A stretch of 64,000 bases of DNA, taken from NCBI GenBank assembly GCA_017961325.1, contig JAGCXM010000014.1, positions 62,001 to 126,000 of the forward strand, written 5' to 3'. Made by a program: the position numbers and the translations under genes. The notes below the pieces were generated by a model. That model worked only from the letters and a program-made list of their open reading frames with translations, ran no database searches and was not told the DNA's origin. Every line of letters begins with the position of its first letter. Position 1 is the stretch's first letter. Below, one piece after another: positions 1 through 64,000 of the stretch. Source of the stretch: a bacterium (lineage in GTDB: Bacteria > UBP6 > UBA1177).

Positions 1-664
1 TTTCGGGAATTATCGCGCTGTCGCCGTTCGAAGCGTTCTCGAACCACGACTCGAAATCGACGAGCCCGTCACCGGACACTACGCTGCCGCTGTATTTTTC
101 CTTGAAAGCGGCAACGGTCTCCTCCAGTTTCTCCTTTTCTTCGCCGAGCGGAACAAGTTCAGACACGATTCTGACCTCGTAGTTTCCCGGATAAACGCGG
201 TCGACTCTGTCGATATCGACTTCGCCCAGATCGTTTTTGCCGACGACTTCAGTCGTTCCGTCAAGATACATCACGAAATAAACCATCTCTTTCCTCCATC
301 TCAAAGATTTTATGAAATTCTTTCCAGTTCTTTCACTGAAAACTCCGCAGATCACGTTGTATCTGCAGAAAGCCGAATGCGCGCTGCACTCTGACGACGC
401 CTGTTTTTTCTTCGGGCAGTAGAGCTGTGCCAGTTTTCTTCTTTTCGCAAGCGACTTGTTGAGTTCGATGATTTTCATATTCAGCGGACTTCCCCGAAGT
501 TCTATCCACTCCGGGAAAAACGCCGTAAAAAGCTGCGGCTTCACCGGACAGAATTCTCTCGCACATGAAATGCACTGCGAAAGGTGGACTTTCGTGCCGT
601 TCATCAGACCGAGAGCTTCCGGCTCTTCGCATACCGTCCAGCTGTTATTCAGAAAATTCGCCAT
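1..664 (-). CDS. Partial Cys-rich protein of unknown function
   Basis: The minus strand is open from an ATG at 664 to the window edge, about 221 codons with no stop. An in-frame TAA lies shortly upstream of that ATG, so it is the first usable ATG, although its ribosome binding site is poor (GGAA). Residues 31-40 read CISCAREFCP, and more cysteines follow at about 83, 93, 100 and 106. This spacing could hold zinc or an Fe-S cluster. The second half is acidic and lacks cysteine. A better ribosome binding site (GGAGG) precedes an in-frame ATG at 286, so a shorter Cys-free product is possible. There is no signal peptide and I recognise no family. The 3' end lies outside the window. Confidence 0.6.
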   Translation of the reverse strand, partial: MANFLNNSWTVCEEPEALGLMNGTKVHLSQCISCAREFCPVKPQLFTAFFPEWIELRGSPLNMKIIELNKSLAKRRKLAQLYCPKKKQASSECSAHSAFCRYNVICGVFSERTGKNFIKSLRWRKEMVYFVMYLDGTTEVVGKNDLGEVDIDRVDRVYPGNYEVRIVSELVPLGEEKEKLEETVAAFKEKYSGSVVSGDGLVDFESWFENASNGDSAIIPE

Positions 665-745
665 TTCCGACTCAAAAAAAACAACCGCATGAGTTTAGCG
701 CCGGCGATTTCAATTTCAAGAGATTTCGATTTTTTAAAATATCTT

Positions 746-773
746 TTGACAAAAAATATCTACGAAGTAAAAT
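746..773 (+). promoter_or_regulatory. Sigma70-type promoter for the large surface protein
   Basis: TTGACA at 746-751 and TAAAAT at 768-773 are separated by 16 bp in an AT-rich gap, about 50 bp upstream of the start at 827. The match to the -35 consensus is perfect. Confidence 0.7.
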
Positions 774-826
774 ATTCGGCATTTTTTGCGTGTTTTTTAA
801 AAATTTTTTCAGTTTGAGGTGATTTA

Positions 827-3800
827 ATGAGAAAAAAACTGATTTTTATTGTTCTTCTCGCACTTCTTCTGCCGTTTGCCGTAGCGGCGAAGGAAATCGG
901 TCCCAACGTATCGAAATACCGCGGTCAGGAATTGAAATGGGAAGACGGTGCTTACGGTTATCACGTAATGTTCAAATCGCTCCTTGACAACAAACAACCC
1001 GAACCGCAGGGCTACGAAAACAACCCGCAGGGCGACACCTGCAAATCTTCGAGCACATACACTCTCGACATGTCCCACATTCCGGGAGACGCCATCGTTG
1101 AAGACGCATTCCTTATCTGGACGGCAGCCCAGCCGATTGCAAAAAAAGACGACATAACGGATAAAGAGGTAACCCTATCTTTCGTTTCCAGCCTCAGCAA
1201 CAACAGCATTGCAAAAAACATCACTGGAAAAAAGGCCTACAAAATTTCTGAAGCAGGAACTGTCGATTTTGAATTCGATGCATTCATCGACACGGAAAAT
1301 CCTGACAAAAGATGGTATACATACCGCGTAAAAGTTACTGATTTTTTCAAAGAAATCCAGGAACAGGCGAGAGCTGCCGCCAATGCCGGCGAAGCGATTT
1401 ACGACGGTTATTCCCTTCTCGGAGACTATACGCTTGCAGGACTTGAATGCAGCGAAGATTCCGTATACAAAGATCGTACCGACATGGTTGCCGACTGGTC
1501 GATAGTTCTCATCTATTCGTCAGTTGAAATCAGCCCGAAGAAAATTTACATGTATGACGGCTTCAAATCATACTGGCACGAACGCAGTGAAATCAATGTA
1601 ACCGGATTCGTATTTCCCATAAAACCCGAAATCAGAGTAACCCTCGCAAGTCACGAAGGCGACCCCGGACTCTGGGATCTCACTCATGACCCCATCATTC
1701 CGGAAGGCATTGAAGTTCTGGGAGAACCGATTGTTCCGGATCAATGGCTGCTCCTCAGCAACGAATGCAACCCGGCTGCTTTCGGTACGAACGGATTTGT
1801 AAATCTCGATTACACGGAAATATTCAACTCCATCTCTTCGGTTTACGGTTATCAGGATTCCATACCGACCTGCATCGGTGGCACACCGCCAGTTTTCAAT
1901 ACCGAAGAAATAGAATACGGTATCGAGGTCGACACATTCCTCATGGATGCTTCCGCCGATGACAAATTCGCAGACCATTTCCACAAAGGCGGTCAGAAAA
2001 TTTCCTTCAAAATCGGTGCGAACCAGGACTCGGTTATTACAAATTACATGATAGTATCCGTTGATACTAAAGCTCCGCAGTTCGATATTCCCGGACAACC
2101 GGAAAAAGTTGCCTGCACTCCGGCGAACAAATTCGACGCTTACTCGCTTGAAGGCAACTGGTGTCAAGGCAGCCTTGAGCACACTTTTGCACTCAGAATC
2201 CAGAACTGGGGAACGGACTCCACAAAAAACATCTCTGTCAGAGATTCGATTCCTGACGGAATGGAATATGTTCCCGGTTCAACCGAATATGCGACCAGTT
2301 TTGAAGTCAAAGACAACAAGAAAATAGCAAAAAGATGGACTCCCATTCCTGATTCCAACGGATTCCCGCTTGAAAACGGCTTCAAAGTTGCCGACTCTCT
2401 CAACTTCTGCCCCGAAAACAGCGACTATCTTTCATGCAACGATCTGATCGTAGTCCGCTTCAGAGCGAAAGTAAAAAGCGATGCGCCTAAAAATCAGGTT
2501 ATTGAAAACATAGCGACTTACAACACCCCCGGTGTAAACGACTACAAAACAAACCTCGGCATTCCCGTAAAACTCAGAATCCGTTCCGCAGGCTGCGTAA
2601 CTTCTCAGGATGCAGTAGACCTTTCGGAATGCGGCGGAGTAGGTGCTGCAGCATGCACGAAAAACGAAGACTGCGCTGAAGGATACATCTGTCAGAAAGA
2701 AACCGGCGAATGTACCGAAGATCCTTCTTTCGTAAAATGCAAAGACAGTGAAATCACTGCTTCTATAGGCAAAAACAGCCCGAGCAGCGAAGTTGTTTTA
2801 ATCAAAAATCCGCAAGCCGATCTCGTTATAGGCCAGCTTGAGCTTGCCGGAAGCGGCGAAAACTGTTACCTCAACCTCGATCAGATCAAGCTCAAAATCG
2901 ATGTAAAGGATTCAAAAATAACACTCTCCAACTTCAAAATGTATAACGACGCCAACGGCAACGGAACCGTTGATGCCGGAGATCCGCTCCTCGGCTCCAC
3001 CGACGTTCTTACATCAGGATATGCAACATTCTCAGCCTCCAACCCAGCCAACAGGATTTGGAGCAACAAGAAGAACAACATTCTCTTCACGCTTGACGCA
3101 AACTACTCATCTGAAACCATTGAAAATTCGGCAACATTCATTGCCAAAATCGAATCAGGTGCAGTCGTTCTGTCAGACGGCGGAACGCCGAAAATCAACG
3201 GTCTGCCGATAGATTTCGCTAAATTCCAGTTCGAACCCGACAGAGGTTTCATCATCAAGCCAGGTCCGCACGATCCTGAAGTTCCGGCGAAATCGGATAT
3301 GAACCGCTTCCAGGATGTTCTCCAGATAAGCATGACAGCAAAAGGTTCTGACGACATCCTCAAAAGCATCACAATCAAACCCACCAAAAAATCGGTGGAA
3401 TTAGGCAAAGGAATCAAAAGAATCGCCGTTTACGAAGATACCGACAACGACGGCAAGGGAGATGTAGAAATTGCTTCAACAACCAAATTCGACGGTCTTC
3501 AGAAACACACTTTCTCCATTGACAACTTTGAATTCCAGGCAAACACCGAAAAATTCATCACAATCAGGGCGGAACCTGCGCTCAGTGATGGGGATGTTTT
3601 CCAGATCGAAGTTTCGGCGAAGGTAAAGAATCTTGACATCGTAGCCAGCGGTTCAGTAACTTCAAAGCCTTACGAATACTCCTGTGATCCTAGGGTTGAA
3701 GAATGCGGCGATGAAGGCGGCTGTTCGGTAGTTGCACCGGAAGAAAACTCTCCGGCAGCAATTTATGCGGCACTTACGGCTCTTCTCGCACTCCTTTCCG

Positions 3801-3829
3801 CATTCGCTTTCAGAATGAGAAAAAACTAA
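827..3829 (+). CDS. Large exported surface protein with DUF11-like region and MYXO-CTERM-like tail
   Basis: 1000 residues, with ribosome binding site GAGGTGA before ATG. A signal peptide covers about residues 1-21 (cleavage near VAA-K). The N-terminal half is beta-rich and unassigned. A DUF11-like region (about 440-585) contains the typical DSIPDGMEYVPGS stretch. A disulfide-rich module follows at about 586-635 (CTKNEDCAEGYICQ). Two Ca-binding-like stretches follow (NDANGNGTVDAGD, EDTDNDGKGD). The C terminus is tripartite: a GGC motif with Cys966, a hydrophobic helix (about 975-994) and the basic end RMRKN. That layout matches MYXO-CTERM-type sorting signals, which anchor proteins to the myxobacterial surface. 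Sorting is inferred; no sorting protease is visible here. It appears to be a single-gene unit. Confidence 0.75.
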   Translation: MRKKLIFIVLLALLLPFAVAAKEIGPNVSKYRGQELKWEDGAYGYHVMFKSLLDNKQPEPQGYENNPQGDTCKSSSTYTLDMSHIPGDAIVEDAFLIWTAAQPIAKKDDITDKEVTLSFVSSLSNNSIAKNITGKKAYKISEAGTVDFEFDAFIDTENPDKRWYTYRVKVTDFFKEIQEQARAAANAGEAIYDGYSLLGDYTLAGLECSEDSVYKDRTDMVADWSIVLIYSSVEISPKKIYMYDGFKSYWHERSEINVTGFVFPIKPEIRVTLASHEGDPGLWDLTHDPIIPEGIEVLGEPIVPDQWLLLSNECNPAAFGTNGFVNLDYTEIFNSISSVYGYQDSIPTCIGGTPPVFNTEEIEYGIEVDTFLMDASADDKFADHFHKGGQKISFKIGANQDSVITNYMIVSVDTKAPQFDIPGQPEKVACTPANKFDAYSLEGNWCQGSLEHTFALRIQNWGTDSTKNISVRDSIPDGMEYVPGSTEYATSFEVKDNKKIAKRWTPIPDSNGFPLENGFKVADSLNFCPENSDYLSCNDLIVVRFRAKVKSDAPKNQVIENIATYNTPGVNDYKTNLGIPVKLRIRSAGCVTSQDAVDLSECGGVGAAACTKNEDCAEGYICQKETGECTEDPSFVKCKDSEITASIGKNSPSSEVVLIKNPQADLVIGQLELAGSGENCYLNLDQIKLKIDVKDSKITLSNFKMYNDANGNGTVDAGDPLLGSTDVLTSGYATFSASNPANRIWSNKKNNILFTLDANYSSETIENSATFIAKIESGAVVLSDGGTPKINGLPIDFAKFQFEPDRGFIIKPGPHDPEVPAKSDMNRFQDVLQISMTAKGSDDILKSITIKPTKKSVELGKGIKRIAVYEDTDNDGKGDVEIASTTKFDGLQKHTFSIDNFEFQANTEKFITIRAEPALSDGDVFQIEVSAKVKNLDIVASGSVTSKPYEYSCDPRVEECGDEGGCSVVAPEENSPAAIYAALTALLALLSAFAFRMRKN

Positions 3830-3900
3830 TTATCTGACAATCCATTTTCATCACTAAACTTCAATTTTTATCCCGAGCATCATTTTTTCACTCTTTGAAT

Positions 3901-3928
3901 TTGCAATTTCAACGACTTTGAGTATAAA
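3901..3928 (+). promoter_or_regulatory. Promoter of ppdK
   Basis: TTGCAA at 3901-3906 and TATAAA at 3923-3928 with a 16-bp spacer. They lie in the 178-bp gap before ppdK, leaving a leader of about 70 bp. Confidence 0.5.
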
Positions 3929-4007
3929 AACGCGGTTTTTTGGATTTGTGAGATTTATTTATGTTTCTGACCATTAATAATTAAAAAAATTTTGGAGGAA
4001 AAAAACA

Positions 4008-6908
4008 ATGGCAGCAAAGAAATTCGTTTACTTTTTCGGACCTCAGGGTTCAGAAGGAAACGCTTCTATGAAAAACACGCTCGGCGGAAAAGGTGCGAAC
4101 CTCGCCGAAATGTGCAACATGGAAATTCCGGTTCCGGCAGGCTTCACGATTGCAACCGATATGTGCACGGTTTACTACAAAAACGACAGGAATTATCCGC
4201 CTGAACTTGCAGAACAGGTTGATGAAAACCTTAAAAAAATAGAAGAAGTCATGGGCAAAAAGTTCGGTGATCCCGAAAATCCGCTCCTTCTTTCGGTCCG
4301 CAGCGGCGCCCGTGCTTCGATGCCAGGCATGATGGATACGATTCTCAACCTCGGTCTCAACGAAAATACGCTTCAGGGTCTTATAAAGACTGATAAGGAC
4401 ACCCGTTTCGCATGGGACAGCCTCCGCCGTTTCATGCAGATGTACGGAAACGTCGTCATGGGAATCAAAGGCGAGAATTTCGAGCATGCGATCACTTCGC
4501 TCAAAAACAAATACGGAATCAAAAACGACCTTGAAATGACCGTTGACCACTTGAAAGAGCTTGTCGAAGCATACAAAGTCATCGTAAAAGAGCAGACTGG
4601 TAAAGAGTTCCCGACCGATCCGAAGGAACAGCTCTGGGGCGCAATCGACGCTGTTTTCGGCAGCTGGATGAACGAAAGAGCTATCGTTTACCGTAAGATG
4701 AACGGCTTCTCCGACGACTGGGGAACCGCTGTAAACGTTCAGGCCATGGTTTTCGGAAATATGGGTGACGAATGTGCGACAGGCGTTGCATTCACGAGAA
4801 ATCCGGCGACCGGCGAGCACATTTTCTTCGGCGAATACCTCATCAACGCTCAGGGCGAAGACGTCGTTGCCGGCATCAGAACTCCGCAGCAGATCACGCT
4901 TGCAGGCAGCAGAAAATGGGCAGCTGACCACAATGTAAGCGAAGAAGAGAGAGCTTCGAAATATCCTTCACTCGAAGAATACATGCCGGAAGTTTACGAA
5001 AATCTCTGCAGCATCTACAAAAAGCTCGAACTTCACTACCGCGACATGCAGGATATTGAATTTACCATCGAAAACAGAAAGCTCTGGATGCTTCAGACGA
5101 GAAACGGCAAAAGAACGGCCGCTGCGGCAGTCAGGATCGCGGTTTCAATGGTTGACGAAGGACTTATCTCGAAGGATGACGCAATCATGAGAGTCTCTCC
5201 TGACCAGATTGACCAGCTTCTCCACCCGCAGTTCAAAAGCGACGACAAGAGAAACGCAACGCTCTTCACGAAAGGTCTTCCGGCAAGCCCCGGCGCTGCT
5301 ACGGGACAAATCGTTTTTGATGCAGAGGCAGCTGCAGCTTGGAAAAATGAAGGCAAGGGAACGATACTCGTCAGACTTGAAACAAGCCCCGAAGACATCA
5401 CCGGCATGGTTGCTGCAAACGGCATTCTCACCGGTCGCGGCGGCATGACTTCACATGCTGCAGTTGTCGCAAGAGGCATGGGAAAATGCTGCGTAAGCGG
5501 TGCAGGCGAACTCGTAATCGACGCAGCTGCAAAAACCGTCGCAGTCAGGGGAACGGTCCTCAAGGAAGGCGACTGGATTTCGATTGACGGCGGAACGGGC
5601 GAAGTTCTTCTCGGCAAAGTAGCTACCGAAGAACCGAAACTTGACGGCGATTTCGAAAAACTTATGCGCTGGGCTGACAACAGACGGGTTCTCAAGATCA
5701 GAACCAATGCAGATACGCCGAAAGATGCTGCTACAGCCCGCAGATTCGGTGCAGAAGGTATCGGCCTCTGCAGAACCGAGCACATGTTCTTCGAAGGCGA
5801 AAGAATCAAAGCCATCCGCGAAATGATTCTTGCTGACAACCTTGAAGGGAGAAAAACTGCTCTTGCAAAACTCATTGAACATCAGAAAAACGACTTCCTC
5901 GGAATCTTCGAAGAGATGAGAGGACTCCCAGTAACCGTCAGACTCCTTGACCCGCCGCTTCACGAATTCCTTCCTTCTGAACCGAAGCAAATTACAGAAA
6001 TGGCTGAGGCGATGCACACAAGCGAAGAAAAAATATACAATAAAATCAAAGAGTTGCATGAAATAAACCCGATGCTTGGTTTCCGCGGATGCAGACTTGG
6101 CAATATCTATCCGGAAATCACCGAAATGCAGACTAGAGCTATAATCGAAGCTGCATGCGAACTCACGCAGAAAAGCGTCAAAGTATTCCCCGAAATCATG
6201 ATTCCGCTTGTAGGAAAACACGAAGAATTCGAATATCAGGAAAGAATCGTCAGAGATACAGCCGAAAAAGTTTTCACAGAGAAAGGCATCAACGTCGAAT
6301 TCATGGTCGGAACGATGATCGAGGTTCCGAGAGGCGCACTCACTGCCGACGAAATCGCGGAACATGCCGAATTTTTCTCGTTCGGAACAAACGACCTCAC
6401 TCAGATGTGCCTCGGCTACAGCCGTGACGATGCAGGCAAATTCATAAAAGAATATCTCACAAAGAAAATACTCGCAGTCGATCCTTTCCGCTCAATTGAT
6501 CAGGACGGTGTCGGCCAGCTTGTAGAAATCGCGGCAAAACGCGGCAGAAAGACAAGACCGAACATCAAACTCGGTGTATGCGGCGAACACGGCGGCGATC
6601 CGGCTTCCATAGACTTCTTTCACAGAGTCGGCCTCAATTACGTCAGCTGCTCGCCTTACAGAGTTCCCATTGCACGTCTTGCAGCGGCTCAGGCAGCAAT
6701 CAACAACGATGTAGTACGCGAAATCAAAAAGAGTGTCGAAGAAGCTTACTCAAAGGCAGAAAGCACTGCAAAAGACGTTTACAGCAAGGCTGAAAGCGGA
6801 CTCAAGAACCTCAGGGAAACCGTTGAAAACAGCGAGCTTAAAAAAACCGTCGAGGAAGGTGCTAAAAAACTTTTCGGCGACCTCAAAAAGAAAATCAAAA
6901 AAGACTAA
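4008..6908 (+). CDS. ppdK: Pyruvate, phosphate dikinase with extra C-terminal helical tail
   Basis: Interconverts pyruvate + ATP + Pi and PEP + AMP + PPi, linking glycolysis and gluconeogenesis in the cytoplasm. The N-terminal ATP-grasp region is present. The phosphohistidine motif GGMTSHAAVVAR places the catalytic His at residue 483. The C-terminal PEP/pyruvate barrel contains GVCGEHGGDP with catalytic Cys858. The family norm is about 875 residues; this protein has 966. The excess is a Lys/Glu/Ala-rich amphipathic tail from about residue 897 with repeated YSKAES units, predicted helical and not part of the known fold. A strong ribosome binding site (GGAGG) fixes the start. It has its own promoter and is followed by a terminator at 6914-6943. 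Confidence 0.96.
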   Translation: MAAKKFVYFFGPQGSEGNASMKNTLGGKGANLAEMCNMEIPVPAGFTIATDMCTVYYKNDRNYPPELAEQVDENLKKIEEVMGKKFGDPENPLLLSVRSGARASMPGMMDTILNLGLNENTLQGLIKTDKDTRFAWDSLRRFMQMYGNVVMGIKGENFEHAITSLKNKYGIKNDLEMTVDHLKELVEAYKVIVKEQTGKEFPTDPKEQLWGAIDAVFGSWMNERAIVYRKMNGFSDDWGTAVNVQAMVFGNMGDECATGVAFTRNPATGEHIFFGEYLINAQGEDVVAGIRTPQQITLAGSRKWAADHNVSEEERASKYPSLEEYMPEVYENLCSIYKKLELHYRDMQDIEFTIENRKLWMLQTRNGKRTAAAAVRIAVSMVDEGLISKDDAIMRVSPDQIDQLLHPQFKSDDKRNATLFTKGLPASPGAATGQIVFDAEAAAAWKNEGKGTILVRLETSPEDITGMVAANGILTGRGGMTSHAAVVARGMGKCCVSGAGELVIDAAAKTVAVRGTVLKEGDWISIDGGTGEVLLGKVATEEPKLDGDFEKLMRWADNRRVLKIRTNADTPKDAATARRFGAEGIGLCRTEHMFFEGERIKAIREMILADNLEGRKTALAKLIEHQKNDFLGIFEEMRGLPVTVRLLDPPLHEFLPSEPKQITEMAEAMHTSEEKIYNKIKELHEINPMLGFRGCRLGNIYPEITEMQTRAIIEAACELTQKSVKVFPEIMIPLVGKHEEFEYQERIVRDTAEKVFTEKGINVEFMVGTMIEVPRGALTADEIAEHAEFFSFGTNDLTQMCLGYSRDDAGKFIKEYLTKKILAVDPFRSIDQDGVGQLVEIAAKRGRKTRPNIKLGVCGEHGGDPASIDFFHRVGLNYVSCSPYRVPIARLAAAQAAINNDVVREIKKSVEEAYSKAESTAKDVYSKAESGLKNLRETVENSELKKTVEEGAKKLFGDLKKKIKKD

Positions 6909-6913
6909 TTTAT

Positions 6914-6943
6914 AGCGGTCGGGGGACTTCCCCGATCCTTTTT
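6914..6943 (+). terminator. Rho-independent terminator after ppdK
   Basis: A 7-bp stem (GTCGGGG with CCCCGAT) and a short loop are followed by CCTTTTT, directly downstream of the ppdK stop. Confidence 0.8.
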
Positions 6944-6993
6944 CTGCAAAAACCGCAATCTGATCGCTTTTCCATCCAATTTTTTCCATTCAT

Positions 6994-7021
6994 TTGACTT
7001 GTCAAACATAACTTGTAAAAT
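6994..7021 (+). promoter_or_regulatory. Promoter of the folP-lipoprotein operon
   Basis: TTGACT at 6994-6999 and TAAAAT at 7016-7021 with a 16-bp spacer. The spacer and the downstream GTTTGTTTGTTTTGAG are nearly the same as in the cdaA promoter at 12947. Confidence 0.75.
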
Positions 7022-7048
7022 CGCACGTTTGTTTGTTTTGAGGCGGAG

Positions 7049-8239
7049 ATGCTTGTTTATCCTTTAAATGTTTTTGATGAAGAATATGAATCTCTTATGA
7101 AAAGAATTGAGGTTTCGGAAACCGGGACTTCGATAATGCGAGGTCGTTTTGAGACAAAATCGTTTATGATTTCAGACATTTCCACGCCTGCAGCAAATAT
7201 TGTGAAACAGCAGGTTCTCTCTCTCGGCGGAGAGGCGGCCGTTCCGGCGCATGCAGTGAACTGCTCGAAACCGAAAAGCGATTTCCTCTTTTCTTTAAGA
7301 CAGGATAAAATTCCTGAATTCGTCTCACGGATGAAGGCTCAGTGCTGGAAATTGCCTCAAGTTGCTGATTTTATTGAAAAATTTGTCAAGCTGCAAAAAC
7401 CGTGGTTTTCTTTTTCACATTCCGGAATCGACACGACACGCCCGAATATCATGGGAATCCTCAACGTTACGCCCGATTCCTTTTCCGACGGCGGAAAATT
7501 CAACAGTATGGATTCTGCCGTCAGACACGCGGCGGAAATGCTTGAAAACGGTGCTGACATTATAGATGTCGGCGGCGAATCAACACGACCCGGCTCAGAT
7601 TCAGTCGATGCCGGAACTGAAAAAAAACGGGTTGTTCCGGTTATTTCGGAAATAAAGAAGCAGTTCCCTAAAGCGGTGATTTCAATCGACACCGTAAAAA
7701 GCTCGGTTGCAAAAGCTGCGCTGGATGCCGGAGCCGGAATCGTAAACGACGTAAGCGGTATGACATTTGATCCGGAAACGGCTTCAGTCTGTGCAGACGC
7801 AAAAATACCGGTCGTCATCGGTCACATCAAAGGGCTTCCCAAAAGCATGCAGGAAAGTCCGGCTTATGAAAACCTTTTTATAGAAATGCTCGATTTTTTT
7901 AATAAATCAAAAGACTTGCTTCTTTCCAAAGGTTTGCCGGAAAGCAAAATAATGATCGATCCAGGGATCGGTTTCGGCAAAACCCTTGAGCACAATCTGG
8001 CGATTTTGAAACATCTGGAAGTCTTTTTTTCGTGCCTTGATCCGGTTGTGGTAGGAGTCAGCCGCAAAAGCATGATAGGTGCAATCTGCGGCAGAAAAAA
8101 TCCGCTTGACAGAGTCGCCGGAACAGTCGCACTCGACACCATCGCGCTTGAAAAAGGCGCCGCCGTGATCAGGGTCCACGATGTCAGAGAGGCAAAAGAT
8201 ACTTTGGAAATATTCAACGCTTTAAAGGAGCCTATTTAA
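7049..8239 (+). CDS. folP: Dihydropteroate synthase with N-terminal extension
   Basis: Condenses 6-hydroxymethyl-dihydropterin pyrophosphate with p-aminobenzoate in folate synthesis. The catalytic domain begins at about residue 130 with IMGILNVTPDSFSDGG. It continues with DVGGESTRPGS, SIDTVKSSVAKAA, VNDVSG and DPGIGFGKT, and closes with VIRVHDVREAKD, all TIM-barrel landmarks of the family. At 396 residues it is longer than the usual 270-280. The first 125 or so residues form an extra domain, also known from other long bacterial and archaeal forms; its role is unclear. The start follows GGCGGAG. It shares a transcript with the two lipoproteins downstream: the next start lies two bases beyond its stop. 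Confidence 0.95.
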   Translation: MLVYPLNVFDEEYESLMKRIEVSETGTSIMRGRFETKSFMISDISTPAANIVKQQVLSLGGEAAVPAHAVNCSKPKSDFLFSLRQDKIPEFVSRMKAQCWKLPQVADFIEKFVKLQKPWFSFSHSGIDTTRPNIMGILNVTPDSFSDGGKFNSMDSAVRHAAEMLENGADIIDVGGESTRPGSDSVDAGTEKKRVVPVISEIKKQFPKAVISIDTVKSSVAKAALDAGAGIVNDVSGMTFDPETASVCADAKIPVVIGHIKGLPKSMQESPAYENLFIEMLDFFNKSKDLLLSKGLPESKIMIDPGIGFGKTLEHNLAILKHLEVFFSCLDPVVVGVSRKSMIGAICGRKNPLDRVAGTVALDTIALEKGAAVIRVHDVREAKDTLEIFNALKEPI

Positions 8240-8241
8240 AA

Positions 8242-9669
8242 ATGAAGAAAACAACAACAGTTTTTTTTATTCTGGTAGTTTCCGTACTGCTTACCATGAT
8301 GATCGCTTGCGGCGATTCCGGTACGACAAGAAAAGAAGGTGAACTTTACGGTAAATGTTATCCGAACGAAACCTGCAATGAAGGGTTGGAGTGCGACACG
8401 GATCATAATGTCTGCATAAAAGAGTCAGCAGGCCCTGATATCGAAAATGAATATGCGGATGAGGCGGCCGATGATGCCGATAACACGAATCTCGGTGATA
8501 CAAAAGAAAGCGGAATATGGCAGGATCCTAGAACAGGGCTGATCTGGTCGGAGAAACATTACCTTACAAAAACACCTACATTGGACAGTCTTATTGCATA
8601 CTGTGAAAATCTTGTCGAGGGCGGTTTCAGCGATTGGAAAATGCCGACAATTGACGAACTCAGAACACTGATTCAGAATTGTTCTAATACAGAACCATAC
8701 GGAATCTGCTCAATAAGCGAAAAGAACGGCAGCCTCGAATATAAAGATGATGATGCGTGGATATGTGATTGCGAATGGAAAGATGAATGGACGCAACATG
8801 TAGGGAAGGATGAATTCATTTATGACAACGGCGGTTACTACAGCAGATTGGGCGATAATCAGGATGTAAGTCTCTGCTCTTCTTCCCTCAATAGTTATAA
8901 TAGCGGTCTGTGGTGTGTCGGTTTCGATATCGCTGTAATAGGAGTCGCTTCTCCCGGCAGAGTAAATGTAGTCCGCTGTGTCGGAAGTTATTCAAGACAA
9001 AAGCCGTGCGAAGGACTTCCGGAAAATGCAGTCTGGAACGTTTATTCGAGCATTCCTCAGGCATGGGACGGTTCATCCTGGCAACCAAGCGATGCGCCTT
9101 CCTACAACGAAAAGCCGAGCGAAACGGAGTGCAGGTTTATATGCAATTCCGGATACAAATGGGACGGCTCGAAATGTAATTTACAGGATATAAAAGCCAT
9201 TTCCGGATGCAGCCCTGAAAGTCCTACACCGTGCTATGATTCATCAAGCGGTCTTATCTGGTCTGCAAAAGCTCCTGATGAAATGTTGTATTATGATGCC
9301 ATAGACTACTGCGACAATCTTGTTGAAGGCGGTTTGGGCGACTGGCATCTGCCGACGATCAGCGAACTGCGTACTCTGATTCAGAACTGTCTTTGGACAG
9401 TTACGGGAGGTAACTGTAATATTACAGATGACTGCCTTTCTGCAGAATATTGCGAATATCGGTATAGCCAATGTTATAATGATTGCAGAGATCTTTCGGG
9501 CAGTCACTCTATATACAGCAAATTCGGCGATGAAGGAGATTTTTTATCTTCTTCTGTAGTGACGGATTTTTCCGAAGCAGTGTGGGGTGTAGGGTTTGAT
9601 AAAGCTCAAATTCTGATATTCGGTACAGACGAAGTATATGACAAAGGCAGTGCCCGTTGTGTGAGGTAG
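8242..9669 (+). CDS. Lcl_C (DUF1566) lipoprotein, two-domain paralogue
   Basis: 475-residue predicted lipoprotein; the lipobox MIAC puts the lipidated Cys at residue 23. A small module (GELYGKCYPNETCNEG, about 33-58) shared with two other lipoproteins here is followed by a short acidic linker. Two Lcl_C domains then follow, at about 90-250 and 330-475. Each has the family landmarks: LIWS near the start, DW.(M/L)PTI.ELRTLIQNC in the middle, and RCV near the end. Between them lies a disulfide module of the pattern CEGLPENAVWN...ECRFICNSGYKWDGSKC. Lcl_C domains occur in surface adhesins and can bind glycans; a binding role here is inferred. It starts two bases after folP with AAAGGAG inside folP, so translation is probably coupled. 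Confidence 0.85.
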   Translation: MKKTTTVFFILVVSVLLTMMIACGDSGTTRKEGELYGKCYPNETCNEGLECDTDHNVCIKESAGPDIENEYADEAADDADNTNLGDTKESGIWQDPRTGLIWSEKHYLTKTPTLDSLIAYCENLVEGGFSDWKMPTIDELRTLIQNCSNTEPYGICSISEKNGSLEYKDDDAWICDCEWKDEWTQHVGKDEFIYDNGGYYSRLGDNQDVSLCSSSLNSYNSGLWCVGFDIAVIGVASPGRVNVVRCVGSYSRQKPCEGLPENAVWNVYSSIPQAWDGSSWQPSDAPSYNEKPSETECRFICNSGYKWDGSKCNLQDIKAISGCSPESPTPCYDSSSGLIWSAKAPDEMLYYDAIDYCDNLVEGGLGDWHLPTISELRTLIQNCLWTVTGGNCNITDDCLSAEYCEYRYSQCYNDCRDLSGSHSIYSKFGDEGDFLSSSVVTDFSEAVWGVGFDKAQILIFGTDEVYDKGSARCVR

Positions 9670-9673
9670 ATAA

Positions 9674-11362
9674 ATGAGAAAACTTGCGATTTATATTCTG
9701 GTGATTCCGGTTCTGTTTGTCATGATGGTCAGCTGCGGTAATTCGGGTTCGGACAGAAAACAGGGAGAGATCTACGGGGAATGTTTTAAAGATAACACCT
9801 GCAACGAAGGACTGACCTGTGAAACGGAGTATAACGTCTGTGTAAATGATGATGCTGTATCCGACAGTGATGATGCAGAGAGCATTGATGTCGAAGCCGA
9901 CACCGAAAGCGGTGATGATGCGGATGAAATATCAGAGCAGGATTATTCCGAAGAGATATACCACGACACTCTGCCTGATGATGCCCAGTGTTGGGAATAC
10001 AGGTGTAAAGACGGCGACAGCTATTGCGGATATAAAAAATCCGCGTACTATGAAAAACTTAAGTGGGGAAAATCTGAAGATTGTCCTTTTTCTGAATGCA
10101 TCGCTTCCACCGGAAAGTGCGGCTGTGAATCTTCGGAAGAAGGAGATATCCGTTGCAGCGGAAATGTGCTCCGTACTTGTTCCAACGGTAAGTGGCAGAT
10201 TCGGGAAAGATGCAAGGCCGGTTGTGATTCGGCTATAGATCAATGCAAACCTTGGGAAGATCCCGACAGCGGTCTCTTCTGGTCTATGGAATCGAATGCC
10301 ATGATTTGGCAAGCCTCGGTCGATTATTGTGACAACCTTACAGAAGGCGGTTTCACTGACTGGCGATCACCTACGATCAATGAAGCAAGAACTATGATCA
10401 AGAATTGCGCCGGAACACAAACAGGCGGCAGGTGTGCCATTACAGACAGTTGTCTCTCTCCGGATTGCCGGGATATCAGCTGCAATTTATGCAGAACTGA
10501 CAGAAACAATGGTTATAACAAAATAAACGAATATCCTGATTCACAATTGTTCTGGTCGGCTTCCGAAGTACAGGGCAGCGATATCCTTGCATGGGGGATA
10601 GAACTCTACTCTGCCGGCATTGCGGAAAAGTTCAAGAATGAATACGGTGTCACTCGTTGTGTTAGAGGAGAAAATCACCTGCAGTTATGCGAAGGACTTC
10701 CGGAACACGCGATCTGGAATAAAGTTTCGAGTATATTTTCGACATGGAACGGCTCATCGTGGCAGCCGCCTCTGAAAGGTAAATACAACGAGACTTCAAG
10801 TACTGCAGAGTGCAGGTTCAAATGTAATGTGGGTTACAAATGGGACGGTTATAAATGCAAACCAAGCAACGATCTTCCTGAATGCGGCGCTGAAAGCAAA
10901 ACTCCCTGCAAGGATTCCTCAAGCGGGTTGATATGGTCCTCAATGCCTGATAAGAGCAAGAACTGGAGGGATGCTGTAAGTTATTGCATCAATCATTCCG
11001 AAAGCGGCGGCAGGATGTGGTCCCTGCCTACGATCGACGAACTCAGGACACTTGTCAAGAACTGCCCGAATGTGGAATACGGCGGCGAATGCGCTGTGAG
11101 TGAAGAGAAAGGCCTTCTTGCCATATATGAATCAGGAACGAGAGAATCCTGTTTTTGCTATGACGCTGAGACGGAATACAACAAATTCGGTGATCGTGGT
11201 TTTTTCTGGTCTTCTTCTATCCTCTCTGATTATCCGGAATGTATATGGGGCATTTTTATGGGCTATATCTCGTACGGCGCCCATGGTCGTACCGGTGTCG
11301 AGATCTTAATTAACTCCAACTCTGATGAAAGTTCGGGCAAAGTCCGCTGTGTTGTGAGGTAA
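9674..11362 (+). CDS. Lcl_C (DUF1566) lipoprotein, tandem paralogue of 8242
   Basis: 562 residues with lipobox MVSC (Cys21). The order is: GEIYGECFKDNTCNEG module, acidic D/E/S linker (about 55-100), an added Cys-rich stretch (about 107-195), a first Lcl_C domain (about 197-335), a disulfide module CEGLPEHAIWN...GYKWDGYKC, and a second Lcl_C domain (about 410-562) ending RCVVR. The arrangement copies the upstream gene, pointing to tandem duplication with divergence; the extra Cys-rich block is unique to this copy. It starts four bases after the previous stop with GTGAGGT as ribosome binding site, so it is probably cotranscribed with folP. Probably surface or outer-membrane located; ligand unknown. 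Confidence 0.85.
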   Translation: MRKLAIYILVIPVLFVMMVSCGNSGSDRKQGEIYGECFKDNTCNEGLTCETEYNVCVNDDAVSDSDDAESIDVEADTESGDDADEISEQDYSEEIYHDTLPDDAQCWEYRCKDGDSYCGYKKSAYYEKLKWGKSEDCPFSECIASTGKCGCESSEEGDIRCSGNVLRTCSNGKWQIRERCKAGCDSAIDQCKPWEDPDSGLFWSMESNAMIWQASVDYCDNLTEGGFTDWRSPTINEARTMIKNCAGTQTGGRCAITDSCLSPDCRDISCNLCRTDRNNGYNKINEYPDSQLFWSASEVQGSDILAWGIELYSAGIAEKFKNEYGVTRCVRGENHLQLCEGLPEHAIWNKVSSIFSTWNGSSWQPPLKGKYNETSSTAECRFKCNVGYKWDGYKCKPSNDLPECGAESKTPCKDSSSGLIWSSMPDKSKNWRDAVSYCINHSESGGRMWSLPTIDELRTLVKNCPNVEYGGECAVSEEKGLLAIYESGTRESCFCYDAETEYNKFGDRGFFWSSSILSDYPECIWGIFMGYISYGAHGRTGVEILINSNSDESSGKVRCVVR

Positions 11363-11443
11363 ATGTTTGTTTACATCATGACTTTCATTTGACTTGTTCA
11401 ACTTGCTTGTCACGACATTTTTGCATCAATTAGTGCATTTTAT

Positions 11444-11471
11444 TTGACACAGTCGGATTTTCGTGTATCAT
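11444..11471 (+). promoter_or_regulatory. Promoter of the toxin-antitoxin operon
   Basis: TTGACA at 11444-11449 and TATCAT at 11466-11471 with a 16-bp spacer, about 20 bp before the toxin's GGAGGTGA ribosome binding site. A decayed copy of the folP/cdaA-type promoter (TTGACT at 11389, no -10) lies just upstream. Confidence 0.6.
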
Positions 11472-11493
11472 TTTGGATTTGGAGGTGACAGAA

Positions 11494-11904
11494 ATGAATC
11501 CTTATTATAACCAAAATTACACACGGAAAGAGGTTGACTTGATTCTTTCAAGAATTAAGTCTTGTATTAAAAACAACCGTTACATTATCGCACAAAATGA
11601 AAACAGACAGGAAAATATAGACTTTATCAACGAGTACAATATACACAGTGACAAACAGCGTTCTATTTTGATGCAGATTAAGACCGAGGATTTTTATCAT
11701 TCGCTTCAGAATACAAAGTTGGGTTATGAATATGAAGTTCTCTATGTGTTTGTTCCGCAAGTGCAGCTTTTCAATGCCGAAGGTGAAGAAGAAACTGTAG
11801 ATGTTTATACAAAGTTCAATATTATTGATTTGCCGTCAGGAAGCAGGGCAGTGGTTGTTTCATTCCACAAGAAGAATAAACCTGTTGAATATCTGTTTCG
11901 TTAA
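11494..11904 (+). CDS. Putative toxin of a Panacea-type toxin-antitoxin pair
   Basis: 136 residues; the ATG at 11494 is chosen because GGAGGTGA sits seven bases upstream. No signal peptide or membrane segment. The protein is basic in its first half, with a predicted helix-strand pattern and conserved-looking patches SILMQIKTEDFYHSL and YEVLYVFVPQVQLF. It is the first gene of a two-gene operon and lies 20 bp before a gene with an MqsA-like zinc finger, HTH and Panacea domain. That position and size fit a type II toxin, perhaps a distant MqsR-like or RelE-like RNase. I do not recognise the family from sequence alone; the toxin role is inferred from its partner. Confidence 0.6.
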   Translation: MNPYYNQNYTRKEVDLILSRIKSCIKNNRYIIAQNENRQENIDFINEYNIHSDKQRSILMQIKTEDFYHSLQNTKLGYEYEVLYVFVPQVQLFNAEGEEETVDVYTKFNIIDLPSGSRAVVVSFHKKNKPVEYLFR

Positions 11905-11924
11905 AGGTTAGGAAGGAGGTGAAA

Positions 11925-12920
11925 ATGAGTCACAAAAATAAAGTATTCTGTGAGGAGTGCAGAAAAGATGTCGATTATGTTGTCAATCAGGTCTCTATGA
12001 TTGGAAAGATAAAGGAAAAGGAATATGCCTATATGGGCATGGAGGTCAAATGCGCTGATTGCGGTTCTTTCATTTTTGTGCCGGAAGTGAATGACATGAA
12101 TCTGAAAGCACTTTATGATGTTTATCGTGAAAAAAACGGCATTGTTCCTTTGGAAACTATTTTGGCTATTCCTGAAAAATACGACATAGGCAAACGTCCT
12201 CTCTCGCTTATGCTCGGATGGGGAGAACAGACTTTTACCCGTTACTGTGACGGAGACATGCCTACAAAACAGTATTCAGACATCTTGATTCGTATATATT
12301 CCGATCCTGCTTATTTTCTAGAGTTGTTGAATGCCGGAAGAGAAAAACTGACCTCCCGCTCCTATGAAAAGAGTAAAAAAGCAGTCGATGCACTGCTGAA
12401 AAGCCGGATGCCGGCAAAAAGCAAAATAGAAATTGTCATTAAGTATGTTCTGAACCAGTGCGAAGACATTACACCGCTGGCATTGCAGAAGGCACTTTAC
12501 TATATTCAGGGATTTTATTGTGCTTTTTACGGAACTTTTCTTTTTCAGGATGATTGTCAGGCATGGGTTCACGGTCCTGTGTACAAGGATATTTACCTGC
12601 GTTACAAAAATTATCGGTTTGACCCGATCGGTAAATCTGAAAACTTTGATGTTTCGGTCTTTTCTTCCGGAGAAAAAGCTATATGTGACAGTGTCATTCA
12701 GAATATATGCTGCTACAGCGGAAAGGTTCTGGAACGTTTTACACACAATGAAACTCCGTGGTTGGCAGCCAGATGCAATCTGCCGGTCGTTATTCCTTCC
12801 GACCGCATTATAGAAAAATCACTCATCAAGGAATATTTCGATGCAGTAAAGCACAAATATAACATGGTTAATCCAAGTGACATAAAATCCTATGCAGAAG
12901 ATATGTTCAATGCCTTATAA
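11925..12920 (+). CDS. Zn-finger/HTH/Panacea (DUF4065) antitoxin
   Basis: 331 residues from the ATG at 11925; AAGGAGGTGA just upstream decides this start over the overlapping GTG. Residues 1-50 hold a two-CxxC zinc finger (CEEC and CADC), as in MqsA. About 60-130 is an Xre/MqsA-type HTH region with the motif LSLMLGWGEQTFTRYCDGDMP. About 165-300 is a SocA/Panacea (DUF4065) domain, recognised by LALQKALYYIQGFYCAFYG and WVHGPVY. Panacea domains neutralise varied toxins in known PanAT modules, and the zinc-finger/HTH part should bind the operon promoter for autoregulation. The gene pairs with the 136-residue protein upstream. Confidence 0.8.
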   Translation: MSHKNKVFCEECRKDVDYVVNQVSMIGKIKEKEYAYMGMEVKCADCGSFIFVPEVNDMNLKALYDVYREKNGIVPLETILAIPEKYDIGKRPLSLMLGWGEQTFTRYCDGDMPTKQYSDILIRIYSDPAYFLELLNAGREKLTSRSYEKSKKAVDALLKSRMPAKSKIEIVIKYVLNQCEDITPLALQKALYYIQGFYCAFYGTFLFQDDCQAWVHGPVYKDIYLRYKNYRFDPIGKSENFDVSVFSSGEKAICDSVIQNICCYSGKVLERFTHNETPWLAARCNLPVVIPSDRIIEKSLIKEYFDAVKHKYNMVNPSDIKSYAEDMFNAL

Positions 12921-12946
12921 ACATTTGTTTGGGCAGGCGTTTCCAT

Positions 12947-12974
12947 TTGACTTGTTCGACTTAACTTGTAAGAT
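12947..12974 (+). promoter_or_regulatory. Promoter of the cdaA operon
   Basis: TTGACT at 12947-12952 and TAAGAT at 12969-12974 with a 16-bp spacer. The element and leader closely resemble those of folP at 6994-7021. Confidence 0.75.
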
Positions 12975-13010
12975 TCAGTGTTTTGTTTGTTTTGAGACAA
13001 AGGAGTCATC

Positions 13011-13805
13011 ATGTATTTAACTTTTTCGGAATTTCTTATGAAAATCATCGGCAGCGATCCGCTGCCGCTTTTCATTTTCAAATCGGCAATAGATTTCTGC
13101 TGCATTTATTTCATTTTTTACCTCTTTTTTGTCGAAATAAAGGATAACAAATCAATCCGAGTTACAGCCGGATTCGCTCTTTTAGCCCTTTTTTACATTC
13201 TGGCGCGGATTTTCGGGCTAACCGGAATCACATGGCTTCTTGGCAACTTCTTTTCATACTCTGCGATTTTGATAATTGTAGTTTTCCGCAATGAAATCAA
13301 GAATATGCTTGCTTCGATGAGTATTATCCGCGTCAATATGAAACAAGAGGAATACGAAGGCGAAGAAGACATCATAAGCCACATTGCAAACGCGATGGAT
13401 TATCTGGCTTCCGTCCGTGAAGGGGCGCTTGTCGTCATAATGCCTTTCGGTGATGCAAAAATCGGTGCGATAGCCGAAGGAACGGAAATTGATTCTCTCA
13501 TAACAAGAGAACTGCTGCTTACGATTTTCAAAAAGAACTCCCCGCTTCACGACGGCGCAGTTATTATAAAAAATAAAAGAATTTCAAGGGCTTCAGTATT
13601 TTTCTCACTTAGCACCAACCCCAATATCGACCCGAATTTCGGCACAAGACACCGCGCTGCATACGGTATCAGCGAAAAAGTGCCTGACGCTCTCGTCATA
13701 GTCGTCAGTGAGGAAAGAGGCGAAATATCACTACTCCACGGCGGCAGAATAACGCGCGATCTCAGCAAAGACGCTCTGAAACAGCAGCTTGCAAACAGAC
13801 TTTAA
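13011..13805 (+). CDS. cdaA: Membrane diadenylate cyclase (CdaA type)
   Basis: Makes c-di-AMP from two ATP. Three transmembrane helices occupy about residues 20-95, and the DAC domain follows. Its two catalytic motifs are intact: DGA at 181-183 (in HDGAVI) and RHR at 213-215 (in GTRHRAA). The length of 264 residues is normal for CdaA. The next gene encodes a YbbR-type partner, as in the classical cdaA-cdaR arrangement, but glmM does not follow; cysC takes that place. c-di-AMP usually governs potassium and osmotic balance and envelope homeostasis. The start follows AAGGAGTC, and the promoter lies at 12947. Confidence 0.95.
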   Translation: MYLTFSEFLMKIIGSDPLPLFIFKSAIDFCCIYFIFYLFFVEIKDNKSIRVTAGFALLALFYILARIFGLTGITWLLGNFFSYSAILIIVVFRNEIKNMLASMSIIRVNMKQEEYEGEEDIISHIANAMDYLASVREGALVVIMPFGDAKIGAIAEGTEIDSLITRELLLTIFKKNSPLHDGAVIIKNKRISRASVFFSLSTNPNIDPNFGTRHRAAYGISEKVPDALVIVVSEERGEISLLHGGRITRDLSKDALKQQLANRL

Positions 13806-13819
13806 TTCAGGAGAAAGCC

Positions 13820-14551
13820 ATGAAAATAACGACTTCGTCAAAACAGGAACGCCTGAAAAGACTTTTCACCCACAACTTCCGCGAAAAATTTCTGGCGGCA
13901 CTTTGCGCCGCAGCCGCGCTGCTGCTATCTTTCTGCTTCAAGCCTGTACAACAGACCTATTTTCTGAAAATAAATTCAGAAATAGCTCCGGATCAGATAC
14001 TTGTTTCGCAAAACGCCAGTATCATAGAAGTCAAAGCTGCCGGTACATTTTTCGATTTACGCAGGGTAAGCCTTGAAAACATCGAAATAAATTTTGATTT
14101 TTCCGCTGAAAAAGCCGGAGAAATAAGCCGAACTGTAGGTGAAAACCAGCTTCCTTCAATTTTTAAAAATCTTAAAATCGAAAACATTTTTCCTGAAACA
14201 ATAATCTGGCGGACAGAGGCAAAAATTGAAAAGACTATCCCCGTAGAGATCGTTTTTGAGGAAGACAACAGTAGCAAAAATTATACCGCAGAACCTGCCG
14301 AAATCAGAATCACCGGTGCCGAAACCGCTGTGAACGGACTCGAAAAAATAGATTCTGAAAAAATTCCGACTAACACATTTGCAGACAAGACTGAAATCGA
14401 AATTCCTCTCGTTTTTCCCCGATTTACCGCTTCAGCTGACGGAACCGCAAAGGTAAAAGTAACAAAAAAGAGCGAGAGCGAAACTCCTGCCGAAGAAACC
14501 GAGACGCAGAAAAACGAAGAAAATTCCGAAAAAAAGGAAACTGAGGAATAA
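13820..14551 (+). CDS. YbbR-domain protein, CdaR-like regulator of CdaA
   Basis: 243 residues: a basic cytoplasmic N terminus, one membrane anchor (about 25-45), then YbbR-like beta repeats outside the membrane (about 50-215; for example TIPVEIVFEEDN and AEIRITGAETAVNGLEKI). It ends in a Glu/Lys/Thr-rich, probably disordered tail. In other bacteria CdaR modulates CdaA from the outer face of the membrane; position and domain support the same role here. It is shorter than typical multi-repeat CdaR (about 400 residues). GGAG precedes the ATG, and the stop abuts the start of cysC, so the three genes form one operon. Confidence 0.8.
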   Translation: MKITTSSKQERLKRLFTHNFREKFLAALCAAAALLLSFCFKPVQQTYFLKINSEIAPDQILVSQNASIIEVKAAGTFFDLRRVSLENIEINFDFSAEKAGEISRTVGENQLPSIFKNLKIENIFPETIIWRTEAKIEKTIPVEIVFEEDNSSKNYTAEPAEIRITGAETAVNGLEKIDSEKIPTNTFADKTEIEIPLVFPRFTASADGTAKVKVTKKSESETPAEETETQKNEENSEKKETEE

Positions 14552-15067
14552 ATGATGGAAACGGCCCGCGTAATCTGGTTCACCGGCCTTTCCGGTGCCG
14601 GCAAAACGACTCTGGCGGAAAAACTTACGGCTTATCTGAAGAAAAACGGACAAAAGTGTGAACTTCTTGACGGTGATACCGTTAGAAACATCTTTCCGCA
14701 AACCGGATTTTCCAAAAAGGAACGCGATGAACACGTGAAGCGCATGGGTTTTCTGGCTTCCATGCTCGAAAGGAACGGCGTGACGGTCGTGGCCTCTTTT
14801 ATCTCGCCTTACCGCGAATCACGCGATTTCGTCAGGAAAATGTGCAAAAACTTTGTCGAAATATACGTTTCGACTTCGCTCGAAGTTTGCGAAAAACGCG
14901 ACGTCAAAGGGCTCTACAAAAAGGCGAGACGCGGTGAAATAACCTCTTTTACGGGAATAGACGACCCTTACGAAGCGCCGCTGGAACCTGAAATCACGAT
15001 AAACACTGCGGAAGAAACGGTTGAAAAATCGTTTGAAAAACTGCTTGCATTTTTAAATTTGAACTGA
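14552..15067 (+). CDS. cysC: Adenylylsulfate kinase
   Basis: Phosphorylates APS to PAPS, the donor for sulfation or for reductive sulfur assimilation. 171 residues, a typical length. The P-loop is GLSGAGKTT, followed by DGDTVR, the FISPYRE motif and a C-terminal FTGIDDPYEAP segment, all CysC landmarks. It starts directly after the upstream stop, with a second ATG one codon later, implying coupling to the YbbR gene. cysD lies far away at 59524 on the other strand, and no cysN is seen in this window. Confidence 0.93.
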   Translation: MMETARVIWFTGLSGAGKTTLAEKLTAYLKKNGQKCELLDGDTVRNIFPQTGFSKKERDEHVKRMGFLASMLERNGVTVVASFISPYRESRDFVRKMCKNFVEIYVSTSLEVCEKRDVKGLYKKARRGEITSFTGIDDPYEAPLEPEITINTAEETVEKSFEKLLAFLNLN

Positions 15068-15095
15068 TGTTTTATTGTCAATATCTGGTGGAACT

Positions 15096-15929
15096 ATGAA
15101 AAAAATCTTTTTTGTTCTTATCTCTTTGATTTTATTAAGTTTTTGCATCTCAGCCGAAGAAGCCGGGCAAAAAACCGACGCCTTGACGCAGGCAACAGAA
15201 AAAAAGGAGGCCGCTTCGGTGCAGACTGCTGAAAAAGCCGCACCGGAAAAGGGCGGAATTTACGCCGGAATGCCGGTAACACCCGAGTTTTCTAAGGAAG
15301 TCATCGACAAAATCACGGCGAAATACTCGAAAATGTACGAGACTTACGCCGGAGTAAAAAACAAACGCTACGTCACGGTCGAGTACCGCGATCCGAAGAC
15401 CAACGAACTGCTTGAAACTGAAAAATACGTCTACACCCGCTGGGACTACTGGTACAAGGATCTCAAATACGAGCTTCACTCCTGCGAATCGGACGGAAAG
15501 CCGAGAAAACCGGGTGTCATCGCGTGCGATCCGCACGAATCGAAGCCGGGTATCCCCCACTTCGACAAAAACGGCGAAAAAGAGTACATCCGCGAGCTCG
15601 TCGCCGTCGAAAAACTCAACGGAAGACTTGCGTACAAGATCAAAATGACGGCGAGAAAACCGAAAGGCGAACACTTCGTCGGTCACGTCTGGATCTCCGT
15701 CGACAATCTCGAATACATGCAGAACGAAGGCAAGGCGGGCAAAAAAAGAATGGGTGAAAAGGATCTTTACGTCAAATATCAGGCGAAAGACTTCAACGGC
15801 GGCCAGTTTTTCCACTTCACGAGCGGAATCACGAGAGTCGAAATAAGCGTGATGGGTTACAAAAGAGTTCTCATCTACAAATTCGAGAACAAAGATATCG
15901 AACTTATGCCTAAAAAGGACAAAAAATAA
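15096..15929 (+). CDS. Exported DUF1571/LolA-like protein
   Basis: 277 residues starting at the ATG preceded by GGTGGA. A signal peptide spans about residues 1-20. A Lys/Glu/Ala-rich linker precedes a beta-rich domain (about 65-270) of the DUF1571/LolA-like type: KITAKYSKMYETYAG, then YVTVEYRDP, and late beta strands ending in VLIYKFENKDIELMP. The assignment rests on overall pattern, not a signature motif. Such folds bind lipids or acyl chains in the periplasm. Its stop overlaps the start of the 5-alpha-reductase-like gene (TAATG), so the two are translationally coupled and may act on the same hydrophobic substrate. The substrate is unknown. Confidence 0.6.
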   Translation: MKKIFFVLISLILLSFCISAEEAGQKTDALTQATEKKEAASVQTAEKAAPEKGGIYAGMPVTPEFSKEVIDKITAKYSKMYETYAGVKNKRYVTVEYRDPKTNELLETEKYVYTRWDYWYKDLKYELHSCESDGKPRKPGVIACDPHESKPGIPHFDKNGEKEYIRELVAVEKLNGRLAYKIKMTARKPKGEHFVGHVWISVDNLEYMQNEGKAGKKRMGEKDLYVKYQAKDFNGGQFFHFTSGITRVEISVMGYKRVLIYKFENKDIELMPKKDKK

Positions 15930-16675
15930 TGGAAAAACTATACTTCTGGACACTTGTCTTCATCTTCGTGAGCGGCCTTTTTACATGGATATCACTTTAT
16001 TTCGTTACAGCGGGATACGGCAGATACGGCAGTAAAAAATGGGGGCCTGCGGTAAACCCGAAACTCGGCTGGATGATAATGGAATCACCCGTCGTCATTC
16101 TCCCGATTGTTTTCGCGTTTTTCGGAAACATCACGACAGTCACCGCAGTAATGCTAGGGATCTGGCTTTCGCACTACGTCCAGCGCGATCTCATCTATCC
16201 GTTCCTTATCAAAAACGGCGCAAAAATGCCGCTTTCGATCATCGCCATGTCGCTTTTCTTCAACTGCATGAACGGCTTCGTCAACGGCTACTGGCTCTTT
16301 TTCCTTTCGAAATATGAAATTTCGTGGTTTGCGACGCCGCAGTTCATAATCGGAGTCATTCTTTTCTACTGCGGAATGTTCATCAACATCCAGTCAGACC
16401 ACATCGTCCGCAGTCTGCGCAAGGAAAAAGGACCCGGATACCACATTCCGATGAAAGGTTTTCACAAATTTGTCGCGAATCCCAACTACTTCGGCGAGAT
16501 CGTCGAATGGGCCGGATGGGCGATTTTGACCTGGTCTGTTCCGGGACTTGCCTTCGTCTTCTTTTCAATGGCGAACCTCGTTCCGCGTGCCGCAAAAAAC
16601 AGACTCTGGTACATAGAAAAATTCGGCGAGGAATATCCCAGATCAAGAAAAAGAGTTTTCCCGTTTATTTATTGA
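15929..16675 (+). CDS. Steroid 5-alpha-reductase family membrane enzyme
   Basis: 248 residues with about six transmembrane helices. The C-terminal half matches the 3-oxo-5-alpha-steroid 4-dehydrogenase / DUF1295 family: HKFVANPNYFGEIVEWAGWAI, then NLVPRAAKNRLWYIEKFGEEYP and the closing RKRVFPFIY. Family members reduce a C=C double bond next to a carbonyl in steroids or polyprenoids using NADPH. Bacterial substrates are mostly undefined. The start overlaps the stop of the LolA-like gene. It converges on the minus-strand FMN gene with only 15 bp between them. The family call is firm; the substrate is not. Confidence 0.85.
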   Translation: MEKLYFWTLVFIFVSGLFTWISLYFVTAGYGRYGSKKWGPAVNPKLGWMIMESPVVILPIVFAFFGNITTVTAVMLGIWLSHYVQRDLIYPFLIKNGAKMPLSIIAMSLFFNCMNGFVNGYWLFFLSKYEISWFATPQFIIGVILFYCGMFINIQSDHIVRSLRKEKGPGYHIPMKGFHKFVANPNYFGEIVEWAGWAILTWSVPGLAFVFFSMANLVPRAAKNRLWYIEKFGEEYPRSRKRVFPFIY

Positions 16676-16690
16676 TCAGTCAGCAATAAA

Positions 16691-17242
16691 TCAGAATTTT
16701 ACGGTTTTCGGTTCCTCACTGAAACTCGAGAAAACCGCCGTTGCGTTTTTAAAATAGAGAACCTGGGTGTTGCCGTCGTTTTCGTTATACATTCCGCGAA
16801 GATTCGGATAGTTGTCAAGCATATGTTTCTTCGCTTCGACGCTGTCGTCGTTTACAAGTTCGCCGGAAAGACGAAGCCATTTCTTGCCGTCAAAGCAGCA
16901 GAGTTCAGCTTTCGGATTGGCTGCGAGCTGTTTTGAGACATTTTTCTTTTTGCCGGTCTGAATGTAGAGTTTTCCGTTGAAAATGTCGATCGTTCCGAAC
17001 GGACGGACCCGCGGCTGACCGTTTTCATCGACCGTCGCAAGATAATAAGTACCGCATTTCTTGATAAAATCGTAAACTGACTGCATGTTTTCCCCCTTTT
17101 GATCAATTTTTGACTGACTGGCTGCCGAAACTTTGGCAGGTTTGACACCGGATTCCTTAACATTTTCCTTCCCGAAGGCGTTTTGCGCCGAAAAAACAAG
17201 GAACAGCGCTAAAACTAACCCTAAAAAACCGATTTTTCTCAT
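16691..17242 (-). CDS. Exported FMN-binding split-barrel protein (PNPOx-like)
   Basis: 183 residues from the ATG at 17242, which follows AAAGGAGG. Residues 1-24 form a signal peptide (AFG-K), residues 25-52 a Lys/Ser linker, and about 53-183 a pyridoxamine-phosphate-oxidase-like split barrel: YYLATVDENGQPRVRPFG, KKKNVSKQLAANPKAELCCFDG and WLRLSGELV. Such domains bind FMN or F420 and are normally cytoplasmic. An internal ATG (residue 53) is preceded by AAGGGGG at ideal spacing and matches the usual start of the domain, so a leaderless cytoplasmic form could also be made. True redox partner unknown. Confidence 0.8.
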   Translation of the reverse strand: MRKIGFLGLVLALFLVFSAQNAFGKENVKESGVKPAKVSAASQSKIDQKGENMQSVYDFIKKCGTYYLATVDENGQPRVRPFGTIDIFNGKLYIQTGKKKNVSKQLAANPKAELCCFDGKKWLRLSGELVNDDSVEAKKHMLDNYPNLRGMYNENDGNTQVLYFKNATAVFSSFSEEPKTVKF

Positions 17243-17393
17243 AAAACCTCCTTTTTTAAATAAAACACTGACGCCCTATTTTTCATTATTGCAGAAATGT
17301 GTCCAGATTTTTTTAGAAAAATCGACATCACTTACAAGTTTTTTTGCCGTCGGCGGTTTTTTGTTTAAAATGCGCCGTTTTTTTGTGGGAGAT

Positions 17394-17795
17394 ATGAAAA
17401 TGGAAGTTAAAGCTGACGACAAATGCTTCGTTTGCGGAAAAAACAACGCAGACGGGCTTCATCTTGAAATAGAGCGCGACAATGAAAAACTTACGACAAA
17501 GGCCGAAATCGCCGTTCCCGAAAAATTCTGCGGCTGGGAAGGAATAATCCACGGCGGAATAATTTCTACCCTCCTTGACGAAATAATGGCCTATGCCGCA
17601 TTTACGCATGACGAAAAAGGGGTAACCGGCGAAATCAGCGTCCGTTTCAGAAAACCGATGCCTTCGAACAGAAAAGTTCTTGTTGAAGGTGCCGTCGAAT
17701 CGCAGAAAGGGCGGATCGTCTATACTGTCGGCAAAATCACCATCGACGGCACTCTCATTGCCGAGGCAAATGCAAAAATGGTGAGACTAGACTGA
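17394..17795 (+). CDS. Hotdog-fold thioesterase (PaaI/4HBT-like)
   Basis: 133 residues; the ATG at 17394 is used because GGGAG lies just upstream and the protein then has family length. The N terminus shows [14 protein letters not shown], typical of this thioesterase subgroup. The active-site helix is [17 protein letters not shown], followed by the strand [12 protein letters not shown]. It likely hydrolyses acyl-CoA; the substrate cannot be told from sequence. Its stop overlaps the start of the next gene by one base (TGATG), so the two are coupled, though no functional link is obvious. Confidence 0.88.
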
Positions 17796-18745
17796 TGAAA
17801 AACAGCTTTTTGAAAAAAACGGTTCTTGTCACGGGCGGCGGCGGTTTTCTGGGTTCGCATCTCTGCAAAGCCCTGCTCGAACGCGGAAACCATGTAGTCT
17901 GCATGGACAACTTCATAAGCGGCAGACTCGCAAACATTGAAATTTTAAAGCAAAATCCCGATTTTGACCTCATCATCCACGATGTGACCGAGCCTTACAA
18001 CTTTTATGTTGACGAAATTTTCAATCTCGCGTGTCCGGCAAGTCCGATTTTCTACCAGCGCGATCCGATTGCGACCTACAAAACAACCGTTCTGGGAGCA
18101 ATAAACGCACTTGATCTCGCACTAAGATGGAACGCAAAGATTTTTCAGGCATCCACGAGCGAAGTCTACGGCGACGCACTGGTACACCCGCAGCCTGAAA
18201 GCTACTGGGGGAACGTAAATCCGCACGGGGTGAGAAGCTGCTACGATGAAGGGAAACGCGGCGCTGAATCGCTCTTTTTTGATTATCGCAGAAAGCACGG
18301 AATACGCATAAAAGTTGCAAGAATATTCAACACTTACGGGCCAAATATGAACGTCGACGACGGCAGGGTCGTAAGCAATTTCATAATTCAGGCATTACAA
18401 AACCGCGACATAACGGTTTACGGTGACGGATTGCAGACGCGCAGTTTCTGCTACGTTGATGACTTGATCAGAGGAATTCTTCTGCTGATGGATTCCGACG
18501 ATACCGTAACAGGTCCGGTAAATCTGGGAAATCCGGGCGAATTTTCAATGCTGGAACTTGCAGAAAAAGTTTTGAAACTTACGAAAAGTTCTTCAAAGCT
18601 GGTTTTTATGCCGCTTCCTGGAGACGATCCGAAATTCAGAAGACCGGACATCACTCTTGCCGGAACCCTGCTCGGCTGGAATCCGGAAATAAATCTAGAC
18701 GACGGTCTGGAAAAAACCATCGCATTTTTTAAAAGAATTATTTAA
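17795..18745 (+). CDS. UDP-glucuronate decarboxylase (UDP-xylose synthase)
   Basis: Converts UDP-glucuronate to UDP-xylose using bound NAD; an extended SDR enzyme of 316 residues. Motifs: the NAD-binding [30 protein letters not shown], the catalytic [14 protein letters not shown] (Tyr...Lys), [10 protein letters not shown] and [14 protein letters not shown]. The [22 protein letters not shown] combination is specific for this enzyme rather than for dTDP-glucose dehydratase. It probably supplies pentose for envelope polysaccharide. No glycosyltransferase lies next to it. Confidence 0.93.
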
Positions 18746-18773
18746 AATCAACAAGTTGGTTCCATTTAACGGA

Positions 18774-18804
18774 ATAAAAAAGCCGGACATTCGCCCGGCC
18801 TTCA
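18774..18804 (-). terminator. Rho-independent terminator for the Ada-like gene
   Basis: Read on the minus strand, GCCGG and CCGGC pair around an 8-base loop and are followed by TTTTTTATT. It serves the minus-strand gene at 18828; the plus-strand side has a weaker T-run. Confidence 0.75.
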
Positions 18805-18827
18805 GTTTTGGATGGTTAAGATGAAAT

Positions 18828-19076
18828 TTACTTTTTGCCTTTTTTAGAAGACTCCTTTTTCTCTTTCGAACAGACTTTGCAGAACTTGTAACCGTTTTCC
18901 AAGGCCTCCTCTTCCGAAGCGAAAACTTTGGTGCAGCCTTTGCAGTCGTAGTAACGGCATGTCGATTTGTGACACGTTTTCGTGTCGGGATTGCAGTGGA
19001 TTTCTGCCGCAAATACAAGTGAAAACGAGAAAACCATTACGGCAAAGACGAAAATCTTGAAGATGGATTTTTTCAT
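18828..19076 (-). CDS. Small exported protein with Ada-type zinc-binding domain
   Basis: 82 residues from the ATG at 19076, which has GGAG eight bases upstream. A signal peptide (about 1-23, ends VFA-A) is followed by a compact Cys-rich domain. CRYYDCKGCTKVFASEEEAL and NGYKFCKVC follow the pattern of the Ada metal-binding module (C...F.S.EEAL..GY..CKVC). A Lys/Ser-rich tail ends the protein. In Ada this fold binds zinc and senses methyl phosphotriesters; several bacteria have exported stand-alone versions of unknown role. The four-Cys set needed for zinc appears present. Confidence 0.7.
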   Translation of the reverse strand: MKKSIFKIFVFAVMVFSFSLVFAAEIHCNPDTKTCHKSTCRYYDCKGCTKVFASEEEALENGYKFCKVCSKEKKESSKKGKK

Positions 19077-19305
19077 AGCAAACACTCCATTTAAAAAATT
19101 AACAAAAAAGCAAAAAATATTTAACTCTAAATCTCGATATTGTCAATAAAAATTCGACAAAAGTCAGATCAACTCATTTAAATACAAGGAAATATTGAAA
19201 AAAACAAAAACCATTTAGTTGAAAAATCATTCCTGATTATGCGGCGTTTTTTAAATTTTTATTAGAAAATCATCAAAATCTGATTTTGCCATTCCGCAAG
19301 TAAAT

Positions 19306-20565
19306 CTACCTGACGCAACGGACACTATAGCTGAATTCGAGGGTATCGTAGCTTACGCCACCGTTGTCGAAACACGCACACCATGCGAGGTTTGAATCAT
19401 CTGATAGAACAGAGGAGGACCAAAACCAGCCCGTATCACCGAATTTGCTGTCCCCCTCGGTTGAATCAGCAGAGCAAGAGAAACAATCACCTTCTGTCCA
19501 GCAGCTGTCATGCGAAAGACAACTTGTTGATGAATCGCCTGTGTCCACAACTCTGCAACTGCCGCCTGTTACTGTGAATAAGCATTTTTGAATAAGCGTT
19601 CTCAACTCGCTGATTGTCGGCAATCTCCAGTCAGGTCCGCCTTCCTTCAGGCCGTCACAGTATGAAACCGAGTCGCTCCAGGCATATATGGCATCAGCTT
19701 TTGCCGACCAAGTCAGATTAGTTGTCGAATCGTAGCACGGACCAGTGTTTGACGTGCTGCACTCGGGAAGTGCAGAGCAGGAAGTACCTGTCCAGTTGAA
19801 ACCGGGGCTGCACTTGCAGACATAAGTCGTGTCTCCAGTCGCAAGACATTCTCCGTTTGCATTCAAAATGCCGCTGCAAGGGTTCGGATCGCACGGGTCT
19901 ACCGGTCGCCAGCACTCAGTGCCGTTCCAATCATAATCAGAATTGCATTTGAAAATGCATTCACTGCTGCTCGGATTCGTGTCGTACGTGCCGGTCTCAG
20001 GCGGATACCACTCTTCTCCGTTCCATGTCTGCGAAACCGATTCCGCCGTGTTCCACTGAGCATTTGCAGGAAGTCCCGTGCAGTCAACAACTCGTGATTC
20101 GGCTTTGCAGACTGAACCTGTCCATGAATAATGATCATAACAACCGCAAGCATAACCGCCATTCGTCACAGTACACGCGCCTGTTGAATACATGATTCCT
20201 GCACACGGATTACCGTCGCAAGGATTTGCCTGAACAGGATCAGTGTCGGAATCATCGGCCGAATCAGCATCGTCATCTGCAGAATCAGCATTGTCATCGG
20301 TCAAATCCGCATCATCCTGCATCGTATCTGAATCGTCAGTTTGGAAATCGCCGCTGTCAGGAATTGTATCGGGATTCTCTGAATCAGGATTGTCCGCTGA
20401 AGCTGTATCGACCGTGTCTTCGTCAGTCACATCCTCATCAGCCACATCTTCGTCAGAAACATCTTCGCCCGTGTCGGTTCTGTCGTCGGTTTTCGAACCG
20501 CCGCCGCAGCTTGTGACAAAAACCAAAGCTGCGAAAAACGCAAAAACAACAAAAAATTTCTTCAT
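19306..20565 (-). CDS. EGF-like / Lcl_C lipoprotein with acidic tether
   Basis: 419 residues with lipobox VTSC (Cys20). A long Asp/Ser/Thr-rich tether (about 24-112) is followed by an EGF-like domain (NPCDGNPCAGIMYSTGAC, about 114-155). Next come the disulfide module CTGLPANAQWN...CNSDYDWNGTEC, a second EGF-like domain (PCDPNPCSGILNANGEC) and a C-terminal Lcl_C domain (about 270-419) with LTWSAKA, DWRLPTISELRTLIQKC and the ending YSVRCVR. It is the most modular of the five Lcl_C lipoproteins in this window. Probably outer-membrane or surface displayed. A promoter is visible at 20599-20626. Confidence 0.85.
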   Translation of the reverse strand: MKKFFVVFAFFAALVFVTSCGGGSKTDDRTDTGEDVSDEDVADEDVTDEDTVDTASADNPDSENPDTIPDSGDFQTDDSDTMQDDADLTDDNADSADDDADSADDSDTDPVQANPCDGNPCAGIMYSTGACTVTNGGYACGCYDHYSWTGSVCKAESRVVDCTGLPANAQWNTAESVSQTWNGEEWYPPETGTYDTNPSSSECIFKCNSDYDWNGTECWRPVDPCDPNPCSGILNANGECLATGDTTYVCKCSPGFNWTGTSCSALPECSTSNTGPCYDSTTNLTWSAKADAIYAWSDSVSYCDGLKEGGPDWRLPTISELRTLIQKCLFTVTGGSCRVVDTGDSSTSCLSHDSCWTEGDCFSCSADSTEGDSKFGDTGWFWSSSVLSDDSNLAWCACFDNGGVSYDTLEFSYSVRCVR

Positions 20566-20598
20566 TTTTTACTCCTTAATCACATAAAAAACCGCAAA

Positions 20599-20626
20599 AT
20601 TATAAGTATCATCAGATTAAAAGCAA
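20599..20626 (-). promoter_or_regulatory. Promoter of the EGF/Lcl_C lipoprotein gene
   Basis: On the minus strand, TTGCTT (20621-20626) and TATAAT (20599-20604) with a 16-bp spacer, about 35 bp upstream of the start at 20565. Confidence 0.6.
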
Positions 20627-20838
20627 TGAAACGATATACAAAGTGTTCAATTTTTAGAATCTGCCGCAAATATCAGACGGAATAGCTGATCTTGATTTTC
20701 CCAGATCACGTTTTCAATCGGCACATGTGCGGAGAAGTCTCGACTGCCTGAGCGATTTCCGCCCCGAATTGACTGTTTCAGCCGTTATCGCGAATGGCGG
20801 AGTATGGATTTTTTCTTTTTCCGGCCATGTGTTACCGG

Positions 20839-22215
20839 TTACTTGTTGAATTCGTTGAGCTTATCCTCGAGAAGTTTTTTGATTTCAGCCATTCTCTCTG
20901 GCGTTTCGGCTTCGACTCTCATGACGATGACGTTCTGGGTGTTGCTCGGACGCATGAGGCCCCAGCCGTCTTTGAAAGTGACTCTGACGCCGTCGATGTC
21001 GTTGACTTCGTAACCGCCTTCTTTGAAAAATTTAACAACGTTTTCAACGATTCTGAACTTTTTCGTCTCGTCAACTTCGATCCTGAGTTCCGGAGTCGAG
21101 AAAGTCTCGGGAATTCCTTCAAGAAGCCTGTCGAAATCGACTTTTTCCTGACGTGATATGATTTCAAGCATTCTGAACGCAGAATAAATCGCGCAGTCGT
21201 AGCCGAAAAAGCGGTGTTTGAAGAATACGTGTCCGCTCATCTCTCCTCCGAAAGCCGCTCCGATCTCTTTCATTTTGACTTTGATCAGCGAATGTCCCGC
21301 CTTCCACATTACGGGTTTGCCACCGTGAGCCGCAATGTCATCGTAAAGAGTCTTGCTGCACTTTACGTCGCCGACTATCGCTGCGCCCGGAACTTCTTCG
21401 AGAACGCTTCTTGCGAAAATATTGAGGATTTTGTCACCCCAGATGATCTTTCCGTTTCTGTCAACGATGCCGATTCTGTCTGCATCACCGTCAAAACCGA
21501 TGCCGAGGTCCGCGCCGTTTTCCTTTACCGCAGCTATCATTTTCTGGATGTAAGCTTCGACCGTAGGATCGGGGTGATGGTTCGGGAATCTGCCGTCCGG
21601 CTCTCCGAAAATGCTGATGACGTTGAGCCCCATCTTGCGCATGATCGGAACTGCGACGAAACCGCCGACACCGTTGCCCGCATCGACGACGAGCTTTATT
21701 TTTTCAGGATGTTCGATGCGTATCGTCTTGAATATGAACTTTTCAAAGTCGGGAATGATGTTGTAAGTGCTGTTCGTTCCCTTCTTTTCCGGATTCAGGA
21801 AGTCGTCGGCTTCCATGATGTCTGCGATTTCCTGAATTCCGTCGCCGTAGACCGGAAGGTCGATGAGGTTGACCTTGAAGCCGTTGTATTCAGGCGGGTT
21901 GTGGCTTCCCGTAATCATGACAGCGCCCTGAACGTCGATGTTGAACATCGAAAAATAGCAGAGACCCGTCGGGATCATGCCGAGAAAAACGGTGTCGATG
22001 CCGCTGTCGTTGAAACCTTTTATCATAGCCTGTGCAAAGGAGGGCGAGCTCAGTCTTGCGTCGTGACCGATAGATACCGTCTTGAAGGCAGGTAGTTTTT
22101 TCTTGTAGAAACTTGCGCATCCGCGTGCCAGATTGTAGGCAAAATCGTCGGTTAAATCGACGTTTACATAGCCTCTCACATCATACTGTCTGAAAATTGT
22201 TCTGTTGATTTTCAT
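20839..22215 (-). CDS. Phosphomannomutase/phosphoglucomutase
   Basis: 458 residues, the usual length for the ManB/AlgC group of alpha-D-phosphohexomutases. The four signature regions are present: the phosphoserine loop TGSHNPPEYNG, the Mg-binding loop GFDGDADRIG, the sugar-binding loop GGEMSGHVFF and the phosphate-binding RPSNTQN. It interconverts 1- and 6-phosphates of mannose and glucose, feeding nucleotide-sugar synthesis (compare UDP-xylose synthase nearby and pgi at 24661). The start has GGAG upstream, and a promoter lies at 22253-22280. Confidence 0.93.
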   Translation of the reverse strand: MKINRTIFRQYDVRGYVNVDLTDDFAYNLARGCASFYKKKLPAFKTVSIGHDARLSSPSFAQAMIKGFNDSGIDTVFLGMIPTGLCYFSMFNIDVQGAVMITGSHNPPEYNGFKVNLIDLPVYGDGIQEIADIMEADDFLNPEKKGTNSTYNIIPDFEKFIFKTIRIEHPEKIKLVVDAGNGVGGFVAVPIMRKMGLNVISIFGEPDGRFPNHHPDPTVEAYIQKMIAAVKENGADLGIGFDGDADRIGIVDRNGKIIWGDKILNIFARSVLEEVPGAAIVGDVKCSKTLYDDIAAHGGKPVMWKAGHSLIKVKMKEIGAAFGGEMSGHVFFKHRFFGYDCAIYSAFRMLEIISRQEKVDFDRLLEGIPETFSTPELRIEVDETKKFRIVENVVKFFKEGGYEVNDIDGVRVTFKDGWGLMRPSNTQNVIVMRVEAETPERMAEIKKLLEDKLNEFNK

Positions 22216-22252
22216 CTTTTTCTCCGCAAAAAGTCTTTAAAAAAACCGCTGC

Positions 22253-22280
22253 ATTTTAGCAGAAATATTTTTTTTGTAAA
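22253..22280 (-). promoter_or_regulatory. Promoter of the phosphohexomutase gene
   Basis: On the minus strand, TTTACA (22275-22280) and TAAAAT (22253-22258) with a 16-bp spacer. It is divergent from the promoter at 22310. Confidence 0.6.
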
Positions 22281-22309
22281 AACATAAATTTTAAGCACTA
22301 ATTTAGTTC

Positions 22310-22337
22310 TTGACTTAAAAAAGATAGAGAGTAGAAT
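22310..22337 (+). promoter_or_regulatory. Promoter of the Gly/Asn-repeat lipoprotein gene
   Basis: TTGACT at 22310-22315 and TAGAAT at 22332-22337 with a 16-bp spacer, about 50 bp before the start at 22389. Confidence 0.7.
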
Positions 22338-22388
22338 CATTCGTTCGTTTGATTTTTGACCCTTTATTTTTTTATTTTTGGAGGTTTT

Positions 22389-23630
22389 ATGATGAAAAAG
22401 TTTTGGTTGATTTCAATGCTTCTTATCGCAGCTCTTTTCGTTGTAAGCTGCGGTGGCGACGATGATGATTCAGCAAGCAACGAATGTTCAGGTTCACAAT
22501 TCAAATGCGATCAAGACGGTGGTAAAACTTTTGTTTACACCTGTGATGAAGGCACATGGCAAAAAACCAAACAGTGCAACGAAAACGAAACCTGTAATGC
22601 AAACACAGGAACATGTGATTCCGCTAACAATGGTAACAACGGTAACAACAACGAAGGCGGCGACAACGGTGACAACGGTGACGGCGGCAACAGCGGTGAC
22701 AGCGGTGACAGCGGCAACGGCGGTAACGGCGGCGACAACGGTGACAACGGTGACGGCGGCAACAGCGGTGACAGCGGTGACAGCGGCAACGGCGGTAACG
22801 GCGGCAACGGCGGTAACGGCGGTAACAGCAATGCTATGGAAGCCTGCGCTTCAATTTATCAGTGCTACTCTAAGTGCCAGGACAACGCATGTGCTCAGGC
22901 ATGCCTTGACAACGGCGATCCTGCAGGTCAGCAACCGTTCATGGATATGTACAACTGCTGGTCGAACAATTGTGCAAGTGCACAGACAGACGAAGAATTC
23001 ACCGACTGTGTTGTAGCAAACTGCAACTCTGAAACAGAAGCATGCGGTCTCCGTGTAAAGCCGGCTGAAGGCAACACCAGCTATGCAAGTCCTTACGGTT
23101 CCGCACAGATCAATCTTTCTTCTGCTTATATTCTGGGAGAAAATGAGCAGCCAGCGCAGAACACCATTACAATGGGTTCGTTTATTTCCGGCACCATCGG
23201 AAATTCTCAGATTGGAAATCCGACAGCTCCGCAGAGTTACTATGTGACTCAGCTTTCTACTCAGAATGGTAAAACTTATTTGCAGACACTTCAGCTTTAC
23301 ACCGATGCTCAGGGAAATCCCTTGAGTCCGATTGTAGTTGTAATTACTGATGTCAATACAGCGGTTGGAAGTGTGGAATACAGTTTAGTTAATGAAGCTG
23401 CAGTTGGTCAGATTTTTATGGGCGATGTTACCGTCGATGCTCAGGGTTATTTGAATATTACCTGCTATGACGCATTTGCAGAAGGTACTTTGACGATTCA
23501 GGGAATTCAGGCAGTTCAGGATGGCAACTTTACACTCAGTGGCACTATAGACCTTTATAGCCCGGCAAACTACATGGGCTACGGTGATATTCAGCAGGAT
23601 CTTGGCGCATCAGCTTGCTCACCTAAATAA
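22389..23630 (+). CDS. Lipoprotein with Gly/Asn/Asp repeat linker
   Basis: 413 residues; ATGATG after GGAGG sets the start. Lipobox VVSC (Cys21) is followed by GGDDDD. A Cys-rich module (about 31-77; CSGSQFKCDQDG, CNENETCNANTGTC) precedes a linker of GGN/NGD/SGD triplets (about 79-152) encoded by a perfect 72-bp tandem duplication. A helical Cys-rich domain follows (CASIYQCYSKCQDNACAQAC, then WSNNC and CVVANC), then a beta-rich C-terminal domain (about 235-413) of unknown family. A strong terminator follows. Probably an outer-membrane or surface protein; binding partner unknown. Confidence 0.75.
   Translation: MMKKFWLISMLLIAALFVVSCGGDDDDSASNECSGSQFKCDQDGGKTFVYTCDEGTWQKTKQCNENETCNANTGTCDSANNGNNGNNNEGGDNGDNGDGGNSGDSGDSGNGGNGGDNGDNGDGGNSGDSGDSGNGGNGGNGGNGGNSNAMEACASIYQCYSKCQDNACAQACLDNGDPAGQQPFMDMYNCWSNNCASAQTDEEFTDCVVANCNSETEACGLRVKPAEGNTSYASPYGSAQINLSSAYILGENEQPAQNTITMGSFISGTIGNSQIGNPTAPQSYYVTQLSTQNGKTYLQTLQLYTDAQGNPLSPIVVVITDVNTAVGSVEYSLVNEAAVGQIFMGDVTVDAQGYLNITCYDAFAEGTLTIQGIQAVQDGNFTLSGTIDLYSPANYMGYGDIQQDLGASACSPK
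22656..22799 (+). repeat. Perfect 72-bp in-frame tandem duplication
   Basis: Two identical 72-bp units (22656-22727 and 22728-22799), each encoding eight Gly-rich triplets, followed by degenerate 9-bp units to about 22830. In-frame gain or loss would change linker length without breaking the gene. Confidence 0.95.
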
Positions 23631-23658
23631 TCGTTGATCCATCTGATTGCGATTTTCA

Positions 23659-23687
23659 CGGCCCCTCGCTTGAGGGGCTTTTTTTTG
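23659..23687 (+). terminator. Strong Rho-independent terminator
   Basis: GCCCCTC and GAGGGGC pair around GCTT and are followed by eight T residues, 30 bp after the lipoprotein stop. Confidence 0.95.
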
Positions 23688-23802
23688 CTTTTAAAATGCG
23701 ATTTAGGCCGGTTTCGCTTGACGCTTTTCTCATAAATCTTATAATTCTCCGTTTTTGTCGTTTAAAATTGAAAACTTAACTTAGAATTCTTTGAGGTTAA
23801 AG

Positions 23803-24633
23803 ATGCTGAACTGGTTAACCGGCGGAGTGATTAATATCGGCGGACACATCTCGCCGTTTGTCTTTCTGCTTGCTCTCTTTGTCTGGTTTCTTTTGGTCAG
23901 AAAAGGAACAAATATCAAAAAAAACAGAAAAATTTTAATAAAAACCGGCGTTTTTTCTTTGCTCGGAGCAATGATTTCGCCTCTTCTGATAATTATCATT
24001 TCTGGTAAATTATTCCAGTTTCTTTCATCAGTCGGAAAAATAATCCAAAAAATAAACAGTTTCGCCACGTTTAAATCGGCAATAATCATTGCGTTCAGAG
24101 GCTTTTCGATAACCGGAGGCCTGCTCATCCTTTCAATCGTTCTTTTGTTTGTTTTGAAAGACGCAAAAAAACTGACTTTTGCCATACTTTATCCGTTTCC
24201 TCTCTTTGCGGCAGTCGCAAGACTCAACTGTTTCTTCAAAGGCTGCTGCTTCGGGAAACCATACAAAGGTATTTTTGCGATAACATATCCGCCGGCAAGC
24301 ATCACCTCGAAACACCACTACCTGAAGGGTTTGCTGCCGTCGCGCTACGTCGAATCGCTTCCGGTGCACCCGACACAGCTTTACATCATAGCTTCGATGC
24401 TTCTTATTTTTCTGGCAGCTCTTCTGATGAAAAAATTCAAAGTGAAAAAGAACATTATTCTCGGTGTCATTCTTTCCGGATACGGATTTTTCAATTTCTT
24501 TATAGAGTTTGTGCGCGAAGAGCCTCTTCTGTTCAACTTCATCAAAGTTGGCCAAATCATGGAAATCGTCCTGTTTTTCATGGGTCTCCGCCTTATTTTC
24601 AAAACAAAGGAAGAAGAAATTTCCGAAAAGTAG
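23803..24633 (+). CDS. lgt: Prolipoprotein diacylglyceryl transferase
   Basis: 276 residues with about seven transmembrane helices; the ATG at 23803 follows GAGGTT. It transfers diacylglycerol from phosphatidylglycerol to the lipobox Cys of prolipoproteins. The Lgt core is recognisable although diverged: FRGFSITGGLL, VARLNCFFKGCCFGKPYKG and LPVHPTQLYI, and a late FFIEFVRE segment. The CCFG form of the signature is common outside Proteobacteria and in deltaproteobacterial relatives. Many lipoproteins in this window need this activity. It sits 27 bp before pgi and may be cotranscribed with it. A distant Lgt-like paralogue is possible if another lgt exists in the genome. Confidence 0.8.
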   Translation: MLNWLTGGVINIGGHISPFVFLLALFVWFLLVRKGTNIKKNRKILIKTGVFSLLGAMISPLLIIIISGKLFQFLSSVGKIIQKINSFATFKSAIIIAFRGFSITGGLLILSIVLLFVLKDAKKLTFAILYPFPLFAAVARLNCFFKGCCFGKPYKGIFAITYPPASITSKHHYLKGLLPSRYVESLPVHPTQLYIIASMLLIFLAALLMKKFKVKKNIILGVILSGYGFFNFFIEFVREEPLLFNFIKVGQIMEIVLFFMGLRLIFKTKEEEISEK

Positions 24634-26319
<1,686 letters not shown>

Positions 26320-26374
26320 AATGCCGCTATTCTGAGTTTTACCGTCAAACAAGCCGAAAAAATTCCGAAAATAG

Positions 26375-26403
26375 TTACAAAAAAGCACTTTTTGTGCTAT
26401 AAA
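26375..26403 (+). promoter_or_regulatory. Promoter of the RNase J operon
   Basis: TTACAA at 26375-26380 and TATAAA at 26398-26403 with a 17-bp spacer that contains a small GCAC/GTGC dyad. Confidence 0.5.
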
Positions 26404-26434
26404 CCGGCGAGTTTTGTAATTTCGGAGAAAAAAA

Positions 26435-28072
26435 ATGTTCGAACAAATCGAAATTCTGCCGCTCGGCGGACTGAAAGAGATCGGAAAAAACTGCATGCTC
26501 ATAAAAGCGGGCGGAGATGCAATAATGATCGACTGCGGCATGGGTTTTCCCGGCAGCGACGACTTTATGGAGGATGATTTTTTCATCCCCGATTTCGATA
26601 TCATCGAGGAACTGGGTATAAATCTGCTCGGCTGCGTGATAACCCACGGACACGAAGACCACATCGGCGGCGTGCCCTATCTCCTGCAGCAGTTCGACGT
26701 TCCGGTCTATATGACGAACTTTCCGGCGCTCGTTCTTGCCGAAAGGATCGACCGTTTTGCAGTTTACAAGAAAAACATCAGGACCTTGAACTACAAACAT
26801 CCCGAAACTATAAAACTCGGTGATTTCACGGTAGATATGATCGATGTCCCCCACTCTATTCCTGAGGCTAAGGCACTTGTCATAAAAATCGGCGACTTCA
26901 CGATCCTTCACACCGGAGATTTCAAGTACGAACCGGGCAAAGGTTCTCCTTTTACCGGAAAGATACCTGAAAATATCGACATTCTCCTTTCAGACAGCAC
27001 GAATATCGAGCGTCAGGGACACTCAGAAAGCGAAGAATCGATCCTCGGAAACATCGCTGACATCATCGAAAACGCAACGGGACGCGTGATTGCAACCGGT
27101 TTTTCGTCAAATACGACGAGGATCGGCAGCATCATCAACATTTCACTGCTCAAAGGCCGCACTGTCGGGCTTCTGGGACGCAGCGTAAACACATACATGC
27201 AGATAGCGTCGGAGCTCGGTCACATCAAACTGCCGGCATCGGTCCTCACCGACCAGACGAAAATAAACCGCGTTCCGGAAAACAAGATAACCCTTATCGT
27301 TACAGGCTCTCAGGCCGAACCTCGCAGCGTCATGAAGCGGATGAGTCTCGACATGATGAAGTCGGTATCGATCCGTTACGGCGACACGATCTTTTTCAGC
27401 TCGAAAAACATTCCGGGAAACGAACTTTCGATCGGCAGAATGATCGACAAGCTCATTGAAAAAGGGGCTGACGTCTACTACGAAAACACAGACAAGATCC
27501 ACGTTTCGGGTCATGCTTTTCAGGATGACATCGTTCAGGCTTTCAAAGACGTCCATCCGCGCTATGTCGTGCCGGTTCACGGTCACAGAAGGTTTCTTGA
27601 TCTCAGCGCGAGACTTGCCGAAAAGAACGGTTTCAGTTCGGTAGTAATCAGCGACGGCGACATGCTCTGCTTCAAAAAAGGGCGCAGACCTTTCATTTCA
27701 CACACATTCGAACTTTCGACGAAAGTCGTTTCGAACGGAGAATCGGATCTCATTGATTTCGAGAATATAAAAGAGCGCAAACGTATTGCCAAAGCCGGTT
27801 TCATGACAGTCATGATGACCGTTGACTTCTTCTCAAACGAGCTTCTGGCGGCTCCGAGAATAATTTCGGCAGGCATCGCGAATGCGGCCAAACTGAAGCA
27901 GATCGAGCGCGAAATAAAGGATATGATCGAAGACTACTTCCACGACGAACTCGCCGACGAGCCCATCTGGAAGGATGTGGAAGAGGATATCCGCATCATG
28001 GTCAGACATTATCTGACTGAACTCACCGACAAAAAACCGGTCGTTCACGCAATCATAGTAAATCTGGATTAG
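26435..28072 (+). CDS. rnj: Ribonuclease J
   Basis: 545 residues, a metallo-beta-lactamase/beta-CASP nuclease acting in mRNA decay and rRNA maturation as a 5' exonuclease and endonuclease. The N terminus ILPLGGLKEIGKNC is typical. Metal ligands lie in THGHEDHIGG (His71, His73, Asp75, His76), then PHSIPEA and HTGDFK. The beta-CASP part includes ATGFSSNTTRI and IVTGSQAEPRS, and HVSGHAFQDD and VPVHGH follow. The C-terminal domain is short. It starts a tight operon with the NfeD-like and SPFH genes, each with its own GGAGG. Confidence 0.96.
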   Translation: MFEQIEILPLGGLKEIGKNCMLIKAGGDAIMIDCGMGFPGSDDFMEDDFFIPDFDIIEELGINLLGCVITHGHEDHIGGVPYLLQQFDVPVYMTNFPALVLAERIDRFAVYKKNIRTLNYKHPETIKLGDFTVDMIDVPHSIPEAKALVIKIGDFTILHTGDFKYEPGKGSPFTGKIPENIDILLSDSTNIERQGHSESEESILGNIADIIENATGRVIATGFSSNTTRIGSIINISLLKGRTVGLLGRSVNTYMQIASELGHIKLPASVLTDQTKINRVPENKITLIVTGSQAEPRSVMKRMSLDMMKSVSIRYGDTIFFSSKNIPGNELSIGRMIDKLIEKGADVYYENTDKIHVSGHAFQDDIVQAFKDVHPRYVVPVHGHRRFLDLSARLAEKNGFSSVVISDGDMLCFKKGRRPFISHTFELSTKVVSNGESDLIDFENIKERKRIAKAGFMTVMMTVDFFSNELLAAPRIISAGIANAAKLKQIEREIKDMIEDYFHDELADEPIWKDVEEDIRIMVRHYLTELTDKKPVVHAIIVNLD

Positions 28073-28081
28073 GAGGAAAAA

Positions 28082-28534
28082 ATGGAATCTTTAGCTCTCG
28101 CTCCGTGGATAATCTGGCTTGTCGTAGCCGTCGCTTCGTTCATTCTGGAAATATTCATTCCCGGTTTCTGGGTCGCAATTCTGGGGATCGGCGCACTTGC
28201 CGCGGCTCCTCTGGCGGCTCTCGGAGCCGGAACGACATGGCAGATACTCGTTTTTGCAGTCGTTTCGATTGTCGCAGTGATATTTTTCAGGCCGCTCGCT
28301 CTCAAATATTTCTTCAAATCGTCTGAAAAACGCGAGGCGAATACCAGCGCGATGATCGGCAGAAAGGCGAAAGTACTTTCAAAAATAACTGCCGACGAGC
28401 CGGGAAAAGCAAAGATCGGAAGCGAAGTCTGGACGGCTGTTCCCGAAAACGAGGAATCAGTATTCGAAGAAGGCGAAACAGTTGAAATCACCGCGGTAGA
28501 CGGTGCAAAAATTATAGTTAAATCTCACAATTAG
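28082..28534 (+). CDS. NfeD-like membrane protein
   Basis: 150 residues: two or three transmembrane helices (about 8-75) and a C-terminal OB-fold domain (about 90-150; GRKAKVLSKITADEPGKAKIG and the terminal GAKIIVKSHN). Short NfeD proteins pair with SPFH proteins and are thought to organise membrane microdomains; the next gene is that partner, nine bases away. It starts nine bases after rnj with a GGAGG site. Family call is good; the detailed role is unknown. Confidence 0.88.
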   Translation: MESLALAPWIIWLVVAVASFILEIFIPGFWVAILGIGALAAAPLAALGAGTTWQILVFAVVSIVAVIFFRPLALKYFFKSSEKREANTSAMIGRKAKVLSKITADEPGKAKIGSEVWTAVPENEESVFEEGETVEITAVDGAKIIVKSHN

Positions 28535-28543
28535 GAGGCAAAA

Positions 28544-29524
28544 ATGGTTTGGGTAATCGTTGTTCTCTGTGTATTTGCAGTAATCATCATCGCAAAAGGA
28601 GCGAAAATCGTTCCGCAGGCGAAAGTCATCATCGTTGAAAGACTCGGAAAGTACCACTGCACGCTTCAGAGCGGTTTCAACATCATCGTTCCCATCATCG
28701 ACAAGCCGCGCAAAATGGAAACAAGAGTGATGAAGCAGCTCTACGACGGCAGAAAGATCATGGTCACGACGGAACAGACATTCATCGACCTGCGCGAGAC
28801 CGTTCACGACTTCCCGAAGCAGAACGTTATTACGAAAGACAACGTCGTAATCGAGATCGACGCAATCCTTTACTACCAGATCACCGATCCTTTCAAGGCA
28901 ATGTATGAAATTTCGAACCTTCCCGACGCAATCGAGAAACTTGCTAAAACGACTCTCAGAAACATCATCGGAAACATGGATCTCGACCACACCTTGTCGA
29001 GCAGAGACGATATCAATTCCAAAATGACCGAAATTCTTGACGAAGCGACCGACAAGTGGGGCGTAAAAGTCAACCGCGTCGAAATTCAGGACATCAATCC
29101 GCCGCAGGACATCAAAAACGCAATGGAAAAGCAGATGCGTGCAGAGCGCGACAAACGTGCTGCAATACTTACGGCAGAGGCTGACAAACAGTCGAAGATC
29201 CTTGAATCCGAGGGTGAAAAACAGAAGAACATCAACTACGCTGCCGGCATGAAGGAATCGAACATTCTCGAAGCTGAAGGTCAGGCTGCGGCAAAGATCA
29301 AAGTCGCAACGGCTGAAGCTGAATCGATCAAACTCATCGCAGACGCGATAAAGGACACGAAAATGGATCCGGCGCAGTATCTCATCGCACTCAAGTACAT
29401 CGAAACCCTGGCTTCGATTACATCCGGCAAGGACAACAAAGTCGTCTACATGCCTTATGAAGCGAGCGGAATACTCGGTTCAGTCGGCTCAATTCAGGAA
29501 ATGTTTAAAAATCTGCCGAAGTAG
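28544..29524 (+). CDS. SPFH/band 7 membrane protein (QmcA/stomatin-like)
   Basis: 326 residues: one N-terminal membrane helix (about 2-20), the SPFH domain (about 22-200; VIIVERLGKYHCTLQSGF, FIDLRETVHDFP, VEIQDINPP) and a long coiled coil rich in Ala/Glu (about 185-265), ending in a short hydrophobic tail. Such proteins oligomerise on the inner membrane and can modulate FtsH or other proteases. It sits in an operon with the NfeD-like gene, its usual partner. Confidence 0.93.
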   Translation: MVWVIVVLCVFAVIIIAKGAKIVPQAKVIIVERLGKYHCTLQSGFNIIVPIIDKPRKMETRVMKQLYDGRKIMVTTEQTFIDLRETVHDFPKQNVITKDNVVIEIDAILYYQITDPFKAMYEISNLPDAIEKLAKTTLRNIIGNMDLDHTLSSRDDINSKMTEILDEATDKWGVKVNRVEIQDINPPQDIKNAMEKQMRAERDKRAAILTAEADKQSKILESEGEKQKNINYAAGMKESNILEAEGQAAAKIKVATAEAESIKLIADAIKDTKMDPAQYLIALKYIETLASITSGKDNKVVYMPYEASGILGSVGSIQEMFKNLPK

Positions 29525-29532
29525 GCTGTCTT

Positions 29533-30555
29533 TTATTTCCCTTTGCAGAAATCCGCTAATTTTGCAGAAACTTCTTTGAAGGAAATAATCTGATTGATTC
29601 CTTCGACTTTGATTCCCTCTTCTGAAACCTCGGCCGGAATCAGGTTCCCGGGATTTGCTGCACATGAAACAAAGATGTTTTTTTCGGAATCGAGGGCGAG
29701 AACATATGCACTTTCCTGAGCCGTAGAGCGGTCGAGAAGCGAATATTTCCCGGCTTCGATCGTTTCAACTTCCGCAAGTTCAAGGGCTTTTATGAGGTCG
29801 CCGCCTTTCGTGAAGAGGATTTTTGCGAGATTTCTTATTCTGTTTTCAGCGAGAAGTTCTTCTTTTGCGAAATTCGCTCCGTCAAGAAAATTTCCCGTAA
29901 TTTCAGCAATCTGCATGACTGCAAAAACCATTTCGGGACTTTCTTTGTCAAGCTTTCCCCTCATTTTCCAGGCATTTTCATACTGTTCCGCCTGAAGGTA
30001 TACGAGGAAGATCGCGTTCTGGATCTCGCTTGATTCCGGATTGATTTTTTCAGCTTCTTTGTAGTATTTCAGTGCTTCGTTCATGTTCTGTTCAACAAAA
30101 AACAGGTTCCCGTAGAAAAAAAGCGTCGCGATGTGTTTCGGATCAAGCTTCAGCACCTTTTCAGCATAACTTTTCGCTGAAGGGACATCCTGTGAATCGT
30201 AAGAAATCAAAGCCAGATTGTAAAGCGATTCAACGGGCTGGATCCCTTTTTCGACGCAGGTCTCGAACGCTTTTTTCGCCTCGTCGCTCCGCTTTAATGC
30301 ATCGAGAGAATATGCGGCATAGAACTCCGCATCCTTGACAGTGCTTTTTTTGAAGGATTCAAGAGCTTTTTCATACTCTTTTTTTGCCAAAAAATCCTGT
30401 CCTTCGTTAAACGCGGCATCTTTGCTTCCGAGATTTTCTTCCAAAAGTCTTAGATTCGTGTTTTTTTCGTCATTTTCTTTTTTATCAACGCTGCCGCAGC
30501 CGGAAATCAGAGCGCAGAAAGCAATCAGAACAAAAATTATCGTCATTTTTTTCAT
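29533..30555 (-). CDS. TPR-repeat lipoprotein
   Basis: 340 residues with lipobox ISGC (Cys20). About four to six tetratricopeptide repeats occupy residues 50-235 (for example KKEYEKALESFKKS, YAEKVLKLDPKHIATLFFYGNLFF, NEALKYYKEAEKINPES). A C-terminal domain of unknown fold follows. TPR lipoproteins usually scaffold envelope complexes. The ATG overlaps the pyrK stop (ATGA) with AGGAGGG just upstream, so the two are translationally coupled although functionally unrelated as far as can be seen. Confidence 0.85.
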   Translation of the reverse strand: MKKMTIIFVLIAFCALISGCGSVDKKENDEKNTNLRLLEENLGSKDAAFNEGQDFLAKKEYEKALESFKKSTVKDAEFYAAYSLDALKRSDEAKKAFETCVEKGIQPVESLYNLALISYDSQDVPSAKSYAEKVLKLDPKHIATLFFYGNLFFVEQNMNEALKYYKEAEKINPESSEIQNAIFLVYLQAEQYENAWKMRGKLDKESPEMVFAVMQIAEITGNFLDGANFAKEELLAENRIRNLAKILFTKGGDLIKALELAEVETIEAGKYSLLDRSTAQESAYVLALDSEKNIFVSCAANPGNLIPAEVSEEGIKVEGINQIISFKEVSAKLADFCKGK

Positions 30556-31304
30556 TTTTCCCTCCTGTTTGTCTTAAATACGGGGCCTTCCTTGCATACG
30601 AGGAAGCTGCCGCCGGGTGTGTTTATCCTGCAGCCGAGGCAGGCTCCGATCCCGCAGCCCATGGTCGTTTCGTAAGATTTGTAAAGTTCCGTAATTCCGT
30701 ATTTTTCACATGTTTTTTCGACGGAATCCATCATTATGAGAGGTCCGCAGGTGCAGATCTCATTTGGCTTAAACCCTTTATCCAAAAGGGTTTCAAGTAC
30801 TTCATGCGGATATTTTTTGAGTCCGCAGCTTCCGTCGTCGGTGCATATCGTGACTTCTCCCAGCTCTCTGAATTTTTCTTCCATGAGTACTGAATCCTTA
30901 TCTCTGAAACCGAGAATGAACGATTTTTCCGCCGCTTTTGAGATCTTCGCGGTGTAGAAAAGCGGTGCGACGCCTATTCCGCCGCCGATGCAGAGAAGAG
31001 TTCCGTCTGTATCGGGAAAACTGTTTCCCAGATATCCGGTGATCCTGATCTTTTCGCTGGATCTCATTTCAGAAAGCATCTTCGTTCCCTTGCCGGCTAC
31101 TTTGACGAGAAGCGAGAGAAGGCCGTCGTTCCAGTCGAAGACCGAGATCGGACGCGGCAGAAAAGGCATAGTCAAGCCGTCAGTTTTTGAAAGCATGAGA
31201 AACTGCCCCGCCTGCGGAACTTCGTCAAATTCCACATTCATCAGAAAAGTGTCTTTCGTGACGAATTCGCTTGAAACTATTGAGCAAATTTTACTTGTTT
31301 TCAT
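30552..31304 (-). CDS. pyrK: Dihydroorotate dehydrogenase electron transfer subunit
   Basis: 250 residues. FAD is bound at RPISVFD, NAD at CIGGGIGVAPLF and the following TCGP motif. The 2Fe-2S cluster is held by the late cysteines in MGCGIGACLGCRI and FLVCKEG. This order and length fit PyrK, which passes electrons from PyrD to NAD in pyrimidine synthesis. No pyrD is adjacent; the neighbours are a Gfo-type dehydrogenase and a TPR lipoprotein. A related role as a generic ferredoxin-NAD reductase subunit cannot be excluded. Confidence 0.87.
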   Translation of the reverse strand: MKTSKICSIVSSEFVTKDTFLMNVEFDEVPQAGQFLMLSKTDGLTMPFLPRPISVFDWNDGLLSLLVKVAGKGTKMLSEMRSSEKIRITGYLGNSFPDTDGTLLCIGGGIGVAPLFYTAKISKAAEKSFILGFRDKDSVLMEEKFRELGEVTICTDDGSCGLKKYPHEVLETLLDKGFKPNEICTCGPLIMMDSVEKTCEKYGITELYKSYETTMGCGIGACLGCRINTPGGSFLVCKEGPVFKTNRREK

Positions 31305-31310
31305 GTTTCC

Positions 31311-32381
31311 TCAAAAATTTGTTCTTCCCAGTTTCGATTCTTTCGGCTCGAAAACGAGGTGGACTTCCTTGCCCGTTTCGACCGATTCATATATAGCGTT
31401 TATGAGTTCCAGCGATTTTCTCCCTTCGAGACCGTCAACGAGGGCATGTTTGCCGTTTTCGATGCAGTCGATAACGCTTTCAAGGTAACGGATGTGCCCG
31501 AATCCGTAGACATTCGGCGGGTTTTCGCTGTATTTTTCCAGAATTTCCTTTCTTTCGTCGGGAGTTTCGCCTTCAAAATTCCACTCCTGCATTTTGTTTA
31601 CCGCAAAACCGCCGATGACGCAGTTTCCTTTCTCGCCCAGAATCGAAAGAGAACCTTCAAGGTCGGCAGGGCGCGTCGCAGTGGTCGCTTCGACTATGCC
31701 GAGAGCGCCGTTTCTGAATTTTATTATCGCGGCGCAGGTGTCGTCGGCTTCGATATTTACAAGATAGGTTCCGTTCATCGCCATGACGCTGACCGGTTCT
31801 CCCAGCATCCATTCGAGCAGATCAATGTGGTGGCTCGCCTGATTTGTAATGACGCCGCCGTCGTAAGCCCATGTCCCGCGCCACGGATCTGCATCATAGT
31901 ATTCCTGCTTTCTGCACCATCTGACACGTACTGTTCCCATCACGAGCTTGCCGAAGCCGCCGCTTTCGAGCTTTTTCCTCAAAATCTGGACAGGCAGATT
32001 AAATCGGTTCTGCTTGACGATGAAAAGTCTGACGCCGTTCATGTCGCAGGTTCTTATCATTTCGTCGGCATCGCTTAGTTTCAGCGCCATCGGCTTTTCG
32101 CAGACGATGTGCTTTCTGTATTTTTTCACTATATCGATTGTGTGTTTCGGGTGAAGTCCGCTCGGAGTAAGAACGTTGACGACATCAACTTCGGGGTGGG
32201 ACGAGAGCATTTCATCATAGCCCGTATACCACGGAACACCGGCCAATTCCCCCGCTTTTCGTGCTTTTTCCGGAACGATGTCGCATACGGCGACAAGTTC
32301 GGCTTTCGGTATGTCGCGAAGTGCTTCGATGTGCTTTCTGACGATCCTTCCGCAGCCTACAAGGGCGAATTTAAGTGTCAT
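31311..32381 (-). CDS. Gfo/Idh/MocA family NAD(P)-dependent dehydrogenase
   Basis: 356 residues, with the ATG at 32381 following GAGG. The N-terminal Rossmann fold (FALVGCGRIVRKHIEAL, ELVAVCDI) is followed by the family motif CEKPMAL and a C-terminal alpha/beta domain with TNQASHHIDLLEWMLGEP, where the His-Asp pair is catalytic in related enzymes. The pattern resembles sugar and UDP-sugar oxidoreductases of the WlbA/WbpB kind, but the substrate is not determined. Ends six bases before pyrK, so the genes share a transcript. Confidence 0.88.
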   Translation of the reverse strand: MTLKFALVGCGRIVRKHIEALRDIPKAELVAVCDIVPEKARKAGELAGVPWYTGYDEMLSSHPEVDVVNVLTPSGLHPKHTIDIVKKYRKHIVCEKPMALKLSDADEMIRTCDMNGVRLFIVKQNRFNLPVQILRKKLESGGFGKLVMGTVRVRWCRKQEYYDADPWRGTWAYDGGVITNQASHHIDLLEWMLGEPVSVMAMNGTYLVNIEADDTCAAIIKFRNGALGIVEATTATRPADLEGSLSILGEKGNCVIGGFAVNKMQEWNFEGETPDERKEILEKYSENPPNVYGFGHIRYLESVIDCIENGKHALVDGLEGRKSLELINAIYESVETGKEVHLVFEPKESKLGRTNF

Positions 32382-32420
32382 TTTTCCTCGCAAATTTAAA
32401 TAACTTCCAAATCACTTTTT

Positions 32421-33314
32421 TTAGATAAACATCATCGAACAGCCGTCGGATTTGCTTTCTTCCTTGTTTTCAGCAGGAGCTTCTGAATCGGTTGCAGGAG
32501 CTGCGGAATCGCCGTCAGCGGTGTCTTCCGTGGTTGTGCCGGTTGTCGGAGCTTCGGTGTTCGCTGCGTCTTCGTCTTCCGGAGCAGGAGAAATAACATC
32601 TCCATCGCCATCGCCTGCGCCACCTTCCACTATTGAAACTACATGACATGAAGCACAGCAATTTTCTTTGTTTTCTTCACAGTTTTCAAAAGCCCCAAGA
32701 CATTCATAAGTTTCCTTGGCTTTCTGAGCATTATCGGAACAACACTGTACGATTTCTTTATCTGTCTCACCGTAAGTTTTTAACGGTCTATCCAGTTTTG
32801 CGTCAAATTCCTCATCTGTTACCGGAGTCCTGCATGTATTATTGAAAGTCTTCGAGTATGAGGCACATTCATTGAGAAGTTCATCGTTTGCACAGATACT
32901 TCTCAGAGTGGGAAGCTCTGTTCCGCATTCTTTCTCTAAAACAGCAGTGCAACCTTCCGCACTGACATTTTCATCTTTTCCTCTTTGGGTTTCCCTACCA
33001 ATACAATAGCAGTAATACTCTCCGTTTGCCTCCAAATGACATTCTCCGGCATTGTTTTCACAGATAAATCCTGATTCGCTGCAAATATCGGCAAGTTCAA
33101 GTTCACATTCCTCATTTTTCGGCATATTCCCGATTTCTTCCGGATCAGAAATTTTTTCTCTACCGTCACGGCAATAACATTCTCTTGTGAAATACTCATC
33201 GGAAACTGTGTAGGTACATTTCCCAAGCTCAGATTCACATGACATCGCTTCGTTTTCCGCAAAAAGAGTTGTCGCAAACGCAAGCATTGCGATAAAAATC
33301 AATGATTTTTTCAT
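32421..33314 (-). CDS. Exported Cys-rich protein with short GCxxxxI tail
   Basis: 297 residues; the ATG at 33314 follows GGAGG. The signal peptide is about 1-19 (LFA-E). The body has more than twenty cysteines in modules such as CESELGKCTYTVSDEYFTREC and CENNAGECHLEANGEYYCYC, reminiscent of EGF/Kazal-type disulfide domains. After about residue 225 comes a Thr/Ala/Glu/Asp-rich low-complexity stalk, and the protein ends SDGCSMMFI. That last motif matches the ending of the subtilase at 40761 (SGCALTLI). I recognise no full-length family. Surface location is inferred. Confidence 0.7.
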   Translation of the reverse strand: MKKSLIFIAMLAFATTLFAENEAMSCESELGKCTYTVSDEYFTRECYCRDGREKISDPEEIGNMPKNEECELELADICSESGFICENNAGECHLEANGEYYCYCIGRETQRGKDENVSAEGCTAVLEKECGTELPTLRSICANDELLNECASYSKTFNNTCRTPVTDEEFDAKLDRPLKTYGETDKEIVQCCSDNAQKAKETYECLGAFENCEENKENCCASCHVVSIVEGGAGDGDGDVISPAPEDEDAANTEAPTTGTTTEDTADGDSAAPATDSEAPAENKEESKSDGCSMMFI

Positions 33315-33425
33315 TGTAGCCTCCATTAAATAATAAATAAACAGCGAAATTTGTTCGCCAACATTTGTTTAGTTACATGAAGTACTGATTTTTCTGACTC
33401 AAAAATAAAAAAAATTATCAAAATA

Positions 33426-35473
33426 TCACTCTTCTTTGTTAATTAAGAAAACTTTGTCATCCGTAATAAAGAAATCTTCATTTTCTTTATAACCCATTTT
33501 TCTAAAGTAATCCTCGAAAGCATCGTTATAAATTTTTCTGTTTTCTTTAGTATAAAACTTTTCGTCTGCTGAAGGTTCTTTTTCCCTTGCATCTTGGAAT
33601 TTATCTATTTTCGTGTATTTTTCACCAGAAGTCATTAAATCCTCCAAATTCAAGGCAACAACATATCCTTCTAAACCAAAGAATGGGTCATTCGGAGATG
33701 TGTTTTCCGAAAGAATTCCGGATGATATGAAAGCAGCCTCTACAACGTTTACACCTGAAGCCAAGTCAAGAATCGCCCATTCATTAAATGTACAGTCACA
33801 TGTAGGCAGTGCATTCGGTCTTGCATTAACGCATATCTGTTTTGGAGATTGATTTGCTTCCGTTTCCGAATTGAGACAACCGTTTTCACCTGTATTTGCA
33901 ACTATGTTATTATAATTCCAATCAAGCTCTTGCCTATTTAACGAATTATCGGTTGAATATCTCCAAATACTATCAGCTATAATATATGGAGGAAAAGAAA
34001 ATTCTATATTTTTAGGAGCTCCAGAAGTTTGATACCTGTAATTCATAACACTTCTATGAATAATACTATTTGGTCCAGAAGAATTATTATTACCATTATC
34101 ATTGTGGGTCAATCCAAAAGCGTGCCCCAATTCATGCATTGTTGTTCCGGTATATTGTTCTTGTGTTCCACCACTATTCCAAGAACCGAGAGATACAATC
34201 AATATATTACCAGGTCTAAGAGATAGACCGCTTGAACCGTTTGTCACGGATGAATGACGATTGGCAGCCACAACCCAACGATAAATGCCGTGTCTTGATG
34301 AAGTAAAATCCGTGGACATCTTCGTTCTTAAATAATAAGCAGAAGAATTAGGATTTGTTGCAGGTTCCTCATCTAAAGTAGCAAATTTTAAAGTGGCAGC
34401 ATCCGACATTTCACCTAAGTAATCATCAATATCAATATGAAGTCTAATATCTCCATATCTATCGAATGAACTGGTAAGTTGAGTCTTTATATAAGTTTCA
34501 TGATCTTTGAGAAAATTAACAAAATTACCTCCAATTGTCCTTCCGAAATAATCCACCTCTACGAACACATCTTTCTGAGTCGGACTGGCACCTTCCCAAG
34601 GAAGAAGAATATTTTCGTTGCCTAAGGTTTCGAGATAATCATTCAAACCGTCTTTGTCGGTGTCTTTTCCGGCAAGCAGAAAAATTGAAGAACTTGTTCC
34701 TAAAACTGACTCAAGCGCATCAGACAAACCGTCATAATCCAAATCACCTAAATTAGTGTATGGGTCAACTATTAATCTTGCATTTCCCTCAGAGTTTGAG
34801 CTAGAACTATGAGCTCCGCCAAATATGTAGCAGCCTGATGAACACGAACCGCTTGTTTTTTCTATTTTAGAAGAGAATCTCGAACCGCTATCGTCATCAT
34901 ATGCCACAATAGAATTGTTTGAAACAAGATAAAGAACAGTATCTACCGCCGAAGCTCCGCCGCTTGCATTCTTGTCTGTATTGAAATAATAAAAATAGAG
35001 TTTTCGCCAAGCAACAATCGGCGATGTCTGAGAATAAGCATCCCAAGCCGGAATGCTTTGTTTTATTCCGCCCAAGGGGAGATTATTCAGCATTGTTCCT
35101 GCGGTTCCGTTTGTGAACTGCTGAAGATTTGCCGTTTCACCGACTCTTCCTGAATAATAGTTACGCATAACAAGATGATAAGTTCCTGTTGTCGTAGGTG
35201 TGTATGTGAGAGTCGAATCATTGCTGTCCTTGTCGAAAGACAGTCTGAGCCACAGTCATCGTTCATAGCAACCTGAACATTACTGCTGTTCAAAAGATAA
35301 AGAACCGAGTCTCCGCTAGAAAATGTCCTGAATTTGTACTGTTTCCCTGCAGTCAGGCTTAACTGTCTTCTGTAAATTCTACTTGAATTTGTAAAATCAT
35401 TAACTTGCGGAGTGTTTGCCGCCGATACAAAAAACGGCATGAAAAATGCGCATAAAATCAGAAGTTTCTTCAT
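33426..35473 (-). pseudogene. Frameshifted secreted metalloprotease (PPC + metzincin)
   Basis: Two overlapping frames together read as one protein of about 680 residues. The first frame (from 35473) has a signal peptide (about 1-19) and the start of a PPC-like beta domain up to NDDCGSDC. The second resumes with SFDKDSNDSTLTYTPTTTGTYH and runs to 33426. The switch lies near 35238 and needs a single base change. Downstream, Ca-binding-like DLDYDGLSDALE and DTDKDGLNDYLE motifs precede the zinc motif MHELGHAFGLTH and a Met-turn SVMNYRY, which mark a metzincin, possibly M43-like. It is either a real decaying gene or a base-call error. The small gene upstream (35477) is likely its operon partner. 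Confidence 0.8.
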
Positions 35474-35476
35474 AGT

Positions 35477-36034
35477 TTACTCTCCCAAAATTTGTTCTTT
35501 TGCTTTTGCCAATTCCTCGTCGCTTATTTCGCGTCTCGATTTTTTAATTTTTTCAAGATAATCAAAGTATTTCTGTTGTTTTTGTTTCTGTTCTTCAGTA
35601 AGTTCTGTTTTATATCTGCTTTTTCCTACCGTGGCAAAAAACTTATTCTCAACATAATCGCGTTCTCTGGTATACCACTCTGGGATTGGCGGCAAATCGG
35701 GGTTTTTCTTAATCGCAAAATCAAGTTTAGTATCCAATTCTTCATATCTTTTTTGCAAAGTCTCTCCTTCAAGTTTTTCGACTTCGTCAAAATGAAGCGG
35801 TTCCAAGCCTGTCTGCTCGTTGAAAAGTTTCTCGGAATCGACAGGTTTTAAGGATCTTTTCAAAGCTTTTGTCATATCAGAAATTTGTTTTTCCTTTTCT
35901 ATCTGCTGCGCTTTGATATTTTTTTTAGTTTGAAATTCAGAAGCAGCGTCCTTTGATGATGTGCGCTGCATTAAAAAGAAAATACAACTGAAAAAAACTA
36001 TCAGCGCAAAAATAATAAGTACCCGTTTCTTCAT
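35477..36034 (-). CDS. Membrane-anchored or exported helical protein beside the protease
   Basis: 185 residues from the ATG at 36034 (AAGGA upstream). One N-terminal hydrophobic segment (about 4-22) serves as anchor or signal. The rest is hydrophilic, Lys/Glu-rich and predicted helical (KKNIKAQQIEKEKQISDMTKALKRSL, EEQKQKQQKYFDYLEKIKKSRREIS). It ends three bases before the metalloprotease start, so it is cotranscribed and may be a chaperone, inhibitor or regulator of the protease. No known family is recognised. Confidence 0.65.
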   Translation of the reverse strand: MKKRVLIIFALIVFFSCIFFLMQRTSSKDAASEFQTKKNIKAQQIEKEKQISDMTKALKRSLKPVDSEKLFNEQTGLEPLHFDEVEKLEGETLQKRYEELDTKLDFAIKKNPDLPPIPEWYTRERDYVENKFFATVGKSRYKTELTEEQKQKQQKYFDYLEKIKKSRREISDEELAKAKEQILGE

Positions 36035-36051
36035 TGAACATCCTTCGTTTT

Positions 36052-36939
36052 TCAAAATGAAAACTTAGTTTTATATTCTTCAAAATCTTTAATTATATCG
36101 GCAAGTTTTACCAAATTTGCATCTTCCATGTTCGCAAGCGGCTCGCGGAATTTGTCTGTGCATTTTTTCTTCATCGCGAGAGCCGTTTTTACAGGGATCG
36201 GGTTCGATTCCATGAACATCGCGTGGTTGATTTTGTTTGTCGCAAGCTGGATCTTTGCCGCCGTTGCAAAATCGCCGGAAAGGGCAGCATCGACCATTTT
36301 TACGCAGATTTCAGGATAAATATTGGACAAAACGCTTATGACGCCCTTGCCGCCCATCGAAATGAAGGGAACAACAGTAAAATCATCGCCTGAAAGGAAA
36401 TCGAAACGATCGGTTCCGACCGCATCGAGATAGTCTGCAAGTCTGCCGAGATCGCCTGTCGCCTCTTTGACGGCAACAACATTTTTGATTCCGGTTATCA
36501 TTTTGAGCGCGGCAGGCGCGATGTTGAGCCCGGTACGCCCCGGAACATTGTAAAGCACGATTTTTGCGCCTGTTGCGGCAACTGCGCTGTAGTGCACGAA
36601 CAAACCTTTCGGAGTAGGCTTGTTGTAATACGGTGTAACAATCAAAACTTTTTCAATTCCTGCTTTGAGAGCGATTTCGGTCTGTTTTACGCTGTCGGCC
36701 GTATTGTTCGTTCCCGTTCCGGCGACAAGGTCGAGAGTCGGACAATGTTCTTTCGTGAAGCGGAAAAGTTCCTCTTTTTCCTCGTGATTCAGAGTCGCTC
36801 CTTCGCCCGTCGTTCCTGCAACTACGACGCCCGAAACCTTGGCTTTGACCTGCTCGTCAAGCAGTTTTCCGAATGCATCGAAATCAATTTTCCCCGATTC
36901 CCTGAACGGGGTGACTATCGCCGTGTAAACACCTTTCAT
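36052..36939 (-). CDS. dapA: 4-hydroxy-tetrahydrodipicolinate synthase
   Basis: Condenses pyruvate and aspartate semialdehyde at the start of the lysine/diaminopimelate branch. 295 residues, a normal length. Motifs: AIVTPF, VVVAGTTGEGATL, VTPYYNKPTPKGLFVHY with the catalytic Tyr, and VVAVKEATGDL with the Schiff-base Lys. The start follows GAGGTT and lies just after the RSH stop, so it belongs to the gmk-RSH-dapA transcript. Confidence 0.96.
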   Translation of the reverse strand: MKGVYTAIVTPFRESGKIDFDAFGKLLDEQVKAKVSGVVVAGTTGEGATLNHEEKEELFRFTKEHCPTLDLVAGTGTNNTADSVKQTEIALKAGIEKVLIVTPYYNKPTPKGLFVHYSAVAATGAKIVLYNVPGRTGLNIAPAALKMITGIKNVVAVKEATGDLGRLADYLDAVGTDRFDFLSGDDFTVVPFISMGGKGVISVLSNIYPEICVKMVDAALSGDFATAAKIQLATNKINHAMFMESNPIPVKTALAMKKKCTDKFREPLANMEDANLVKLADIIKDFEEYKTKFSF

Positions 36940-36940
36940 T

Positions 36941-39259
36941 TTAACCTCTGTAGCTTACGTTGTTGATTTTGAAATCTATGATAACTTCTTTGTTTTTAAG
37001 GGATTCTTTAAGATTTTCAACGCTTTGGATGTTCGAACCCTTCACTGTGACATAAACTTTTCCGGAATATTCATCAGCATCATCGGCATTGAGATGTATA
37101 CTTGAAATATCGAAATCTTTGTCGTGGAGTTCTTTCGCAAGTTCCATCAAAGCCCCTTTTCTGTTCTGAAGGCTGATGATGAAAGAGATCTCGTATTTCG
37201 GATATTCGAACCAGTAGACATTTTCCTTGAGATGCTCTGCGTCGATCCGCGAGATTTTGGGGCATTTCTGTTTGTGGAGAATGTATCCTTCGTCAGACGA
37301 AACTGAAGCTACTACGCAGTCTCCTTCGACAGGCTGGCAGCAGCGTGCGATCTTGTAGTCGCTTATCAGGCCGATTCCTTTGATGAATATCGGTGAGAGA
37401 TCGGCGGCACGCTCGTCCTGCAGGACGAAAAGCGGTGCGACCCTGCGCGGAAAGGCACTGATGAGTTTGGAAATTTCATCATGCGAGAAAAATTCTTCTA
37501 TAATTGATTCCAGTTTCAGTTCTCCTGAAGCTGTTTTTATAAAAAAAGCACTTAAAGTGTTCTGTTTCGGCAGAGAAAACTTCTCGGAAAAACTCAAAAA
37601 TTCTGGCTGTTTTTCGAGATTGTCGAAAAAAGCGGTTTTTTCCTGCGATACGAAAAGAGGTTTTAAAATGTCCCGTCCCTTATTTTCCAGAATTTTATCC
37701 TGCTGCTTCTGGAGATAGCGTTTTATGAACTGTTTCGCACGCTGCGTTTTGACGAAATCCAGCCAGTCTTCGCGCGGATTCTGATTTTCCGCCGTTTCGA
37801 CCCTGACTTCGTCCTTGCTCTGCAGAACCTGACTTATCGTAGCACGTTTGCCGTTTATCGTTCCTCCGATGCACTTTTCGCCAAGATCACTGTGAATGGC
37901 GTATGCAAAATCGAGAAGCGTCGCTCCTTCCGGAAGAGAAATTTCCTTGCCTGTCGGGGTGAAAACGATCATTTTGTCGAGCGGAAGAAGAGTTTCTATG
38001 TCGTTTACGAAAGTTTCGGGTTTCGACGTTGAATCTATAAGTTCGTTGAATATCGCCTTAAGCCACTCGGCGAGAGCGTCTTCGCCGGAGGAATCGCACT
38101 CGGTCTTCCATTTCGAAAGCTGTCCTTCCTGCGCAACCGTTTCCATTTGTTCAGTACAGATCTGAAATTCGACAAAGTATTCCTTATATCTTATCAGCGT
38201 GTGCAGAGACTGGTATCCGTTAACTTTTGGAGTTGCGATGTAGTCTCTGAGATAACGCTGGACGATGGAAAATCCAGGGAACAGATGAAGCATGCCAAGC
38301 ACTTTGTAACAATCGAAAACATCGTCGGTTTTGAGGACTATTCTTACTGAAAGTATGTTTTTGAGGTCTCCGACTTCAAGGTTTTTCTTCAATGTTTTCG
38401 CGTAGATGTAATAATATGACTTTGTTTTGCAGTAAACCTTCGCGATTTTTGCCGCCATAGCCGGAGCAAAGTAGCGGAAAAGTTCCTTCGTGTTTTCATC
38501 CAGAGACTTCGCCGTCGCCGCTAAATTCGGATAGGTAACGTTCACGCAGCGGTCTATCTCCGCCCACTCTTCAGGAAATCCGAAGTAGAACGAAAGTGAT
38601 TCAAGAGCCTCTTTAAGCCAGTAGATTCCGAGCCTGTGGGCAAGCGGGACATAAAGATTGAGAGTCTCCAGCGCAATCCGTTTCTGCTTTTCTGGAACCA
38701 TTGCATCAAGTGTCATCATGTTGTGCAGACGGTCAAAAAGCTTGATTATGATTATCCGCGAATCGTTCTGTGCGAAAGTGAGAAGTTTTTTTATCGCCGT
38801 AGCCTGCTTTTCCTCGCGGGAAAGTTTGCGGCAGATTTCTTCGTTTTCGGTTTTTTCCCTGATTTCAGTAAGTTTTGTGACTCCGTCGACAAGATTGGAG
38901 ACATTTTTTCCGAAAGCGCTTTCTATCTCTTCGACAGTCATGCTCGTGTCTTCGACGGTATCGTGCAGAAGTCCTGCTATGACGCAGTCGTCATCCATTC
39001 CGCTTGCGGCAAGAAGATACGCGACGGTGTATGGATGGAAAATATAAGGCTCGCCGCTTTTTCGCACAACTCCGCTGTGTGCCGCCGAAGCAATCGCAAT
39101 CGCCTGCTGGATTCTCGCGGTGATAGCCGAAAGTTTTTCAGGATTCCTGTTCTCACTGTGCTTTTCGACTTCGCGGATTATCGAATCGGGACGGACGATT
39201 CTTGGAATGTTGATGTAAGGTTCGCTTTTCAAAATGGAGAGCAGCTTCTTTTTTTCCAT
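36941..39259 (-). CDS. rsh: RelA/SpoT homologue, hydrolase intact, synthetase degenerate
   Basis: 772 residues in the long RSH order: HD hydrolase, synthetase, TGS, C-terminal ACT. The hydrolase motif is complete (His99-Asp100 and Glu103-Asp104 in LLHDTVEDT, plus HP and FDRLHNM). TGS begins near VFTPTGKEISLPEGATLLDFAYAIH, and the ACT domain is at the end. The synthetase deviates. The usual catalytic Asp (YDLIAIR in Rel) aligns with Asn301 (LKNILSVR). The GRPK...S substrate loop reads CKTK...Y, and QIRTxxMH has become QICTEQME. The expected role is therefore ppGpp hydrolysis (SpoT-like). Operon with gmk upstream, a common pairing. Confidence 0.9.
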   Translation of the reverse strand: MEKKKLLSILKSEPYINIPRIVRPDSIIREVEKHSENRNPEKLSAITARIQQAIAIASAAHSGVVRKSGEPYIFHPYTVAYLLAASGMDDDCVIAGLLHDTVEDTSMTVEEIESAFGKNVSNLVDGVTKLTEIREKTENEEICRKLSREEKQATAIKKLLTFAQNDSRIIIIKLFDRLHNMMTLDAMVPEKQKRIALETLNLYVPLAHRLGIYWLKEALESLSFYFGFPEEWAEIDRCVNVTYPNLAATAKSLDENTKELFRYFAPAMAAKIAKVYCKTKSYYYIYAKTLKKNLEVGDLKNILSVRIVLKTDDVFDCYKVLGMLHLFPGFSIVQRYLRDYIATPKVNGYQSLHTLIRYKEYFVEFQICTEQMETVAQEGQLSKWKTECDSSGEDALAEWLKAIFNELIDSTSKPETFVNDIETLLPLDKMIVFTPTGKEISLPEGATLLDFAYAIHSDLGEKCIGGTINGKRATISQVLQSKDEVRVETAENQNPREDWLDFVKTQRAKQFIKRYLQKQQDKILENKGRDILKPLFVSQEKTAFFDNLEKQPEFLSFSEKFSLPKQNTLSAFFIKTASGELKLESIIEEFFSHDEISKLISAFPRRVAPLFVLQDERAADLSPIFIKGIGLISDYKIARCCQPVEGDCVVASVSSDEGYILHKQKCPKISRIDAEHLKENVYWFEYPKYEISFIISLQNRKGALMELAKELHDKDFDISSIHLNADDADEYSGKVYVTVKGSNIQSVENLKESLKNKEVIIDFKINNVSYRG

Positions 39260-39260
39260 T

Positions 39261-39911
39261 TTACTCCGTAAGTTTCCTTATAGTCTCAATGTTGTGGAAT
39301 ATCGAATTTTCAATATGCACCGATACGATGTTGCAGAGTTTTTCAAAAGCAACGTTAAGATTGTCATTTACAACAACAAAATCGAAGTACGGATAGTGCA
39401 GAATCTCGTTTCTCGCATTGTGAAGACGCATTTTTATAACCTTGGGAGCATCGGTCGCCCGCAGACGGAGACGCGATTCAAGTTCCTCCATCGAAGGAGG
39501 AAGCACTAAAACGAGAACAGCCTCTTTCGGAAAGGCTTTTTTGATGTTTATCGCTCCCTGATAGTCAATGTCGCAGATGAGATATCTGCCCGAATCAAGC
39601 TGTTTTTGGAGAAAATCCAGCGGCGTTCCGTAAAAATTGCCGTGGACTTCAGCCCATTCAGCAAAAAGTCCGGCCTCTCTTTTCGCAAAAAATTCCTCTT
39701 TTGAAAGAAAAAAATAGTCAATTCCGTCGACTTCACTTCCGCGCGGCGGTCTGGTCGTGCATGAAATTGATTCGGCAAGAAGCGGAAACTGTTTCTTCAA
39801 CATCCCGACCAAAGTACTCTTCCCAGCACCGGACGGAGCCGAAATAACGAAAATTTTACCGCGGACGGTATATTCTGAGCCGTTCAAAGCAAACCCCGAT
39901 TCATTTTTCAT
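39261..39911 (-). CDS. gmk: Guanylate kinase
   Basis: Phosphorylates GMP to GDP. 216 residues. The P-loop is SAPSGAGKST, the GMP-binding part SISCTTRPPRGSEVDGIDYFFLS, then EWAEVHGNFYGTP and RLRLRATDAPKVIKMRL. A short N-terminal extension (about 16 residues) precedes the core. The stop lies immediately before the RSH start, so the genes form an operon; the gmk-rsh order is widespread. A candidate promoter is at 39924-39951. Confidence 0.95.
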   Translation of the reverse strand: MKNESGFALNGSEYTVRGKIFVISAPSGAGKSTLVGMLKKQFPLLAESISCTTRPPRGSEVDGIDYFFLSKEEFFAKREAGLFAEWAEVHGNFYGTPLDFLQKQLDSGRYLICDIDYQGAINIKKAFPKEAVLVLVLPPSMEELESRLRLRATDAPKVIKMRLHNARNEILHYPYFDFVVVNDNLNVAFEKLCNIVSVHIENSIFHNIETIRKLTE

Positions 39912-39923
39912 AAAACCGCGGCA

Positions 39924-39951
39924 ATTATATAAAAAAATTATTTAATTTAAA
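39924..39951 (-). promoter_or_regulatory. Candidate promoter for gmk
   Basis: On the minus strand, TTTAAA (39946-39951) and TATAAT (39924-39929) with a 16-bp spacer, overlapping the end of the UbiA-type gene. The -35 match is weak. Confidence 0.4.
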
Positions 39952-40757
39952 GAAAACAGGGAGAAGATCAGAGAAATAATTGCAGTAATTCCACTCACCA
40001 GAATCATTCGCTTATAAATTTTCCCGTTAAAGTCATGTTTCAGGAAAAAACAGCTTAAAAACAGAACAAATAGTGCTGAAACCGGCATGATTACTACAAT
40101 CTTGAACGGCGTCATCAAAAATCCGGCAATGGAAAGTATCATTAAAACTGCTGACATAGTATAGGTTTTTCCCATACCCGGTGTTTTTTTCACATTTCTT
40201 CCGGCAAGAAAATCACCTTTAAAATCTGAAAGATCCTTTAAAGTTGTCACACCCCAGACATACAGAAACAGACTCGCCGAAAACGGCAGGAAACCGGCTC
40301 CGCCGGCAATTATCATCGGGTAAGATATACCAAAACCTGTAAAAAACTGTGCAAAAAAGCCGTGCTTTTTCAGCGCGAAAGGAGGCAGAGAGTAAAAAAT
40401 GCCGAAAACAAGAATGGAAAAGACGAGAAATTTTTCCCGGCCGTCAAAAAGAATCGCCGTTCCTGAAATCGAGCAGAAACAGATTAATAAAAGCCACAAA
40501 ACCGCGTCGCGCCTGGATACAACGCCGGATGGAAGCGGCCGCCACGGTTTGTTTACGGAATCTTCGGCAATGTCCGTAATCGAATTCAGCGTATAAACGA
40601 AATTGTATGGGAAAAGTGCTATAAAAACCGACTGAATCAAAAACAATGCGTCGAATCCGCCATTACTTAAAAGCCTTCCCGCAAAAAACGCGAGAAAGGA
40701 AAGAATCAGAACATCCGTTCGGTAGAGTCTGAAAAATGCCGGAATTTTACGGAACAT
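39942..40757 (-). CDS. UbiA-family prenyltransferase
   Basis: 271 residues with about eight transmembrane helices. The two Asp-rich Mg/prenyl-diphosphate sites are NSITDIAEDSVNKPWRPLPSG and DLSDFKGD. UbiA enzymes attach prenyl or phytyl chains to aromatic or sugar-phosphate acceptors (quinones, decaprenyl-phosphoribose, ether lipids). The acceptor cannot be told here. It starts three bases after the subtilase stop without a ribosome binding site, so translation is probably coupled. Confidence 0.88.
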   Translation of the reverse strand: MFRKIPAFFRLYRTDVLILSFLAFFAGRLLSNGGFDALFLIQSVFIALFPYNFVYTLNSITDIAEDSVNKPWRPLPSGVVSRRDAVLWLLLICFCSISGTAILFDGREKFLVFSILVFGIFYSLPPFALKKHGFFAQFFTGFGISYPMIIAGGAGFLPFSASLFLYVWGVTTLKDLSDFKGDFLAGRNVKKTPGMGKTYTMSAVLMILSIAGFLMTPFKIVVIMPVSALFVLFLSCFFLKHDFNGKIYKRMILVSGITAIISLIFSLFSLN

Positions 40758-40760
40758 TGA

Positions 40761-42740
40761 TTAAATCAAAGTGAGAGCACAGCCCGAATCATCATCACTA
40801 ATAACAGGTCCGTTATCTTCCGGATCATCTGCCTGAGACTCCTCTACTTCATCGCTGCAATCCGATCTGTCCCAACTCATGCAGTCTGAAGCACATTTTG
40901 CGTTTCCGTGTTCAGGAGCTCCGGCAAGCTGGTTGCAGGGCAGCGTGTTTCCGTCGCAGATTTCGTTAGCATCGACAGTGCCGTTTCCGCACAAAGTGTT
41001 GCCTGTGTCGCCAGGATCGGTGGAGGAACCAGGGTTGCCTGTGTCGCCAGGATCGGTGGAGGAACCGGGGTTGCCGGAATCGGATTGGTTGACATCTCCG
41101 CCGCATTCAATGCCCGATACATCGGTTCCGGCCATTTCCAAAGCCTTTTTGACAGCCCTGCATGCGTTGATTCTGCCGTAACCGTAGTTTGTGTTGAAGC
41201 CGTTGCCGTCGTATGCATCCATACCTATTTTATCGGAAGTCTCCTTATAAATTTCGTAAACCTGTTCTTTGGTAAGGTTCGGATTCGCAAAAAGAACAAG
41301 CCCGGTGATTCCTGCAGCAAGCGGACAAGCCGAAGAAGTGCCGCCGAAACTGTTCGTATAGTTGCCGAGTGCGTCCCCGTCGTTCATATTGCCTGCGTTG
41401 TAACCGCCTCCGCCCATGTTGTCGGTCGTCCAGATTCCGTCAGTAATACCGCCGCCGCTCCAAGCGTCACCGCCGTTCATATCCTGATCGCAGCTTGAAG
41501 CCATGAAGTCAAGCGAGTTGCCGAAATCGGAGTAAGAAGACCTCATTCCGGCGGCGTTGCTTGCACCGATCGCAAAAACATTGGGGTTGCTTGCGTAACC
41601 GTCCGTTTCAATGCTTTCACCGCCGTTTCCAGCCGCAAAAAGAATGATTGTTCCCAGACCGTTTCTGCCGGTTGTCGTGATATTCGCAACAAGATCCTTC
41701 AAGGTCTGGTTCATGTCGACCGTCTGACCTGTTCCGTCCGCCGGTCCCCAGCTGTTTGAAATTATGTCGGCACCTGCATTAGACGCCCATTCAAAGGTTT
41801 CGATCGCAGACGAATCAAGCGAATAGGTGTTCATGTTCATTCTTATCGGAATAAGCTGGCAGTTCGGACATGCACCGGCAATGCCGATTCCGTTGTCGGT
41901 AGAACCGCCCGCAACTCCGGCGACGGAAGTTCCGTGCATATCCGGATTCATGCCGCTCTGGTTGGGATCGGGATAGTCGTCTCCGTCGGCGAAATCATGT
42001 CCCGGAAGAAAACGACCCTGAAAATCTTCGTGCGTACTGTCAAAACCGTCGTCAATTATCGCCAGTTTTACGGTCGAGCCGCCGAGTTCGCCTTTGATCT
42101 GGCGCAGAACATCCCACGCTTCTGCGACATGCGTGCTGTCCGAACCGGAAACATTCGGATTCGTTCCGTCGTTGTAAAGATGCCACTGATTTGAAAAGAG
42201 CGGATCATTCGGAATGTATGTCCTCTTTTCAAATTTTACGAAAAAGCTCGGCTCGGCCTGGGCTGCAATCTTCTTTTCGACAAGTTCTACCGATTTTCTT
42301 ACCGGATTTCCGTTCGTTTCGGCAAGATACCAGTCCGGTGCGTACCGGAATTTTTTTACAAGACGCAAGCCGTTATTTTTACACCACTTTTCGGCATCTT
42401 TTATATTTGATACGCCGTTGATTTTCACAAAAACCCTGCCGCTTGCAAAAACCTTTTCCCTGCCGTTCCTTTTGTATGCAGGCAGAATTTTTCCGCTTTT
42501 TTCAAGTTCTTTAAGATTCTTTGAACTCAGTCTGTTGAAAAGATAGATATTTTCGTGCCTTAGTATGAAATTCAAACTTTTTGCAAAAGTGTTCACCGAT
42601 TTCGTCGCCCCATCCTGAACAAAAGTGTAGCCTGAAGTTTCGGAAAGCGTGATTTTTTTGCCGTTTGAATAGTAGTAGAGATTTTCCGCGAACATGAAAA
42701 GCGGAAGAAAAAGTACCGAAAGAATCAGAAATTTTTTCAT
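40761..42740 (-). CDS. Secreted subtilase with Cys-rich stalk and GCxxxxI tail
   Basis: 659-residue S8 peptidase. The signal peptide is about 1-18, followed by a prodomain (about 95-175; VFVKINGVSNIKDAEKWC). The catalytic triad is Asp230 (IIDDGFD), His269 (DMHGTSVAG) and Ser469 (GGTSSACPLAAG). After about residue 550 come two copies of a 12-residue PG/DTGN-type linker. A myxobacterial-type Cys repeat follows (CGNGTVDANEICDG...CASDC), then an acidic stalk and the ending SGCALTLI. The stalk plus Cys ending parallels the protein at 32421 and suggests surface retention. It is cotranscribed with the leucine-rich-repeat lipoprotein just upstream. Confidence 0.92.
   Translation of the reverse strand: MKKFLILSVLFLPLFMFAENLYYYSNGKKITLSETSGYTFVQDGATKSVNTFAKSLNFILRHENIYLFNRLSSKNLKELEKSGKILPAYKRNGREKVFASGRVFVKINGVSNIKDAEKWCKNNGLRLVKKFRYAPDWYLAETNGNPVRKSVELVEKKIAAQAEPSFFVKFEKRTYIPNDPLFSNQWHLYNDGTNPNVSGSDSTHVAEAWDVLRQIKGELGGSTVKLAIIDDGFDSTHEDFQGRFLPGHDFADGDDYPDPNQSGMNPDMHGTSVAGVAGGSTDNGIGIAGACPNCQLIPIRMNMNTYSLDSSAIETFEWASNAGADIISNSWGPADGTGQTVDMNQTLKDLVANITTTGRNGLGTIILFAAGNGGESIETDGYASNPNVFAIGASNAAGMRSSYSDFGNSLDFMASSCDQDMNGGDAWSGGGITDGIWTTDNMGGGGYNAGNMNDGDALGNYTNSFGGTSSACPLAAGITGLVLFANPNLTKEQVYEIYKETSDKIGMDAYDGNGFNTNYGYGRINACRAVKKALEMAGTDVSGIECGGDVNQSDSGNPGSSTDPGDTGNPGSSTDPGDTGNTLCGNGTVDANEICDGNTLPCNQLAGAPEHGNAKCASDCMSWDRSDCSDEVEESQADDPEDNGPVISDDDSGCALTLI
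40999..41070 (-). repeat. 36-bp tandem repeat in the subtilase linker
   Basis: Two 36-bp units (40999-41034 and 41035-41070) differ by one base and encode a Gly/Asn/Ser/Thr/Pro/Asp linker repeat. Confidence 0.9.
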
Positions 42741-42749
42741 TTTAAACTC

Positions 42750-43622
42750 CTATTTTGTCTGAACTTTTTTACCTAAAATCTTGCAGCCGCGCGCTTCGAG
42801 GTCGGCTACGCTGTCAAAAGAATAAATCGAATTCATTTCAACATCGACAAGTTTGAGTTTCGGATGACTGTTTATCGGCGCAAGGTCGCGAAGCTGGTTG
42901 TCCTGCATGTAAAGTTCCTCCAGAGCCATCATCTTGCCGAGAACCAGAATCACATCGATTCTGTTGATGTTGAGCGAAAGGACTTTGAGTTTCTGCAGAG
43001 TTTTCAGCGGGAAGATTTCAATAACCGCGTTGTCGTTGAGCGAAAGATATTCAAGTTCGGTAAGATCGGCAATCTGCGCGACATCGCTTATGCGGTTGCT
43101 GTTGAGCGACAGTTTTCTGAGCTTTTTGAGCTGTGAAAAATCGGCCAGCCCCTGAATGCCGTTGCGGCTGATGTCTAGTTCTTCCAGATTGACGAGATTT
43201 TTTACGGGACGCATGTCGCCGATGAAATTCTTGTCAAGATTCAAGTAGCTCAGATTTATAAGATTTTCAAGCGGATACATCGTTGTGATTTCGTTTTCGC
43301 CAAGATCGAGGTATTTGAGGTTTTTGAGCTGTGAAAGCATGGAAATATCAACGATTTTGTTCTTTCTGAGCGTGAGTTTTTCCAGATTCGTAAGTTTTTC
43401 GATTCCGGCAATGCTTTTGATAAGCGATTCGCCGAAAGGATTCTCTTTCAGCGTCTGTTCAGTGTTGGAACAGTCAAGTTCCGTTATCTCCTCGAATTTT
43501 TTATCAAGTTTTTTGACACAGTTTATGAAAACCTTGTCTTCAAAGCCTTCGAAATTCTGCCCTGAACTGCATGAAACGACAAAAAACAACGTTAAAAACA
43601 ACGAAAAAACAGAAAATTTCAT
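42750..43622 (-). CDS. Leucine-rich-repeat lipoprotein
   Basis: 290 residues from the ATG at 43622, which follows GGGGGG. Lipobox VVSC (Cys18). About eight internalin-like 22-residue repeats of the form L..L..L.L..N.I.D...L..L (for example NLKYLDLGENEITTMYPLENL) run from residue 70 to the end. Such proteins make protein-protein contacts at the cell surface or periplasm. The subtilase starts nine bases downstream, so the two are expressed together; a protease-targeting or inhibitory role is possible but unproven. Confidence 0.88.
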   Translation of the reverse strand: MKFSVFSLFLTLFFVVSCSSGQNFEGFEDKVFINCVKKLDKKFEEITELDCSNTEQTLKENPFGESLIKSIAGIEKLTNLEKLTLRKNKIVDISMLSQLKNLKYLDLGENEITTMYPLENLINLSYLNLDKNFIGDMRPVKNLVNLEELDISRNGIQGLADFSQLKKLRKLSLNSNRISDVAQIADLTELEYLSLNDNAVIEIFPLKTLQKLKVLSLNINRIDVILVLGKMMALEELYMQDNQLRDLAPINSHPKLKLVDVEMNSIYSFDSVADLEARGCKILGKKVQTK

Positions 43623-43732
43623 TTTTCCCCCCAAATTATCCAAACAACCTGTGAAAAATACCGATTTTTGCCGTTTCTGCAAGAGTTTTTTGTTTTTAAC
43701 AAATATAAGAACGGAACAAATTACAACCGGAA

Positions 43733-46531
43733 TCAAATTCCGAAATTAAAATAAATACTTACATCCTTTTTACCGGTAAGGCCGTAACCCGTTCCGAAAA
43801 TGAACGTCAGCGGAACACGGTATATGACATAAGTCAAGAGTCTGATTTCAAAACCCGTTCCCAAGGAGAACTTGTCGTCAAACATGTTCGGATCATCCGA
43901 GACCGTTCCCGCATCGAAGAAAACCGCTCCCTGAATATTGCGGAACATCAGCGGGAACGCACCGAGGTTGCTATGAAGCGAAACGATGTGAAAAACGAGT
44001 TCGTTCCTCGACAGAAAGGCGTGATTTCCTTCAGCAGTTGCCGAATTGAAGCCGCGGAGAAGCAGCGAATATGAGTTCCTGCCGATAAAATTGTTGAAAT
44101 TGGTTATTTTGTAATCTTCTTCAGCCCCCGTCACAGCAAATCCGTCATCCGAAAAAAGCTGCATATAAAACGAATTTTTTGTCACGAAACCCACTTTTCC
44201 GCTTTTTGAAAGGAGAAAACTCAACGTTATCTGCGGCGCAAAAACAAGTTCTTCCTGTTTAGTCATGAAAAATTTAGAGAAAGCAACCGGAGCTGAAAAC
44301 GAAAAGCTGTTCATCGGCTCGCTTAAAAACCGGCTGGACGAATTGAAATTCAGATTAAATCCATAACTCAAACCGAAACTCAAAATCACGTCATCCTCGT
44401 CTTTAGCCTTCTCCTGCTGCGGAGCAACAGGATCTTTCACGTCCATAACGACTCCGCCAAGCCCCAGATTCCAGCCAAGAGAATGACCGGCCGAAACGAC
44501 ATCCTGACCTGCGCCAGTCACGGGGTGAGTGAAAACTCCCGTCGATGAAGCTCCGAGCATGAAACGGTCTGTCAGAACACGCGAAATATATGGATCATCC
44601 ATGTTTTCAGTCTGGTGCGAATAGGTGAAAAACGTGCGGAACGAAGGCAGGACCGCGTCGTCGTAATAATTCAAAAGTACATAGTGTCTGCCGCTTCCGC
44701 CGAAAGTTTTGGTGTAGGTTATGCCGTAGGAGCGCATCTGGTCGTTTGATTTTCCCATTACCGTCGCACCTATCAGCCAGAGATCGAAGTTGGTGTTGAA
44801 CTGCGGATACCAGAGAGCCGGGAACATTCCTTCGTATCCCTTTGCCTTTGCAAGTTCGTGCTTTAATTCAGCTTTTTCACCTTTTTCTATCACTTTCACA
44901 ACTGCCGGTGCAAGTTTTCCGCCGTTCGTTTTCATATCGCAGGAATCGGGATAGTAACCGTCGTTGTCGAATGTGAGATAGTAGACTTTTTTATCCTGAA
45001 CTTTCGGAAAAAGCGCAGGATACGGCGGTTCGCAGAGCTTGACGACTTCGTTTGTGCCAAGATCAAGGCGCATCGGCGTGATGTTCGCTCCGTTTTCGCT
45101 TGAAAAGACAAGAGTTCTCTCATTTTCAAAGTAGGCGCTGTACTGCTCACCGTCGATCTCGATTTCGCGAAGTTCACCGCTTTTAGTATCAAACAGGAAT
45201 ATGTTTTTTTCGCTTTCGAAGCGGTTGCCGGTGAACGCCATCACTCTGCCGTCTCCGGAAAACGAGAGGCTGTATATCGAATCTATCGCGGGGAACTCCC
45301 ATTCCTTCAGCACCCTGCCGCTATGATCGATTTGCGTTATGCGGTTGATTCCGTCGCGGAAAGAGGTGAAGAATATGTCGTCATTTTTCCCGAAAAATGC
45401 TTCGAGGACGCTTCCGTTTTCTGTCAGTTTCTGCACCGCAGAATTTTTGTTCTTTAAAAAAAGTTCTGCACGGTCGAACCTTCCGCCGTTTTTCACACTC
45501 TGGGTGAAAATAATTTTTCCCTCTTTTTCAGCGAACGAATCTATTGAACTCATCATACTGATTTTATTGATCTTTTTTCCGTCATAGCTGAAAAGGGCCC
45601 TTTCGGACGGATTTGCTGCAAAAAATTTGTAACCGTCTCCCGAAATATCGGCGTAAACTCTTGAAAAACGCTTTTCAGTCCAGGGTTTAGCACTTTTTCC
45701 GGTCTTAACTTTTTCGCGGTTTTCCTTTATAAAATCTTTGTACATGCCGTAGATAGACTTATGAAAAGCCATTTTTCCGGCGCGTGTCATAAGAAACGGA
45801 AAAAAGTCGTCGCTCAGTTCCTCGAAAAACCTTTTCATCCCGTCCGCACCGACATGATCGATGAGATATGCATAGAAAAAAGTTCCGTAAAGATAAGGTA
45901 GATTGCCGCCGAGCCAGTGGTCGGTGACACCCGAAAGTTCGCCCAGTTTCAGCTCGGTCCCGGCATCGAAAAAGGAATAGAGATACTTTTTATAAAGCGG
46001 ACTGTTGAGCCTTCCCTTCCCTTCCGAAACGCTTTCACTGTAAACCGCCGCACCTTCCAGCATCCAGGTCGAAACAGTGCCGCCGATGAAATAGAAATCA
46101 CCGAAAATGAGGTTCATCACTCTCGGAAATCCGCGTGCCTGCCCGATCTGCGTCGAATGGGTATATTCGTGGACGTGCAGACCGAACTCCCAGTTTTTGT
46201 AACTCGAAAGAGTCGAATATCTGTCAGGCGGATAAATATAGAGAAATATTGAATTTTTCATAAACGCATTCGACCAGCCGTTCGCCGTGTCGGTCTCTCT
46301 GTCGTAAACCACGGCGATCTTTTTTTTCGGAGTCCAGCCGTAAAGCGCTTTTATGAACTCTTCGGAACGCTCGGCATCGGCAATTAGCCTGTCGATGACC
46401 GACGGATCAAGATTCGATGAAAAATAAAGGATCTGGTGCTCAGTCTCATACCTTGAAAAAGTGACTCTTTCTTCAGCAAAAAGCGCGAAAGATAAAAACA
46501 ACAAAAATATAGAAATTATTATGTTTTTCAT
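43733..46531 (-). CDS. Zincin peptidase / beta-propeller / outer-membrane barrel protein
   Basis: About 932 residues; the start at 46531 is chosen because it places a clean signal peptide first (LFA-E), but no good ribosome binding site is visible. About 20-270 is a gluzincin-like domain with HVHEYTHSTQIGQ (HExxH type) and the downstream WMLEGAAVYSES, whose Glu could be the third ligand. About 290-560 looks like a TolB/WD40-type propeller (repeated SFSGDGRVMAFTGN, YYLTFDNDGYYPDS). From about 585 the pattern is alternating amphipathic strands with aromatic girdles, ending IYFNFGI, typical of an outer-membrane barrel. An outer-membrane metallopeptidase is inferred; function unknown. Confidence 0.75.
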   Translation of the reverse strand: MKNIIISIFLLFLSFALFAEERVTFSRYETEHQILYFSSNLDPSVIDRLIADAERSEEFIKALYGWTPKKKIAVVYDRETDTANGWSNAFMKNSIFLYIYPPDRYSTLSSYKNWEFGLHVHEYTHSTQIGQARGFPRVMNLIFGDFYFIGGTVSTWMLEGAAVYSESVSEGKGRLNSPLYKKYLYSFFDAGTELKLGELSGVTDHWLGGNLPYLYGTFFYAYLIDHVGADGMKRFFEELSDDFFPFLMTRAGKMAFHKSIYGMYKDFIKENREKVKTGKSAKPWTEKRFSRVYADISGDGYKFFAANPSERALFSYDGKKINKISMMSSIDSFAEKEGKIIFTQSVKNGGRFDRAELFLKNKNSAVQKLTENGSVLEAFFGKNDDIFFTSFRDGINRITQIDHSGRVLKEWEFPAIDSIYSLSFSGDGRVMAFTGNRFESEKNIFLFDTKSGELREIEIDGEQYSAYFENERTLVFSSENGANITPMRLDLGTNEVVKLCEPPYPALFPKVQDKKVYYLTFDNDGYYPDSCDMKTNGGKLAPAVVKVIEKGEKAELKHELAKAKGYEGMFPALWYPQFNTNFDLWLIGATVMGKSNDQMRSYGITYTKTFGGSGRHYVLLNYYDDAVLPSFRTFFTYSHQTENMDDPYISRVLTDRFMLGASSTGVFTHPVTGAGQDVVSAGHSLGWNLGLGGVVMDVKDPVAPQQEKAKDEDDVILSFGLSYGFNLNFNSSSRFLSEPMNSFSFSAPVAFSKFFMTKQEELVFAPQITLSFLLSKSGKVGFVTKNSFYMQLFSDDGFAVTGAEEDYKITNFNNFIGRNSYSLLLRGFNSATAEGNHAFLSRNELVFHIVSLHSNLGAFPLMFRNIQGAVFFDAGTVSDDPNMFDDKFSLGTGFEIRLLTYVIYRVPLTFIFGTGYGLTGKKDVSIYFNFGI

Positions 46532-46778
46532 CGCACAGTGCAAAAATCGCATCCAATTAAAAATCACAAAAAGCTTAATATTGTAGGTAATTCGGCTGAA
46601 ATGACAAGGAAACTGCAAACGATCCGGAAACGCCTCGTCTTTACAAAAGTCATACCGCTTTTACAACTCTTACAACATTTCTCATAGGACTTTTGCAAGT
46701 TTTTTGAAAATTGACGCCTTAATCAATTTATTACCAAAAAGGGAATAAATACGTAAAGCAAGGAGAAATATCGGAATT

Positions 46779-47519
46779 TTATTGCTCTTCTTCATCGACC
46801 ATCGTTTTCAGACACTCTTCGGCGCTGAAAAACTCGTCACCATCTCCGACAAGTTGAAACAAACGCAGTTCTTTCTTGTAATGCGAATATGAAAAAACAT
46901 AATTTATTCCCATTCTTTCAACCTTAACAACATCTCCATTTCTTTGGTAATCGACTGTTGCCTTGCGGGTTACCTCTCCGCCGTTGTCACCGTCTTCCGA
47001 CCAGAATTCATGGAAAATAAACTCCGCTTTTTTGTCGTCTAGAAAAATGATCCGTGTAGAAATTTCACCTTCGCAAATGCTGACAAATGTCCTTCTTATC
47101 AAAGGGTTGCGCTGTCTGTCGGATTTTGTTTTCGCATCCCACCCGAACACTAAAAGAGGAAGAGCAAGTATCTGCATTGCGAAATACAAAATTACGGAAA
47201 AAACTATGATTCCGATATTCAGCACTTCCGTAAGCTTTTTTGAAGGATTCTCCGCAAGCTGCTTTGACTTCTTTTCAAGTTTTGTGTCGGCCAAAAATGC
47301 AAAAACGAAGTTAGGCAGGAAAAACAGCGGCAGCCAGACAAAAACTTCGAAATTAAAATGCCCGTCGTTTATATCTGCTAAAACAGGCAGCATAAGCCAA
47401 AGAATCAGAATTGCGACACTGACTGAAATTATGAAAAGAATCACTCCTTCCAAATACATCCTTTTTCTGAAAAACCAGATAAAGCCTAAAAACAGAGTAT
47501 AAAAAAAGTTATTACCCAC
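46779..47519 (-). CDS. Membrane protein of unknown function
   Basis: 246 residues if read from the GTG at 47519; the start is uncertain because no ribosome binding site is evident. Three to four transmembrane helices (about 5-20, 24-46, 60-75, 100-125) precede a soluble C-terminal domain (about 140-246) rich in beta strands (RRTFVSICEGEISTRIIFLDDKKAEFIFHEF). No family is recognised. It is the last gene of an accessory run of envelope genes (46779-53176, minus strand). Confidence 0.6.
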   Translation of the reverse strand: MGNNFFYTLFLGFIWFFRKRMYLEGVILFIISVSVAILILWLMLPVLADINDGHFNFEVFVWLPLFFLPNFVFAFLADTKLEKKSKQLAENPSKKLTEVLNIGIIVFSVILYFAMQILALPLLVFGWDAKTKSDRQRNPLIRRTFVSICEGEISTRIIFLDDKKAEFIFHEFWSEDGDNGGEVTRKATVDYQRNGDVVKVERMGINYVFSYSHYKKELRLFQLVGDGDEFFSAEECLKTMVDEEEQ

Positions 47520-47543
47520 GGATCAAACCTCGCACAAAACACA

Positions 47544-48098
47544 TCACGTCAAGTCGATTATTTTCGGCCTATTCATTCTTTCTTCAATGAAATTCTTGAT
47601 GTAGAGCATATCTTTATCGATACCTTGCAAAAAGACTGCTTTCTCTCTTGTTGTTCCGCTTTCCGAGATTTCATTATAACATACTTGCAAGAATTCTTCC
47701 AACATGACTTTTCTCATTTTTACGAAATTTATATTTTTTATTTCGATTTCCAATGTGGTTTCAGCCACGATTACCATGCGGTTTTGAAAAAGCAGAAGAC
47801 TGCACCATACAGCCCAGCCGCTGATGGCAGCAGATCTTACGGAATGCTCGTCATTATATCCGAAAGCAATTCTGAAATATTCAAAGATTTTCAAAGGTTC
47901 TTCTTTTGCTTTAAGTTCATTGGTTTTTTTCTCTCTTTTGTTGCTTGCCCATATTTCAGCCACAATAACAAGTACGAACAAAATACCAGGAATAATTGTC
48001 CGAAATATGAGATCTGATGTCGAATGGGGTCTCGGTTCAGATTTTCCGAAAGTGCTGAAACAAAAAAGAAAAATTGTTGAAAATATTAAGTTTTTCAT
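47544..48098 (-). CDS. Exported or membrane protein of unknown function
   Basis: 184 residues: signal-like segment (about 1-18), one further transmembrane helix (about 34-50), then a soluble helical part (REKKTNELKAKEEPLKIFEYFRIAFGY, MRKVMLEEFLQVCYNEISESGTT). Its ATG overlaps the stop of a 31-codon reading frame upstream (ATGA). No homologous family is recognised. Confidence 0.6.
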   Translation of the reverse strand: MKNLIFSTIFLFCFSTFGKSEPRPHSTSDLIFRTIIPGILFVLVIVAEIWASNKREKKTNELKAKEEPLKIFEYFRIAFGYNDEHSVRSAAISGWAVWCSLLLFQNRMVIVAETTLEIEIKNINFVKMRKVMLEEFLQVCYNEISESGTTREKAVFLQGIDKDMLYIKNFIEERMNRPKIIDLT

Positions 48099-48190
48099 TT
48101 GTATTTATCGTTTGGTTCGCAAACTTGTTCGTAAATTATTTTACAATTAAGTTTGTCATACATCACATATTCTCTGTATTTTTCGTTCAT
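48095..48190 (-). CDS. 31-codon reading frame, copy A of a duplicated segment
   Basis: Starts six bases after the lipoprotein stop and ends in ATGA overlap with the next gene, as a coupled small gene would. The second copy at 52305-52400 keeps the same length and position. The two copies differ at 12 of 96 bases, and ten of those change the amino acid, so protein-level selection is not evident. It may be a real micropeptide or only duplicated intergenic DNA. Confidence 0.3.
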   Translation of the reverse strand: MNEKYREYVMYDKLNCKIIYEQVCEPNDKYK

Positions 48191-48195
48191 AAAAC

Positions 48196-48906
48196 CTACG
48201 ATGAAATTAATCCCAACCAGTACTTCATCTCCAAGTCACCGTTGCTTTTAAGCTCATAAACTACCAAATCGGAACTTGCACACAATACGCCGCAATACAT
48301 AAACTTATAAACAAAAACAAGATTCGTTGCTGGATCCAAAACAGGAACGGAGAAAGAGATTTCTGTGTTTCCGCATTTTCCGCTTTTTTTAACCAATTGT
48401 CCGTCAATTTGTTTCACACACTCAGCATCACTAATAAAACCATCTTTTTCGCAGGAAGATTTTTCCAATCCCCGGATATCCATAGACTCAATGTTTTCTG
48501 CGAAAAACCGTTTGGTAACCTCTTCAGTTCGACCGTTCTTGCTTATTTCAGGTATAGACCCTATACACTGTTTCACATACTCGATAATAGAAAAACCTTC
48601 CTCTTCCTCATCTTCTTCCGGAGAATCTGTTTCACTGTTTTTATTTGTCATTTCCTGCTGTATCTCATCTCGGAAAGATTCTGTCTTAATTTTTACCATC
48701 GGGCATTTATCAGTATAATATTTACTGGTCATATCACGGATGATTTTCAGCAGAAGTTCTTGTTTTTTCTCTTCATCTTCTTTTGTTCTTCCGATTTCGC
48801 TGCTCTTTTTGATCACTTTTTCAGGAGTTTCATCGTTCCTTACAGCGCAGGAAACCAAAAACGACATTAAAATTATTGAAATTATTAGGTTTTTAAAAAA
48901 ACTCAT
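48196..48906 (-). CDS. Lipoprotein of unknown family, paralogue of 52406
   Basis: 236 residues with lipobox LVSC (Cys20). A charged helical N-terminal part (EEKKQELLLKIIRDM) is followed by a Glu-rich stretch. The C-terminal half carries the features shared with the gene at 52406: IGSIPEI, GRTEEVT, DGFISDAECVKQIDGQ, LDPATNLVFVY and DLVVYELKSNGDLE. Six to seven cysteines probably form disulfides. The shared segment continues past the stop for about 100 bp. Function unknown. Confidence 0.7.
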   Translation of the reverse strand: MSFFKNLIISIILMSFLVSCAVRNDETPEKVIKKSSEIGRTKEDEEKKQELLLKIIRDMTSKYYTDKCPMVKIKTESFRDEIQQEMTNKNSETDSPEEDEEEEGFSIIEYVKQCIGSIPEISKNGRTEEVTKRFFAENIESMDIRGLEKSSCEKDGFISDAECVKQIDGQLVKKSGKCGNTEISFSVPVLDPATNLVFVYKFMYCGVLCASSDLVVYELKSNGDLEMKYWLGLISS

Positions 48907-48969
48907 ATCATATTTTCCGTATTCACAACTTTCTCAATCTCTTTTATTGCATTGCTCAGGTTAATAACT

Positions 48970-49542
48970 TCAAAAATAAGAAAAGCGATAGTCATTCCAA
49001 GAAAAAGAAAGCCTCTTAAAAACAGAATTTATAACAACAATCAGTGCCCACGGGACAATAAACATAGGCCAGCTTCTTAAAAAAAAGTTTTTCTGATAAT
49101 GCTTGAATTTGAACTTTGTCGCATCAAAATCAGGATAAAATGAAAGTTTTTTCAGATTTTCTATCACAATCATCTGTTTTTTCGTGCGCCATCTTCTGAA
49201 AACATCATTCACAATCAGCAAAACAACATAAATAAACACAATCACTTGCCAGTGTTCTTTAAAAATATAGAGCATAAACGCCGATTGAATGAAGAGATAC
49301 CAGTTTCTGTCAAAAAAAGACTCCGGATAGAAAGAAAAAAAGCGGGAGAGTTTAAATTCCGAAAATAACAGATCAATCATCGCTGCCAGAAAAACAAAAT
49401 ACGGAAGCATTTCATAGTAATTTGAGACACCCCTGTATAGAACAAGCTGATACCCTTCAATAAAATTCTTACCTATTACTTCTACAAGAAAAAACACGCA
49501 TATCGAACACATAAACCAGCCGAAACGATTCAGAGCGTTCAT
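48970..49542 (-). CDS. Polytopic membrane protein of unknown function
   Basis: 190 residues with about five hydrophobic segments (for example FGWFMCSICVFFLVEVIG, YVVLLIVNDVF, FIVPWALIVVINSVF) and basic loops. A GGTGAT site precedes the ATG. It lies between the WG-repeat lipoprotein gene and the paralogous lipoprotein at 48196, all on the same strand. No family is recognised. Confidence 0.6.
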   Translation of the reverse strand: MNALNRFGWFMCSICVFFLVEVIGKNFIEGYQLVLYRGVSNYYEMLPYFVFLAAMIDLLFSEFKLSRFFSFYPESFFDRNWYLFIQSAFMLYIFKEHWQVIVFIYVVLLIVNDVFRRWRTKKQMIVIENLKKLSFYPDFDATKFKFKHYQKNFFLRSWPMFIVPWALIVVINSVFKRLSFSWNDYRFSYF

Positions 49543-49578
49543 TTCATCACCGCGAAAACATTGAAATTATTGGCTTTT

Positions 49579-50885
49579 TCATTTTTTAGATTTATTCCTT
49601 TCTATTCTTTTTTCCACTCTTTCCCTTCCATACCAGTATTCGCTTCTGTCGGAGAAACAGTAACCTGAAAGCCCCCATGTGTAGTATTCCAAAATGGTAT
49701 AGCGAAGTTCGTCAACACCTTCCCATTCCGGCTTTATTTCAACTATTTTTCTACCGCTTCTGTCAATTATAAAACGACGGTCGCCTTGCCTGGCGTATGC
49801 CGCGTCAAAATAAAACGGGCTCACACTGTCATATTCCGCCGGAATCACCACATTTCCATCATCATCAAGGAATCCCCATTTTCCGTTCTGCTTGAACGAT
49901 GTCGAAATATCGTACACACTGTGTCTGACCTCTTCATATTTGCCGTATTTTTTTGTTCGTTTTCTTCGGCCGCTTTTTCATCGTAATACGGTTTTTCTTT
50001 TACATTGCAGTTTTCATCCATTTCATCACTATGGTTCATAATTTTATCACAGATTTTTTCGCCGGTCGAAGAATCAAAAACGGCAAAATGTTCACCCTTT
50101 TCGCCTTTTTCTCTGTAATTAAGGTGGAAACGGTTGTTTCCAATAGCATTACCCTCATAAATATCGTAAAGTATTCCGCTCGGCTTTTTCATAAGAAAGA
50201 TCTCTTTGTTTTCCATTGAATTGAGATAAATTGAAGAATCTTTACCGACAATGGCTTTGCCACCTGTCATCCCGAAAAACTCATCGTACTCAGTTTCCAA
50301 AAATTCAGCTTTTTTCACATTGACAAGTCTGATTTTACCGTCTTTTGAAACAACAAGCGTTCCCTGATCGTAACCTTCCAGTTCATCATCCTTAAACTGA
50401 GGCTCAAGAATATATTTTCCGGTTTTATTTATTATCCCCCACAATCCGCCTTGCTTTGCGCCGACTATTCCGTCAACAGAATAACAACCGATTGCGTCAA
50501 ATTGCGGCTCTATGACATAATTCAGATCTTTATCGACAAATCCCCATTTTCTGCTTTCTTTATCGGCAACTCCGAGCATTTCTTCTGTATAAAGAGGATT
50601 GATGTCGTAAAAACTGACATCTTTCATCTTTCTGCCGGTTTCATCGAGAAAAACGAACACTTTTTCTTTCGTATAAGCGGGAATCATGCCGTCTCGTATT
50701 TTATCGATGAAAAGATATTCACCAGCCGGAACAATCTCATTTCCGTTTTCGTCAAGCAGACCGTAAAGACCGTTTTTGTGGAGAAAAACAAAACGGGCTT
50801 TCGGAGTTTCTGCTTTTGTAACAGCCGGAGCAGATGCACAAGCGGTTAAATGCAATAAAAATATTGTAATTATCAGTTTTTTCAT
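49579..50885 (-). pseudogene. WG-repeat lipoprotein split by a frameshift in a 7-base homopolymer
   Basis: Read from the ATG at 50885, the protein has lipobox LTAC (Cys16) and WG (KWG) repeats: LYGLLDENGNEIVPAGEY, KWGFVDKDLNYVIEPQFD and LWGIINKTGKYILEPQF. At the T7 run 49948-49954 (A7 on the coding strand) the frame shifts. Removing one A restores the reading through YGKYEEVRHSVYDIS to another repeat, KWGFLDDDGNVVIPAEYD, and a stop at 49579. The intact protein would have about 435 residues. The site suits slippage, so this could be a phase-variable gene, a decayed gene or a base-call error. Confidence 0.75.
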
Positions 50886-50902
50886 ATCAGCCGGCACAAA
50901 CC

Positions 50903-52180
50903 TCAATTTTTCAGAGCCGTAATCGGAACAACATAAACCCCGTCAGGACGGAGATACGCGGCGTTGCTCATCCCGCAGACAACGATCAGCGATGACGGCG
51001 GCTTGCTGCTTTTGTCTGCAAGAAAGCTGTTTTTTATAGAAAGAAGATTCTTTGCCGCCTCATCAATCTGGTGCGCTCCGAGCTTGATTTCTACAGCACT
51101 CCACGAACTGTCAGGCATTTCGACAACTGCATCGATCTCTTTGCCTGAATAATCCTGATAGTGATAAAGATTTCCGCCGAATGAATCTGCATATATCCTA
51201 AGATCCCTTTCGCACATTGCCTCAAACAAAAAGCCCAATGTATTCAAATCTTTAAGCAAGTTTTCAGGAGTGGCGTGAAGAAGCGAACAGGCAAGAGAAG
51301 GATCTGCAAAATGGCGTTTTTCCTGCTGTTTCACACGGATTGAAGAGCGGATGTTTGAAGAAAACGGCTTGGTATTGTCGAAAAGAAAGAGCTTTTCAAA
51401 AACTTCCAGATATGCCGAAATCGTTCCTGTTTCCAGCGAAGAATCATCTTTCTCCAGGATGTCTTTCTGCAGAGTTCTGAGTGAAACGACAGTGCTTTCG
51501 TTCCTCGCGAGAGAGCGGAGAAGTTTTCTCATTTTTGTCCGGTCGCGGTTTGCAGTTTCAATCCTTTCGATATCTTCGTCAAGAACTGCCTGGATGTATG
51601 ATTCCGCCATGATCGCAGCCTGATTTACCTTGGCTCCGATATTGCCGGGCCAGCCGCCGCGCAGAATAAGATAAATGATTTCGGAAAGATCTACTTCGCC
51701 GGTGAGTTCGTTTGCGAATCTGCCGCTGCAAATGTCAAAAAGCGAAATTTTCCCGGAAGAATCTCCGGATTCAAACAAAGACATCGGGCGCATTCTGAGA
51801 CGGACGATCCTGCCTGCGCCGCTGTGCATTTTTCCTTCCCTGTTCGGTGTTGCGGAACCTGTAAGAATGAACTGGCCTTTGAGCGCACGCTTGTCAACGA
51901 GATTTCTCACGGCATCCCAAAGCGGCGGAACTTCCTGCCACTCGTCAATAAGTCGCGGCGTTTCGCCTTCAAGAACCGTGAGCGGCGAAATCTGTGCCAG
52001 GATCCTGTTCGAATAGTTCCCGGCAGGATCACCGATATAGACCGCGCTTTTGCTGTGATGCTCCGAAGTCCATGTTTTCCCGCACCATTTGCACCCTTCA
52101 ATGCAGATAGCTCCGGCAGCTCCCAGATACTCCTCGACTTTTGCATCAACGATTCGTTCTTTGTATTTTTTTCTTTCCAT
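50903..52180 (-). CDS. AAA-type ATPase with DUF4143 domain
   Basis: 425 residues from the ATG at 52180, which follows GGAGG. The N-terminal ATPase domain (AAA_14) has the P-loop EGCKWCGKTWT, Walker B-like RLIDEWQEVP and sensor ILTGSATP. The C-terminal half is DUF4143, ending with a PD-(D/E)xK-like stretch (GKEIDAVVEM...WSAVEIKLG). Such genes are abundant and often multicopy in gut and rumen genomes, with no settled function; nuclease or defence roles have been suggested. Upstream sits an array of four 22-23 bp-spaced repeats that overlaps the likely promoter (TTGACA read on the minus strand). Confidence 0.88.
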   Translation of the reverse strand: MERKKYKERIVDAKVEEYLGAAGAICIEGCKWCGKTWTSEHHSKSAVYIGDPAGNYSNRILAQISPLTVLEGETPRLIDEWQEVPPLWDAVRNLVDKRALKGQFILTGSATPNREGKMHSGAGRIVRLRMRPMSLFESGDSSGKISLFDICSGRFANELTGEVDLSEIIYLILRGGWPGNIGAKVNQAAIMAESYIQAVLDEDIERIETANRDRTKMRKLLRSLARNESTVVSLRTLQKDILEKDDSSLETGTISAYLEVFEKLFLFDNTKPFSSNIRSSIRVKQQEKRHFADPSLACSLLHATPENLLKDLNTLGFLFEAMCERDLRIYADSFGGNLYHYQDYSGKEIDAVVEMPDSSWSAVEIKLGAHQIDEAAKNLLSIKNSFLADKSSKPPSSLIVVCGMSNAAYLRPDGVYVVPITALKN

Positions 52181-52214
52181 CACAACCTCCGGAAAAGACT
52201 AAAGAAACATAATT

Positions 52215-52305
52215 CATCGATACAAATTTGTCAAGTCCATCAATACAAATTCAGGGTTTCAACCATACAAATTCAGAACTTTCATCAATACAAATTCGGG
52301 GTTTT
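52215..52305. repeat. Iteron-like array upstream of the DUF4143 ATPase gene
   Basis: Four copies of ATACAAATT(C/T) begin at 52220, 52243, 52265 and 52288, so they recur every 22-23 bp, about two helical turns. Three are preceded by ATC[AG] or CC. Read on the minus strand the outermost unit overlaps a TTGACA box. The spacing suits an operator array bound on one face of the DNA. Confidence 0.7.
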
Positions 52306-52400
52306 CATTCATATTTATTATTTGATTCGCAAACTTGTTTGTAAAGTGTTTTACAATCAAGTTTGTCATGCATCACAAATTCTCTGCATTTTTCGTTCAT
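52305..52400 (-). CDS. 31-codon reading frame, copy B of a duplicated segment
   Basis: Same length and same six-base offset from the preceding lipoprotein stop as the copy at 48095; 21 of 31 residues match. Here the stop also forms ATGA, but the following frame closes after seven codons at the iteron array. Coding status uncertain. Confidence 0.25.
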   Translation of the reverse strand: MNEKCREFVMHDKLDCKTLYKQVCESNNKYE

Positions 52401-52405
52401 AAAAT

Positions 52406-53176
52406 CTACGATACTCGCAGCGTAAACCAGTGTTTCAACTCCAGTTTGCCGTCGCTTTTCAGCTCGTAAACCACAAGCGATTCCCTTGCACATAAATCGC
52501 CGCAATACCAAAATTCATAAACAAAAACCAAATTGGTTTCAGGATCTAAAATGGGTTTTGAAAAAGTGATGTCTGGTTGTGAAAGCGACGGCTTGGGGCA
52601 ATCTTCGCTTTTATAAAGATATTGCCCGTCAACATGTTTCCAGCACCCGGCATCACTGGTAAAGCCGTCAGTTTTACAGGAAAAATTTTCTATTCCCTTT
52701 ATAATTACAGATTCTCTATTTTCTCGAAAAAAATGTTCAGTAACTTCAGCGGTTCGGCCTCCTTTTTTGGCTATTTCTGGTATTGACCCTATACGCCATT
52801 CGACAGAAGCTGCAACGGAAAATCTTGATCTTTTTCCTCCGGCAGAAGAGCTGTTCGTCTGCTCACCTTCAACTTTTTTCACCTCTTCAGGAAAAGATTT
52901 CGTCATGGTTTTTATTCTTGTGCACGAACCTTCTTTGCCCCGCTGTTGCCGGATTATTTTCATCAGCAGTTCTTGCGTCTTATCTTCTTCATCCTTTGTT
53001 TTTCTGATATCTGCCCCCGTTTCATCTGCAGAATTCACATTTTCGGCAGTAACTATTTTCTTAACTTTCTCAAAATCCTCGTCTTTAACTGCCTTAATCA
53101 GATTTTCTCCGCTTTTGGAGGTACAGGAGATGAATAAAAGGATTAAAGACATCGGAATTATTAGGTTTCTCATCAT
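52406..53176 (-). CDS. Lipoprotein of unknown family, paralogue of 48196
   Basis: 256 residues from the ATG at 53176 (ATGATG); lipobox FISC (Cys18). The segment ENLIKAVKDEDFEKVKKIVTAENVN looks like one ankyrin-type repeat and is absent from the paralogue. The rest follows it: DKTQELLMKIIRQ, IGSIPEIAKKGGRTAEVTEHFF, DGFTSDAGCWKHVDGQ, LDPETNLVFVYEFWYCGDLC and VVYELKSDGKLELKHW. Cysteine positions are mostly conserved between the two. Function unknown; probably periplasmic or surface. Confidence 0.7.
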   Translation of the reverse strand: MMRNLIIPMSLILLFISCTSKSGENLIKAVKDEDFEKVKKIVTAENVNSADETGADIRKTKDEEDKTQELLMKIIRQQRGKEGSCTRIKTMTKSFPEEVKKVEGEQTNSSSAGGKRSRFSVAASVEWRIGSIPEIAKKGGRTAEVTEHFFRENRESVIIKGIENFSCKTDGFTSDAGCWKHVDGQYLYKSEDCPKPSLSQPDITFSKPILDPETNLVFVYEFWYCGDLCARESLVVYELKSDGKLELKHWFTLRVS

Positions 53177-53355
53177 GCGACACAAAAGTTTTCCAGCTGA
53201 AAAGTGACAAAAAACTCAATATTGTAGGAAATTTGTCTGAAATGGCAAGGGAATGGATTTTTCAACTTGTGTCTATGCAGATTGTGAAGACAGCTCCTCT
53301 GCGTCTCAGAATATAACGATAAATACTGACAAATGAATTGGTTTTGGAGGCAAAG

Positions 53356-53678
53356 ATGAGCGTATTGAACACAGTCAACGTCCTTGATTCGATTGTTCCG
53401 ATAAGTCGGTTCAACAAGGGCGAGGCGAACAAAATTTTTTCGGATGTAAAAAATCGGGCATCAGCATCGTTGTAAAAAACAATGTTCCAGAGTGCATTCT
53501 GATGAGTCCGCAAAGCTACTGCGAAATGATGGAAGAGTATGAAGACGCGCTTCTCGCTGCGGAAGCGGCAAAGCGTCTTTCCCAGAAAGTTGAATACGCG
53601 GATCACGAAGATGTTATGAAAAAATTCGGACTTTCGGAAGCAGATCTGGATGATGTCGAAGTAAATCTGGAGCAATAA
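53356..53678 (+). pseudogene. Frameshifted Phd/YefM-like antitoxin
   Basis: GGAGG precedes the ATG at 53356. The frame runs for 39 codons (NVLDSIVPISRFNKGEANKIFSDV) and then stops because an A-run at about 53447-53452 has six bases. With seven it would read on as KKSGISIVVKNNVPECILMSPQSYCEMM...DVMKKFGLSEADLDDVEVNLEQ, a full-length antitoxin of the Phd/YefM group. Its stop overlaps the ATG of a truncated toxin frame, the usual operon geometry. Probably an inactivated locus. Confidence 0.75.
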
Positions 53679-53800
53679 TGGATTGGAAGATCAGATATCA
53701 TCATCAATATCCGGCGCTCTTTTTTAGGCACAAATTCCGGTATTACTCTTTTTACGAGATATTCTATCGGATGTTCGCTGACGAATCTGATTTTCCCTGA
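53678..53800 (+). pseudogene. Truncated RelE/ParE-like toxin remnant
   Basis: A 40-codon frame starts at the antitoxin stop with MDWKIRYHH, the way many RelE/YoeB-type toxins begin, but unrelated sequence replaces the expected 85-95 residues and the frame ends at 53800. No catalytic residues of the family can be recognised. Read together with the frameshifted antitoxin, it marks a dead toxin-antitoxin pair. Confidence 0.5.
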
Positions 53801-53971
53801 TCTTTTCAAAACCATGTATTTTTATAAGCATATAAAAGTTTGTTGAACGCCTGTATTTCATCGTATTCACAGTAGAATTATCATTCCGTCGTCTTTCACC
53901 ACAAACTTTTTGCTTGTCTCTGCCTTTTCCAGAGAAGACAGAGCGGCAGAGTGATCGTCCCGGTTCCTACG

Positions 53972-54844
53972 CTAATCAGCGTTTCTGACGCAGCGGAGAT
54001 TGTGTTGGTTAGATTTATTGTCGGTGGCTATAGCTCCGATGTTGAAAAGCACGTACCAAGCGCGCTCTTCACTGTTAACAGAAGATGATGTCCAACACCA
54101 CTCATCATCTCCAAGCTTGCTGTAATAACCGTTTTCTTTCCCCTCACAAATACAATCGGTATCTGTCAAATCTTCAGTAGAGAGATGATCCGGATCAGAT
54201 ATTGCACACATACCGCCGGTAACTGTTCCTTCGCAATTTTGTATAAGCGTTCTTAATTCATCAATTTTAGGCAGTCTCCAATCGGTAAAGCCGCCTTCAT
54301 TGACATCGTTTTCACAATAACTTTTTGCCGCTTCCCAATTCATCTTGCTCCCTGCTTTTGCAGACCAGATCAAATTCAAATTTCTGCAAGGTGTTTCGCT
54401 TGTCGCACTGCATTCCGGAAGCACGACCTCCGGTTCTTCCGATTCTGCCGAATCTTCATCGTTCTCCGCCTCAGAATCGCCTGAATCCGAATCATCCGGA
54501 ACTGTAGCATCATCAGAAGGTTCAATGTCGGAATCATCTTCTGAATTACCTTGTTCTCTTATGCAAACATTGTCTTCAATTTCGCAGACAAGGCCTTCAT
54601 TGCAGGTTTTGTTCGGATAGCATTCTCCGTAAAGTTCCCCCTGCTTCTTTCCCTGATCAGAAGAGGAATCATCATTAGAATCACCCTCATCCTCCTTAGC
54701 ATCGTTTGATTCCGTATCAATGGAATCTTCATCATTCGCAGTTTCACCGGAGCCGGTTTTGTCATCGTTCGTAGAACTGTCGCCACACGAAACCATCAAA
54801 AACATTGCAGCGGAAATTGCTGCCAAAACAAAAAACTTTTTCAT
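53972..54844 (-). CDS. Lcl_C lipoprotein, single-domain paralogue
   Basis: 290 residues with lipobox MVSC (Cys20). An acidic Asp/Ser/Glu tether surrounds the module GELYGECYPNKTCNEG (about 72-98), almost the same as in the gene at 8242. One Lcl_C domain (about 150-290) follows: LIWSAKAGSKMNW, DWRLPKIDELRTLIQNC, WTSSSVNSEERAWYVLF and LRCVRNAD. Surface or outer-membrane placement is inferred. It stands beside the direct-repeat-flanked module that contains another paralogue (56371). Confidence 0.85.
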   Translation of the reverse strand: MKKFFVLAAISAAMFLMVSCGDSSTNDDKTGSGETANDEDSIDTESNDAKEDEGDSNDDSSSDQGKKQGELYGECYPNKTCNEGLVCEIEDNVCIREQGNSEDDSDIEPSDDATVPDDSDSGDSEAENDEDSAESEEPEVVLPECSATSETPCRNLNLIWSAKAGSKMNWEAAKSYCENDVNEGGFTDWRLPKIDELRTLIQNCEGTVTGGMCAISDPDHLSTEDLTDTDCICEGKENGYYSKLGDDEWCWTSSSVNSEERAWYVLFNIGAIATDNKSNQHNLRCVRNAD

Positions 54845-54963
54845 TGCCTTCTCCTAAATAACATGAATCAAAAATAAAACGCGGCATTTTAGCGGGCTTT
54901 AAAAGGGATGGCAAATTTTTCACATGAAACTTGCCTGTAAATGGAAAAAACAGGAGGAACAAC

Positions 54964-55077
54964 ATGACTGCTCATGCTGGGATAAAAAAACAATTTTTTG
55001 AAGAATTCTTCTGCCCGGAAATGCTTGGTCATTATATTGCAAGTTTTTCGGTTTATATCGCTTCAAGCAGGAAGTAG
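54964..55077 (+). CDS. 37-codon reading frame running into the left 32-bp repeat
   Basis: A near-ideal ribosome binding site (AGGAGG) lies seven bases before the ATG. The frame begins MTAHAGIKKQFFEEFFCPEM and its last nine codons, with the stop, lie in the 32-bp direct repeat. This suggests an older gene whose 3' part was replaced when the repeat arrived. Product and function unknown; it may not be expressed. Confidence 0.4.
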   Translation: MTAHAGIKKQFFEEFFCPEMLGHYIASFSVYIASSRK

Positions 55078-55082
55078 TGGAT
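55051..55082. repeat. Left 32-bp perfect direct repeat (copy of trmB 3' end)
   Basis: Identical over 32 bases and in the same orientation as 57124-57155, which contains the last codons and stop of trmB. The flanks on both sides differ. The two copies bracket flavodoxin, DUF3793 and one Lcl_C lipoprotein gene. Confidence 0.95.
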
Positions 55083-55102
55083 TTAGACCTCGCTCTTGCT
55101 CG

Positions 55103-55525
55103 TTATGACAGAGCAGCTCCCAGGGCTTTGCATGCTTCTATTGCTGCATTATCCGGAGCTTCGTTGCAGATTACGCAGTCACACGCAAGATTCGCTCCCA
55201 TCTCTTTACATGAAGCCTCCCAGTTCCGCATCCATTCGCCGTCACCCCATCCGTATGAGCCGAAAAGAGCGATTTTTTTGCCGCCGAGTTTTGCGGCACA
55301 GGCATCGAACATCGGTTTAAATTCACCGTCCTCAAGCTCTTCAGCTCCCATTGCAGGACAACCGAATGCAATTGCATCGAATTCATCCATTTTTGATTCC
55401 GAAAACTCGGATGAAGTGAAAAGCGCTGCTTCCGCGCCCTTTTCTTTTACACCTTCAACAACAGCTTTTGCCATAGCTTCGGTGTTTCCTGTTCCGCTGT
55501 AATAAACAACTGCGACTTTACTCAT
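55103..55525 (-). CDS. Short-chain flavodoxin
   Basis: 140 residues, the size of clostridial-type flavodoxin. The FMN phosphate loop is YYSGTGNTEAMA; the isoalloxazine loops are FGCPAMGAEELE and GSYGWGDGEWM. Carries low-potential electrons in the cytoplasm, often replacing ferredoxin under iron limitation. AGGAGG precedes the ATG. The gene upstream encodes a DUF3793 protein, a neighbour pairing I know from Firmicutes; together with the flanking repeats this hints at acquisition by transfer. Confidence 0.95.
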   Translation of the reverse strand: MSKVAVVYYSGTGNTEAMAKAVVEGVKEKGAEAALFTSSEFSESKMDEFDAIAFGCPAMGAEELEDGEFKPMFDACAAKLGGKKIALFGSYGWGDGEWMRNWEASCKEMGANLACDCVICNEAPDNAAIEACKALGAALS

Positions 55526-55554
55526 TTGACAACCTCCTGATAAAATTAAACAAA

Positions 55555-56115
55555 TTATATATTGCCATCTGCAATCGCCAAATGTTCGACTGACAGACCG
55601 CGACCTAACATCTCGCTATAGGCATTTGTACATTTCTGATATTCGTCAAAAAGTTTCCTTGCTGTTTCCTCATCCCCATAGACTTTCCAGCATCCGACAA
55701 ACTTACATTTTGACGAATTGTTTATGAAACCGCTGACATCCTCCGGAGGATAGCCGAGAAAAAATCCTATTTCATGCGGAAACCCTTCGCATACTCGCAG
55801 TTTTCCGACAAGATGTGCGACACAGCTCTCAGGCTTCTCTGTGCAGTATCCGAGCTCTCTCAGAATCCTGCATGTCATGGAATTTTTCAAATCGCGAAGA
55901 AGATGGGCAGGACGATAAAGATAAAGCAAAGCCCTCTTGCCTTTGATCTGTAACGGCATAAGCCTCAAACCTTTTTTACAGAAAAGAGAGTTGAAGTAAC
56001 TAATTCGCCCGCAAAGCTCCTTTTTATCAGAAAAACAGCATGAAAACATATTCGCAGTTTTTATTCCGGCAAGCGTCGGAGAGCAGTATTTAACAATCAT
56101 ATTTTCGCAAATCAT
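55555..56115 (-). CDS. DUF3793 family protein
   Basis: 186 residues from the ATG at 56115 (GGGGTT upstream). DUF3793 features: an early HC-type cluster replaced here by KYCSPTLAGIKTANMFSC, then LLYLYRP, ILRELGY, EFPHEIGFFLGYPPEDVSGFI-like text (here GFPHEIGFFLGYPPEDV) and CKFVGCWKVYGD near the C terminus. The biochemical role is unknown; the family commonly sits with flavodoxin genes and iron-related regulation has been proposed. It is 29 bp upstream of flavodoxin and probably cotranscribed with it. Confidence 0.85.
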   Translation of the reverse strand: MICENMIVKYCSPTLAGIKTANMFSCCFSDKKELCGRISYFNSLFCKKGLRLMPLQIKGKRALLYLYRPAHLLRDLKNSMTCRILRELGYCTEKPESCVAHLVGKLRVCEGFPHEIGFFLGYPPEDVSGFINNSSKCKFVGCWKVYGDEETARKLFDEYQKCTNAYSEMLGRGLSVEHLAIADGNI

Positions 56116-56285
56116 ATTAACCCCAAAATCAAAGATCTGAGACAACATTCACAGCTTATTAAATTTATTTTTTCTTATTTAATTAAATTAGAAAGAACTA
56201 ATTCACTTGTTTATATTGCACAAAATAGCAAATATGTCAATAAAAAATTTTTTTATTACAGATATTGACAAAATTTTCAAATTAT

Positions 56286-56301
56286 ATTAGCGTTAGCTAA
56301 T
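56286..56301. promoter_or_regulatory. Inverted repeat in the divergent gap DUF3793/lipoprotein
   Basis: ATTAGC and GCTAAT flank a 4-base centre in a very AT-rich 255-bp gap between divergent genes. It could be an operator for an unidentified regulator; a TTGACA box lies about 20 bp to its left. Confidence 0.4.
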
Positions 56302-56370
56302 CAAGTCGTTCTTTCAAAAAAAATACTAGCTTGTAATGTGTATGAAAAACTTTATTTTTGGAGGTAAAAA

Positions 56371-57051
56371 ATGAAAAAATTTTCACTTGTTTCGACTTTG
56401 CTTGTTATGGCAATTTTCGTTGTATGCTGCGGTGGCAACAATGATGATGACAAAAAAACTTCGGAAAATTCCCAATCTGCAGAAACCGCAGATTCTGACA
56501 ATGAAAAAACAGATGCAACCACTGAAGAAACAAATCAGTCCAACGAAGAAGTCGATGCGGAAACATCTGCCACTTCAAAAGAAGAAGCAAACGAGGATGA
56601 TTCAAATCCAGAAAATACTACTCTTTCCTGCAAAAATGACCTTTGCACGGATTCATCGACCAATTTGATGTGGTCTCCAAAAACCACAAAATATATGTCT
56701 TGGGACGAAGCAAAGGATTATTGTGAAAATTTGGAGGAAAACGGTTATTCCGACTGGCATCTTCCTACAATCAGCGAACTCAGGACGTTAATTCAAAATT
56801 GCGAAAATACGATAACAGGCGGCACATGTCAGGCAACAGACAGCTGTTTGTCTTTTGAATGCAGAGATACTTCGTGCGGCGGCTGCGAAAAGACTGCAAC
56901 TTCAAATTACAGCAAACTTGGCGACAGCGGTGACTTCTGGTCATCATCTGAACTTTCAGACGAAAATGGTGCATGGTACATATGTTTCTGCCACGCAGAT
57001 GTTAATATCGGTTCCAAAGATACCAAAAACCGTCTCAGATGTGTAAGATAA
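56371..57051 (+). CDS. Lcl_C lipoprotein inside the repeat-flanked module
   Basis: 226 residues, the shortest of the family here. GGAGG precedes the ATG. The lipobox is VVCC (Cys20), with an unusual Cys at -1. The tether (about 24-84) is Asp/Glu/Ser/Thr-rich; the Lcl_C domain (about 90-226) shows LMWSPKTTKYMSWDEAKDY, DWHLPTISELRTLIQNC, FWSSSELSDENGAWY and LRCVR. It lies between the two 32-bp repeats, oriented opposite to flavodoxin and DUF3793. Surface role inferred. Confidence 0.85.
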   Translation: MKKFSLVSTLLVMAIFVVCCGGNNDDDKKTSENSQSAETADSDNEKTDATTEETNQSNEEVDAETSATSKEEANEDDSNPENTTLSCKNDLCTDSSTNLMWSPKTTKYMSWDEAKDYCENLEENGYSDWHLPTISELRTLIQNCENTITGGTCQATDSCLSFECRDTSCGGCEKTATSNYSKLGDSGDFWSSSELSDENGAWYICFCHADVNIGSKDTKNRLRCVR

Positions 57052-57123
57052 TATTCTGATGCACAGATCTTATCGTTAAATAATCATAGAATTTCGTTAA
57101 TATTTCTCAGTGCTTAATTAAAA

Positions 57124-57155
57124 GTTTATATCGCTTCAAGCAGGAAGTAGTGGAT
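57124..57155. repeat. Right 32-bp perfect direct repeat (trmB 3' end)
   Basis: Contains the final codons and stop of trmB. Perfect match to 55051-55082, 2073 bp away in the same orientation; the sequences diverge at once outside the repeat. Confidence 0.95.
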
Positions 57156-57722
57156 CTCCCAGCAGTCCGCGATCTGTTTCTTTTCCCATTTGGTTTTTAT
57201 GGGTCTGTCATCGCCGCCGTAGGGAAGACGCCTGAAAAATGCGCCGGTATCGGCAATTTCCTTTTCCATGAATTCGGCGTATTCGGGGTGATCTGTCGCA
57301 ATGAAGAGTTTTCCGCCTTTTTTCAGGCGGTTTCTAAGCATGATGAGGTTTTCAAAGCGGACAGTCCTGAACTTGTGGTGTTTTTTCTTCGGCCACGGAT
57401 CGGGAAAGTATATGTGAATCGCATCAAGCGAATAGAACGGTACGAGTTCGCGCATCACTGCGATTGCTTCGAAGCAGACGATGCGGACATTATCCTGGTT
57501 GAGTCTTCTTTTCAGATTTTTTTCGCCGCGGAGGAAGAATTTGCGGCTGTATTCCAGCCCGAGAAAGCCGGTATCGGGCTTTGAATTCGCGTATTCGCTC
57601 AAAAAGTGACCGCTGCAGAAACCGATCTCCACCTCAGCATGTTCTTTGCCGAAAAGTTCTTTGAAATCAAAGGGCTGGAAGGCAAACTTCTCAAGCGGGA
57701 TTTCGATTTCTGAGCTAATCAT
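57126..57722 (-). CDS. trmB: tRNA (guanine-N7)-methyltransferase
   Basis: Methylates G46 of tRNAs with SAM. 198 residues from the ATG at 57722, which overlaps the hpt end by eight bases. The Rossmann motif reads VEIGFCSGHFLSEYA (Cys where Gly is usual), followed by FLGLEYSRKFF. The diagnostic FPDPWPKKKHHK follows, and ATDHPEYAEFM is near the C terminus. Its last codons form the right-hand 32-bp direct repeat. The upstream TTG at 57740 is less likely as start. It follows hpt in an operon with the response-regulator-like gene. Confidence 0.93.
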   Translation of the reverse strand: MISSEIEIPLEKFAFQPFDFKELFGKEHAEVEIGFCSGHFLSEYANSKPDTGFLGLEYSRKFFLRGEKNLKRRLNQDNVRIVCFEAIAVMRELVPFYSLDAIHIYFPDPWPKKKHHKFRTVRFENLIMLRNRLKKGGKLFIATDHPEYAEFMEKEIADTGAFFRRLPYGGDDRPIKTKWEKKQIADCWEIHYFLLEAI

Positions 57723-58239
57723 TTCTGTCGCTCTCTTCAAGAATCTCGATGTCGGGAAGGTTTCTGTATTTCTGATCGAGATCGAGTCCGTAACCGACGA
57801 TGAATTCGTTTCTTATGTCAAAACCGAGGTAATCGACCCTGACTCTGCCGCGGTTGACATCTTTTTTCTCGAAAAGTGAGCAGATTTTCACCGATTCGGG
57901 ATGAACTTTTTCGAGTTCCTTGAGAAAAAACGAAAGAGTCGTGCCGGTATCGACGATGTCTTCAACGATAAGAAGATTTCTTCCTTCGAAACGTGTCATC
58001 TCACCCTGATCCATCGAGACACTGCCGCTGCTTTTCATCCCTTTGTAGCTTGAAAGTCTGATGCAGTCGAGCTCGACGCGGTTTGACTTTATCTCCCTGA
58101 AAAGATCGGCACCGAAAAGAGTGCTGCCTTTCAGAACTATTAAAAACGTAAACTCTTTTCCTTCGTAATCTCTGGTGATTTCGCGCCCCAACTCTTTGAC
58201 TCTCGCTTTGAGTTCTTCCGCACTTATAAGCGTTCTCAT
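57715..58239 (-). CDS. hpt: Hypoxanthine phosphoribosyltransferase
   Basis: Salvages hypoxanthine and guanine with PRPP. 174 residues. The PRPP-binding motif is LLIVEDIVDTGTTL, with VLKGSTLFGADLFREI at the N-terminal pyrophosphate loop, the flexible-loop region SSYKGMKSSGSV, and FIVGYGLDLDQKYRNLPDI at the C terminus. The start overlaps the stop of the upstream response-regulator-like gene (ATGA), indicating translational coupling. Confidence 0.95.
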   Translation of the reverse strand: MRTLISAEELKARVKELGREITRDYEGKEFTFLIVLKGSTLFGADLFREIKSNRVELDCIRLSSYKGMKSSGSVSMDQGEMTRFEGRNLLIVEDIVDTGTTLSFFLKELEKVHPESVKICSLFEKKDVNRGRVRVDYLGFDIRNEFIVGYGLDLDQKYRNLPDIEILEESDRND

Positions 58240-59450
58240 ATCAAACCCCGCCGGTAAACAAATATTACAACTGCAACCAAAATCGCAATAAAAATCAATA
58301 CCTTGGCAAAATTGCCCGATTTTTTCCGCTTCGGTTTTTCTGCCGGATGCTTCGGTGATTCTTCAGCCTCTTTTCTGCCGCCATCGGCAAAAATATAGTT
58401 TTCTTCAACAATTTCAATCTCTTCCAAATTCATTTCCGGTTTTTCAAGGCTTTCTTTTGAAGATGTTCCGTCAGGATTTTCAGGCGTTTCATACTCGTTC
58501 TGCACGTTTTCAATGGAGAGCACGGACAAATCGAAAAGCTGCTTCAGATAAGCCGCCGTCAGTTTTCTGTCTCCGCCGCACGAATCAATGATTTCACTTA
58601 ACCTGCTCCCCGTTTCGGCTATTTGCCTTATCACTGAATCTATATCATCCGGCAGCAAGTTGAGATTATCGACGAATTTTGAAAAATCGAGGTATACAAC
58701 TGTGTCAAGCGGCGGAAGGCTTTGAAGAATTTCCGAATATTCCTTGAACCAGGCCGCTGCTTTTTCCATGATTTTCTTCTGAGGAATGCAGATGTTCCTT
58801 TCAACATCGACCTCCTTGTAATTCACCGAAAAATCACCGTCAGACCATGAAAGTATCTCGTAAAGCTCCTCCATTCCGTCATTGTTTTCGCCGCCTTCGA
58901 CCTCGACGCGGACAATGCTGCCATCTTCGCAGAAAATAACGCCTTTTCTGTCCGCCGAAGAAGAAAATTCGATTTCGCCGGAAGATTTGTTTTCAAGCAT
59001 GATGTTGAGAATATTCAGCACGGAAATATCCGAAATGTCGCCCTGCAGAGTGTTTTCAGCCGAATCCTGCCGGTTTTTCGACTCGTATCCGCTCCAAAGC
59101 TCCTTGATGCCTTCCATAAAATCATCTATGAAAATCGGTTTTGCGAAAACGGATGCCGCTCCGAGGCTCAGGGCCAGAATTTTTTTCTCGACATCGCGCG
59201 ATGAAGAGAGAAAAACGAAAAGAATACGGGCGGTTTCAGGATTCATTTTGACCCGCTTCATAAAATCTATGCCGTCCAAACCCGGCAGAATCATTTCAGA
59301 AATGATGATTTCAGGCATAGAATCCGGAATTGCCATGAGCGCATCGGCGGAATTGCCGAAAGTAACTACATCACAACCGATCCGGCGCAGCTTCAGCTTT
59401 AAAATCGAAGCAACCTGTTCGTCTGAATCGACAACGAAAACTTTTCTCAA
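58236..59450 (-). CDS. Membrane-anchored pseudo-receiver protein with DUF4388
   Basis: 404 residues from a TTG at 59450, chosen because GGGTGG lies six bases before it. A receiver domain (about 1-120) keeps the acidic pair (VVDSDE), the Ser switch (LSSS) and Lys104 (FAKP). The phospho-acceptor Asp is replaced by Glu52 (IISEMILPGLDG). A DUF4388 (PatA-type) domain follows at about 135-245, then an uncharacterised helical part. A single C-terminal membrane helix (about 381-398) ends YRRGLI. The Glu may mimic constitutive phosphorylation; membrane tethering of a receiver is rare. Signalling role inferred; first gene of the unit with hpt and trmB. Confidence 0.85.
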   Translation of the reverse strand: MRKVFVVDSDEQVASILKLKLRRIGCDVVTFGNSADALMAIPDSMPEIIISEMILPGLDGIDFMKRVKMNPETARILFVFLSSSRDVEKKILALSLGAASVFAKPIFIDDFMEGIKELWSGYESKNRQDSAENTLQGDISDISVLNILNIMLENKSSGEIEFSSSADRKGVIFCEDGSIVRVEVEGGENNDGMEELYEILSWSDGDFSVNYKEVDVERNICIPQKKIMEKAAAWFKEYSEILQSLPPLDTVVYLDFSKFVDNLNLLPDDIDSVIRQIAETGSRLSEIIDSCGGDRKLTAAYLKQLFDLSVLSIENVQNEYETPENPDGTSSKESLEKPEMNLEEIEIVEENYIFADGGRKEAEESPKHPAEKPKRKKSGNFAKVLIFIAILVAVVIFVYRRGLI

Positions 59451-59523
59451 AGATACCACCCGAAGCAAAAACTCGTACTATTTTAATTTTTGAGGATAGT
59501 TTGTCAAAAAGAAAGTAAGATGT

Positions 59524-60405
59524 TTACATATACCCGTCTTTCCGGAGCGTTTCGAGCCCGCCGCCGTCGTCCTTGTCCTGCGCTCTGCCGGAGCGTTCGG
59601 CGATTTTGGCGAACTTTCCGCTTTTGAGTTCTCCGATGATGTCGGCAACGTTTTTAGCGGTGCTTTCGACCGGAAAAGTGCACGGATAGCAGCCGAGAGA
59701 GCGGTATCTCTTCCCGCTGCCGTGATCGTAGTAAAGCGAAACCGTCGGGATTTTTTCGCGTTCGATGTATTCCCAGATGTTGAGTTCTGTCCAGTCGAGA
59801 AGAGGATGGATCCTGAGATGCGTTCCGGGCGCAAAATCGGTTTTGAACTGGTTCCAGAATTCCGGCGGCTGGTCGCCGACATTCCATTCGTTCGATGCGT
59901 TTCGCGGCGAGAAGTAGCGTTCCTTCGAGCGGCTTCCCTCCTCATCGCTTCTGATGCCTAGGATTATCGCGGTGAACGCTTCGTGCGATCCGTCAAGCTC
60001 GTAGCACCCTTTTTCGTGGTTGAAAACGTATCTTTTGCCGGTGCCGTCAAGAGTTGCCTTCAAAGCCTGAGTCTTGAGATTGCGGCAGCAGGTGATTCTG
60101 TCGGCGTTTCCGTCAGGGAAAGTCGCCTTCTGCTCAAGCGCCTCCTCGTTGACTCCTACGACCATATTCAAGTGCCATTCCTTCGTGAGTTTATCGCGGT
60201 ATTCGATCATTTCCGGGATTTTGTAGTGCGTATCGATGTGGATCAGCGGAAACGGAACGTGACCGAAAAACGCCTTTTTCACGAGCCAGAGCAGCACGGT
60301 GCTGTCCTTGCCGATGGACCAGAGCATGCCGAGATTTTTAAAATTCGCGTAAGATTCCCTGATTATGTGGATCGAAGTCGCCTCAAGGCGGTCAAGGTGT
60401 TCCAT
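59524..60405 (-). CDS. cysD: Sulfate adenylyltransferase small subunit
   Basis: Makes APS from sulfate and ATP, normally with the GTPase CysN. 293 residues. The PP-loop is WSIGKDSTV; family text includes [47 protein letters not shown] and [14 protein letters not shown], with the C-terminal [20 protein letters not shown]. No cysN follows: the next gene on this strand is the receiver-like protein. Its own promoter lies at 60426. cysC is 45 kb away in the cdaA operon. Confidence 0.95.
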
Positions 60406-60425
60406 TTCGCCTCCAAAAACGGTGC

Positions 60426-60453
60426 ATAGTAGCAGAAGATTTTTTTATGTAAA
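60426..60453 (-). promoter_or_regulatory. Promoter of cysD
   Basis: On the minus strand, TTTACA (60448-60453) and TACTAT (60426-60431) with a 16-bp spacer, about 20 bp upstream of the start. Confidence 0.55.
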
Positions 60454-60495
60454 TTTTTGCCTCCAATAGTGGCTACAAATTAAGTTTTGAGTTTC

Positions 60496-60524
60496 TTGAC
60501 TTAAAAACGCTTTTCAAATAAGTT
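60496..60524 (+). promoter_or_regulatory. Candidate promoter of the FadL-like gene
   Basis: TTGACT at 60496-60501 and TAAGTT at 60519-60524 with a 17-bp spacer; the -10 match is modest. The element resembles the one at 22310. Confidence 0.45.
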
Positions 60525-60572
60525 CACCCGTTTGAATCGTGTTTATTGTGAATTTATTATGGAGCTTACCAT

Positions 60573-62171
60573 ATGAAACCGACAGCTAAGCTACTGTTTT
60601 TACTGGCTTTTATTTTAAGCAGCGAACTTTTTGCATCTACCGTAACCGACACTCTCGGCGCAACTAGCACGGTAAATCCCTTCAGCGCGAGAATGTTTGC
60701 CGGAGGAGCCGAAGCGACCTATTTCAATCCCGCACTTCTTCCGAAAACTAAAAGAAGTTTCACCTTGAACATGTTCTACAGCTACCGCAATCTTGACATA
60801 ACCCTTTTCGACCGTCCCGATTCTCTGAATGTCGTGGGAAACATCACCGAAAACTCGGGAATTTACGGTGCTGATCAGATAAACAGGGACAACTACGAAA
60901 CAAACCTTCCGTACAAGACCCGTCCCACTGCAGATCTTGATGCAAGAGGAAAAGACGATTCCGAAGAAGGCAGCCTCTACGGCGCGGTCGGACTGGTGCT
61001 TCCGATCTGGAAAGACTACATCGCGCTCGGTCTTTACGGAATGATCCCGATGGGTTCGCTGATGAAGGAAAAGTCGTTTTTCGCCGACGAGCGCGAAGCT
61101 AATTTCTCGAATTCGCTTCACTACGAGCTTTACGACGACAGAATGACTTCCTTCAACGTTTCCCTCGCCCTTGCCGGAGGCTACAAGTGGATCTATGCCG
61201 GAGTAGGCGTAAATATTTCAGCGGAAGCAAATGTCCAGGCTCCGATATTCACTCCAGATGCAGGCAAAAATGAAAATAAGATCGGCACCGTTGCAGAAAT
61301 CAAGCCGAAACTCGTTCCACATTTCGGACTTATAGTCAGACCGTGGGGGCCGATCCAGCTTGGTTTCACGGCGCATCTTCCGGCAAAGACAGACATCGAT
61401 GTCGATACTAAGATAACTTTCTGGTATATCGACCGCGACAAAGAGGAGGAAATCAACAGGAACAGGGTACATGTAGCATACGCTTTCAAACCGCTTGCCC
61501 TTTCACCTTCAATCGCTCTCGTCGATTTGAAATTCAAAAACGAACTGGAATTAAGCGTGGGATTCACCGCAGTCTGGCGGCAGTGGTCGAAATATAAAAA
61601 CCGCTACAACGAAAGCCCGGAATACAACATCTACTGGGACAACACTATCCAGAAAAAGGATGAAAACGGCAACATGAAAGTCGGCGGCTGGGCTTCGGAA
61701 TACGTCGAAAAATACAAATGGAAAGACAGCTGGGAATTCACTCTCGGCACAAATTTCAAATACCACGCGATCAAAACCGGTCTTGATCTGGGATATTTCA
61801 TGTCGCCCGTGCCGAAACAGGACGGCAGGACGAATTATGTCGATAACGACCGTTTTAGCATTGCAGCCGGCTTCAGCTACACTTGGAACCTGCCGAAAGA
61901 GATGCAGCTCGAGCTCGGCGGCAACTTCCAGACGCATATAATGATCGACAGGACGACCGAAAAACTTGAAGGAGAAGCCAATTCGGTCGGAAAAGACGGA
62001 ACGACGGTCGACGAGTTTCCCGATTCTGTCTGCGACGGCTTCGGAGACTGCCCTGCAGAGACTCCGATAAAAGAATCTGAAGGTTTTCAGACAAACAATC
62101 CCGGTTATCCTGGATATAAAAGCAGCGGTCAGATTTTTACCGGCGGCATTTGGCTTACACTTTACTTTTAG
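60573..62171 (+). CDS. FadL/OmpP1-family outer-membrane transport protein
   Basis: 532 residues. Signal peptide about 1-21 (LFA-S). A hatch-like N terminus (TDTLGATSTVNPFSARMFAGGAEATYFNPALLP) matches the FadL family. About fourteen amphipathic strands follow (SFTLNMFYSYRNL, LELSVGFTAVWRQW, FSIAAGFSYTWNLP, MQLELGGNFQT), ending with the aromatic LTLYF. FadL proteins bring hydrophobic compounds across the outer membrane. Long extracellular loops carry Asp/Glu/Lys-rich and Cys-containing segments. The stop is ten bases before the next lipoprotein, so the two are likely cotranscribed. Confidence 0.85.
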   Translation: MKPTAKLLFLLAFILSSELFASTVTDTLGATSTVNPFSARMFAGGAEATYFNPALLPKTKRSFTLNMFYSYRNLDITLFDRPDSLNVVGNITENSGIYGADQINRDNYETNLPYKTRPTADLDARGKDDSEEGSLYGAVGLVLPIWKDYIALGLYGMIPMGSLMKEKSFFADEREANFSNSLHYELYDDRMTSFNVSLALAGGYKWIYAGVGVNISAEANVQAPIFTPDAGKNENKIGTVAEIKPKLVPHFGLIVRPWGPIQLGFTAHLPAKTDIDVDTKITFWYIDRDKEEEINRNRVHVAYAFKPLALSPSIALVDLKFKNELELSVGFTAVWRQWSKYKNRYNESPEYNIYWDNTIQKKDENGNMKVGGWASEYVEKYKWKDSWEFTLGTNFKYHAIKTGLDLGYFMSPVPKQDGRTNYVDNDRFSIAAGFSYTWNLPKEMQLELGGNFQTHIMIDRTTEKLEGEANSVGKDGTTVDEFPDSVCDGFGDCPAETPIKESEGFQTNNPGYPGYKSSGQIFTGGIWLTLYF

Positions 62172-62180
62172 GAGGATAAA

Positions 62181-63338
62181 ATGAAAAAATTGGTAGTAAT
62201 TTTAGCAGCTTTTGTTTTAGCACTTTTTGTTGTTTCCTGCGGCGGTGACAGTGACGAACCGAAAGAAGGCGGAGACACAGATACCTCGACGGAAGAACCG
62301 GCTGACACTGAAACCGACACGAATACCGATACTTCGGACAGTGATACAGGCACTGAAAATCCGGATACGGCAACAGATGCCGATACGGATTCGGACGATA
62401 ATACCGACACGACACCCGAAGAACCGGACGACACCGATACCGACACGAAACCTGCTGCGGGAAACTGCACCGAAGGCGAAATAAGACTCGGCGAAACGGT
62501 CTGCGGTTCTACTCAGCACGGCAAACTTTATCAGAAATGCGAAAACGGCGACTGGGAAGACACCGAAAAATGCACCTGCGACCCCGGTGAATATCCCGAA
62601 GTCTGCGGATATTACGCACAGAAAATGTGGTTCACTTCAAGTTCGAAAGTTGCTACGATAGACCTTGCCGAAGGCTGGACAAGAACTTATTTCCACATCG
62701 TTCAGGAACAGGAACAGGACAAAGTTCACGCAAAAGCAACCTATTGCAACATCAAGATCGACAACTCGATGAGCGCGCTTCTTCAGGTCATCATGCCGCA
62801 GTCGTTTGCCGACGCTCTGGGAACTGCCTTGAAAGAATCTTATATCACCAAAAACGATGACAATACTTTCGGATTCAATCAGGATATTTTCTGGGAAATC
62901 CGCGGAATCGATCCGGCATGCTACGGCGACAATCCGGCGGGATATGTTCTTCCGTCAAATTCGGCTGACCCGTGTATTCAGGACTGGGACAACGACGGAA
63001 TGCCGGGACTTACAGTCAATGCAAAAGGAAGCATCGGCGGCAACAGCATCATGAACATGATTGAAAAATCTTCTTCCATAATTCACGACGGCTTGATTTC
63101 GGAAGACGGTCTGAAAATTGACGCCATAGTCTCATGGACTGATGAACAGAAGATTCTTTACGCTGAAAACAACGCTCTTAAAGGCGGTTCCGACAACAAA
63201 CTGAAAGATAAGTCAAGCAAGTTCGACGGTCCCGCAAACTTCATCGAGCAGGTCAAGATCGAAGACGGAAGCGACTGCGCATACATCGTTACGAACGCTG
63301 CGACTCTTTTCTCGCCGGATCCTGTCACTTTGAAGTAA
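62181..63338 (+). CDS. Lipoprotein with Asp/Thr-rich tether
   Basis: 385 residues with AGGAGG upstream. Lipobox VVSC (Cys20) followed by GGDSDE. The Asp/Thr/Glu tether (about 24-92) is repeat-rich at the DNA level. A Cys-rich module (about 93-142; CTEGEIRLGETVC, CENGDWEDTEKCTC) precedes a domain of unknown family (about 145-385) with four more cysteines. It follows the FadL-like gene in what appears to be one operon, hinting at a surface partner for the porin. No Lcl_C domain. Confidence 0.75.
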   Translation: MKKLVVILAAFVLALFVVSCGGDSDEPKEGGDTDTSTEEPADTETDTNTDTSDSDTGTENPDTATDADTDSDDNTDTTPEEPDDTDTDTKPAAGNCTEGEIRLGETVCGSTQHGKLYQKCENGDWEDTEKCTCDPGEYPEVCGYYAQKMWFTSSSKVATIDLAEGWTRTYFHIVQEQEQDKVHAKATYCNIKIDNSMSALLQVIMPQSFADALGTALKESYITKNDDNTFGFNQDIFWEIRGIDPACYGDNPAGYVLPSNSADPCIQDWDNDGMPGLTVNAKGSIGGNSIMNMIEKSSSIIHDGLISEDGLKIDAIVSWTDEQKILYAENNALKGGSDNKLKDKSSKFDGPANFIEQVKIEDGSDCAYIVTNAATLFSPDPVTLK

Positions 63339-63406
63339 ATTTTGAATCAAACTGATATCCGCAACGTTTCGCTTAAACCATTTTCGAACAGATTTTCGGA
63401 GTAACT

Positions 63407-64000
63407 ATGAAGCAAATCATTTGTATTTTCCTTATGTTACCGCTTTTTATCGTTTCATGCTCGCAAAAAGCGGAAAAAAACCTTGAAAAAGCAAAAAAAG
63501 AGGCTGTCAAACCCGCAGAAAAGGCAAAAACGATCCTTGATTATACCGGAATCGAGACCTCACATTCGGGATTCGTGACGAAAGACGGCAGAAAACTCTA
63601 TCTAGCGAGAAAGAATAACGCCGCGCAGCTTTACCTTGAACCGGCTGACGGAAAAGAGACGAAACAGATTACTTTTTTAAATGACGCGGTCGACGGTTAC
63701 AAAGTAAGTCCCGACGAATCGCGGCTCATTTTCATCTCTTCAAAGGGGGGAAACGAGCAGTATGATTTCTATCTTTACTCCTTTGAAAGCGGAAAATACG
63801 AACCGCTTCTCGCCGACGACTCCGTCCGCTACGAAGATCCGACATGGATTAACGAAAACGAATTTCTATATGCTTCAAATGAGGCCAACGGCAAGGATTT
63901 TTACATCTATCACTTTGATATTGCTGCAAAAAAAAGGACGCTGCTGGTTGAAAAAAAGGGATTCAACAACATAACCGATGCCTTGTCAAAAGACGATTTT
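63407..64000 (+). CDS. Partial lipoprotein with TolB/S9-type propeller start
   Basis: Open from the ATG at 63407 (CGGAG upstream) to the window edge: 198 codons. Lipobox IVSC (Cys18), then an Ala/Lys/Glu-rich helical linker (about 24-45). Repeats of beta-propeller type follow: GRKLYLARKNNAAQLYLEP, YKVSPDESRLIFISSKGGNEQYDFYLY and DFYIYHFDIAAKK. The pattern suits WD40-like/TolB propellers or the N-terminal domain of an S9 peptidase. A catalytic domain, if any, lies beyond the window. Confidence 0.7.
   Translation, partial: MKQIICIFLMLPLFIVSCSQKAEKNLEKAKKEAVKPAEKAKTILDYTGIETSHSGFVTKDGRKLYLARKNNAAQLYLEPADGKETKQITFLNDAVDGYKVSPDESRLIFISSKGGNEQYDFYLYSFESGKYEPLLADDSVRYEDPTWINENEFLYASNEANGKDFYIYHFDIAAKKRTLLVEKKGFNNITDALSKDDF

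Follow-up and report, generated by a model that had tools for sequence, protein, structure and literature searches.

The substrates of sortases, exosortases/archaeosortases, rhombosortases and myxosortases share a tripartite C-terminal organisation, with a motif, a helix and a basic end (PMC11980579). In the MYXO-CTERM system, cleavage by MrtX depends on the Cys of the motif (Guo, Haft and Wall, PMC11980579). The order of events proposed for this tag is lipidation of the Cys, cleavage after the Cys and transport by the type II secretion system (T2SS), the lipidation step being itself a prediction; the attachment of a moiety is also presumed for other CTERM systems (PMC11980579). Here we describe two exported proteins, encoded in a 64,000-nucleotide stretch of a bacterial genome (the window), that end shortly after a Gly-Cys motif, and we compare this ending with the described tags.

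Results

Two exported proteins of the window end in a short Cys tail

The first-pass annotation had drawn attention to two proteins of the window with a signal peptide, an acidic low-complexity stalk and a short ending around Gly-Cys. Reading both genes on the minus strand confirmed each of these elements. The features concerned, in window coordinates, are:

32421..33314, minus strand: P0001, an exported Cys-rich protein of 297 aa, with about 8 paralogues in its own genome and no Pfam family
32424..32444, minus strand: short C-terminal tag GCSMMFI of P0001; its Cys and the Ser that follows are the same in all 25 homologues
32445..32636, minus strand: stalk of P0001, acidic, of low complexity and variable, with disorder predicted (pLDDT <50 from residue 227 onwards)
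39942..40757, minus strand: gene for a UbiA-family prenyltransferase (Pfam, 6e-19), starting 3 bp past the P0002 stop
40761..42740, minus strand: P0002, an exported subtilase of 659 aa (Pfam Peptidase_S8, 1.5e-46)
40764..40784, minus strand: short C-terminal tag GCALTLI of P0002
40785..40853, minus strand: acidic stalk preceding the tag of P0002

The last residues are KSDGCSMMFI in P0001 and DDDSGCALTLI in P0002, each followed directly by the stop, and both proteins begin with a type-I-looking signal peptide (..FA before the putative cut, EN after it). AlphaFold2 predicts the stalk and tail of P0001 to be disordered, and no clear structural relative of its domain was found. The short ends are not broken long tails, because the next genes start close by (28 bp past the stop of P0001, 3 bp past that of P0002) and the reading frames beyond the two stops contain no continuation of a Cys tag. 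Frameshift or readthrough into a lost helix was ruled out for P0001 by the sequence past the stop, and readthrough was rejected for P0002, where the in-frame sequence past the stop is the next gene. Of ten distinct P0002 orthologues, nine have a clean TAA as the subtilase stop.

The short tail is carried by unrelated exported proteins

We sampled 790 kb of the 2.35-Mb genome, as stretches, and retained 252 ORFs with a signal peptide, called by a crude home-made hydrophobicity rule together with inspection. Gly-Cys followed by exactly 5 residues and the stop was found in 9 of these 252 ORFs, against 0-2 occurrences of Gly-Cys at each of 58 other offsets within 0-58 (mean 0.43; Poisson P ~5e-10). 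The ending is indeed present on other proteins of the genome. The short tails of the sample are GCSMMFI, GCSMLFI (twice), GCSMLLI, GCSMLFL, GCALTLI, GCALVTI, GCSVTTL, GCSAILL, GCSVLLI and GCSAIIF, with GCSVVVVL and GCSLTL as near variants. The final residue is mostly Ile, also Leu, Val or Phe. A stop exactly five residues after the Cys, on an Ile, had been claimed initially; this is true of P0001 and P0002 and does not hold as a rule, since I, L, V and F all occur at the end and the Cys is followed by 5 residues in 32 of 40 short tails and by 4 or 6 in others. The three-residue spacing of a CaaX box is therefore not that of these tails.

In the own genome, the carriers are subtilases, a C25 peptidase, the Cys-rich family of P0001, a 608-aa relative of the long-tagged protein described below, and others without Pfam match. 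The 40 short-tailed proteins, from four sampled genomes, fall into 15 clusters without detectable similarity beyond the tail; four of these clusters comprise at least 3 proteins, and one singleton, a cut 104-aa ORF ending in GCSMLFI, is possibly a piece of a Cys-rich family member. Overall, at least six unrelated families carry the tail, and tagged proteins would number dozens per genome, as extrapolated from the sampled stretches. Among C25 peptidases one subgroup is short-tailed, and another subgroup as well as the members from family f4, in the sister order, end without a Cys; therefore, the C25 domain does not always come with the tag. The second subgroup (L232 and orthologues, G000:C6) is about 600 aa long, ends in ..FKEFDI without a Cys tail and is found in every genus genome. 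An exported protein of about 610 aa, short-tailed as well (AGCALIFI, SGCSLILI, SGCTLTLI), lies upstream of the subtilase in the genus relatives L125-L129 and is also found at L293:16052-17878; its homologue in the own genome is on a different contig (C46).

A lipobox regular expression matched 2 of 39 tagged proteins, both artefacts on inspection, and 179 of 654 other signal-peptide ORFs. The absence of a lipobox from the tagged proteins fits a C-terminal tag acting as the anchor. Many of the other near-C-terminal cysteines of the census are accounted for by Lcl_C lipoproteins (PF07603), encoded in the window at 8242-9669, 9674-11362, 19306-20565, 53972-54844 and 56371-57051, most of which end in ..VRCVR or similar.

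A conserved tail behind a diverging stalk

MAGs from ruminants contain close orthologues of P0002. Among ten distinct orthologues, pairwise identity is 81% in the catalytic part, 42% in the stalk and 88% in the last eight residues, and the codon differences within the tail, over all pairs, are 141 synonymous and 44 non-synonymous. In the P0001 family (25 members) the stalk is free in both length and letters, and the tail Cys and following Ser never vary. The homologues of both proteins thus keep the ending. Beyond the genus the short tail takes forms such as GCSVVAL, GCSILKI and ACSVILI, in which Cys-x4-[ILV] is retained.

C-terminal peptide ligands typically have a free C terminus in I, L, V or F at a fixed spacing. 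The tail could accordingly be an unprocessed recognition peptide, whose free hydrophobic C terminus would serve export or anchoring by binding to a receptor, PDZ-like or associated with the secretin, the Cys being neither lipidated nor a cleavage site. Besides this type of ending, the conservation of the very residues that follow the Cys, with mostly synonymous changes, and the lack of a helix that would keep the tag in the membrane speak for such a peptide; however, it leaves Gly-Cys, the most constant element, unexplained. We regard this reading as rather unlikely, though a reasonable alternative, and return to it below with the long form and the protease.

The short form is specific to one order

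The DNA pattern GC[SA]-h-x-h-h-stop gave 328 matches in 25 genomes of the order, versus 10 for the reversed pattern used as a control. Counts per genome are 11-24 in the genus and 1-14 in the other genera of the order, and the enrichment is present in every family of the order. Three f4 genomes, from the sister order of the same phylum, gave 0-1 matches; the 358 genomes of other families gave 7 at most and mostly 0 or 1. Because the pattern is at background in the sister order and in the other families, the short form is an innovation of this order. Extra matches elsewhere were found in G242, G079 and G353; with the myxosortase profile, G242 and G353 gave no match and G079 weak ones only. G242, which belongs to another phylum, has 7 matches versus 0 for the control, several of them GCALGVV, GCALGIV or GCALGVL. 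These endings are probably unrelated, since that genome has no match to the myxosortase profile.

The expansion of the P0001 family, whose roughly eight copies in the own genome supply many of the matches, might suggest that the short tails are the decaying remains of long tags or the mark of a single duplicated gene family. The clusters without similarity outside the tail, several of them with multiple members and spread over unrelated families, the conservation of the tail next to a diverging stalk, and the enrichment in all families of the order make such an origin highly improbable.

The same core precedes a helix in long-tailed proteins

A third protein of the window, on the plus strand, had been described as having the same GC[SA] core followed by a membrane helix and RMRKN, and this is what its sequence reads:

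827..3829, plus strand: exported DUF11-type protein of 1000 aa with a long tag
3719..3826, plus strand: long tag GCSVVAP-EENSPAA-helix-RMRKN of this protein

Its C-terminal end is GGCSVVAPEENSPAAIYAALTALLALLSAFAFRMRKN. Four long tails were found in the sampled third of the genome, namely GCSVVAP-EENSPA-helix-RMRKN, GCSLEVI-DENGS-helix-KKVRS, GCAVTAL-EETESS-helix-RRFLLK and GCAVTAI-DTNPAS-helix, the latter without a basic end. In the own genome, a long tail is thus a GC[SA] heptapeptide resembling the short tag, then [DE]xxx, a helix and, in most cases, basic residues. No short tail has a transmembrane helix after the Cys motif or a basic end; long tails of the same genomes have the helix, and basic ends such as RMRKN, KKVRS and RRRMAA. 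A paralogue of the 827 protein is split by an in-frame TGA (G000:C43:145887-148265; L099:8310-8981), and the downstream piece bears one of the four long tails.

Both forms occur among homologues. In the family of the 827 protein, the 1000-aa members are long-tailed across the genus and a 608-aa paralogue of the N-terminal part ends in GCSVLLI; subtilases homologous to P0002 have Cys, helix and RRK tails in f4 and short tails in the order. Family f3 has a long GCGCSVVPVEQ-helix-RRRMAA alongside a short GCGCSLI, and the GCGC of its long form is close to the GCGC motif of MYXO-CTERM. In a sister-order sample (G026) every clear tail is of the long form, usually made of CNYG or CSYG, a helix and KK. 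The simplest history suggested by these sequences is that the short form arose from a tripartite tag by loss of the helix and of the basic end. A recognition peptide, by comparison, leaves unexplained why the long form should have the same core ahead of a helix and basic residues.

A single myxosortase-like protease accompanies the tags

A myxosortase-like protease of the CPBP group was found by profile search as a single copy in 28 of 28 phylum genomes, in G024 and G025 only as contig-end fragments. Genes of PF02517 (CPBP, Rce1-like) number one per genome examined in families f1 and f2; in f3 and f4 there is an additional gene, unrelated to the first. The best NCBIfam matches of the protease, for f1, f2, f3 and f4 proteins, are MrtP, MrtC and Mrt_core (E 1e-22 to 1e-30), and its scores lie below the curated myxosortase cut-offs: 80.9 (own genome), 84.2, 84.3 and 91.4 bits versus 100 for Mrt_core (NF040914). 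The PF02517 score is 52.7 bits versus 22.4. The catalytic motifs (EE..FR, H, H..N) are intact, with E122, E123, R127, H161, H198 and N202 invariant in 21 sequences, and the structure model has a pLDDT of 90.9. Neither a profile search nor Foldseek against the PDB returned an Rce1 structure for it. A 350-aa gene upstream of the protease in the own genus, without Pfam hit, was rejected as a part of the system: it is not adjacent in f1 genus g4 or in f2. As for secretion, of 27 phylum genomes searched for the T2SS secretin GspD, 24 scored above cut-off, two gave weaker matches and one, G002 (59% complete), gave none.

The initial suggestion that the helix-bearing form is the long version of the short one is borne out by the core shared within the same genomes, by homologues that swap long and short tails, and by this one protease found throughout the phylum. 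The universal presence of a single-copy myxosortase-like protease is also left unexplained if the tail is only a recognition peptide.

A prenyltransferase gene next to the subtilase

The UbiA gene starts 0-3 bp past the stop of the tagged subtilase in 12 of the 12 genus genomes with both genes on one locus, and the upstream gene is always a short-tailed subtilase; in a thirteenth genus genome the UbiA gene is on a stretch following the subtilase. This adjacency was seen only within the genus. The Asp-rich motifs of the UbiA protein are intact (NSITDIAED and KDLSDFKGD). UbiA enzymes are generally thought to act on the cytoplasmic side. The gene may encode the lipid enzyme or be a plain operon neighbour; nothing else observed points to a lipid enzyme.

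The Cys content of the P0001 family bears on what might be joined to the tag. With 22 Cys in the exported domain and 1 in the tail, the total is odd, which suggests that the tail Cys is unpaired. One could imagine that the myxosortase-like protease processes the tag without any lipid, and that a surface molecule is coupled to the new C-terminal Cys or its thiol, by the protease itself or a different enzyme, through transpeptidation or a disulfide, in line with the moiety thought to be attached in other CTERM systems (PMC11980579). Yet the subtilases have no fixed Cys parity and no acceptor is indicated in the genome, and we give this scheme little credit.

Discussion

What we observed directly is the motif, how well it is conserved, its relation to the long form and its genomic company (a CPBP protease, a T2SS, no lipobox); taken together, these make it reasonably probable that GC[SA]hxh[ILVF]-COOH is a sorting tag of the MYXO-CTERM/myxosortase kind, cut down to the Cys core and a hydrophobic pentapeptide, with no helix or basic tail. 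The first-pass annotation had proposed the short form as a C-terminal lipidation or sorting signal. The notion of a signal stands, as the motif is found genome- and order-wide on exported proteins; lipidation, cleavage and surface location are steps that we infer from the related systems.

According to such a scheme, the tagged protein would be exported by Sec and its N-terminal end cut by signal peptidase I. The hydrophobic C-terminal pentapeptide would then dock on the inner membrane from outside, a lipid would be attached to the tag Cys, and the CPBP protease would take off the residues past the Cys, as Rce1 does with the -aaX of a CaaX protein. Finally, the T2SS would move the lipid-anchored protein to the cell surface, the variable acidic stretch serving as a spacer. 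The short form would be the same tag pared down to what the enzyme must see, and hence a CaaX-like end on an exported protein. The main difficulty with the scheme lies in how an intramembrane protease would recognise a substrate devoid of a helix, a task for which the hydrophobic pentapeptide and the lipid on the Cys would have to suffice. The long forms alone could be the reason why the protease is retained.

A more specific version, which we put forward tentatively, is that the tail is a helix-free, CaaX-like lipidation box on exported proteins. The Cys would receive a lipid outside the inner membrane, perhaps a prenyl group for which the neighbouring UbiA protein is the candidate enzyme, and the CPBP protease would remove the five-residue tail. 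This would be an extracytoplasmic bacterial counterpart of CaaX/Rce1, derived from a MYXO-CTERM-like tag by loss of the helix.

If the short form is such a sorting tag, its conservation without a helix or basic end on at least six unrelated families across an order would reveal how little of a Cys tag is needed for recognition, and would make a direct tie between myxosortases and the CaaX principle of their relative Rce1. A short synthetic substrate derived from the tag would make it possible to ask whether Cys lipidation precedes cleavage and to find the lipid transferase. Moreover, sequence alone would then suffice to list probable surface proteins in an uncultured lineage of the rumen.

Comparison with known systems

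The closest system is MYXO-CTERM (TIGR03901; MrtX/MrtC/MrtP). Both have a signal peptide, a flexible stalk, an invariant Cys motif (GC here, GCGC in f3) and dozens of tagged proteins per genome, together with a myxosortase-group CPBP protease and a T2SS, and in both the cargo includes proteases and adhesin-like proteins. The short form differs by the absence of the transmembrane helix and of the basic end, with a stop 4-6 residues past the Cys. No NCBIfam CTERM model, TIGR03901 included, matched the short tails; the long tails reached 11.5-12.4 bits at best with TIGR03901 (cut-off 20). JDVT-CTERM (NF033191; MrtJ) has in common the invariant Cys and the CPBP protease, and one sister-order long tail came near its threshold (20.9 bits, cut-off 27); that tag is tripartite, however, and the short tails gave no match to it. 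The eukaryotic and archaeal CaaX box with Rce1 resembles the short tag by a Cys followed by a few, mostly aliphatic C-terminal residues, and by a protease of the CPBP superfamily in the genome. CaaX has three residues after the Cys and is found on cytoplasmic proteins, whereas here there are usually five, on proteins with a Sec signal peptide. With bacterial lipoproteins (Lgt/LspA lipobox) the shared idea would be a lipid on a Cys as the anchor, except that the lipobox is N-terminal and absent from the tagged proteins. The literature searched held no description of a Cys tag without a helix. Altogether, the kind of system, sorting of Cys-tagged proteins by a CPBP protease, is known, and its helix-less form is new.
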